Of a stretch of 29,420 nt of DNA, positions 1-29,420 are shown in pieces (within the stretch, counting starts at the first letter, position 1; each line of letters starts with the position of its first letter). The stretch covers positions 459 to 29,878 of IMG/VR virus record IMGVR_UViG_3300001589_000005; one strand, given 5' to 3'. The notes under the pieces were generated by a model, which saw only the letters and a program-made list of their open reading frames with translations, was not told the DNA's origin and did not search any database. This DNA comes from a virus. Position numbers and translations under genes: made by a program.

Positions 1-831
1 CTGCCGTTTGTCAAGTGGTTGAAAACAGAATACCCAAAACGGGCAACAAACTTAGGACTCAATAGTAATGGTTCAAGACTACCAAAGTATTACAAAGAAT
101 TGTCAGAGTGGGTAGAAAAGATACAGTTCAGTTCACATTTTGGGTTTCTAAAGTTAGACAAATTCAAGGATGTCCTATCTGCATTACCACTAAAAAAATT
201 CAGTGTCAATCTTATGGCAGAGCCAGAATATTGGGATACAGTACAAAACATTGTAGAGTTTTGCGAGAAAGGACAAATCAATCATCATCTAAAGAGAATA
301 CGAACCAAGAGCACATGGGATTCCGACAATCGTAAGTACGACCCATTCTATACACCAGAGCAGATACAGTGGTTAGAGAAACGAGAACATGCTCAATCAT
401 ATGATGAGATTGGTGAGAGATTTGACCAACCAGACATGCTTGCCTACTATAATGAAGTAGACGAACCAAAGGAAGAGTGGGCAAACAATATGATTACACG
501 ACAAGAGGACAATTTTAACGGTTGGCTGTGTGGTATAGGGTTAGAAGGGTGTCAGATAGATCAATACGGCAACATACAACGAGGAGTATGTAAGATAGGT
601 GGTTCTTATGCAAATATAGAGGACAAAAAGATTACGCTGCCCAGGAATTTTGTGACATGCACAAAGATACGCTGTAGTTGTGTAGCAGATAACAAATGCA
701 CACGATATAAGGATAAAGAGACACGAAAACAAATGCAACCAGAGGTTATGTACAACATCCAGAAAAAACTGGCCGAATCAAAGCGAATCGGTGAACGTAA
801 AGTGTCCATATTAGATAAATACAACTACTAA
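1..831 (+). CDS. Radical-SAM-type protein, C-terminal part (5' end outside window)
   Basis: The reading frame is open from base 1 (in-frame codons precede the TTG at 19), so this is the last 276 residues of a longer protein. The C-terminal third is cysteine-rich: GWLCGIGLEGC (Cys codons at 529 and 550), then GVCKIGG, then CTKIRCSC and a further Cys before TRYKD. A hydrophobic strand, IDQYGNIQRGVC, lies between the first two groups. This layout matches the auxiliary iron-sulfur (SPASM/twitch-like) region that follows the radical SAM barrel in several phage and bacterial radical SAM proteins; the CxxxCxxC core would lie upstream and is not visible. Substrate is unknown. The gene ends 33 bases before the -35 of the next promoter. 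A second radical SAM enzyme lies at 6554-7618. I am fairly confident of the family type, not of a function. Confidence 0.6.
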   Translation: MPFVKWLKTEYPKRATNLGLNSNGSRLPKYYKELSEWVEKIQFSSHFGFLKLDKFKDVLSALPLKKFSVNLMAEPEYWDTVQNIVEFCEKGQINHHLKRIRTKSTWDSDNRKYDPFYTPEQIQWLEKREHAQSYDEIGERFDQPDMLAYYNEVDEPKEEWANNMITRQEDNFNGWLCGIGLEGCQIDQYGNIQRGVCKIGGSYANIEDKKITLPRNFVTCTKIRCSCVADNKCTRYKDKETRKQMQPEVMYNIQKKLAESKRIGERKVSILDKYNY

Positions 832-864
832 AAACGCTGTAAAATCAACGCCTAAAATTAGGGG

Positions 865-893
865 TTGACAAAGCCCTATAATCGTGTTATAGT
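865..893 (+). promoter_or_regulatory. Sigma70-like promoter P0
   Basis: TTGACA at 865-870, a 17-base spacer, and TATAGT at 888-893, with GTGT directly upstream of the -10. The predicted transcript start near 900 leaves a leader of about 27 bases before the ATG at 927. It probably drives the coupled run 927-2406 by host RNA polymerase early in infection. Confidence 0.8.
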
Positions 894-926
894 ATATACA
901 TAATCAATGATGAGAGAGAAAAAAAT

Positions 927-1298
927 ATGGCTTATGTATCACAAACCGATAAAAAAGAACTGTCAATCGGTATAAAAAAAGTTCTTAAAAAGTACGGTAT
1001 GAAAGGTAATATTGGTGTTAGAAACCATATGAGTTTGTATGTTGATATTATGTCTGGGCCGATGACGTTCAAACATTCACATGGTGACGATTATAGTCAA
1101 GTAAATGTGTATCACATTGACTCACATTATGAAGGTATTCAGAAGAAATTTCTAAATGAGTTACTTGCCGAGATGAAAGGTACTAAGTATTTTAATCACG
1201 ATGATGCGATGACCGACTATTTTCATAGATCACATTATACCGATATTAATATTGGTAAGTACAATAAACCATATACTGTAATGAAAGAGGCTGCATAA
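927..1298 (+). CDS. LPD29-like small phage protein
   Basis: 123 residues. The pattern of an N-terminal helix (KKELSIGIKKVLKKYG), a strand with SLYVDIMSGP, then QVNVYHID, and a C-terminal MTDYFHRSHYTDINIGKYN followed by KPY resembles the small LPD29-type domain ('large polyvalent protein associated') found as stand-alone proteins in phages and as modules in mobile-element polyproteins. Function is not established for that family. There is no signal peptide or membrane segment. The ATG at 927 is preceded by a purine-rich stretch (GAGAGAGAAAAAA) and lies just after promoter P0, so this is the first gene of its transcript. The stop overlaps the next start as TAATG, suggesting translational coupling. 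The family call is from memory of sequence pattern. Confidence 0.6.
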   Translation: MAYVSQTDKKELSIGIKKVLKKYGMKGNIGVRNHMSLYVDIMSGPMTFKHSHGDDYSQVNVYHIDSHYEGIQKKFLNELLAEMKGTKYFNHDDAMTDYFHRSHYTDINIGKYNKPYTVMKEAA

Positions 1299-1657
1299 TG
1301 ACACAGATTAAAAAACAATTTGATAATGTAATGGATGGTATAGACAATATGTTGAATGCCGCTGCATATGATTATTCACTAGGTGGTTATACACATAGGA
1401 CGCCAGATGATTTTCGTGAAAAATTTATGATTAAAGAAGGACAAAAATATATTAAGATTGGTCGTGTATCCGACCACACACAAGGCCGTATGGGTCAAGT
1501 ATGGGGATTTGTAGTCAATACAGATACAGATTCAAAATTTAAAAAGGGTGACTTACTTAAAGCTGCAGGATTTAATGCTCCTGCTCGTAACGCCGCTCGT
1601 GGTAATGTTCTAGAAGGGGGTTTCGGTATACGCTGGACTGGGCCTCTTTATCTTTAA
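1298..1657 (+). CDS. Conserved marine-phage hypothetical protein
   Basis: 119 residues, starting inside the TAATG overlap with the previous gene. The C-terminal half carries a compact pattern: KYIKIGRV, then QVWGFVVNTD, KFKKGDLLKAAGF, ARNAARGNVLEGG and a final RWTGPLYL. I recognise this signature from small hypothetical proteins of marine phages, where no function is assigned. The many Gly/Trp/aromatic residues and short beta-like stretches suggest a small beta-rich fold; this is inference. Nothing indicates membrane localisation. The pairing with the LPD29-like gene suggests a shared early host-interaction or replication-associated role, but there is no direct evidence. Confidence 0.65.
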   Translation: MTQIKKQFDNVMDGIDNMLNAAAYDYSLGGYTHRTPDDFREKFMIKEGQKYIKIGRVSDHTQGRMGQVWGFVVNTDTDSKFKKGDLLKAAGFNAPARNAARGNVLEGGFGIRWTGPLYL

Positions 1658-1678
1658 TCAGCGAAACAAGGAAACTAC

Positions 1679-1933
1679 ATGAAAAAACCTATGTACAAGA
1701 CTAACATCTTTGTAAATACAGATCGTACCTTTTTTGAAGGACTGCTACATCAGATAGGATTTGTAACAAAGGAGTCTAAGATACCACATATGAAAAAGCG
1801 CCAAGCGCTAAAACAATGTGTATCCTATACTGCACCGACAGAGAAAGAATCTGTGGATAAAGCGCTAGAGGCATTTGCCAATAAGGGTAAAAAGGCGTCT
1901 GATCTCTTTCATATGGAAACAATACAAATATGA
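1679..1933 (+). CDS. Hypothetical protein, 84 aa
   Basis: Basic, soluble 84-residue protein with no recognised motif. The ATG at 1679 has a good Shine-Dalgarno (AAGGA at 1668-1672, six bases from the start). The sequence alternates short strands (KTNIFVNTD) and predicted helices (RQALKQCVSYT, DKALEAFANKGKK). Its TGA overlaps the next ATG as ATGA, so the following membrane protein is probably translated by reinitiation. Family unknown. Confidence 0.6.
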   Translation: MKKPMYKTNIFVNTDRTFFEGLLHQIGFVTKESKIPHMKKRQALKQCVSYTAPTEKESVDKALEAFANKGKKASDLFHMETIQI

Positions 1934-2115
1934 TTGAGTGGTGGATGTTCGGCACATATTTAGCCGGTTCAGTTGTGACTTACTATTTGTGGGTAATCAA
2001 ACCACAAGCAAATGTTATTGAGGTAACAATAGATAAGTTAATTGCCGATGGATTCTTACGCTCTAAGGTAAGTAAGGATGGTGTTGTTGAAATTTTGAAG
2101 TGGAATGAGAAATGA
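1930..2115 (+). CDS. Small membrane protein, 61 aa
   Basis: One predicted membrane helix at residues 4-23 (WWMFGTYLAGSVVTYYLWVI) followed by a soluble tail of about 38 residues with a strand-helix-strand look (NVIEVTIDKLIADGFL, then GVVEILKW). The short N-terminus is MIE, so orientation cannot be told. It is coupled on both sides by ATGA overlaps (1930-1933 and 2112-2115). Such single-helix proteins are common in T4-like early regions and rarely characterised. No function can be assigned. Confidence 0.6.
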   Translation: MIEWWMFGTYLAGSVVTYYLWVIKPQANVIEVTIDKLIADGFLRSKVSKDGVVEILKWNEK

Positions 2116-2333
2116 GATATTTAAAAAATCATTGGGATTACGATATCCTTGGAATGGATAGTCCAGATTGGCCACTCGCTCTTCTGGATGAGAACTTAGC
2201 GGCAACTCGTCAAAATAACGTAAATGAGACTATTGGTATGTGTAGCACAGAATGGTCTACAAAGTATTGGAATAATGTGCTAAAAGCGTTAATCATAAAA
2301 TATGGCAATAAATTAAATGTTTCAATTAATTAA
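2112..2333 (+). CDS. Hypothetical protein, 73 aa
   Basis: Soluble 73-residue protein rich in Trp, Asn and Asp (HWDYDILGMDSPDWPLALLDENL). No family recognised. Its ATG overlaps the preceding stop as ATGA and no independent Shine-Dalgarno is obvious, which fits translational coupling. The last 17 bases overlap a possible 29-codon membrane peptide in another frame. Confidence 0.5.
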   Translation: MRYLKNHWDYDILGMDSPDWPLALLDENLAATRQNNVNETIGMCSTEWSTKYWNNVLKALIIKYGNKLNVSIN

Positions 2334-2406
2334 ATGGTGTCTATACGCTTTCCTAATTTGGTGGTTGATATGGATTACATATACTGCCGCGCTAATAATG
2401 GCATAA
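2317..2406 (+). CDS. Possible 29-aa membrane micropeptide
   Basis: ATG at 2317 opens 29 codons ending at TAA 2404-2406. The product is almost one membrane helix (MFQLIKWCLYAFLIWWLIWI, then TYTAALIMA) with several Trp. It overlaps the 3' end of the preceding gene and fills the otherwise empty gap before the epimerase gene. There is no clear Shine-Dalgarno, so expression would depend on coupling. The hydrophobic composition is the only support. Confidence 0.35.
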   Translation: MFQLIKWCLYAFLIWWLIWITYTAALIMA

Positions 2407-2415
2407 ATAGTTAAA

Positions 2416-3180
2416 ATGCGAATACTTATCACTGGACATAGGGGTTTCATCGGAAGCGCGCTCATGGATGCGCTAAAGGACGACCACGATATCGCTGGAC
2501 TAGATTCTGCAAGACCTACACCTAATCAAATAACCGACCATCAATGTATTACGAAAGCACCATTGCCGAATGATATAGATATGGTGATTCACCTTGCTGG
2601 TATAGGGGGTGTAAGAGAGTCAATAAATCGCCCTGCTGACTATTGGAAAACAAATGTTGAGGGTACAAAACGTATACTAGAACATTATAAGCACATAAGA
2701 TGCCTAGTTGCATCAAGTAGCACAGCATATGAGCCACATCTAAATCCATATGCTGCGAGTAAGTATGTAGCAGAATCAATACCACATAAGAACGTAGTAT
2801 TCATGAGGTTTCACACCGTATATAGTAGCACGCCCAGAAAGGGTATGCTATTTGATAGATTAATAAACAATGAATTAGAATATACAACAAATCACAGAAG
2901 AGACTTCATACATGTAAACGACATATGCAGTGCTATAAAGAAACTCATAAAACATCACCATATCAAGGGAGTAGTAGACATAGGTACAGGCACTAACATA
3001 TCAATACAAGATATACGCCCAGACCTACCATGCCATACAATAGAACAGTACCCAGAGATGGCATATGAGAGACATACGACCCTTGCTGACATTCGTACTA
3101 TGAAGAGTATAGCGTGGAAACCTACTATAAAGGTCAAGGATTTCATAAGAAAGAATAGACTAGCGGAAAAGAATGGGTAA
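2416..3180 (+). CDS. NAD-dependent epimerase/dehydratase (extended SDR)
   Basis: 254 residues of an extended short-chain dehydrogenase/reductase, the family that epimerises, dehydrates or reduces nucleotide sugars. The Rossmann NAD(P) motif GHRGFIG (G7, G10, G13) is at the N-terminus, followed by DIDMVIHLAG near 53-62, the LVASSSTAYEP active-site strand (Ser/Thr 100-103) and the catalytic YAASK pair (Tyr112, Lys116). Later conserved elements include MRFHTVYSSTPRKGML, RRDFIHVNDIC and VVDIGTG. The length is shorter than typical UDP-galactose or UDP-glucuronate 4-epimerases (about 310-340), mostly through a shortened C-terminal substrate domain. The exact sugar cannot be told. Likely role: making a modified sugar for virion or host surface glycans during infection. 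No strong Shine-Dalgarno precedes the ATG. Confidence 0.85.
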   Translation: MRILITGHRGFIGSALMDALKDDHDIAGLDSARPTPNQITDHQCITKAPLPNDIDMVIHLAGIGGVRESINRPADYWKTNVEGTKRILEHYKHIRCLVASSSTAYEPHLNPYAASKYVAESIPHKNVVFMRFHTVYSSTPRKGMLFDRLINNELEYTTNHRRDFIHVNDICSAIKKLIKHHHIKGVVDIGTGTNISIQDIRPDLPCHTIEQYPEMAYERHTTLADIRTMKSIAWKPTIKVKDFIRKNRLAEKNG

Positions 3181-3318
3181 TCATGGGATATTATGGGATT
3201 ATCGGACACTTTAATTAAATGGCAGAATAAACATATAGTTGTTGTGATTAAAGTCTGCAAGAGACCGAATTTTCTCTGAGAGCTTCCAAAAATAATACAG
3301 AATAAAACAAAAAAACAC

Positions 3319-3347
3319 TTGACAAGCGCTCCACATGTGTGTATAAT
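3319..3347 (+). promoter_or_regulatory. Consensus sigma70-like promoter P1
   Basis: TTGACA (3319-3324), 17-base spacer, TATAAT (3342-3347), with TGTGTG immediately before the -10. Both hexamers match the bacterial consensus exactly. The predicted start near 3354 would give a short RNA running into the hairpin at 3412-3429, or read through towards 3723. Confidence 0.85.
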
Positions 3348-3411
3348 AGTACTTGTATGCCCATCAGAATAACTATAGTAGCTACTAAGAGTAGCCTTAG
3401 AGATGCACAAA

Positions 3412-3429
3412 CAGAGAGTATTCTCTCTG
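3412..3429 (+). other. Short perfect hairpin downstream of P1
   Basis: CAGAGAG (3412-3418), loop TATT, CTCTCTG (3423-3429). It lies between promoters P1 and P2. No U-tract follows, so a classical intrinsic terminator is not supported; it could act as an RNA processing, attenuation or protein-binding element. Confidence 0.45.
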
Positions 3430-3448
3430 GCAGCCGCTGAGAAAGTAC

Positions 3449-3477
3449 TTGACATTAGCCGCTAAGTGTGGTAGTAT
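3449..3477 (+). promoter_or_regulatory. Sigma70-like promoter P2
   Basis: TTGACA (3449-3454), 17-base spacer, TAGTAT (3472-3477), with GTGTGG directly upstream of the -10. The spacer contains AGCCGCTAAG, a near copy of AGCCGCTGAG just upstream of the -35, which suggests an operator pair. The predicted start is near 3484, just before the 13-bp inverted repeat. Confidence 0.75.
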
Positions 3478-3483
3478 AAAGAG

Positions 3484-3616
3484 AATCAGAAGAGAGCTAC
3501 TCATTAAGGTGGGTTGGTTGACAGAGAAAGTTCCATAATGATGGTGTCATGATGTGTTGAGTAGCTCTCTGATGTTCCCTACCAGCTAGCATAAGGGGGG
3601 GTTAAAACTCAGCGGC
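3484..3616 (+). ncRNA. Candidate structured non-coding RNA
   Basis: The predicted P2 transcript begins with AATCAGA and then AGAGAGCTACTCA (3491-3503), whose exact reverse complement TGAGTAGCTCTCT is at 3558-3570, enclosing a 54-base loop. A further ATC/GAT pairing beyond a bulge could extend the stem. All ATG-started frames inside are only a few codons long (for example ATGGTGTCATGA), so this part is not coding. It is not a tRNA: the stem is too long and there is no TpsiC loop. No known RNA family is recognised, and the 3' end is arbitrary. Confidence 0.4.
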
Positions 3617-3662
3617 CTTGGGGCAATCTATAAATGCAATAGTAGGTACTTAAAGAATTTAC

Positions 3663-3691
3663 TTGACATTTGCTTCATTGTGTGGTATGCT
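3663..3691 (+). promoter_or_regulatory. Sigma70-like promoter P3
   Basis: TTGACA (3663-3668), 17-base spacer, TATGCT (3686-3691), preceded by GTGTGG at the same position relative to the -10 as in P2; P2 and P3 also share the ten bases ACTTGACATT. The predicted start near 3698 gives a leader of about 25 bases before the ATG at 3723, so it should drive the 3723-8154 operon. Confidence 0.75.
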
Positions 3692-3722
3692 GATTCGTAT
3701 AATGATGATGAAAGGTTTTACA

Positions 3723-3953
3723 ATGAAATACAAATCTACAATTTATGTTACTAATCAACTTGGTAAGGGTAAGTTTGAACTTATAGATGCTTTAGGAAAT
3801 ACTGAAAAGGAATCATATGATAATGTGATACACTCTTTTGAGTCTAAAGAATATTGGAAACATTCCAATACAGTTTGGATTACTGCCAATGATATAGTAT
3901 GTATTGAAACAGAGTATGTTCCCCAAAGATATACTGCAACGGAGATGGTGTAA
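3723..3953 (+). CDS. Hypothetical protein, 76 aa
   Basis: I place the start at ATG 3723 (MKYKSTIYVTNQLGKG) because the longer open frame would begin inside promoter P3, and AAAGG at 3711-3715 is correctly spaced from this ATG. The 76-residue product is soluble, with alternating strands and Trp/Asn-rich turns (SKEYWKHSNTVWITANDIVC). It looks like a small alpha/beta or beta protein, and no family was recognised. It is the first gene of the operon and its TAA overlaps the next ATG (TAATG). Confidence 0.6.
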   Translation: MKYKSTIYVTNQLGKGKFELIDALGNTEKESYDNVIHSFESKEYWKHSNTVWITANDIVCIETEYVPQRYTATEMV

Positions 3954-4108
3954 TGAAATACAAAGGTGCAACTACTCATCTTGAAAAAGAGAGAAAGTTT
4001 CTAGGTCTGACTTGGAAAGAATTATTGATATTCATAGAACGTAATCCCTATGCTTTTCCTAATAAGACTATAGAGGCGTATAATATTTACAAAGGTTATA
4101 TTGTATGA
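3953..4108 (+). CDS. Hypothetical protein, 51 aa
   Basis: A short gene starting in a TAATG overlap, with GGAG at 3941-3944 eight bases upstream. It encodes MKYKGATTHLEKERKFLGLT followed by WKELLIFIERNPYAFPNKTI and a C-terminal EAYNIYKGYIV. The helical, amphipathic centre (LTWKELLIFIERNP) hints at a small helical adaptor or DNA/RNA-binding protein, but there is no recognised family. It ends in an ATGA overlap with the next gene, so it sits in an unbroken coupled chain, which supports it being real. Confidence 0.55.
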   Translation: MKYKGATTHLEKERKFLGLTWKELLIFIERNPYAFPNKTIEAYNIYKGYIV

Positions 4109-4368
4109 ATTATGATTTCAAAAGTATGACCCCTACATATACTAAGGATTGGTATGTTAAGTGGTTCTCTTCTATATTATTAATTATCGCACAGGCACTG
4201 ACCTCTGTGGGTGGATTAGATCCTATCAATCTAATCTTCTTTTGGTTTGGTCTGTTAGGTTGGTTGATTGTAGGATATTGGTGGAATGATCGTGCATTAA
4301 TTTTTATCAATGGTGTTGGGTTATTCATTAACACTAGTGGTATAATGAAACATTACTTAGGAGCATAA
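4105..4368 (+). CDS. Small polytopic membrane protein, 87 aa
   Basis: Three predicted hydrophobic segments: about residues 17-36 (VKWFSSILLIIAQALTSVGG), 41-60 (INLIFFWFGLLGWLIVGYWW) and 64-82 (ALIFINGVGLFINTSGIMK). The spacing and the WNDRALIFIN loop recall the small three-helix DUF6552/SWEET-like proteins of marine bacteria, but I hold that loosely. It would sit in the host inner membrane. The start is coupled by ATGA to the previous gene, with AAAGG at 4091-4095. Its role in infection is unknown; transport, membrane stress or superinfection exclusion are all guesses. Confidence 0.6.
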   Translation: MNYDFKSMTPTYTKDWYVKWFSSILLIIAQALTSVGGLDPINLIFFWFGLLGWLIVGYWWNDRALIFINGVGLFINTSGIMKHYLGA

Positions 4369-4369
4369 T

Positions 4370-4723
4370 ATGAGTGGTATGCATTTACTTCCAGCATATT
4401 GGAATACAAACAATCACAAAAAGCGTAAGAAGAAAAGAGTTACGGAGAAAATGGCTGCCGCTATTGCAGAACATGAGAAGTATCTCAAACGTATGGGATA
4501 CGACCCTAGTTCCAAAGCAAAGGCCCCACCCCCCAAAACTGAGCGTGTTTCAGTTGCACTACCCCAAAAAGATATATCCGAATATGATTGGAGTCCTTGT
4601 CTAAGGGGTCAGAAGTATACATTAACTAAATCTTATAACATAGGACAGGCGTACAATAAGGGTGGTCTGGTTGTTCTATCAGAGAAGGAAGCATCAGATG
4701 CCAGTACTGGAAAAAGACGTTAA
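4370..4723 (+). CDS. Conserved marine-phage hypothetical (LLPxYWxTNNxKKR family)
   Basis: 117 residues, AGGAG at 4359-4363 before the ATG. The N-terminal signature HLLPAYWNTNNHKKRKKKR and the C-terminal QKYTLTKSYNIGQAYNKGG followed by LVVLSEKEASDASTGKRR match a family of small basic proteins common in marine podo- and myophages (typical ending: pro-ile-ile, a Glu-Ala motif and a final Arg-Arg). The middle is Pro/Lys-rich and likely disordered. No experimentally defined role is known to me; the basic N-terminus suggests nucleic-acid contact. The 3' end overlaps the start of the next gene by 26 bases in another frame. Confidence 0.7.
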   Translation: MSGMHLLPAYWNTNNHKKRKKKRVTEKMAAAIAEHEKYLKRMGYDPSSKAKAPPPKTERVSVALPQKDISEYDWSPCLRGQKYTLTKSYNIGQAYNKGGLVVLSEKEASDASTGKRR

Positions 4724-5336
4724 GACTTTCGATGTAGTCTCAGCAGGGGTCAAACCTCAAAAACGGTTTGAGAAGTATTATCGGAAAGGTTTCGGAACGG
4801 AGAACGTAGGCCCGTTTCTTGCGAGTATGATTCGTATGGTACGTCCTCAGCGAATACTGGAAGTGGGAGTTGGGTATACGACTCCGTTTATTGCCGAGGC
4901 GATAGAACAGAACTTTCAAGTAGACTTTGATGGTAATCACGATATGGATTACTACGAGAAACCTTATGATCCTCGTTATGTAATTGTAGATGATATGTCG
5001 CTCGGTCGGGTCGAAGTGCCACAGAGAAATTGGATAGAATTAATTGACGGTAAGTTTCAAGGTATGCGAGAATGGATAGAACCGAAGTATGGTAAGTTTG
5101 ATTTCGTATGGTTTGATTGTGGTGGGCCGCCAGAGTATGAACAGTTTATGAAAGAGTATTGGGATTTGTGTTCTGAATATGTGTTCTTTCACTTTACTTA
5201 CTTTAGAGGACAACCAAATAAGAACATGGATGCGATACTAAATAATGCGACTGGCAATGCATATCGTATGGATATTGTAGAACCAAATAAGTTTCGTCAA
5301 GGAAGTATAACTATGTTAAGGAAAGTGAATGATTGA
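4698..5336 (+). CDS. SAM-dependent methyltransferase-like protein
   Basis: 212 residues from ATG 4698, chosen over an upstream in-frame start at 4662 because GGAAG at 4687-4691 is correctly placed. RILEVGVGYTTPF (residues 52-64) is a class I methyltransferase motif I with the usual acidic/glycine pattern. A later strand, KFDFVWFDCGGPPEY (residues 133-147), resembles motif IV of the Methyltransf_24 type, with Asp140 as a possible catalytic or metal ligand. The region between is long and contains YVIVDDM. The substrate is unknown; relatives act on sugars, small molecules or proteins. It opens the modification-enzyme section and is followed without a gap by two membrane micropeptides. The gene looks somewhat less AT-rich than its 3' neighbours. 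Confidence 0.75.
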   Translation: MPVLEKDVKTFDVVSAGVKPQKRFEKYYRKGFGTENVGPFLASMIRMVRPQRILEVGVGYTTPFIAEAIEQNFQVDFDGNHDMDYYEKPYDPRYVIVDDMSLGRVEVPQRNWIELIDGKFQGMREWIEPKYGKFDFVWFDCGGPPEYEQFMKEYWDLCSEYVFFHFTYFRGQPNKNMDAILNNATGNAYRMDIVEPNKFRQGSITMLRKVND

Positions 5337-5430
5337 TCCAAATGGAGATTCTAGAAAATATCTTGTATTAACAATTCTAGTCATAACGGTGTTAATCTGT
5401 ATGAAGATGGCTGGTGCAAGTGGTCTATGA
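5329..5430 (+). CDS. Membrane micropeptide, 33 aa
   Basis: ATG at 5329 overlaps the end of the methyltransferase gene by eight bases and has AAGGA at 5319-5323. The product is a short polar head (MIDPNGDSRKY), one hydrophobic helix (LVLTILVITVLICMKMAG) and a tiny tail. The stop overlaps the next ATG (ATGA). The chain of overlaps plus the clean membrane helix make it a likely gene. Function unknown. Confidence 0.55.
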   Translation: MIDPNGDSRKYLVLTILVITVLICMKMAGASGL

Positions 5431-5564
5431 TTAGTTTTTTTGTAAAGTTTTATTTAATATGTGGTCTTATCTATACTACGGTAATATATAATGATGACAT
5501 GCGAACACAACGTGCTATGATGAGAGGACGGCCTAGTGAAGAATGGATGAGAGTTGGCGAATGA
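5427..5564 (+). CDS. Membrane micropeptide, 45 aa
   Basis: Starts in the ATGA overlap at 5427 and ends in another ATGA overlap at 5561-5564. It has an N-terminal membrane helix (ISFFVKFYLICGLIYTTVIY) followed by a charged cytosolic-looking tail with MRTQRAMMRGRPSEEWMRV. With the preceding 33-aa peptide it forms a pair of single-helix proteins inserted between two enzyme genes. No family recognised. Confidence 0.55.
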   Translation: MISFFVKFYLICGLIYTTVIYNDDMRTQRAMMRGRPSEEWMRVGE

Positions 5565-5851
5565 AGAAACCTTACCTTACAAATCCTAACATGTTAGTTC
5601 CTTATTACTTAATGTTATCATATTGTTATTACAAAGAAAACGAAAGTCTAATAGACGATACAGAATATGACCAGATATGTAGAGAACTTATAGAGAAATG
5701 GGATACAATAGAACACTGGCACAAACCATTACTTGATTTAGAATCACTTAAAGCAGGAACTGGATACAATATTAAATATCCCCAAAGAGTTGTACAAGCT
5801 TCTTTATCACTCTTAAAAGAATCTCAACTAAGACCTACGGAGATGGATTGA
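5561..5851 (+). CDS. Stand-alone NAD+ ligase domain-Ia-like protein
   Basis: 96 residues from ATG 5561 (MKKPYLTNPN), the start fixed by the ATGA overlap. Residues 21-37, YCYYKENESLIDDTEYD, align without gaps to the NMN-binding Ia segment of bacterial LigA (E. coli YLYHVMDAPEIPDAEYD). Equivalents of LigA Tyr22, Asp32, Tyr35 and Asp36 are Tyr23, Asp33, Tyr36 and Asp37; His23 is replaced by Tyr24. No adenylation domain follows: the protein ends after a short KAGTGYNIKYP and a helical tail. It cannot be a ligase by itself. It could bind NAD/NMN or pyridine-nucleotide-like ligands, or be a decoy or partner; these are inferences. Similar short proteins occur in marine phages, as far as I recall. 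Confidence 0.6.
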   Translation: MKKPYLTNPNMLVPYYLMLSYCYYKENESLIDDTEYDQICRELIEKWDTIEHWHKPLLDLESLKAGTGYNIKYPQRVVQASLSLLKESQLRPTEMD

Positions 5852-6561
5852 TGAACAATATGATAAAATCACCCTTTAAACAACCATGGCACTTTGATAA
5901 ATTCAGAGAAGATAAAGAAGGCGAATATTCCAAGTGTTTTGGTCACTTTGTTGGTGATTGGACAGAAGATATAATTACCGCTAGAGAGATGGGAGATATG
6001 CCCCAAACAGATAATAATTTTTTGGGTGACTTTGATTCGCCCCAATTGGCCAAACAAAGAAAAGCATATGAGAATAATCAAATGAAGGATATTGTTCTAT
6101 ATAATAATGCCGATGGAATAGATTACTTTAATATGCTTCCAGTATTTGAAAATATGATCTCTACACTACAGTTGAATAGAGAACAGAAATTAGGATGCAG
6201 ATTTAATGACTTGTATCCTAACGATCAACTTATGTGGCACATTGATAAGTATAAGGGGAAAGGTGAACTTAATAAGAGTACACTTGATGACCCTAATTTT
6301 AAATATAAACCAAGTGATAGGATACGATTCTTAATTATGTTAGAAGATTGGGAGCCAGGACAGATACTACAGTTTGGTAATAGAACATACACACAGTGGC
6401 GTGCTGGTATGGTAATGTGTTGGGAGTGGTCAACTCTTCCTCATTGTGTATTGAACGGAAGTTGGAAACAAAGACCTGCTCTACAGATTACAGGCGTTAT
6501 GACAGATAAGACAATAGAGATTATCAAAGAAGGAAATTCAGAAACAATTTATAATGTATAG
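5851..6561 (+). CDS. 2OG-Fe(II) dioxygenase-like hydroxylase
   Basis: 236 residues from ATG 5851; GGAG at 5839-5842 favours this start over an in-frame TTG three bases upstream. The double-stranded beta-helix iron site is readable: HID (His130, Asp132) in LMWHIDKYKG, the distal His198 in LPHCVLNGSW, and the 2-oxoglutarate-binding Arg208 in QRPALQITG. Between them, RIRFLIMLEDWEPGQILQFG and the WRAGMVMCWEW strands match the core of prolyl/aspartyl-hydroxylase-like enzymes. It would couple 2-oxoglutarate decarboxylation to oxidation of an unknown substrate. The stop overlaps the radical SAM start by eight bases, tying the two enzymes together. Confidence 0.8.
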   Translation: MNNMIKSPFKQPWHFDKFREDKEGEYSKCFGHFVGDWTEDIITAREMGDMPQTDNNFLGDFDSPQLAKQRKAYENNQMKDIVLYNNADGIDYFNMLPVFENMISTLQLNREQKLGCRFNDLYPNDQLMWHIDKYKGKGELNKSTLDDPNFKYKPSDRIRFLIMLEDWEPGQILQFGNRTYTQWRAGMVMCWEWSTLPHCVLNGSWKQRPALQITGVMTDKTIEIIKEGNSETIYNV

Positions 6562-7618
6562 CGGAAAACCTTTAAAGGTTCATATAGAATTATCTAACAA
6601 GTGTAATGCCATGTGTCCACAGTGTGGTAGAAACACTTCTGCTAATGGTGAATTAAGATTACAGGCTGGTATGCAAACTACAGAACTTAGACTTGAAGAT
6701 ATAGAAAGAATCTTTGATGATGAGTTTTGGAACACACACAAAATATCGAATGTAAGATTTGTCGGAAACTATTCTGACCCTATCGCAACTAAAGATTTAC
6801 ATGAGATTGTAGAGTTCTTTATATTTAATAATCCAAAGATAATACTTAATGTTACTACTAACGGAAGTTTAAAGACAGAAGAATGGTGGTATCATTTCGG
6901 AAGTATGTTTAATAACAAAAATCGTAGAGTTGTGTTTGCACTAGATGGTACAGATAATATTACACATGCATTGTATAGACATAGAACAAACTACGATAAG
7001 ATTATACGAAATGCAAAATCATTTATATCCGCTGGTGGTAATGCAGAATGGTCTTTCTTAGTGTTCAAACATAATGAACATCAACTAGAAGAAGCAAAGA
7101 GATTATCGGAAGAGTATGGATTCAAAAAATTTATTTCTGTGTATACCACAAGATTTCACAATGGTAAAGGATACAAAAAATATAAGTTAGATGGGGTGGA
7201 TTATAAATTAGAAGAGACAACAACAAAGGAGATGCCAAACCTTTCTACAATACCTTGGCCGCCAGAGAACCTAGATATATCGTGCAAAGCTTTACAAGAT
7301 GACTATGAAGAGATATTTGTAAACTACACTGGTGAGATAGTTCCTTGTTGTTGGGTTGGTGCTTCAATACACAGATGGAGAACCAAAGATACTTATTTCA
7401 AACCATCGTATCCAGTTGAGGAAGATGGACTTATAGGTGAGATACTAAAAGACGATTCACATGATGCAATAAAATATGGTGCAACAAAAGTCATGACTAA
7501 TCAGTGGTTTACTAAACTAAAAGAATCTTGGGTTGACAAACCATGCAGAGTATGTTATCGTGTCTGTAATAAAAAAATAAATTTACTAAAAGAGAAGAGG
7601 ACGGAAGAATGGGTTTAA
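6554..7618 (+). CDS. Radical SAM enzyme with SPASM-like C-terminal cluster
   Basis: 354 residues. The N-terminal CNAMCPQC (Cys17, Cys21, Cys24) is the CxxxCxxC motif that ligates the SAM-cleaving 4Fe-4S cluster, set in the standard HIELSNKCN context. Barrel strands follow (VRFVGNYSDP, LNVTTNG, RRVVFALDG). The C-terminal region holds Cys244, the GEIVPCCWVG pair Cys265-Cys266 and the final CRVCYRVC set (Cys331, Cys334, Cys338), as in SPASM/twitch auxiliary-cluster domains. Family members modify peptides, proteins or small molecules by radical chemistry. It is sandwiched by short overlaps between two 2OG oxygenase genes, so the three are probably co-translated. The target is not evident; I see no obvious RiPP precursor next to it. 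Confidence 0.88.
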   Translation: MYSGKPLKVHIELSNKCNAMCPQCGRNTSANGELRLQAGMQTTELRLEDIERIFDDEFWNTHKISNVRFVGNYSDPIATKDLHEIVEFFIFNNPKIILNVTTNGSLKTEEWWYHFGSMFNNKNRRVVFALDGTDNITHALYRHRTNYDKIIRNAKSFISAGGNAEWSFLVFKHNEHQLEEAKRLSEEYGFKKFISVYTTRFHNGKGYKKYKLDGVDYKLEETTTKEMPNLSTIPWPPENLDISCKALQDDYEEIFVNYTGEIVPCCWVGASIHRWRTKDTYFKPSYPVEEDGLIGEILKDDSHDAIKYGATKVMTNQWFTKLKESWVDKPCRVCYRVCNKKINLLKEKRTEEWV

Positions 7619-8154
7619 CGGATATATTAAAAAGTTCTAATCATATGCACAATGCAATAGTTCGTATACCGTTATTACATATTAATGTTTTAGACAAGGT
7701 AGAGAATACACACATACAACATGCTGTTCGCAGACATGCAACGGATGATAAACATTTATCAAACGTAAAAGCAAATATGACTTCTTGGTATCTACATGAA
7801 GAGAGTGATGTTGTTAAAGGACTTTCGGAACTTGTCGTTATAAAGTGCCAGAAAATGTCTGGTAATTTTAAATTACATAATAGTGAATGTTGGGGTAATG
7901 TCCAAACATTTTCAGAAGAAGTTATAGAACATACACATTGGCCATTTCTATGGTCTTGGTGCTACTATGCCAAAGTGGATAGAACATCTCCACCACTTAT
8001 CTTTCCAGAAGTCAAACAAGTTTTTGAACCAGAGTTGGGTGACTTAATTATCTTTCCAAGTTATATAAAACATTTTGTTCCTAAAAGTGAATCGGAAAAC
8101 GAAAGAATAGTTGTCGCTGGTAATATTAGTTTTGAGTTCACAAAACCTTGTTGA
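7609..8154 (+). CDS. Second 2OG-Fe(II) oxygenase (TIGR02466/PF13759-like)
   Basis: 181 residues, start ATG 7609 with GGAAG just upstream and a 10-base overlap with the radical SAM gene. The second half matches the phage/bacterial putative 2OG oxygenase family: SECWGNVQ, EHTHWPFLWSWCYYAKVD (His108, His110), GDLIIFPSYIKHFVP (His155) and ENERIVVAGNISFEF (Arg166). These correspond to the iron-binding histidines and the 2-oxoglutarate-binding arginine. The first 60 residues (IPLLHINVLDK) match the usual N-terminal strand. The reaction is presumably a hydroxylation of unknown substrate. Last gene of the operon; a 106-base gap with a late promoter follows. Confidence 0.8.
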   Translation: MGLTDILKSSNHMHNAIVRIPLLHINVLDKVENTHIQHAVRRHATDDKHLSNVKANMTSWYLHEESDVVKGLSELVVIKCQKMSGNFKLHNSECWGNVQTFSEEVIEHTHWPFLWSWCYYAKVDRTSPPLIFPEVKQVFEPELGDLIIFPSYIKHFVPKSESENERIVVAGNISFEFTKPC

Positions 8155-8205
8155 TTGTTTCCATTTAGACAACAGTGTTATTCGATTTAAAATTACTCTT
8201 TCCAT

Positions 8206-8213
8206 TATAAATA
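8206..8213 (+). promoter_or_regulatory. T4-type late promoter TATAAATA
   Basis: TATAAATA at 8206-8213, 55 bases ahead of the ATG at 8261, in the gap after the enzyme operon. This octamer is the T4-family late promoter recognised by the gp55-type sigma factor. It marks the change from early/middle to late genes. Confidence 0.65.
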
Positions 8214-8260
8214 TAAGTGTAATCAAATAAGATTATATTTCATACAAAGGGAGAACCAAA

Positions 8261-8500
8261 ATGAGTGCTATCAGCACAGCCGTATGGCAAGAAACATGCA
8301 ACATTTGTGAAAAAGTACACAAAGTTTTACACAACACTTTAGTCAATTTTCAAAGAGGTAGACAACTATCTGCAAACAGACAGATTATGCATCAACTACC
8401 AACACTTAGACATTTATCCAAAGATTTAGATTTAGATTTTCATCTTGACAAAATGAATGACAACACAAATAAAAGTTATGACGCTAAACTAATAAAGTAG
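8261..8500 (+). CDS. Hypothetical late protein, 79 aa
   Basis: Soluble, largely helical protein with a strong Shine-Dalgarno (AAGGGAG, about seven bases before the ATG). The N-terminal part has two Cys in a CNIC pair (WQETCNICEKVHKVLHNTL), then FQRGRQLSANRQIMHQLPTL and an acidic DLDLDFHLDK stretch. The RQLSANRQI helix vaguely recalls DUF1127-type small proteins, but I would not rely on it. It has its own late promoter upstream and another downstream, so it may be made as a single-gene late transcript. Function unknown. Confidence 0.6.
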   Translation: MSAISTAVWQETCNICEKVHKVLHNTLVNFQRGRQLSANRQIMHQLPTLRHLSKDLDLDFHLDKMNDNTNKSYDAKLIK

Positions 8501-8506
8501 GTTTCT

Positions 8507-8514
8507 TATAAATA
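8507..8514 (+). promoter_or_regulatory. T4-type late promoter TATAAATA
   Basis: TATAAATA at 8507-8514, immediately after the stop of the 79-aa gene and 47 bases before the preferred ATG at 8554. It probably drives the 8554-9876 group. Confidence 0.65.
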
Positions 8515-8553
8515 ATCCGAACACTTAATTGATGAGAGATGAGGGGTGTACGG

Positions 8554-9045
8554 ATGATAGATCCAATTACGGCGGTCGCAGCCGCTACGGCTGCGTTCAA
8601 TACAATTAAACAAGGTTTCCAACTTGGTAAAGATATCGAGTCTATGTATGGTGACATGGGTAGGTGGATGGGTGCCGTAAGCGATATTGATCAGGCGGAT
8701 AAGTTAAATAAGAAACCACCGTTGTTTAAAAAAATATTTGATGGTTCTAGTATAGAACAAGAAGCAATGGATATTTTTGCTGCTCAGAAAAAAGCAGCTG
8801 CCATGGAACAAGAACTAAAGACTTTTGTTAACTTTACACACGGGCCTGGTTCATGGGATGAGATACTTAGACTACAAGGTAAGATTCGTAAAGATAGACA
8901 AAAATTAATCTATGAACAACAAATGAGACAAAGAGAAATCCTAAATGCAATTGGATTAATAATCTTGGTGGGTGGAATTGGATTTGCTGTAGTTATGGGT
9001 GCTTCTATTATTGTAGACATGCACGGCCATCCAAGTGGTTGGTAA
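8554..9045 (+). CDS. Conserved T4-like tail-region protein with C-terminal membrane helix
   Basis: I choose ATG 8554 (MIDPITAVAAATAAFNTIKQ) over the in-frame ATG at 8539, because GAGGGG at 8541-8546 is placed for 8554 and the MIDP start is typical of this family in marine T4-like phages. The 163 residues comprise an Ala-rich amphipathic N-terminus, DIESMYGDMGRWMGAVSDI, a KKPPLFKKIFDGSSIEQEAM segment, a long charged coiled-coil-like helix (about 90-130) and one hydrophobic helix near the end (AIGLIILVGGIGFAVVMGAS). The family occurs next to tail genes and is often annotated as hypothetical or structural. The membrane anchor suggests action at the host envelope or transient membrane association during assembly. 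Confidence 0.7.
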   Translation: MIDPITAVAAATAAFNTIKQGFQLGKDIESMYGDMGRWMGAVSDIDQADKLNKKPPLFKKIFDGSSIEQEAMDIFAAQKKAAAMEQELKTFVNFTHGPGSWDEILRLQGKIRKDRQKLIYEQQMRQREILNAIGLIILVGGIGFAVVMGASIIVDMHGHPSGW

Positions 9046-9263
9046 TGGAACTTGTTTTTGCTTTAGTAACTTATCTTGGAATGAATAAGATTGATGAAAC
9101 TTACTTTCGCAATATAGATGATTGTATATACTTCCAAGAAAGATTAAACAAACAACCCAGAGTTCCTAAAAGAGACCCAGAAGGAAATGATGTGCCTGGC
9201 GCTAAATTTGTTGCTGTATGTCAACCCTCAAAAGTAAACCTAAATAAAACGAAGGTATATTAA
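9045..9263 (+). CDS. Small protein with hydrophobic N-terminus, 72 aa
   Basis: Start ATG 9045 in a TAATG overlap with the preceding gene. The first residues are hydrophobic (MELVFALVTYLGMN), followed by YFRNIDDCIYFQERLNK, a KRDPEGNDVPG turn and FVAVCQP. Two Cys (in DDC and AVC) could form a disulfide if exported. The pattern is familiar from small hypothetical proteins beside tail genes in marine T4-like phages. It may be a short signal-anchored or secreted protein; function unknown. Confidence 0.6.
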   Translation: MELVFALVTYLGMNKIDETYFRNIDDCIYFQERLNKQPRVPKRDPEGNDVPGAKFVAVCQPSKVNLNKTKVY

Positions 9264-9593
9264 ATGTTTAAATGGATTGTATTAGTCATGCTACTAATCC
9301 CACTTAATCTATATGGTGGAGCAAAAACTGTCGGCGCAAAGAAAGACTATACACGACAGCAAAAAATTCAAAGAGGTGATATAATAGAAAAAAAGTACAC
9401 CACTTGTAGATTAAAGAAGATTGTCCAATCACGATCTGGTGAACAGGCTTGTATATATCAAGGTGGTAATAAAACTTATGAATTAATGTTTGATAATAAC
9501 TGTCCAAAACAATTTAAATGTATTTACAATCCTAACAGTAAAGAACCAAATATAGACAATGTGATGGATAGTTTAAATTCAATAGGTAAGTAA
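9264..9593 (+). CDS. Predicted secreted cysteine-containing protein, 109 aa
   Basis: Clear signal peptide: MFKWIVLVMLLIPLNLYGGA, with probable cleavage after the small residues near 18-20. The mature part is basic and contains four Cys (TTCRLKK, GEQACIYQGG, NNCPKQFKCIYNP), suggesting two disulfides in the periplasm. There is no lipobox Cys. The ATG directly follows the previous stop. With its two upstream neighbours it forms a trio with envelope-targeting signals under one late promoter. It resembles short beta-rich proteins of marine phages without assigned role. Confidence 0.6.
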   Translation: MFKWIVLVMLLIPLNLYGGAKTVGAKKDYTRQQKIQRGDIIEKKYTTCRLKKIVQSRSGEQACIYQGGNKTYELMFDNNCPKQFKCIYNPNSKEPNIDNVMDSLNSIGK

Positions 9594-9594
9594 T

Positions 9595-9876
9595 GTGATA
9601 TATGAACATGAAGATTTGCAAATAGATTCAACTGTATCATCTAAAACAAGATTATATAAAGATGATAAATTAGTTTTTATTGGTGATGGTTATAAAGCAA
9701 TCACTATGATGATTAATAATAGCAAAAATCCAGAACCAGTAAAACAAAAGTTTCATGCCCAATTAACTATGAGAGAAAAACCAAAATTTTCTAAAGGTGA
9801 TGATATAGAAACATTGAGAAAGCAAGCACTAGATGACCATGCTCAATCCTTAGTGAAGAAGAAGAGAAGGCGATAA
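9595..9876 (+). CDS. Hypothetical basic protein, 93 aa (GTG start)
   Basis: Starts with GTG at 9595; the overlapping ATG at 9593 is closed at once by TGA, so the rare start is required. AGG at 9584-9586 serves as Shine-Dalgarno. The N-terminal half looks beta (STVSSKTRLYKDDKLVFIGD), then a short helix (YKAITMMINNSK), and the C-terminus is strongly basic (SLVKKKRRR). No family recognised. Position just upstream of gp5 suggests a tail-assembly or virion accessory, by context only. Confidence 0.55.
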   Translation: MIYEHEDLQIDSTVSSKTRLYKDDKLVFIGDGYKAITMMINNSKNPEPVKQKFHAQLTMREKPKFSKGDDIETLRKQALDDHAQSLVKKKRRR

Positions 9877-9882
9877 ACTCTT

Positions 9883-9890
9883 TATAAATA
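9883..9890 (+). promoter_or_regulatory. T4-type late promoter TATAAATA (before gp5)
   Basis: TATAAATA at 9883-9890, 27 bases upstream of the gp5 ATG at 9910, with GGAG at 9901-9904 in between. The fixed short leader recurs at three other late genes. Confidence 0.75.
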
Positions 9891-9909
9891 ATATAGAATA
9901 GGAGTCAGC

Positions 9910-11250
9910 ATGTCAAATAATTTTATGGGCCTAGATGGTTTCGTCTGGTTTACTGGTGTCGTTGAAGATAGAAACGATCCTGCTTTACTTGGACGAGTCC
10001 GTGTAAGATGTTTAGGTTTTCACACAGAAGATAAAGTGAAAATACCTACATCATCACTACCTTGGGCTCACATAATGTTACCGATAACAACACCGTCTAT
10101 GAATGGTAAAGGTCAAAGCATACCATTTATGGTTGAGGGTACATGGGTTATTGGTTTCTTTAGAGATGCTGAATTACAACAACAACCAGTAATTATTGGA
10201 ACACTGCCAGGCTATCCACAAACAGTATCGGATAAGACAAAAGGATTTAATGATCCAAATGGTGTGTATCCTCTATCAACCCACTTAAATGAAAGTGATG
10301 TAAACAGATTAGCAAAAGGTGGAGCGGATGATAAACCACATGAAATCATTGAACTCAAAGAATCTAAAAGAGATAAACAAGTTGCCGTTGCCTCAGGCGA
10401 ACCTTGGGATGAACCAGCTGGGTCACATTCATCATCCAAGTATCCTTACAACCATGTATTTGAATCAGAGGTTGGACATATCAAAGAATACGATGACACA
10501 CCGAGCAATGAAAGAATACACGAATATCATAAAACTGGAACATTCTACGAAATGCGACCAGACGGTTCAAAAATCACAAGGGTGGTTGGTAACAATTATG
10601 AAGTGGTTCACGGATCGGATTACGTCCATGTTAAAGGATCAGCAAACCTAACAGTTGATGACACATTAAACATAAAAGCAAAAACAATAAACATGGTTGC
10701 TGATACTATGAATAAAACAATAGGAACGCTTACAGAAACAATAACAACACATAATGAAACAACTGGAACGCTGACAGAAACATATACAACTAAAACGGAA
10801 ACTGCGACAACTGGTAATACGACTTATACATCAGGCGATGTAGTTGCAAGTAATATATCTCTAGTAGGACACCAACATGTAGATAATGCTGGACTTGCTG
10901 CTGGAGTTACCACTGTGCCTATTGGTGGAAGTGGTTCAGTAACATCTGCTCAAGGAGATACCGTGACAGCAATTTCATCTGGTATAACTGCTACAGAACC
11001 AACATCTCTAGATCTAACTACAGTCTCAAATGTAACATTACCGACTGCTACATCATCATATCCAGATACACTGGTAAAAACAGATTCTACTGGTACAGTT
11101 AATAGTACAATATTGGCTGACAATGCTGTAACACAAGATAAACTTGCAGACGATGCTGTAGGTTCTGCTGAAATGAAAACTCTATCGACACTACTCATCA
11201 AGAATAGTGGTGGTACTACATTAAAAACAGTTCACGGTGCTGGAGAATAG
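9910..11250 (+). CDS. gp5: gp5-like baseplate hub/spike protein, lysozyme-less
   Basis: 446 residues. Residues about 8-105 are the gp5 OB-fold (GFVWFTGVVEDRNDP, LGRVRVRCLGFHTEDK, LPWAHIMLP, VEGTWVIGFFRD, PVIIGTLPG). The segment 175-245 (YPYNHVFESEVGHIKEYDDT, GTFYEMRPDGSK) is the conserved spike core shared with VgrG/gpV proteins. Residues 245-315 are Thr-rich beta-helix-like repeats (GTLTETITTHNETTGTLTET). A GHQH motif (His321, His323) follows; in P2-type spikes an HxH binds iron at the tip. About 120 further residues end in a module nearly identical to the C-terminus of the fibre-like protein at 26874. T4 gp5 is 575 residues with an internal lysozyme; that domain is absent here. The trimer should form the membrane-piercing centre of the baseplate. 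Confidence 0.88.
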   Translation: MSNNFMGLDGFVWFTGVVEDRNDPALLGRVRVRCLGFHTEDKVKIPTSSLPWAHIMLPITTPSMNGKGQSIPFMVEGTWVIGFFRDAELQQQPVIIGTLPGYPQTVSDKTKGFNDPNGVYPLSTHLNESDVNRLAKGGADDKPHEIIELKESKRDKQVAVASGEPWDEPAGSHSSSKYPYNHVFESEVGHIKEYDDTPSNERIHEYHKTGTFYEMRPDGSKITRVVGNNYEVVHGSDYVHVKGSANLTVDDTLNIKAKTINMVADTMNKTIGTLTETITTHNETTGTLTETYTTKTETATTGNTTYTSGDVVASNISLVGHQHVDNAGLAAGVTTVPIGGSGSVTSAQGDTVTAISSGITATEPTSLDLTTVSNVTLPTATSSYPDTLVKTDSTGTVNSTILADNAVTQDKLADDAVGSAEMKTLSTLLIKNSGGTTLKTVHGAGE

Positions 11251-11258
11251 TATAAATA
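11251..11258 (+). promoter_or_regulatory. T4-type late promoter TATAAATA (before gp25)
   Basis: TATAAATA begins directly after the gp5 stop codon, 26 bases upstream of the gp25 ATG, with AAAGGA between. Confidence 0.75.
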
Positions 11259-11276
11259 CTAATAAAGGAATTACAA

Positions 11277-11705
11277 ATGTCGCAATATGATGCTCAGTTA
11301 AATAATAACACATCTAGAAATAATAGACAATACTCTGATTTAGATTTATTCTTTAGCAGAAAAACATCTAATAGCGATATAAATACACTTACAGACGTTC
11401 AAGCGGTAAAGAGAAGTGTTCGTAATTTAGTTCAACTAGATTACTTTGAAAAACCTTTTCATCCAGAGATTGCATCTGGCATTAGGGGAATGTTATTTGA
11501 ATTGATGACTCCCTTTACTGCTCAAGTAATTGCTAGACAGATTGAGGATGTAATTAATAATTTTGAACCTAGGGCCAAACTTGTTGGTGTAACTGCGATA
11601 CCAGATTTGGATCGTAATGCTTATGAAGTTAAGGTAGAATTTTATGTTGTTAACACACCGACAGAGTTAGTAGACTTAACGGTATTCTTAGAAAGATTGA
11701 GATAA
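11277..11705 (+). CDS. gp25: gp25-like baseplate wedge subunit
   Basis: 142 residues, close to T4 gp25 (132). Typical GPW/gp25 features: DLDLFFSRKTSNSDINTLTD near the N-terminus, AVKRSVRNLVQLDYFEKPF, HPEIASGIRGMLFELMTPFT (a central helix), IARQIEDVINNFEPRAKLVG and a final strand pair (YEVKVEFYVVNTP, LVDLTVFLERLR). The protein is a sheath-polymerisation-like wedge component that contacts gp6 and gp53 in T4. AAAGGA before ATG 11277 sets the start; gp6 begins one base after its stop. Confidence 0.93.
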   Translation: MSQYDAQLNNNTSRNNRQYSDLDLFFSRKTSNSDINTLTDVQAVKRSVRNLVQLDYFEKPFHPEIASGIRGMLFELMTPFTAQVIARQIEDVINNFEPRAKLVGVTAIPDLDRNAYEVKVEFYVVNTPTELVDLTVFLERLR

Positions 11706-11706
11706 G

Positions 11707-13647
11707 ATGGCAGATACAAATAATCAGAAAGTACGAGTAACGGAATTAGACTTTGATGAAATTAAAGCAAACCTAAAATCTTTTCTAAAAAACCAAACAG
11801 AATTTAGAGATTATGATTTTGAAGGTAGTGGTATGAGTGTTCTATTAGATACACTAGCATACAATACTCACTATCTAGGTTATAATGCAAACATGTTAGC
11901 AAATGAAATGTTTTTAGATAGTGCGGCTTTAAGAAGTTCTGTAGTATCACATGCAAAGACTTTAGGATACGAAACATCTTCATGTCGTGCTCCGAAAGCA
12001 ACTATAGGTATTGCATTAACAACAACTAACTCAACAGCCACTATGCCTGCTGGTACTAAGTTTACAAGTACAGTGGATGGAGTATCATATCAATTCGTAA
12101 CAACCTCGACTGTCCAATCTACAAGTTCTGGTAATACTGTGAACTTTGATAATACAGAAATTTTTGAAGGAACATATGTTACCACAAAATATACAGTGGA
12201 TAGCACTGATACGGAACAAAGATTTATTATCACTGATAACAGAGCCGATACTACAACTTTAAATGTAACAGTTCAAAATTCATCAACCGATACATTTACT
12301 ACAACCTTTACAAAAGCAACTGATATATCACAGCTGTCTATTAATAGTAATGTGTACTTTTTACAAGAAATAGAACAAGGTAGATATGAAGTTTATTTTG
12401 GTGATGGTGTTGTAAGTAAATCATTAACAGATGGGAACATCGTAATACTAAATTATGTTGTTACAAATAAAACTGCAGCCAATGGTGCAAATGCTTTTTC
12501 ATCACCAAGTGCTATTGGTGGTATTAGTGACATTGGTATTACACTCGTTGCTTCCGCTGCTGGTGGTGCAGAACCAGAAAGTATAAATTCAATAAAATTA
12601 AATGCCCCACTTGACTATGCGGCCCAAGGTAGATGTGTTACTAGAAATGACTACCAAGTATTTACTAAGAAGTTATTTGCAAATGCACAAGCCGTTTCTG
12701 TGTGGGGGGGAGAAGATGGAAGTTTTGATTCATCTTTAGGTGTTACTGCAACACCACAATATGGAAAAGTTTATATTTCAATTAAATCAAATACTGGACA
12801 GAACTTAACATCAGCACAAAAATCATCACTAGTTAAATCTTTTAGTCCATTTACCGTTGCATCAATAACACCAGTGATTGTGAATCCAGAAACAACATTC
12901 TTAATTCTACAAGTTAATTTTATGTTTGATTCTACAAAAACTGTTTTGGTTGGGCCAGACTTAGAAGCGTCTGTTATAACTGCAATTACAAATTACAATG
13001 ATACATCTTTAAAAAATTTCAATAGTCCATTTAGACACTCTGTTCTTACTGGATTAGTAGATAGTGTTGATGCTGCTATTTTAAATAACACTACAATTGT
13101 TACCATGGCAAAATTCTTTACACCGATTATATCAACAAATGTCTCCTACACAATTAGTTTTAACAATCCACTATATAATCCTCATTCTGGCCATAACGAG
13201 CTTGGTGGTGGTATTATTGCATCTACTGGATTTAAAATTGATGGTAGAACAGAAGAAATGTTTTTTGATGATGATGGAAAAGGAAACCTAAGAATGTATT
13301 ATCTACAAGGTTCTGCGAGAACTTATTATGCCACGCAAGCAGGAACAGTAAATTATTCTACTGGTGTGGTATCTACAAATGCATATAAATTTTCAAGTGT
13401 ATCAAATGTTGATGGACTTACTTCTACACAAATTAGAATGACAGCAACACCAAATTCAAATGATGTTGTACCAGTTAGAAATCAACTACTAGAAATAGAT
13501 TTAGTTAATTCAAGTATATTAAGTAATGTAGATGCTACTGCCACAACTGGTGTTGGTTATACGGTTGCCTCAACTGGTGGAGATGCACAAACCACAACTA
13601 CGACAGTTCAAACTAATCCATCTAGTGGTTCAACAAGTGCATATTAG
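11707..13647 (+). CDS. gp6: gp6-like baseplate wedge protein (gpJ family)
   Basis: 646 residues (T4 gp6 is 660). The N-terminal 100 residues are highly characteristic: VTELDFDEIKANLKSFLKNQ, DYDFEGSGMSVLLDTLAYNT, NANMLANEMFLDSAALRSSV and KTLGYETSSCRAPKA. The middle has EQGRYEVYFGDGVVSKSLTD and the core LDYAAQGRCVTRNDYQVFTK common to gp6/gpJ baseplate proteins. The C-terminal third is a Thr/Ser/Asn-rich beta region ending in TTTTTVQTNPSSGSTSAY. It forms dimers that join neighbouring wedges in the T4 baseplate. A run of seven G at 12704-12710 within the gene is in frame. Confidence 0.93.
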   Translation: MADTNNQKVRVTELDFDEIKANLKSFLKNQTEFRDYDFEGSGMSVLLDTLAYNTHYLGYNANMLANEMFLDSAALRSSVVSHAKTLGYETSSCRAPKATIGIALTTTNSTATMPAGTKFTSTVDGVSYQFVTTSTVQSTSSGNTVNFDNTEIFEGTYVTTKYTVDSTDTEQRFIITDNRADTTTLNVTVQNSSTDTFTTTFTKATDISQLSINSNVYFLQEIEQGRYEVYFGDGVVSKSLTDGNIVILNYVVTNKTAANGANAFSSPSAIGGISDIGITLVASAAGGAEPESINSIKLNAPLDYAAQGRCVTRNDYQVFTKKLFANAQAVSVWGGEDGSFDSSLGVTATPQYGKVYISIKSNTGQNLTSAQKSSLVKSFSPFTVASITPVIVNPETTFLILQVNFMFDSTKTVLVGPDLEASVITAITNYNDTSLKNFNSPFRHSVLTGLVDSVDAAILNNTTIVTMAKFFTPIISTNVSYTISFNNPLYNPHSGHNELGGGIIASTGFKIDGRTEEMFFDDDGKGNLRMYYLQGSARTYYATQAGTVNYSTGVVSTNAYKFSSVSNVDGLTSTQIRMTATPNSNDVVPVRNQLLEIDLVNSSILSNVDATATTGVGYTVASTGGDAQTTTTTVQTNPSSGSTSAY

Positions 13648-13657
13648 GGAGTAATCT

Positions 13658-16600
13658 ATGTCTGAAAAATCTTCCAAGTTTCTAGGCAAGATATCTCCAT
13701 TAGTAGAAGGACAGTTTCCAGACTTTGTTAAAGATGAAAACAAACTCTTTGTAAAATTTGTTCAAGACTATTATAAGTTTCTTGAAGCTGGTAAGATGGA
13801 ACTTACTGCTGCTGTTGATTATATAAAATATGAAACAGAAACAATATCCTATATTCTTAATGATGAAGGTGATCGTATCGTTGCTGAACAAGGTGCTGGT
13901 ACGGTTGGAAACTTTACTAATGGTGAGACTATTATAGGGTCTTCATCAAATGCTATTGCTGAAGTTATAGTAGAAGATGTCCGTAACGGAACAATCTACA
14001 TTTCATCTCATCAAAAATTTGAAACTGGTGAAACAATAACTGGACAAACCTCTGGTGCAACTGGTGTATTAAAAAGATATCGTGCAAACCCAGTTCAAAA
14101 TATTCAACAACTTTTAGACTACGCTGACGTAGACAATACAATCTTTGACTTTTTAAATAAATTTAGAGATTCGTTTATGGAAGCAATTCCTAATACTCTT
14201 GCAACTGGAACTGCTAAAAGAAATCTAATAAAATCTATCAGAGATTTATATTCTGCAAAAGGAACATCCGAAGGTCACAAACTCTTTATGAGATTGTTAC
14301 TTGGTGAAAGTGCATCTATCTTTTATCCGACACAATATATGTTGAGGGTGTCAAATGGAGATTGGCGTCAAAAGACTACAATGAGAGTTGAGACTATAGG
14401 TTCTTCTGCTGATGAAATTGTTAACCAAGTTATAACTGGTTCAACATCTTTTGCAACTGCGATTGTTGTAGACACTATTACGTTTCAACAAGGTTCTGTA
14501 TCTGTTACGGAACTAGAGATTGACTCTGTAGTTGGTACATTTCAAACCGATGAATTGATTACTGCAATATCAACACTTACAGACGTTCCTGCTAATTTTC
14601 GTATAAAAGCAATTGTTTCTTCAGCAGACTTAGGCACTTCTGGTGCTTTATATGTAGACAATGAAATAATTGATGCAGAGGCTTTGGGTAATGATTTTGC
14701 TGATGTTAGAGTTGATGGTATTAAGTCTGGTGGAGTAACATCAATTGAAATAGATGCTACTGGTGCTGATTATCAAGTGGGAGATAAAGTAACCTTTACT
14801 GCAAACGCTGTAGACACAGACGTATCTGACGCTTCTGGCTTTGTAACTGTAACTGGTGGTGGTATTGCAAATGAAGATAGTTCAGGCGATATTATAATCT
14901 TAGAAGATGACACCTCTGTTAGTACGGAAAATTTTGATATCCTACTAGAGAGTAGATTAGAGGATAGATTTATCGGAGATGGTACGACAACTGCATTTAC
15001 ATTATCCACTGTTCCTTCTACGGATACTCTTACAGTACTTGTTGATAATGTAGTTACAACTGCTTATACACAATCTGGTTCAACTATAACATTTACAACA
15101 GCGCCTAAAAATCTCTCAACCATTTTTATTAAGGGTAATCCACAAGATTATCTACTATTAGATAGGACAGATTCTAGTGGCACTGATACTGGATTTAGAA
15201 TACAAACAAATCAACAGATAGAAGTCGTTGATACCTTTGGAACAGATAATGATCAAATAGTTCTTGAAGATGGTTCTATGGGCGCAGAGTTTGGACAAAT
15301 TAAAAAAATATTTATAGAAAACAAAGGTGATGGTTATACAAGATTGCCTACTGTTTCTGTATCATCTACCTTTGGTACTGGTGCTGATCTTACTTCTCTA
15401 TCCACAGAGATTGGTAAAATTCAAGCAATAAAAATTAGTGACTCTGGATTCAATTACACAGTTTCAAATGCTCCAGTTATTGAACCAAGAGCACACTTTG
15501 TTTTAAAAGATGTATCTGGAACATTTGCCTTAGGTAATACTCTAACTACAAACGGACACACTGGAACAGTTCAATCGTTTGATACTGGTACTAAACTATT
15601 AACTACAACTTTTGAAAATGAGGAAAGGATCATTCACGAACAAAAAGGTTCTACTTTCCAAGATAGTATTGAGTTAGAAGGAAACACTGGTGATAATTTA
15701 TCATCTAGATTATTCTTAGAAGATGAACAAGACTTTGATGGTGGGGATAATATTGTATTAGATGGAACTAGTATAAAAGCACCAATCAATCAGACATTTG
15801 TTTTAAAAGTTAAAAAATATTCAGAATTAAACGAGGATGGTGTATCTGTCAATCGGTTTATGATAAATGAATCTAAACGACCAGAATTAGCATTGTATGA
15901 GGGTAACACTTATTATTTTGATTTATCTGACCCATCGTTGTATAGTGATAACACCTCTGTTAATGCTCACCAATTAAGATTTTCAACTACACCAGATGGA
16001 ACACATGCTTCTGGAACTGCATTTACAGATGGGGTAACTGAATCAGTTATAACACTTATACCAATTGGAACTGCTGGTTCGTTTATTCAAATAGTTGTTC
16101 CAACGAATGCTCCAAACCTTTATTACTATTGTACAAATCATAGTGGAATGGGTAATACTATTTTAACACCACAACTACAATCAGTCGTATTGGATGAGGG
16201 TGGAAATATATTAACAGACGGATTAAGTAAACATGAATTTAATATACGTTTGGAAGATGCAATTAACTATACTGGTTTTGGTATTATAGAATTTGAAGAA
16301 GATGCTGGTTTTATTCAAGGACGTTTAGATTTAGAAGATAAGAGTAAAATACTTCTAGAAAGTTCTAGTGAATTAAGTGGTGGTGGTATTGAACTTGAAG
16401 ATGCTGTAGGAAAAGTTAAAGCTGGATTTAATTATAATGTGGGGGGTGTTCAACTAGAAGAATCTATTAGTAGTTTTGTCCAAGGAATTGGTGAAAAAAT
16501 TGTTATGGATAGATATAGAGAAATCAATCCAGGCTCAGTATTCATAGTACAAGAAAATGGTGATCCATTACTTGGTGAAGATTTTGGTTTCAACCTAACA

Positions 16601-18712
16601 TTAGAAGATAATGATCAATTTTTATTAGACGATGAAACTGCTGACTTTATTGTAATGGATGGAACAAATAGTTCATCTCTTAATGTTGGACAAAATTTGA
16701 TACTAGAACAACCAATTGATTTTTCAAATAAAGATGTCACTATCACGGATTCTAGTGGTGCAACTGGAACAATTATTTTTGCTGATGTTGCCACTGGTAC
16801 ATTGAGTGTTGATACAACATCAACTGGTGTAGGGAATTATGTAACAATTGATAACTTGATTGGTGAGGATTTGATTCGTATTCAAGACTCATTCTATTAT
16901 CAAGATTTTTCATATGAGGTTTCCGTTGGACAATCAACTGCAACTTATATTAATCAACTTAAAAGAGCAGTCCATCCTGCTGGTTTTGCTCCATTTGGTA
17001 AAGTTAGTATTGCATCATTTGTTTCTGCAACTGTGGGAACAACTGCGGCTGGTGTTGCTGGATACCTTGGTGATACTCAAACATTCACACCAGAACTTGC
17101 TTCTGTTCTTGAAACAATATTTGATCAAACAATTAAGAGAAGATTAAAAGCTGGAAGTATGGTTATTGGTGCAGAGGATGACCAGATATTATTAGAGAAT
17201 GGTGTGAAGGTTGATGAGGTACTTGCTCTTGAAGGTACAGACACAAATGTAGTAAGTGGTATGCCCTCTGACATTTCTATATTACTAGAAGATAGTTTAC
17301 AGCCAAGTAACTATACTTATGCTGTTTCTCATTTAGTTCAAGAAGATGATTATCAAATACTTCACGAAACTGGTAGACATACAGATGAGTTTGATAATAT
17401 CATAACAGAAGATAGTGCTCAAATACTCATGGAATTTGGAAGTCTTACTGGTGGTACTGCATTACTATATGAACCAAATCAATTTACTGCAAATGAAACT
17501 GGTGGCGGTAGAGTTATGTCCGAAAGTTCTTCTGCAAGTGGCAGTGATAATGAAACTATATTAACAAAAGAAATGAGAATAACACGATCAACTAAACCAA
17601 TAAATCATGCTGCTAGAAACTTATTAACATATCTATATGATCATCCTTTTGCTGTGGAACAAGCATACGGTGGAATACAAATGGAAAACAATTCCATTTT
17701 AGGTATGGAAGATGGAACAGATACAGACGGTGACGGTGATGCAGTAATAGATAATATACTTTTAGAAACTGGTGGACTTATAGTTGTAAATGATACAGCA
17801 GTTCGTCATGATGTAATTAGATTAGATGGTGAAGAACCTTTACCTTCTGTTGCTTTCTTAGTAACTGAGGCTGGTGAAAATATCGTATTTGAACAAGATA
17901 CTATTAATATAGGGTCTGGTAGAACATTACTTGAATCATCTATCTTTACTTTTATTGCAGATCAAGTTAGAAATAGAAATGAAAAATTACTATTGTCTGA
18001 ACCTACAAACGATGATACACTAACTCTTTCAGAAATAGGTGATATACAGATTACAGAAATTGCAAGAAAGGGAAAAATATTACAAAATGGATTTGGCATT
18101 ACTGGACAAAGTATTTCAATAGAAGATGTTGGTATTGCACTAGAAGAAGATGGTTTTATCTTGATGGATGGAACTGAAATAAGTGGTGTTGGTGATACTG
18201 CTTTTGCAGTAAATGAAAACTCATCAATACTGTTAGAAAATATAACTGGTAAACACGAAAGAATAATACAAGAAACTGCTGGGGCAATAGTAGAAGAAGA
18301 TACATCTTCATTGTCAACTATAGATTTAATTCAATTAGAAGATTCTTTAAATGATGGTATTGGTGTTCCCCCTGCTATATTACTAGAAAATGAATATCTA
18401 AGATTGCGTGAAGATATTATTGTTCAAGAAGATGGAACAACTGCTGACGGTGGTAATATAGTTCTTGATGCAACAAGTACTGCTGCTGACGGCAATCCAG
18501 TAGATGAAAATGGAAAACTTGTACAAGAACAAGATACTGCTGATATAGGTTCTGATAGAATAAATCATATCGTATTAGAAACATCAGACTATATCGCCAA
18601 TGCTGGAGTTAAACCAATTGAAAATTATACCATGTCTGGGAGTATAAATACTAGTATAAGGAACATTCCAATCGTACAGCCTGCAATTATTACTTTAAAG
18701 AAGGTTTCATAA
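13658..18712 (+). CDS. Giant baseplate/virion protein in gp7 position, cupredoxin-like and acidic repeats
   Basis: 1684 residues; GGGAG at 13647-13651 before the ATG. Order: conserved N-terminus (PLVEGQFPDFVKDENKLFVK, FVQDYYKFLEAG, 1-45); two modules of type GETIIGSSSNAIAEV (89) and GETITGQTSGATGVL (124); a conserved core near 145-250 (FRDSFMEAIPNTLATG, IRDLYSAKGTSEGHKLFMRL); beta modules with GDGYTRLPTV; a cupredoxin-like domain at about 714-835 with His771, Cys825, His828 and Met831; then about 850 residues rich in ILLEDG-like repeats, interrupted by YQDFSYEVSVG...HPAGFAPFG near 1080-1110 and a DTDGDGD calcium-type loop near 1352. Synteny puts it where T4 has gp7 (1032 aa), the wedge scaffold. 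Similarity to gp7 itself is not readable, so the gene name is left open. Confidence 0.75.
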   Translation: MSEKSSKFLGKISPLVEGQFPDFVKDENKLFVKFVQDYYKFLEAGKMELTAAVDYIKYETETISYILNDEGDRIVAEQGAGTVGNFTNGETIIGSSSNAIAEVIVEDVRNGTIYISSHQKFETGETITGQTSGATGVLKRYRANPVQNIQQLLDYADVDNTIFDFLNKFRDSFMEAIPNTLATGTAKRNLIKSIRDLYSAKGTSEGHKLFMRLLLGESASIFYPTQYMLRVSNGDWRQKTTMRVETIGSSADEIVNQVITGSTSFATAIVVDTITFQQGSVSVTELEIDSVVGTFQTDELITAISTLTDVPANFRIKAIVSSADLGTSGALYVDNEIIDAEALGNDFADVRVDGIKSGGVTSIEIDATGADYQVGDKVTFTANAVDTDVSDASGFVTVTGGGIANEDSSGDIIILEDDTSVSTENFDILLESRLEDRFIGDGTTTAFTLSTVPSTDTLTVLVDNVVTTAYTQSGSTITFTTAPKNLSTIFIKGNPQDYLLLDRTDSSGTDTGFRIQTNQQIEVVDTFGTDNDQIVLEDGSMGAEFGQIKKIFIENKGDGYTRLPTVSVSSTFGTGADLTSLSTEIGKIQAIKISDSGFNYTVSNAPVIEPRAHFVLKDVSGTFALGNTLTTNGHTGTVQSFDTGTKLLTTTFENEERIIHEQKGSTFQDSIELEGNTGDNLSSRLFLEDEQDFDGGDNIVLDGTSIKAPINQTFVLKVKKYSELNEDGVSVNRFMINESKRPELALYEGNTYYFDLSDPSLYSDNTSVNAHQLRFSTTPDGTHASGTAFTDGVTESVITLIPIGTAGSFIQIVVPTNAPNLYYYCTNHSGMGNTILTPQLQSVVLDEGGNILTDGLSKHEFNIRLEDAINYTGFGIIEFEEDAGFIQGRLDLEDKSKILLESSSELSGGGIELEDAVGKVKAGFNYNVGGVQLEESISSFVQGIGEKIVMDRYREINPGSVFIVQENGDPLLGEDFGFNLTLEDNDQFLLDDETADFIVMDGTNSSSLNVGQNLILEQPIDFSNKDVTITDSSGATGTIIFADVATGTLSVDTTSTGVGNYVTIDNLIGEDLIRIQDSFYYQDFSYEVSVGQSTATYINQLKRAVHPAGFAPFGKVSIASFVSATVGTTAAGVAGYLGDTQTFTPELASVLETIFDQTIKRRLKAGSMVIGAEDDQILLENGVKVDEVLALEGTDTNVVSGMPSDISILLEDSLQPSNYTYAVSHLVQEDDYQILHETGRHTDEFDNIITEDSAQILMEFGSLTGGTALLYEPNQFTANETGGGRVMSESSSASGSDNETILTKEMRITRSTKPINHAARNLLTYLYDHPFAVEQAYGGIQMENNSILGMEDGTDTDGDGDAVIDNILLETGGLIVVNDTAVRHDVIRLDGEEPLPSVAFLVTEAGENIVFEQDTINIGSGRTLLESSIFTFIADQVRNRNEKLLLSEPTNDDTLTLSEIGDIQITEIARKGKILQNGFGITGQSISIEDVGIALEEDGFILMDGTEISGVGDTAFAVNENSSILLENITGKHERIIQETAGAIVEEDTSSLSTIDLIQLEDSLNDGIGVPPAILLENEYLRLREDIIVQEDGTTADGGNIVLDATSTAADGNPVDENGKLVQEQDTADIGSDRINHIVLETSDYIANAGVKPIENYTMSGSINTSIRNIPIVQPAIITLKKVS

Positions 18713-18725
18713 GATGGAAATGTGT

Positions 18726-18733
18726 TATAAATA
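18726..18733 (+). promoter_or_regulatory. T4-type late promoter TATAAATA (before gp8)
   Basis: TATAAATA at 18726-18733, 26 bases upstream of ATG 18752, with AAAGGA at 18739-18744. Another TATAAATA at 18643-18650 lies inside the preceding gene and may be fortuitous. Confidence 0.75.
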
Positions 18734-18751
18734 TATACAAAGGATTAAAAA

Positions 18752-20251
18752 ATGTCGGCAATAATCACGGAAAAATTTAGACAGCATAATGCTAATCAGT
18801 TTCACGAATCATTTACTGAAGCAGCTGCATCAACGTATTACCTATTCATAGGTAAAGCAACACCATTCACTTCTGGTACAACTGGTGGAAACGATACTAT
18901 TCCCCCAACACCAGCAGACGATATAAGTTCAGAGTTCTATAGATGGGATTCTATGATTGCAGCTAAACAGATTGGATCAACTGATATATCTTTTGCTTTA
19001 CCAAGAACAAATTGGGTAAACGGAACTGTTTACTCTATGTACAAAGATAATATATCTGCATCAAACTTATCTGCCAATGGTGCAACAAATCTCTTTGACT
19101 CAAACTTTTATTTCATAACCTCTGCATTTAGAGTATACAAAATATTAGATAATAACTCTGGGGCTTCATACTCTGGTTCTGAACCGACATCAGAATCAAC
19201 ATCAACATTTGCCCTAGGTGGTTATGTCCTTAAATATATGTACACCGTTTCTGCATCAGATGCTACTAAGTTTCTTACCACAGACTATATGCCTGTGTCT
19301 ACAAACTCAACTGTGAGTGCAGCTGCAGTAGATGGTAAGATTGAAAGTCTTTCTGTAACTGGTGGTTCTGGTTATACAGACGGAACTTACTACGCTGCTG
19401 TTTATGGAGATGGAACAAGTGCTGGAACAGCTTCTGGTGCGATTGTCTCAATCAAAGTTAGTGGTGGTGCAATCCAAGGATTTGGATTATCCTCTGGAAC
19501 AGATACAATTTTACACGCTGGTGGAAATGGGTATACTTTTGGTTCTGTTAATTTAGGGTCTGCATATATCTTTTCTGACACTGCATTAACATCTTCTTCT
19601 TCATTAGGTAGTGGTTCTGGTGGTGCTGTAAATGTTATCATAAGTCCAAAAAGTGGACACGGTAATGATGCTGTCGCAGAGTTAGGTGGACACTATGTGA
19701 TGACAAATACCACACTAACACAAGCAGAGAATGATGATATTACAACTGCAAACGATTTCAGAGAAGTAGGAATAGTTGTAGATCCAACAACTTTTGGAAC
19801 ATCAACCATTTCTTCAATTGCAACTGGAAGAATGACATATGTTGTAAAAATGTCAACATCGTCTGGAACTTTCGATGTGGATGAAACAATAACACAAGCA
19901 ACTACTGGTGCTGTAGGTAGAGTTGTAGAATGGGATTCTGCTAGAAGTCTACTTTATTATCACCAAGAAAGATTTGGTTCTTATGGAACAAATTCTACAA
20001 CTGGTGCTTATGCTGCTTTTTCTGGAACAACAACTGTAACTGGTGGAACTTCCGGCGCAACTGGAACACCATCAAACACTGCAAGTGAAACTGTTACCTT
20101 GGCTAATTCTAATACCTTAACCTTAACAAGTGGGTATGCAAATCCAGAGTTACAACCAGATAGTGGTAATATTGTATACTTAGAAAATAGAAAACCTATT
20201 CAAAGATCAAGTGACCAAACAGAAGATATAAAAATAATAATTGAATTTTAA
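18752..20251 (+). CDS. gp8: gp8-like baseplate wedge protein with inserted beta modules
   Basis: 499 residues versus 334 in T4. The gp8 signature is clear in the N-terminal 190 residues: FRQHNANQFHESFTEAAAST, YYLFIGKATPF, FYRWDSMIAAKQIGSTDISF, PRTNWVNGTVYSMY, FRVYKILDNNSGASYSGSEP and GGYVLKYMYTVSASDATKFL. From about 195 to 470 a Gly/Ser/Thr-rich region has been added, containing GGSGYTDGTYYAA, GGAIQGFGLSSGTD, DVDETITQATTGAVGRV and GGTSGATGTPS modules that also occur in the neighbouring giant proteins. The end (PDSGNIVYLENRKPIQRSSD, DIKIIIEF) is typical of gp8-like proteins of marine phages. In T4 gp8 dimers bridge gp7, gp6 and gp10 in the wedge. Confidence 0.88.
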   Translation: MSAIITEKFRQHNANQFHESFTEAAASTYYLFIGKATPFTSGTTGGNDTIPPTPADDISSEFYRWDSMIAAKQIGSTDISFALPRTNWVNGTVYSMYKDNISASNLSANGATNLFDSNFYFITSAFRVYKILDNNSGASYSGSEPTSESTSTFALGGYVLKYMYTVSASDATKFLTTDYMPVSTNSTVSAAAVDGKIESLSVTGGSGYTDGTYYAAVYGDGTSAGTASGAIVSIKVSGGAIQGFGLSSGTDTILHAGGNGYTFGSVNLGSAYIFSDTALTSSSSLGSGSGGAVNVIISPKSGHGNDAVAELGGHYVMTNTTLTQAENDDITTANDFREVGIVVDPTTFGTSTISSIATGRMTYVVKMSTSSGTFDVDETITQATTGAVGRVVEWDSARSLLYYHQERFGSYGTNSTTGAYAAFSGTTTVTGGTSGATGTPSNTASETVTLANSNTLTLTSGYANPELQPDSGNIVYLENRKPIQRSSDQTEDIKIIIEF

Positions 20252-20262
20252 AGGATTAGTTA

Positions 20263-23200
20263 ATGGCTCAACTTACCGACCTCAATGTATCACCTTACTA
20301 CGATGACTTTAGTAAGGATAAAGATTTTCATAGAATTTTATTTCGCCCTGGCTTTGCTGTTCAGGCGAGAGAGTTAACTACTCTACAATCTATTTTACAA
20401 AATCAAATCGAACAACATGGTAATCACATGTTTAAAGAAGGAACTGTGGTTATTCCTGGCCAACTTTCTTTGATGATGAATTTTCAAACACTACAGTTAA
20501 ACGGAACATTTGCTAATGAAACCATTAATCCAAGTTCATTCTATAATGCAACTAATAACGTAGTTGTAACTGGACAAACCTCTGGTGTTACTGCTAAAGT
20601 TGTAGGATTTCAAATTGCAACTTCAACAACTCAACCTATGTTATATGTTCAATACGTTAATACTGGAACAGATGGTACAACTCAAAGATTTGCAAATGGA
20701 GAGAACTTAACTGCAAATGCTGGTATTACTCACACCACAACATATGCTGCTAATAATGCTTCTGCAACTGTATACTCACCAATTGATAACACTACTGCTT
20801 CACAAAGTGGAACAGCGGTTGAACTACAAGAAGGTGTCTATTACATTAGAGGACAGTTTGTAAGATGTGCTCCTCAAAGATTAGTATTATCTACGAATAC
20901 AACAACTGTAACTGCAAGAGTAGGTTTTACAATTACAGAAACATTACAAACACCAGAGACAGACACTTCACTTACAGATAATGCAACTGGTTCATCTAAC
21001 TATGCTGCTAAAGGTGCTCATAGATTAAAAATTACTTTAACTCTTGCTACAAAATCAACCACTGCAACTGATGATACTAATTTTGTTGAATTGATGAGAA
21101 TTGATAATGGACAGTTGGTTGGACAAGCTAGAGTTACCGAATATGATGTATTAGGAGATACTCTTGCAAGAAGAACTTTTGATGAAAGTGGTTCATATAC
21201 GGTAAGACCTTTTAACTTTGATATGAGAGAAAGCACTAACATCACTGCAAGAAATACTAATTATCAAGGTGTGTTCCAAGGAAAAACTACTACAGATGAT
21301 GGTGGTACACCAGCAGAAAGTTTACTTGCTCTTTCTTGTTCGCCTGGCAAAGCATATGTCAAGGGTTATGAATTAGAAAAGATATCACCTACCTTTAAGG
21401 ACTTAACTAAAGCAAGAGATTTTAATACTGTTAATACTGGTGTCCTTACACATGAGATTGGAAACTTTTGTCAAATAACAAATTTATTTGGACAACCAGA
21501 TATCACATTTATTTCTGGTGAATCCACTGCATACAAAACAGTAGGATTATTTGATGATAAAATTACAACTAACGGAGCATCTTCTGGTAATCAGATTGGT
21601 GTTGCTCGTGCAAAAGCAATTGAATATCGTACTGGTGTTGTAGGAACTTCTGCCGCTGTTTACGATTTATATTTGTGGGATGTTAGACCTTTCACAAAAC
21701 TTACGTTAAGTGGAACACCTAGTGCAACACTTTTATCAAATCATTCAAGTGGTGGTGTTCAAGTAACTGGTGCTACATCTGCTGCAACTGGATTTATATT
21801 CGCTTCTGGAACTGGGGCAGATAAAGTTGTTCTTACAAATGTTATTGGTACTTTTACAGTTGGTGAAAAAATAAAAGCATCAGATTCTGCTGAGACAGAT
21901 TCAGTCGTGGAAAATTCTGGTAACACAGATTTAACTATTTCAGAAGTTGTTACACATACATTTAGAGATACAAGATCTGTGTTTATGGATGATACTGACT
22001 CTGGGCAAGATTTTACAGCAGATGCTGTTTTGATACCATCAGAAATTTCAACTGGACAAATTGTATTTAATGCTTCGGATGCTAATGGTGCAGACTCTAA
22101 CGACAATATCGTTCTAGAAGAAGATAACTCAACTACAATTGCATTGGAAGTTGAAAAGATTGCAACTCTACAAAATACAGAAAAAAATATTTCAATATTT
22201 AAACTACCAAAGAGAGTTATTAAAACTCTTTTAACCACATCAAATAATGGTGCAACGGATACCTCGTTGACAGTTCGTAGACAGTTTATAGGAACTTGTT
22301 CATCGTCTGGTGCTGTGTCATTTACTGCTGGTTCAAATGAAACCTTTGCTGCTTTTGCCGAAAAAGATTATACACTAACAATATTAAGTGCTGGTGCTGG
22401 AACTGGTGTCCAAGGACAAGTAGTAAGTGTTGATGGTAACATTGCTGGAACTGGAACGGCTTCAATAACAGTTACAGATAATACAGTTTTAGGTAATGGT
22501 GCAAAAGTAAAAATTACTGCAACTATATTTAAATCAAATGTTAATCAAAGAATTAAAACTACCAGTTTAATGAAACAAGTTAAAGTAGCAACTGGTGCTA
22601 CAGATGCATATGGAACAAGGCCTGGGGATAAAGAAATTTCACTAGGACGTGCCGATGCATTTAAGTTAGTTGCTGTGTATGACTCAGAGGCTACTGCTTC
22701 TGCTGCAGCTGCTCCACAAATGACTATTACTGCTACAGTAGGAAACTTTACTAGAGGAGAAATTATTAGAGGTGGAACTAGTGGTGCTGTTGCGAGAAAT
22801 ATATCTACATCTAGTCCTATGCAATATGTATTAACACAAGGTGTAGGTGCTACAGATTTTCAAAGTGGTGAAGTTATCACTGGTGAAAGTTCTGGCGCTA
22901 CTGCAACTGTAGGAACTATAACTGGTGGTTCAAAAATTATCACCAGTAACTATGTTCTTGATACTGGACAAAGAGATAACTTTTATGATATTTCTAGAAT
23001 TGTAAGAAAGGTTGGAGTATCACCACCCAGAGGACAATTACTTATTGTATTTGATTTCTTTGGTCACGGTGCAGGCGAATTTTTTAGTGTAGACTCTTAT
23101 TCAGATGCTTCTGGACAAATGGGTTATGGTAATATTCCATCTTATACTGCAACGAGAGTTGATCCAGACGAACCAGAACCAACTGGTTTATTTCCTTTAA

Positions 23201-26200
23201 CAGATTCAATTGACTTTAGACCTACGGTAGAAAATATCGCTGGTACAAGTGAAACACTTGCAACTGTAGATGAAATTACTGGAAAGTCTTTTGACTTTTT
23301 CCATAGACAGTATGATGGAACTGGTGCATCACCAATTGATACACCAAAACCAGCTAGTAATGTTACTGTAGATTTTGAATATTATCTTGGTAGAATGGCT
23401 TTACTATTCTTAGATGACCAAGGAGAATTTAGAATACAAAATGGTGTTTCTGCTGAAAGACCACAAGAACCAAAACCATTAGAAAATGCTCTAAAACTTG
23501 CGACTATAACTTTGAACCCATATACCTTTACACCAGATGATGCAATAATTATAAGACACAAGACACAAAGATTTACCATGGCTGACATTGGTAGATTAAA
23601 AAAGAGATTAGAAACCGTAGAATATTATACTGCTTTATCTCTGTTAGAAAGAGATGCAGAGTCATTTGAGGTTACAGATAAAAATGGTTTGAATAGATTT
23701 AAGTCTGGATTTGTAGTTGATAACTTTGGTGGACATAGAGTTGGAGATGCAAAACATGGTGATTATAAAATTGCCATGGATCAAATTGAAAATGAAATGA
23801 GACCTAAATGTGTAATGAGAAATGCGAAGTTATCTGAATCAGTCGCTACAGACGCTGAAAGAACTGCTGCTAGTTATAGGAAAACTGGTGACATAATTAC
23901 ACTTCCATACACAGATGCTTCTTTTGCATCACAACCATATGCAACAAGAGTTGAAAATGTTCAACCCCATTTAATATATCAATGGGTAGGACAAATTGCT
24001 CTTACACCTACTGGTGATGAGTGGTTTGAAACAGAACTAGTTCCACCACTAATTGTTAATGTTGAGGGTAACTATGATACAGTTCTTGCTGGTGTAGGAA
24101 ATGCATTGGGAACTATTTGGAACTCATGGGAAACTCAATGGAGTGGTGTTGTTGCTACAAGAACAGATCGTTTTAGAAACAATAACTTTGATGTCACAAG
24201 AACAATTCAAACAACAAGAACAGATTTAAGAAGAACTGGACTAGTTACAGATGTTGTTGAACAGATTGATGAAGAATCACAAGGTACTAAAGTTATATCA
24301 AGAGCCATGATTCCTTGGTTAAGAGCTAACGATATAGAATTTGTAGGTAAAGCATTTAAACCAAAGACTAGATTATATCCTTTCTTTGATGGTGTGGATG
24401 TAAGTAGGTTTATCACACCAAAGAATACCAATTTTACTACAGACACTACACCAGTTGCTGGTTCACCATTATTTACAGATGCTGTTGGTAGTGTAGATGG
24501 AACATTTAACATACCAGAATCAAGATTTGCTGGACAAGGTAGTAATCCAAGATTTAAAACTGGTGAATTAGAATTTAGGTTATCATCGTCAACGGTCAAT
24601 CAAAGACTACCACAGCCTGTAACTGCTGCTCAAACAATTTATAGTGCAAAAGGTATTTTAGAAACAGAACAAGAAACTATTGTTGCAACTAGAAATGCTA
24701 TTGTAGTTCAAACCGATGTTTCACAAACAACAAGTAGAAATAGCACAGCTACTTCTGTTAGTAGACGCCCAGTACCACAACCACCCCAAGAAAGTGGTGA
24801 TGATGGGTTTTCCGGCGAGCCGGGCCCCGATCCACTTGCACAAACTTTTATGGTAAATACAGCTGATACTGTTGATACTGGTGCCTTTATTACTAAAATA
24901 GATTTGTTCTTCCAAAAGAAAGATACAGATTTACCAGTTTGGGTAGAAATTAGAAATGTTGTAAATGGGTATCCAGGCTCAAAGATTTTACCTTTTGGTA
25001 GAAAAGTTTTGAATGCTTCAGAGGTAAATGTTTCTGATAATGCTACAACAGCAACTACATTTACATTTGACTCACCAGTTTATTTAAAACCAAATCTAGA
25101 ATATTGTTTCGTAGTACAAACACATAGTTTAGATTATTTGATGTGGATATCACAATTAGGTGAATTAGATGTTTCTGGTTCTAATAGACTTGTGTCTAAA
25201 CAACCTACTCTTGGTGTATTATTTAAATCACAAAACAATCGTGCTTGGTCTTCAACACCTATGCAAGATGCTAAGTTTACTTTGTATCGTGCAAAGTTTA
25301 GTAATGGACAAACTGGACGAGTAACTCTACATAATACTGGAATACCTAGTAAGAGATTAAAACCAAATCCAATTACACTAACTAATAGTTCTGCCGTTGC
25401 GATTGTAAAACACGAAGATCATGGTATGTATCAGGCTTCTAATAACGTAACTATATCTGGTGTAACTTCTGGGATATCTACAACACTCAATACTGCTTTA
25501 ACAGCTGCAGACACTACAGTAGTTCTTGCTTCCTCAACTAACTTTCCTTCAAGTGGTACAGTGTTCTTGAAAATTGGTGATGAGATTATGAGTGGTTCGA
25601 TATCTGGCGTAAATGTAACTTCTGTAACTAGAGGTGTAGATTCAACTACTGCCGCTGTCCATAATGCTGGTGTTACGATTGAGTTGTACATGATACAATC
25701 TGTTCCATTAACGGAAATTAATAAGACACATACTGCAATTGCAAATATTGGTATGAATAGTTATACCGTTGGTTTATCGACAAATGCTTCCATAAGTGGT
25801 GACTCAACAACTGCTGATGTTGGTGGAGTGTCAATATTCGCAACAGAAAATTATAGATATGAATTAATAAAACCAGTTGTATCAACACTAGAATTACCTA
25901 GAACTACTATTATATCAAAAATACGAACAACTTCTGCAAGAAGTCCAAGTGGTTCTGAAAGTTCTTTTGTAACAACTGCCTCTGGTTCTGAACAACAAGT
26001 TTCTCTAAATGAGAACTTTGAGTTTGATAGTTGCAGAATGGTTGCATCTACGATTAATGAAACTAACGAAATGTCTGCAAAGAAATCAACTTTCTTAACT
26101 TTAGAAATGACTTCTGATACAGATACATTATCACCAGTTGTTGACTTAGATAGGGCTTCATTAGTTTGTGTTGGAAATCAACTTAATAATATTGACAGTT

Positions 26201-26640
26201 CAAGTGATGTTCATCCAACTACTGATTATAATCCAATGACATCACCAGAAGGTGATCAGAACGCCGCAATATATATTACTAAAAAAGTTGCACTTGAAAA
26301 TCCTGCCACTGCGATAAAAGTTATCTTTGCCGCTCACAGACATTCAAGTGCAGAAATAAAAGTATTGTTTAAAGTACTAAGAACAGATGATGCTTCTGAC
26401 TTTGACGAATTAGCATATACTTTCTTTAATACAGACGGTTCACCAGATACGGCTGTAGGTGCTTCATTGGATGACGATGACTTCCAAGAATACAAATTTA
26501 CTGCTGGTGTTACGGATGATGGAATTGGTGAACCATTGTCATCATTTATCCAGTTTGCAATTAAAATAGTTATACAAGGAACAAATGCTGCTGAACCACC
26601 ACGAATTAAAGATCTTAGGGCATTAGCATTGGCGACATAA
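20263..26640 (+). CDS. Giant DUF4815-type virion structural protein
   Basis: 2125 residues, AAAGGA before ATG 20263. The N-terminus is typical of DUF4815 proteins: LNVSPYYDDFSKDKDFHRIL, FRPGFAVQARELTTLQSILQ and NQIEQHGNHMFKEGTVVIPG. Other conserved blocks are GKAYVKGYELEK, RGQLLIVFDFFGHGAGEFFS, YGNIPSYTATRVDPDE and TDSIDFRPTVENI, then PYTFTPDDAIIIRHKTQRFT with MADIGRLKKRLETVEYYTAL (about 1085-1130). At about 1523 a new beta domain starts (DPLAQTFMVNTADTVDTGAF), followed by a TISGVTSG...VLASSTNFPSSG...VTRGVD module near 1730-1810. In the T4 order this is the gp10-like region, so a baseplate-peripheral or fibre-attachment role is likely. A GC-rich patch at 24812-24832 marks the boundary before DPLAQTF. 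Confidence 0.85.
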   Translation: MAQLTDLNVSPYYDDFSKDKDFHRILFRPGFAVQARELTTLQSILQNQIEQHGNHMFKEGTVVIPGQLSLMMNFQTLQLNGTFANETINPSSFYNATNNVVVTGQTSGVTAKVVGFQIATSTTQPMLYVQYVNTGTDGTTQRFANGENLTANAGITHTTTYAANNASATVYSPIDNTTASQSGTAVELQEGVYYIRGQFVRCAPQRLVLSTNTTTVTARVGFTITETLQTPETDTSLTDNATGSSNYAAKGAHRLKITLTLATKSTTATDDTNFVELMRIDNGQLVGQARVTEYDVLGDTLARRTFDESGSYTVRPFNFDMRESTNITARNTNYQGVFQGKTTTDDGGTPAESLLALSCSPGKAYVKGYELEKISPTFKDLTKARDFNTVNTGVLTHEIGNFCQITNLFGQPDITFISGESTAYKTVGLFDDKITTNGASSGNQIGVARAKAIEYRTGVVGTSAAVYDLYLWDVRPFTKLTLSGTPSATLLSNHSSGGVQVTGATSAATGFIFASGTGADKVVLTNVIGTFTVGEKIKASDSAETDSVVENSGNTDLTISEVVTHTFRDTRSVFMDDTDSGQDFTADAVLIPSEISTGQIVFNASDANGADSNDNIVLEEDNSTTIALEVEKIATLQNTEKNISIFKLPKRVIKTLLTTSNNGATDTSLTVRRQFIGTCSSSGAVSFTAGSNETFAAFAEKDYTLTILSAGAGTGVQGQVVSVDGNIAGTGTASITVTDNTVLGNGAKVKITATIFKSNVNQRIKTTSLMKQVKVATGATDAYGTRPGDKEISLGRADAFKLVAVYDSEATASAAAAPQMTITATVGNFTRGEIIRGGTSGAVARNISTSSPMQYVLTQGVGATDFQSGEVITGESSGATATVGTITGGSKIITSNYVLDTGQRDNFYDISRIVRKVGVSPPRGQLLIVFDFFGHGAGEFFSVDSYSDASGQMGYGNIPSYTATRVDPDEPEPTGLFPLTDSIDFRPTVENIAGTSETLATVDEITGKSFDFFHRQYDGTGASPIDTPKPASNVTVDFEYYLGRMALLFLDDQGEFRIQNGVSAERPQEPKPLENALKLATITLNPYTFTPDDAIIIRHKTQRFTMADIGRLKKRLETVEYYTALSLLERDAESFEVTDKNGLNRFKSGFVVDNFGGHRVGDAKHGDYKIAMDQIENEMRPKCVMRNAKLSESVATDAERTAASYRKTGDIITLPYTDASFASQPYATRVENVQPHLIYQWVGQIALTPTGDEWFETELVPPLIVNVEGNYDTVLAGVGNALGTIWNSWETQWSGVVATRTDRFRNNNFDVTRTIQTTRTDLRRTGLVTDVVEQIDEESQGTKVISRAMIPWLRANDIEFVGKAFKPKTRLYPFFDGVDVSRFITPKNTNFTTDTTPVAGSPLFTDAVGSVDGTFNIPESRFAGQGSNPRFKTGELEFRLSSSTVNQRLPQPVTAAQTIYSAKGILETEQETIVATRNAIVVQTDVSQTTSRNSTATSVSRRPVPQPPQESGDDGFSGEPGPDPLAQTFMVNTADTVDTGAFITKIDLFFQKKDTDLPVWVEIRNVVNGYPGSKILPFGRKVLNASEVNVSDNATTATTFTFDSPVYLKPNLEYCFVVQTHSLDYLMWISQLGELDVSGSNRLVSKQPTLGVLFKSQNNRAWSSTPMQDAKFTLYRAKFSNGQTGRVTLHNTGIPSKRLKPNPITLTNSSAVAIVKHEDHGMYQASNNVTISGVTSGISTTLNTALTAADTTVVLASSTNFPSSGTVFLKIGDEIMSGSISGVNVTSVTRGVDSTTAAVHNAGVTIELYMIQSVPLTEINKTHTAIANIGMNSYTVGLSTNASISGDSTTADVGGVSIFATENYRYELIKPVVSTLELPRTTIISKIRTTSARSPSGSESSFVTTASGSEQQVSLNENFEFDSCRMVASTINETNEMSAKKSTFLTLEMTSDTDTLSPVVDLDRASLVCVGNQLNNIDSSSDVHPTTDYNPMTSPEGDQNAAIYITKKVALENPATAIKVIFAAHRHSSAEIKVLFKVLRTDDASDFDELAYTFFNTDGSPDTAVGASLDDDDFQEYKFTAGVTDDGIGEPLSSFIQFAIKIVIQGTNAAEPPRIKDLRALALAT

Positions 26641-26641
26641 T

Positions 26642-26890
26642 ATGAGTGAACATACATATGTAAAAGTAGAAGGACACACCCACCTAGTTAGAGATACTAG
26701 TAGTGGGGCGATAATTAATACAAATAGAAGTGCTTATGAAAAAGCAATTGCAAGATCTAATGAAGCACAACAACAAAGAGATGAATTTCGTAGTGCTCAA
26801 AGGGAGATAAATAATTTAAAGTGTGAGATGCATGAAATCAAAAACTTGTTAAAACAATTAGTAGGAAACGCAGATGGCAATAACGTCTAA
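26642..26890 (+). CDS. Short conserved coiled-coil virion-region protein, 82 aa
   Basis: Starts one base after the preceding stop. The N-terminus HTYVKVEGHTHLVRDTSSGA followed by IINTNRSAYEKAIAR is a signature of a small family found beside tail genes in T4-like cyanophages and relatives. The rest is a charged coiled coil (QQQRDEFRSAQREINNLKCE, MHEIKNLLKQLVGN). A small accessory or chaperone to the fibre-like proteins is plausible. The last 17 bases overlap the next gene in another frame. Confidence 0.7.
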   Translation: MSEHTYVKVEGHTHLVRDTSSGAIINTNRSAYEKAIARSNEAQQQRDEFRSAQREINNLKCEMHEIKNLLKQLVGNADGNNV

Positions 26891-28055
26891 TCAAGTAGAT
26901 ACAAACAATACCCTAGAACAATTTAGAGTAGAGTTTAATAAATTAAGAAATGACGTTTCTGGTTTAGAAGCAGGAACAATCAACTATACTGCTTTGGCCG
27001 CAACAACTGGTTCATTTGGAGAACTTGCTGTTACTGGTACATTTGCTGTTGCCACTTTCCAAATTAATGGTCAAGATCTTATTTTTGAAGGTTCTGTTGC
27101 TGATGCATTTGAAACAACTGTTCGTGCCACCAACCCTACTGCTGATAGAACTGTTACAATTCCAGACTTGTCTGGTACGGTTCAGTTACAAGGACAAGAT
27201 CTTATTGTTGGTGACGATGGTAATATAGGTTCTACCTCTGCTAATACTTCAATGACTATCGCTGCAGATGGTCTTGTAACTTTTAACAACGGTGTTAATG
27301 GTATCGCAGTTGTTGGTTCGGTTGTGTTAGACAGCACTAACGGTAGTGCAAACGCTGGTGATAATGTTGTTCAAGATACTGCAGCTAATGTTAACGATAA
27401 AATTAACTTAGAAGATACTACAGAGGATGTATTCTCATATAGATTTTTACCAAATATAGATGGACAGTTACAAAAAGTTCATAGATTTTTAGCAGAAAGA
27501 TCCACACAAGATAGAGCATTATATTTAATTGGAGAACAATTTGACGACATTCTTATGGAAGATGGAACGTCTGATATTTTTGCTGAACAAGAATTTCCAT
27601 TTACAAAGTTTGATAATGTAGAAAAGAAATCAAGAATTATAGTAGAAAATGCAAATAGAGTTAATGGTACAAATGAACTAGAATTTACCTTTGCAAATGA
27701 TGAAGGTATAGAACTAGAAGATGGTACATTCGGACAGAACACAGATTTTAATTCAGTAACCTCTGTGGGAAATATTACTACACAAGGTGATATCGTTTTT
27801 CGTGAAACAAATGATACAGCTGCAAACACTAAATTTTCAAGTACAATAACTTTTAATGAACCTACTGCAAATAGAACCTTGACATTCCAAGATAATAGTG
27901 GTACAATAATAACTACTGGATCAATTGATTTAGTAGCAGAGGCAATGATGGCAGATGATTCAGTTGGTTCGGTACAACTAAAAACATTGTCAACTCTGTT
28001 AATTAAAAATAGTGCTGGATCAACTCTAAAAACGGTACACGGCGCAGGAGCTTAA
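26874..28055 (+). CDS. Fibre-like virion structural protein
   Basis: 393 residues, AGGA at 26863-26866 before ATG 26874. N-terminal DTNNTLEQFRVEFNKLRNDV is the short coiled coil seen in marine T4-like fibre/baseplate proteins. Two copies of a typical fibre motif appear: NPTADRTVTIPDLSGTVQLQ near 83 and NEPTANRTLTFQDNSGTIIT near 327. Between them are ILLEDG-type acidic repeats (INLEDTTEDVF, FDDILMEDGTSDIF, EGIELEDGTFGQN) and an RFLAERSTQDRALYLIGEQF segment. The final 34 residues are 27/34 identical to the end of gp5. Likely a tail-fibre or baseplate-decoration protein; receptor-binding is possible but not shown. Confidence 0.7.
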   Translation: MAITSNQVDTNNTLEQFRVEFNKLRNDVSGLEAGTINYTALAATTGSFGELAVTGTFAVATFQINGQDLIFEGSVADAFETTVRATNPTADRTVTIPDLSGTVQLQGQDLIVGDDGNIGSTSANTSMTIAADGLVTFNNGVNGIAVVGSVVLDSTNGSANAGDNVVQDTAANVNDKINLEDTTEDVFSYRFLPNIDGQLQKVHRFLAERSTQDRALYLIGEQFDDILMEDGTSDIFAEQEFPFTKFDNVEKKSRIIVENANRVNGTNELEFTFANDEGIELEDGTFGQNTDFNSVTSVGNITTQGDIVFRETNDTAANTKFSSTITFNEPTANRTLTFQDNSGTIITTGSIDLVAEAMMADDSVGSVQLKTLSTLLIKNSAGSTLKTVHGAGA

Positions 28056-28057
28056 TT

Positions 28058-29053
28058 ATGACAGCAAGAACACCCTTAAAATATGATGGTAGTGGAAATC
28101 TACAAGAAATGACTTCTGCTGAAATTACTGAATGGGTAACACAAACTGCCTATCAATATGCAACAGCACCATCTGCTGTTCTAACGGTTGTATCATCTAG
28201 TGGTGCAAACATGACAGGCATGAATGATACTAGATTATCTGCTGGTGCTGCTTCAACCAGTGATGGTAACGAAAGTGGTGCTTCAACTTCTGCTGACTTT
28301 GTTGCAGAAGGTTCAACCCAAGAACCACAAACAGTTACAGTTGCATATGATAAAATTAATCTCGCATATACTATACCAACCTTTACTGCTGATACCAATA
28401 GTAAAGCTTTTCCAGTATATCAAGAGAATACTGGTGGAACAGTTAGAGCAATGACGGCACAAGATTTAGTAGACACATTTTGTAAACCAGCAATTGACTT
28501 GTTAGTTTCTGGAACAGAGAGTAACACAACTGGTGGAACTTATACAGTTACAACTTCCGCTACATCTGCCACTAATTATTCACAAGTTTCAAGTGGTGCA
28601 GCTTTCTTTTTAGATACACGGGCAAACACTGGTGCATATTCATCTGGCGGTATTCCAGAAACAGTAGACCAACCTACCACAGTAACAAGTTATTTTTTAC
28701 ATCAAAGAAGTGCTGTTGATACTAATCCATCAACAAATCTTTTGTATATTGACGGTGATAATAATTTAAGAGAATATGCAGAGGGTAGTGGTGTTGACAT
28801 TGAGGCAATACTTAAAAACGCTATTCAATATGTCGCTGCTGGTGGTGGAAGTAACTCTAATTCTCACAAGATACTTTATACCTTTGCAGCCTCTGGTGGA
28901 AGCACTAGAGGATCTTCTGTTGTGGATACAAGACTAAACGGAAGTGGTAACTACCAAACAAGACAAGTTGGTAACTCTTATCGTTCACAAGAATTTCCTA
29001 ACGGTTCTCCTGCTACAATCACAACAAGAAATTTGCGAATAACTAAAGGTTAG
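28058..29053 (+). CDS. Conserved T4-like virion structural protein, 331 aa
   Basis: GGAG at 28047-28050 precedes ATG 28058. The opening TARTPLKYDGSGNLQEMTSA followed by EITEWVTQTAYQYATAPSAV matches a structural protein family common in marine T4-like phages, where it sits among baseplate/fibre genes. The middle is Ser/Thr/Gly-rich (GAASTSDGNESGASTSADFV), then KINLAYTIPTF and AMTAQDLVDTFCKPAIDLLV. The C-terminal third has TVTSYFLHQRS, NLLYIDGDNNLREYAEGSG and a Gly/Ser tail. Mostly beta composition fits a virion surface or tail protein. The precise role is unknown. Confidence 0.75.
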   Translation: MTARTPLKYDGSGNLQEMTSAEITEWVTQTAYQYATAPSAVLTVVSSSGANMTGMNDTRLSAGAASTSDGNESGASTSADFVAEGSTQEPQTVTVAYDKINLAYTIPTFTADTNSKAFPVYQENTGGTVRAMTAQDLVDTFCKPAIDLLVSGTESNTTGGTYTVTTSATSATNYSQVSSGAAFFLDTRANTGAYSSGGIPETVDQPTTVTSYFLHQRSAVDTNPSTNLLYIDGDNNLREYAEGSGVDIEAILKNAIQYVAAGGGSNSNSHKILYTFAASGGSTRGSSVVDTRLNGSGNYQTRQVGNSYRSQEFPNGSPATITTRNLRITKG

Positions 29054-29057
29054 GAAT

Positions 29058-29065
29058 TATAAATA
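29058..29065 (+). promoter_or_regulatory. T4-type late promoter TATAAATA
   Basis: TATAAATA at 29058-29065, just after the stop at 29053 and 25 bases upstream of ATG 29083, with AAAGGA in between. Confidence 0.75.
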
Positions 29066-29082
29066 ATGGAAAAGGAAAACAA

Positions 29083-29420
29083 ATGGCAATAGGTAACTCA
29101 ATTTTTTCTGGAAGAATATGCGATGCAGCATACACTAATCCAGAGCATGATACTGTAGAAGTTCTTTACAGACAAGTTCATCCAGATGAGCCTTCTGGAA
29201 CAGATGCAGAAATTAAAAAAGAATTTTATCTAAAAAAAGGTAATATCGAAACGTATAAAATAAAAACTAGAGTGGTTTCACACTATGTTACAGTAGACGA
29301 AAACGATCACCAATTTCAAGATTTACTTAAAGAAGTTTCCTATGAGGATTTAGAACGAAGAACTCTAGAAAACAATGAAGCAGTTAGGAATGATTTTAGA
29401 TTTGCTTTTGACAACTATGC
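29083..29420 (+). CDS. Conserved virion-region protein, 5' part (cut by window end)
   Basis: 112 complete codons are visible and the frame stays open to the end of the window. It begins MAIGNSIFSGRICDAAYTNP, then EHDTVEVLYRQVHPDE, SHYVTVDENDHQFQDLLKEV and SYEDLERRTLENNEAVRND. The AYTNPxHDTIEVLY and final helix pattern is one I associate with small structural proteins downstream of fibre genes in marine T4-like phages. Expressed from its own late promoter. Function not assigned. Confidence 0.65.
   Translation, partial: MAIGNSIFSGRICDAAYTNPEHDTVEVLYRQVHPDEPSGTDAEIKKEFYLKKGNIETYKIKTRVVSHYVTVDENDHQFQDLLKEVSYEDLERRTLENNEAVRNDFRFAFDNY

Follow-up and report, generated by a model that had tools for sequence, protein, structure and literature searches.

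A modular, probably early operon of putative tailoring enzymes upstream of the baseplate genes of a T4-like marine phage

Four enzyme genes, for a methyltransferase, two 2OG/Fe(II) oxygenases and a radical SAM enzyme, lie close together in the stretch of viral DNA analysed here (the window: 29,420 nucleotides, positions 459 to 29,878 of IMG/VR record IMGVR_UViG_3300001589_000005). We tentatively favor, at somewhat less than even confidence, the view that they form an early, modular operon whose tailoring enzymes probably act on the host envelope, a substrate suggested by genomic context. The genome is that of a T4-like marine myovirus, a relative of Melnitz, Mosig and HTVC008M. In order, the chain consists of a class I O-methyltransferase (MT), a standalone DNA-ligase N-terminal-like domain (LigN), the oxygenase OGA, the radical SAM enzyme RS and the oxygenase OGB. 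It appears to form the enzyme-coding end of an early-type transcription unit and occupies a variable gap directly ahead of the late-promoted baseplate genes gp5 (hub/lysozyme), gp25 and gp6 (9910..13647; late boxes before gp5 and gp25). All features given below as ranges with two dots are on the plus strand.

The open reading frames of the preliminary description were recovered at their positions, and its enzyme identities and translational coupling proved right, with overlaps of 8 nt for OGA/RS and 10 nt for RS/OGB; further overlaps are 8 nt (MT/mp1), 4 nt (mp1/mp2) and 22 nt (mp2/LigN), mp1 and mp2 being micropeptides. MT, OGA, RS and OGB are all under purifying selection (dN/dS 0.11–0.44 in ten pairs, dS being saturated at 2.3 in the MT/L088 pair). 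Catalytic residues mutated in most homologues, which that description had named as evidence against its reading, were not found, the motifs being intact in the homologue alignments. No RNA family reached its gathering threshold and no tRNA was found in the window. A 117-aa protein without a Pfam match or assigned function is encoded at 4370..4723 and has counterparts ahead of OGB in several of the more distant relatives.

Enzymes of the block

The assignment of MT (4698..5336) as a COMT-like class I O-methyltransferase is weakly indicated by profile, fold and motif. Its profile matched a COMT structure weakly (E 0.0023), and a Foldseek search with its low-confidence predicted structure (pLDDT 57.9, pTM 0.62) gave COMT 7cvu as the best match (E 8.3e-7), with TrmR 5zw3 at rank 4 and MnmM 8h26 at rank 27; the COMT matches scored equal to or better than the TrmR/MnmM-type ones. 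The SAM motif EVGxGYTT is invariant in all four alignment rows. MT thus resembles COMT-type enzymes in its top profile and fold matches and differs in matching no Pfam model, and it had no match in sequenced phages. It is not the methyltransferase-like protein of about 200 aa found with RS elsewhere (profile comparison probability 0.3%), a family whose label rests on motifs spotted by eye and whose profile found nothing convincing in the PDB (best E 0.31). MT is followed by two hydrophobic micropeptides, mp1 (33 aa, 5329..5430) and mp2 (45 aa, 5427..5564), and by LigN (5543..5851), a Nlig-Ia-like domain scoring 48.5 bits against PF22745 (cut-off 27), which bears out the LigA-like domain noted earlier.

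OGA (5860..6561) probably starts at ATG 5851 or 5860 rather than at TTG 5848, because its relatives align from 5860. The metal triad of 2OG/Fe(II) oxygenases is HxD/E...H with a downstream Arg. OGA matched no Pfam model, and the corresponding HxD...H...R residues (H127, D129, H195, R205) are invariant in 18/18 aligned homologues, supporting a 2OG-type enzyme. It could not be placed among the Asp/Asn hydroxylases of PF05118: OGA itself had no match at E 0.1, and two of the 18 aligned members matched, at best with E 0.031. Neither OGA nor OGB had an AlkB-type Pfam match. A structure model of OGA from a four-row alignment had a pLDDT of 31, and no conclusion rests on it.

OGB (7609..8154) passes the cut-off of PF13759 (2OG-FeII_Oxy_5; 38.6 bits, cut-off 27) and does not reach that of TIGR02466 (33.3 bits, cut-off 62.5). 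Its HxH (108, 110), H155 and R166 are invariant in 6/6 rows, and HxH in place of HxD was also seen by eye in the OGB relatives of P-HM2 and HTVC008M. Such PF13759/phrog_81 oxygenases are known from marine T4-like phages (HTVC008M gp036, P-HM2 PHM2_046), gp036 (51.7 bits) occupying a like interval from the hub to gp25; OGB differs in ending an early-type block in which it is joined by MT, RS and OGA.

Twitch-type radical SAM enzymes are marked by a single CX(9-15)GX4C set of auxiliary-cluster cysteines together with two C-terminal cysteines. By its cysteine pattern RS (6554..7618) is of this type (C-x15-G-x4-C...C-x3-C: C244-x15-G260-x4-C265 and C334-x3-C338), and the SPASM label of the preliminary description had to be dropped, as PF13186 was unmatched at E up to 1. 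In a 37-row alignment C265, C266, C334 and C338 are invariant and C244 is kept in at least 90%; none of these cysteines is contained in the search seeds. RS scores 38 bits against PF04055 (radical SAM, cut-off 29.5), and its CX3CX2C cluster (C17, C21, C24), a motif contained in one of the search seeds, is invariant in 37/37 rows. The viral family to which it belongs carries the motif FKHNEHQ; as the seeds included NKCNAMCP and VFKHNEHQ, the conservation of these two stretches is partly due to selection. RS shares the radical SAM core and auxiliary-cluster cysteines with NF033640 (N_Twi_rSAM) but matches this model only from position 109 on and far below its cut-off (44.1 vs 170 bits), and it belongs to a separate family; a 148-kb relative has two NF033640 members upstream, at 235 and 234.5 bits. 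Distant scores to peptide maturases and MoaA were all far below cut-offs.

The nearest relative of RS, in locus L011, is 43% identical (tree support 99/94; of 191 genome-collection RS loci 80 were retained, and 14 of these entered the tree). Neighborhoods were compared in 32 dereplicated loci of 70 (69 with the ORF) drawn from the 80 top-scoring stretches among at least 599 that encode the family, so that the statistics lean to closer relatives. PF04055 was matched by 43 of the 128 nearest RS neighbors and a glycosyltransferase model by one. The largest neighbor cluster (64 ORFs in 26/32 loci) was built by single linkage and may hold other proteins; a methyltransferase-like cluster has 22 ORFs in 21 loci, its alignment leaving out one overlapping ORF and the L040 member. 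Outside the clade, the neighbors of RS relatives are mostly further radical SAM genes and a methyltransferase-like gene rather than proven sugar genes. Relative G001 carries two NF033640 members, two genes matching the RS profile and one further radical SAM gene with its best score, below cut-off, to MoaA. Such multiplicity resembles that of T4-like phages reported to carry many radical SAM genes, one genome having 12; the 2OG-radical SAM-2OG order of the present block is not described in the available text of that report (PMC5332604).

Promoters and modularity

Three sigma-70-type promoters precede the block: TTGACA-N17-TATAAT at 3319..3347 (12/12 matches; 0.08 such sites per window strand in 60 first-order resamplings), TTGACA-N17-TAGTAT at 3449..3477 and, just 5' of the block's first gene, TTGACA-N17-TATGCT at 3663..3691, the latter two with TG before the -10 element. 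These TTGACA-17 sites are kept in L003, L005, L008 and L010 (the first three aligned), the 3319 site being the same in all four, and comparable sites lie upstream of the block in L087 and L088; the DNA of L002, L006 and L007 stops short of this region. Near-perfect sites number six in the window, the other three lying at 865, 7533 (inside RS) and 27879. At a looser threshold, sigma-70-like sites in 1–12000 were not above chance (44 vs 51.2 in shuffles); the case for early promoters depends on the small number of near-perfect, conserved sites.

The end of the early-type block is marked by the first plus-strand T4-late promoter box, TATAAATA, at 8206..8213. All eight plus-strand boxes of the window lie at or beyond 8206, after OGB; their raw number exceeds chance modestly, and six of them stand 20–60 nt 5' of a gene start, as compared with 4.5% of positions (binomial P 2e-7, a rough value from 32 hand-compiled gene starts that include an ORF at 29083 noticed via its own box). 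No plus-strand box precedes the end of OGB in 9/9 close or MT-bearing loci, and the first box follows OGB in all nine further OGB loci checked. Against the early reading, a TATAAAT(G) heptamer at 3629, identical in the window and in 3/3 relatives aligned there, might serve as an additional late promoter at the block head. For Melnitz, sigma-70 sites have been taken as early and TATAAAT as late, middle promoters not being identified in the available text (PMC9004378). Because sigma-70-type promoters precede the block and the plus-strand boxes begin only after OGB, the enzyme block is probably early.

The composition of the block varies among relatives. OGA is an optional cassette, absent from five of the eight close relatives covering its site (L002–L005, L010) and present in L006–L008; L009 is cut off there and is outside this count, and L003, L004 and L010, with near-identical scores, are not to be counted as independent. 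L002 lacks OGA, yet its other genes in the available DNA are 96–100% identical at the nucleotide level; in L003 a 57-aa membrane peptide replaces OGA, and in L007 a 205-aa ORF stands between OGA and RS. LigN is present in L002–L005 and L010 and had no match in L006 and L008, whose DNA covers its site; mp1 has homologues in L002–L006, L008 and L010, and mp2 in the same loci except L006. RS is mosaic, being more alike than its neighbors in one relative and less alike in another, and varies independently of MT and OGB. OGB, with MT in some loci, is the most widely kept gene, RS and OGA being separately varying cassettes. It stands ahead of gp5 in the window clade and in 14/14 further OGB loci (L218–L231; L218 is the same contig as L087, and L230 as L088), where neither RS nor OGA had a match at E 1e-4, some loci covering less than 1 kb upstream. 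The preliminary description had proposed examining whether the 2OG-radical SAM-2OG triad is kept as a unit in relatives; it is not, and the idea that a fixed set of enzymes modifies one substrate step by step is therefore not supported. As the enzymes are gained and lost independently, exchangeable tailoring tools are a likelier description of them than a single fixed pathway.

Possible roles of the block

Indirect support for a sugar-related role comes from L011, where the RS sister follows a 44% homologue of the tail-region gene at 28058-29053 of the window, adjoins a 43% homologue of the nucleotide-sugar epimerase-like SDR encoded at 2416..3180 and lies near a PF03567 sulfotransferase. To this extent the surface glycan and epimerase link suggested previously is retained, without its single fixed pathway. 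After gene 28058-29053, about 22 kb downstream of the operon, the genome itself has a tail-region cluster with a member of the same methyltransferase-like family, an Asp_Arg_Hydrox 2OG gene and a carbamoyltransferase. More distant homologues (22–25% identity) in Mosig and CP220 are surrounded by genes with aminotransferase, carbamoyltransferase or sugar-transferase-like annotations. No glycosyltransferase was recognized in the 3717–8154 block; the glycosyltransferase-like neighbors were recognized by eye, and the two searched had no Pfam match at E 0.01.

Radical SAM-rich, glycan-type islands of T4-like marine phages have already been published (PMC7029224). As described in its available text, the pelagimyophage host-recognition islands combine LPS-type glycosyltransferases with variable radical SAM cassettes, and its authors propose O-chain change against coinfection. 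Shared with the present case are the type of phage, a hypervariable site in the structural region, sugar-type enzymes, radical SAM cassettes varying from one near relative to another and the proposed anti-coinfection surface change. The published island sits between VrlC and gp14 with tail fibers, whereas the operon precedes gp5-gp25-gp6, has its own sigma-70-type promoters and shows no recognized glycosyltransferase. By its location it was not assigned to that cluster type, in a comparison made without recognizing VrlC and gp14 themselves in our genome.

In the envelope-tailoring reading, early transcription by host RNA polymerase would yield the block proteins, and each enzyme would carry out a single tailoring reaction (O-methylation, hydroxylation, radical oxidation or rearrangement) on sugars of the host surface or on precursors of these. 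Combined with the tail-region cluster elsewhere in the genome, the operon may alter the infected cell's envelope, for instance so that superinfection is blocked. Ordered action of all parts on a single molecule would not be required, and single parts could for this reason be lost or swapped. A narrower version, which we consider unlikely, is that in this phage, taken as lytic, OGA/OGB, RS and MT, expressed early from host-read promoters and apart from the tail cluster, decorate the living host with an unusual sugar or lipid ahead of virion formation, the exchange of RS alleles reflecting a serotype-conversion arms race.

Other readings were weighed against the same data. A gain-and-loss hotspot before gp5 may have gathered unrelated enzymes that have their own substrates and share only promoters; the independent presence of OGA, RS, MT and LigN, the mosaic RS and the additional ORFs in L007 and L003 are in its favor, but the tight overlaps, the selection on all four enzymes, the chemical likeness of several members (oxygenases, radical SAM, methyltransferase) and the recurrence of 2OG and methyltransferase-like genes in the tail-region cluster make a lack of joint function a possibility on the unlikely side. 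That OGB and partners hydroxylate or methylate the hub gp5 or the tail fibers is suggested by the position of gp5 after OGB in the 14 loci and the window clade and by 2OG genes near baseplate genes in HTVC008M (between hub and wedge genes) and P-HM2 (upstream of gp25-gp6). It appears improbable, as the promoter boundary falls between OGB and the late genes, the probably early expression weighing against virion modification; moreover, the more distant OGB relatives L232 and L233 (32%) have no gp5 match in their flanks, and the one Melnitz record examined carries no 2OG annotation among its genes ahead of gp5, many there being hypothetical and the three tested not matching OGB.

2OG oxygenases and MoaA-like radical SAM enzymes also occur in RNA or DNA modification. 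The early-type promoters would suit a translation-related role, and TrmR and MnmM, tRNA methyltransferase types, are among the Foldseek matches of MT; given its low-confidence model with COMT matches at least as good, the sugar-like RS sister cluster and the missing AlkB-type matches, nucleic-acid or tRNA modification has the slimmest chance of these readings. The sequence of MT, OGA, RS and OGB acting on one peptide, protein or metabolite, as first described, agrees with the gene order and overlaps and with the distant peptide maturase and MoaA scores of RS; the broken triad, including the near-identical L002 lacking OGA, renders it very doubtful, if slightly less so than nucleic-acid modification, and no precursor peptide was noticed in passing.

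The gene order of the block was not found described in the available text of PMC7029224, PMC9004378, PMC2984593 and PMC5332604 or in abstract-level literature. Newly shown are the three conserved sigma-70-type promoters ahead of the block and the T4-late boxes only after OGB, and the result sets the modular composition of the block apart from a gene set that is real but was overinterpreted as a pathway. For envelope tailoring it yields a testable prediction, that the block enzymes would be early host-modification genes and not late virion genes. As the RS family is encoded by at least 599 stretches of a single viral collection, reaches no curated NCBIfam cut-off and is related only remotely to PDB structures, learning what one member acts on would shed light on many uncharacterized viral genes.

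Enzymes encoded at 4698–8154

The genes that the preliminary description reported at 4698–8154 were all confirmed. The block opens with a putative class I O-methyltransferase (MT, 4698–5336), which weak evidence suggests to be COMT-like, followed by two hydrophobic micropeptides (5329–5430 and 5427–5564), a lone DNA-ligase Nlig-Ia-like domain (LigN, 5543–5851; PF22745, 48.5 bits), a 2OG/Fe(II) oxygenase (OGA, ending at 6561 and probably starting at 5851 or 5860), a radical SAM enzyme (RS, 6554–7618) and another 2OG/Fe(II) oxygenase (OGB, 7609–8154). The overlaps claimed for the last three genes are present, being 8 nt for OGA/RS and 10 nt for RS/OGB. LigN, of the NAD-ligase Ia type, was found in some relatives only and also matches the short phage families phrog_19233 and phrog_6466. 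The window is part of a 71.9-kb virus record, and its baseplate protein gp6 is 52%, 51% and 50% identical to those of the best-ranked sequenced relatives, Melnitz, Mosig and HTVC008M, T4-like marine phages with the family label Kyanoviridae. Laboratory strains of SAR11 or OM43 serve as hosts for related phages.

RS had been labeled a SPASM protein, which it is not. Its cysteine pattern is of the twitch type, and in a 37-row alignment its CX3CX2C motif and twitch-type C-terminal cysteines are invariant or nearly so, together with an FKHNEHQ motif; the CX3CX2C and FKHNEHQ stretches doubled as search seeds for its homologues. Membership in NF033640 was rejected (44.1 bits against a cut-off of 170). 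OGB scores above the Pfam cut-off for PF13759 and keeps HxH...H...R in 6/6 aligned rows, the HxH variant being visible by eye in P-HM2 and HTVC008M relatives too. OGA matched no Pfam model and keeps HxD...H...R in 18/18 rows. Comparison with relatives gave dN/dS values of 0.15–0.21 for RS (3 pairs), 0.17–0.24 for OGB (3 pairs), 0.11–0.18 for MT (2 pairs, dS being saturated in one) and 0.37–0.44 for OGA (2 pairs), so all four enzymes seem to be maintained by selection, with the loosest constraint on OGA.

Three proteins labeled "DNA endonuclease V", a wording comparable to the phrog_274 label, resemble 2OG oxygenases: HTVC008M gp034 and gp039 (L098:4215–4703 and 6550–7035) and P-HM2 denV (L096:2037–2504). 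Gp039 is above the PF13640 cut-off (32.9 bits vs 27), and gp034 and denV match 2OG models below cut-off only. The label is probably a propagated mis-annotation.

Gain and loss of the block genes

The preliminary description had suggested that the two 2OG enzymes and the radical SAM enzyme between them modify one substrate sequentially. Such action by a fixed triad is not supported, as the triad is not a unit: OGA is present in only 3 of the 8 close relatives that cover its site (L006, L007 and L008, not L002, L003, L004, L005 or L010; the L009 contig is truncated and was left out of the count). LigN runs straight into RS in L002, whose other genes on the contig are 96–100% identical in DNA to those of the window, and a 57-aa membrane peptide occupies the OGA position in L003. 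In L007 a 205-aa ORF, endonuclease-like by eye, lies between OGA and RS (L007:502–1119). Judged by DNA identity, RS is moreover mosaic among relatives, being 99% identical to that of L003 against 96% for LigN, 92% for MT and 85% for OGB, and 86% identical to that of L008 against 100% for MT, 98% for OGB and 92% for OGA.

The more distant L087 and L088 have MT directly followed by OGB, without RS or OGA. At 14 further OGB loci (L218–L231) the baseplate hub/lysozyme gene gp5 lies downstream of OGB in every case (only its start being on the contig in L219 and L224), and two copies of OGB occur in 8 of them, perhaps 9; in the available flanking sequence, at E 1e-4, neither RS nor OGA was matched, and MT only in L218 and L230, which share their contigs with L087 and L088, respectively. 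No gp5 was seen in the flanks of the still more distant OGB-like matches L232 and L233. Near 27 other OGA loci (L183–L209) there was no match to MT or OGB, and none to RS except in L207. On this distribution OGB is the gene retained most widely, MT accompanies it occasionally, and RS and OGA are exchangeable cassettes. The strongest rival explanation is that the block genes are functionally unrelated. The sequences themselves show that the block is modular, has a promoter type of its own, encodes intact enzymes, and has gained and lost its genes separately.

The window's own genome also carries a second OGB-type gene (L244:19189–19737, at ~48.7 kb), 28% identical to OGB and adjoining a terminase-like ORF (by eye), with similar matches in the relative's genome G001 and in G002.

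Promoters and expression timing

The promoter pattern is the most informative new result of the analysis. Three predicted TTGACA-N17 promoters were located in the intergenic region 3180–3717, at 3319, 3449 and 3663, and are conserved in L003, L005, L008 and L010; one is a perfect 12/12 site, of which 0.08 are expected per window strand. The whole window contains 6 TTGACA-17 sites vs 0.7 expected, the remaining three at 865, 7533 (within RS) and 27879. Looser sigma-70-like sites, counted in 1–12000, are in no excess over chance (44 found vs 51.2 in shuffles). For Melnitz, sigma-70 sites have been read as early promoters and TATAAAT sites as late ones, with no middle promoters identified (PMC9004378).

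The plus strand carries 8 T4-late promoter boxes (TATAAATA), all at 8206 or beyond. Six sit 20–60 nt upstream of gene starts, as do 4.5% of all positions (rough P 2e-7), preceding d79, p168, gp5, gp25, the 499-aa ORF at 18752 and the ORF at 29083, and boxes recur upstream of the same genes in relatives. The raw total for the two strands together exceeds chance only modestly (9 vs 4.3 expected; 6/100 shuffles reach 9); the argument rests on box position and conservation. No plus-strand box was found upstream of the OGB end in 9/9 loci, or before OGB in 9/9 further OGB loci, some with little upstream sequence. A TATAAAT(G) heptamer at 3629, identical in 3/3 aligned relatives, might add late expression; some genes of S-PM2 and Syn9 carry both promoter types (PMC2984593). 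We infer that the block is expressed early and acts on the host, not on the virion.

Directly 3' of the promoter at 3449 lies a 13-bp hairpin, AGAGAGCTACTCA...TGAGTAGCTCTCT (3484–3580; z-score -2.3, 6/200 shuffles folding equally well), whose arms differ in sequence in L003/L005 and are pairable there by eye. It is possibly a small phage RNA.

Relatives of RS and a possible substrate

Relatives of RS were found in at least 599 stretches of viral contigs and in 191 of bacterial and archaeal genomes. Among 32 dereplicated viral loci, drawn from the best 80 of the viral stretches, radical SAM proteins make up 43/128 nearest neighbours, and a ~200-aa methyltransferase-like protein is nearby in 21. 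In the RS tree, L011 is the sister of the clade that contains the window (support 99/94). At this locus a homologue (44%) of the window gene at 28058–29053, which stands after a tail-fibre-like ORF and has no PHROG match, precedes an epimerase 43% identical to the epimerase-like SDR of the window (2416–3180); next are the methyltransferase-like protein just mentioned and RS, with a PF03567 sulfotransferase farther along. A counterpart of this cluster without RS lies downstream in the window's own genome, with a methyltransferase-like protein, an Asp_Arg_Hydrox 2OG protein (31.7 bits vs 22.6) and a carbamoyltransferase. Upstream of SDR, the relative G001 (148 kb) has two genes for genuine NF033640 members and one further radical SAM gene, with a second RS-profile match ~50 kb away. 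Downstream of the window, its own record also encodes a phage-borne tripartite tricarboxylate transporter pair, TctA (L244:9404–11946; PF01970, 267 bits) preceded by a TctC-like periplasmic partner (by eye).

Pelagimyophage host-recognition islands, as described in PMC7029224, combine LPS-type genes with variable radical SAM cassettes, and its authors propose an O-chain role against coinfection; in one genome of the T4-like type, 12 radical SAM genes have been reported (PMC5332604). With less confidence than the early expression, the neighbours of the nearest relative of RS suggest that the substrate is a sugar or part of the envelope. The enzymes are real and the proposed pathway is over-read; the picture is refined to an early-type block, with a twitch rather than SPASM radical SAM enzyme and with OGB as the widely kept gene.

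Follow-up and report, generated by a model that had tools for sequence, protein, structure and literature searches.

A cupredoxin-like domain with a putative type-1-like copper site inserted in a gp7-like baseplate wedge protein of a marine T4-like phage

A gp7-like baseplate wedge protein and its inserted domain

The window analyzed here, a stretch of 29,420 nucleotides, comes from a virus record of 71,896 bases (IMGVR_UViG_3300001589_000005), and the window features described below lie on the plus strand. A gp6-like baseplate wedge gene (11707–13647; Gp6-like Pfam model, E = 2e-24; phrog_219, 4e-175) is followed by the gene of a 1684-aa protein (13658–18712), which carries the domain under study. 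Downstream are a gp8-like baseplate wedge gene (18752–20251; Phage-Gp8 Pfam model, 2.9e-15; phrog_438, 3e-126) and the gene of a 2125-aa DUF4815 protein (20263–26640; PF16075, 6.6e-62; phrog_358, E = 0). PHROG searches matched the 1684-aa protein to head-closure and baseplate-wedge families, and a Pfam match to PF23786 was sub-threshold. tblastn with the carrier matched Methylophilales phage Melnitz, Pelagibacter phages HTVC008M and Mosig, and other records that include cyanophage entries annotated as gp7. Residues 1–425 share 44% identity with Melnitz gp161, and residues 6–274 share 39% with the HTVC008M homologue (AGE60389). Since these matches coincide with gp6- and gp8-like neighbors, giving both the gp6–gp7–gp8 gene order and similarity to gp7-type proteins, we read the carrier from its sequence as gp7-like, a baseplate wedge protein, and the phage as marine and T4-like (Kyanoviridae-related). 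The original prediction had called it a tail protein, a placement that we keep and narrow to the baseplate wedge.

Outside the domain, the gp7-like protein contains many short repeats of the I-L-L-E or V-L-E-D type, and much of this remainder is absent from the Melnitz homologue. Elsewhere in the record, at ~38.9–41.4 kb and outside the window (L392, ~9021–11560), two adjoining long ORFs resemble, by eye, components of a tripartite tricarboxylate transporter: its periplasmic binding protein, with a signal peptide, and its large membrane protein. In a T4-like phage such a pair would count as auxiliary metabolic genes.

Comparison with Melnitz gp161 also located an insertion. Carrier residues 530–648 and 1014–1163 matched adjoining gp161 stretches (446–569 and 569–717, respectively; blastp), so that residues ~649–1013 (15602–16696), the domain included, constitute an accessory insertion relative to Melnitz. 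The HTVC008M homologue has a shorter, domain-free filling at this place, and neither of these nearest cultured homologues of the carrier possesses the domain.

The cupredoxin-like domain occupies residues ~709–840 (15782–16177). The original prediction had placed it at residues ~714–835 and at nucleotides 15798–16165; this is the right region, but the domain is somewhat longer and the nucleotide start was one base out of frame. The three motifs quoted there were exact in the translated ORF, with LYEGNTYYFDLSDPS starting at residue 746, NAHQLRFS at 769 and YYYCTNHSGMG at 822, as were the positions of the four predicted copper ligands: His771 (15968–15970), Cys825 (16130–16132), His828 (16139–16141) and the axial ligand Met831 (16148–16150). 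Cys825 is the sole cysteine of the entire 1684-aa protein. It is separated from the first His by 53 residues and opens a Cys-x2-His-x2-Met segment. A family profile scored the domain at 132 bits (E = 9e-41), a value obtained with the window's own sequence included in the profile. Because of this score and of hundreds of homologues, the domain stands far above chance level as judged from sequence.

Predicted fold and similarity to cupredoxins

AlphaFold2 predicted the domain with a pLDDT of 88.2 from 39 relatives and of 92.1 (pTM 0.86) from 72 diverse relatives, the latter model being an eight-stranded beta-sandwich. In this second model, in which residue i corresponds to protein residue 711+i, His771 (60) lies two residues ahead of a strand at 62–65, Cys825 (114) is the final residue of the strand at 110–114, and His828 (117) and Met831 (120) fall in the loop that precedes the final strand (122–125). 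Judged by topology, the four residues are predicted to be placed as type-1 copper ligands are, with a core His and a Cys-His-Met segment between the last two strands. The original prediction had named a model with the four residues apart as an outcome that would refute it, and our check of this was by topology. By definition (PMC4059628), a cupredoxin has seven or eight strands arranged in a Greek-key sandwich, and the prediction provides eight, although Foldseek TM-scores were ~0.5 or lower. In two Foldseek runs against the PDB, nearly all top matches were copper cupredoxins, the best being McoA, rusticyanin, CotA, nitrite reductase (NirK) and small laccases (E = 5e-4 to 1e-2, TM 0.37–0.52, rmsd 5–13 Å). 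The best E-value was 5e-4 in the first run and 1e-3 in the second, and because the better model thus gave slightly weaker E-values, we regard the match as consistent though not close and the predicted fold similarity as not decisive alone. In a viral structure library, the best matches were marine phage virion and tail-fibre proteins.

Pfam and NCBIfam scans of the domain yielded no model, cupredoxin or other, above cut-off, which reflects model coverage rather than a structural criterion. Likewise, searching PDB sequences with the domain and two profiles gave no convincing chain, the weak matches being antibody chains aligned through the YYC end. The most recurrent weak Pfam matches among 72 diverse members were PF25489 (At5g54830-like) and PF00127 (plastocyanin/azurin), each in 7 of 72. 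A link to cupredoxins came from profile-profile alignment (hhalign) of the family (83 rows) with 13 PF00127-type proteins taken from bacterial genomes: His771, Cys825 and His828 paired with the ligands of these proteins, the partner of His771 being the first ligand His in plastocyanin/pseudoazurin proteins, and none of 300 column-shuffled profiles reached the real score. The ligand loop of amicyanin is seven residues long (PMC7480511), the length of Cys-x2-His-x2-Met in the domain, and the domain Met is two residues nearer than in pseudoazurin. A search with the Pfam Cupredoxin_1 model through five genomes holding bacterial relatives of the domain found none of these proteins, which are therefore invisible to that model.

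Relatives and joint retention or loss of the ligands

The suggestion that similar endings occur in marine phage and bacterial proteins was borne out by hundreds of homologues across the two groups. We counted at least 98 viral stretches with close-family domains, at least 586 with wide-family domains, and 51 phage records with related domains. Bacterial and archaeal assemblies contributed 90 stretches, a number that may include phage contigs sorted into MAG bins. Cyanophages and pelagiphages carry the module in gp7, in gp10, in tail fibres and in further virion proteins, and by PHROG the phage carriers belong to virion, baseplate wedge and tail fibre families or to families without function. 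All 13 cultured phages examined, including S-TIM5, P-SSM2, Syn9, HTVC028P and S-MbCM6, encode at least one full His-Cys-His-Met copy; S-MbCM6 has full-ligand copies in both gp7 and gp10. Bacterial carriers comprise short SAR86 lipoproteins, verrucomicrobial lipoproteins, a cadherin-repeat lipoprotein, giant surface proteins, and exported proteins that bear tandem domains and a C-terminal anchor; in one of them (L090) the module lies among adhesion-type cadherin/Ig repeats.

Several individual relatives deserve mention. Two loci (L144:4899–5672 and L141:4866–5960) encode exported bacterial proteins in which two or three cupredoxin-like domains, each with all four ligands, are joined to a hydrophobic C-terminal tail that contains Arg and resembles a sorting signal. 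The second of these weakly matched the NCBIfam plastocyanin model (E = 5e-4) and PF25489 (E = 5e-4, 20.4 bits against a gathering cut-off of 27). Very large viral proteins carry the domain at eight further loci (L282, L274, L258, L271, L299, L315, L339 and L354), several in multiple copies. In one gp7-like protein (L066:3750–6870) the domain is partly duplicated, the first copy stopping short of the Cys-His-Met loop and the second lacking the normal first half; this may be an assembly artefact.

Next, we examined how the four ligands are retained across the family. Because some scans had selected on the Cys-His motif, we added a ligand-blind scan with a pattern for GNTYYFD, which is independent of the ligands, and recovered 53 distinct family members. 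All four ligands were present in 36 of these and three or four were lost in 16, the remaining one being truncated; not a single member had lost just one or two. Across 264 aligned members, all four ligands were retained in 67–82% after sequence weighting, and exactly three in 0.8–3.6%, against 36–42% expected under independence. By corrected mutual information over 4560 column pairs, all six ligand pairs were placed in the top 58 at 90% weighting and in the top 16 at 60%, and the His771–His828 pair, with its members 57 residues apart, ranked 2–4. The Cys and Met columns were among the ten best conserved. When a tree was inferred with the ligand columns left out, changes at two or more ligands fell on eight branches, whereas 10,000 null draws averaged 1.5 such branches and never exceeded 7. 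This count rests on a weakly supported topology; a sign test restricted to well-supported branches comprised three pairs and had no power.

Some members retain part of the ligand set. Copies in giant proteins with the arrangement Y-C-Y-Y keep the Cys and have Tyr at the other three ligand places, possibly a tyrosine-cysteine variant of the site. Six verrucomicrobial proteins (L117, L118, L119, L123, L125 and L127) of ~450–490 aa, with a C-terminal domain and in several cases a lipoprotein signal, have Phe-Cys-Gln-Met, which preserves Cys and Met but neither His. Ligand-less homologues also occur within the gp7-like family itself (L052, L057 and L040). Taken together, the alignments indicate that the ligands act as one unit, usually kept and sometimes given up while the fold persists, which is what a metal site selected as a unit predicts. 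The original prediction had named loss of the ligands with retention of the fold as an outcome that would refute it. That outcome does occur among the homologues, but the losses are joint and therefore favor a metal site from which metal-free forms have branched off, rather than counting against one. Because ~30% of the ligand-blind homologues lack the site, the metal appears essential neither to the fold nor to every phage carrier.

The proposed metal site, its alternatives and known systems

The cupredoxin assignment was upheld by the two AlphaFold models, Foldseek, profile-profile alignment and joint ligand evolution, and the domain likely harbors a cupredoxin-type metal site. We infer that the metal is copper. 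Our favored reading, which we consider probable though well short of certain, is that the inserted gp7 domain carries a type-1-like one-copper site (His771, Cys825, His828 and Met831) and serves as a surface module. One copper ion would be bound at these four residues. The host cytoplasm is reducing and copper-poor, so the site would probably be filled outside it, from seawater after lysis or in the periplasm of the next host. Once bound, copper would hold the Cys-His-Met loop in place and stabilize an exposed, exchangeable sandwich module that touches the host from the baseplate or fibres; its main role would be that of a stabilized host-contact surface rather than of electron transfer in a chain. 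We counted in favor of copper that the bacterial relatives of the phage module are exported or lipid-anchored, the usual location of cupredoxins. The contig stretches read contained neither a second copy of the domain nor an obvious copper or copper-partner gene.

Among the alternatives, the one we take most seriously, while still thinking it unlikely, is that this cupredoxin-fold module binds another metal, or copper opportunistically, as a purely structural staple of the loop. Joint ligand loss with the fold kept, which marks the site as one non-essential unit, fits such a staple, as does the occurrence of the bacterial module amid adhesion-type repeats. Yet Met is an unusual ligand for zinc or iron, and two His, a Cys and a Met, in this fold and order, make up the type-1 copper sites in the proteins matched by Foldseek. 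A more active role, to which we give a small chance, would have the tail copper reduced, or recognized by copper-uptake or electron-transfer proteins of the host, thereby aiding adsorption or baseplate triggering. Complete type-1-like sites in host-facing baseplate (gp7 and gp10) and fibre proteins, together with bacterial versions that are lipoproteins and surface proteins, are compatible with this copper counterpart to the ferrojan horse proposal. Against it stand the ligand-less homologues in the same gp7-like family and the contig, which offers no partner gene or interaction evidence; for the iron version, discussed in PMC10892097, iron-uptake mutants left infection unchanged (PMC10892097).

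Two further readings dispense with a metal, and both seem to us improbable. The domain could be a metal-free relic in this phage, its ligands persisting through recent common ancestry, as might be suggested by several lineages in which the domain survives without the site; but the ligands persist in cultured phages only ~30% identical in the domain, and the strong conservation of Cys and Met speaks against decay, which leaves this reading little weight. Least probable of all is an immunoglobulin-like V-set adhesion domain whose YYYC-x2-H-x2-M end resembles the antibody 'YYC' end by chance. The antibody chains in the PDB sequence searches and a V-set (PF07686) note on a domain-bearing cyanophage P-HM2 record point that way; however, the P-HM2 region has no Pfam match, the structure search returned copper proteins and no antibodies among its top 50 matches, and the four residues vary together across distances of up to 60 positions. 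An immunoglobulin domain also needs a second Cys, and we rejected V-set identity because the cysteine pair is missing from a protein with one Cys.

Returning to the type-1-like copper site, a broader extension, which we hold to be doubtful, is that virions of marine T4-like phages and pelagiphages contain copper that acts in host recognition or as a redox or uptake trigger, with blue-copper modules on baseplate and fibres loaded from seawater or the host periplasm. Cupredoxins are known as cellular electron carriers and enzyme domains. In the searchable literature on cupredoxin, plastocyanin-like, copper-binding or type 1 copper proteins with phage tails or virions, we found no prior report; the single match on copper proteins and phage concerned viral NirK, an auxiliary enzyme. 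The family has no Pfam or NCBIfam entry, so that annotation overlooks it, and it sits in an unusual place for a cupredoxin-like domain. It spans common cyanophages and pelagiphages; occupied sites would mean copper in marine virus particles, on which attachment to the host and the stability of the virion could then depend. Cultured phages with full sites and domain-free relatives such as HTVC008M and Melnitz make virion copper directly testable.

Set beside known systems, the carrier resembles T4 gp7-type proteins in its gp6–gp7–gp8 gene order and in its similarity to Melnitz gp161 along residues 1–425, 530–648 and 1014–1163; within this group Melnitz gp161 and the HTVC008M homologue lack the domain, whereas gp7 of S-MbCM6 has a four-ligand copy. 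The domain shares with type-1 cupredoxins (PF00127; amicyanin; rusticyanin) the predicted eight-stranded sandwich, the His ... Cys-x2-His-x2-Met placement, a Tyr-rich strand ahead of the Cys, and exported or lipid-anchored bacterial relatives. Unlike them, it has no Pro or Gly between Cys and His, its first His is not followed by Asn, and 53 residues separate that His from the Cys; it also falls below every curated cut-off, resides inside large virion proteins and belongs to a wider family with many site-less members. The At5g54830-like domain (PF25489), named after a plant protein, matches the Cys-His-Met end in 7 of 72 members (best E = 9.6e-5), but the match is partial and below cut-off, and the window domain itself has none. 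Finally, metals are known from phage tails, with iron in tail spikes and the tip of the T4 long fibre and zinc in short fibres. Those are metal-stabilized proteins of the tail tip, as the present one may be, but their sites are His-rich and sit on the trimer axis, whereas the site described here is a predicted copper site in a separate domain.
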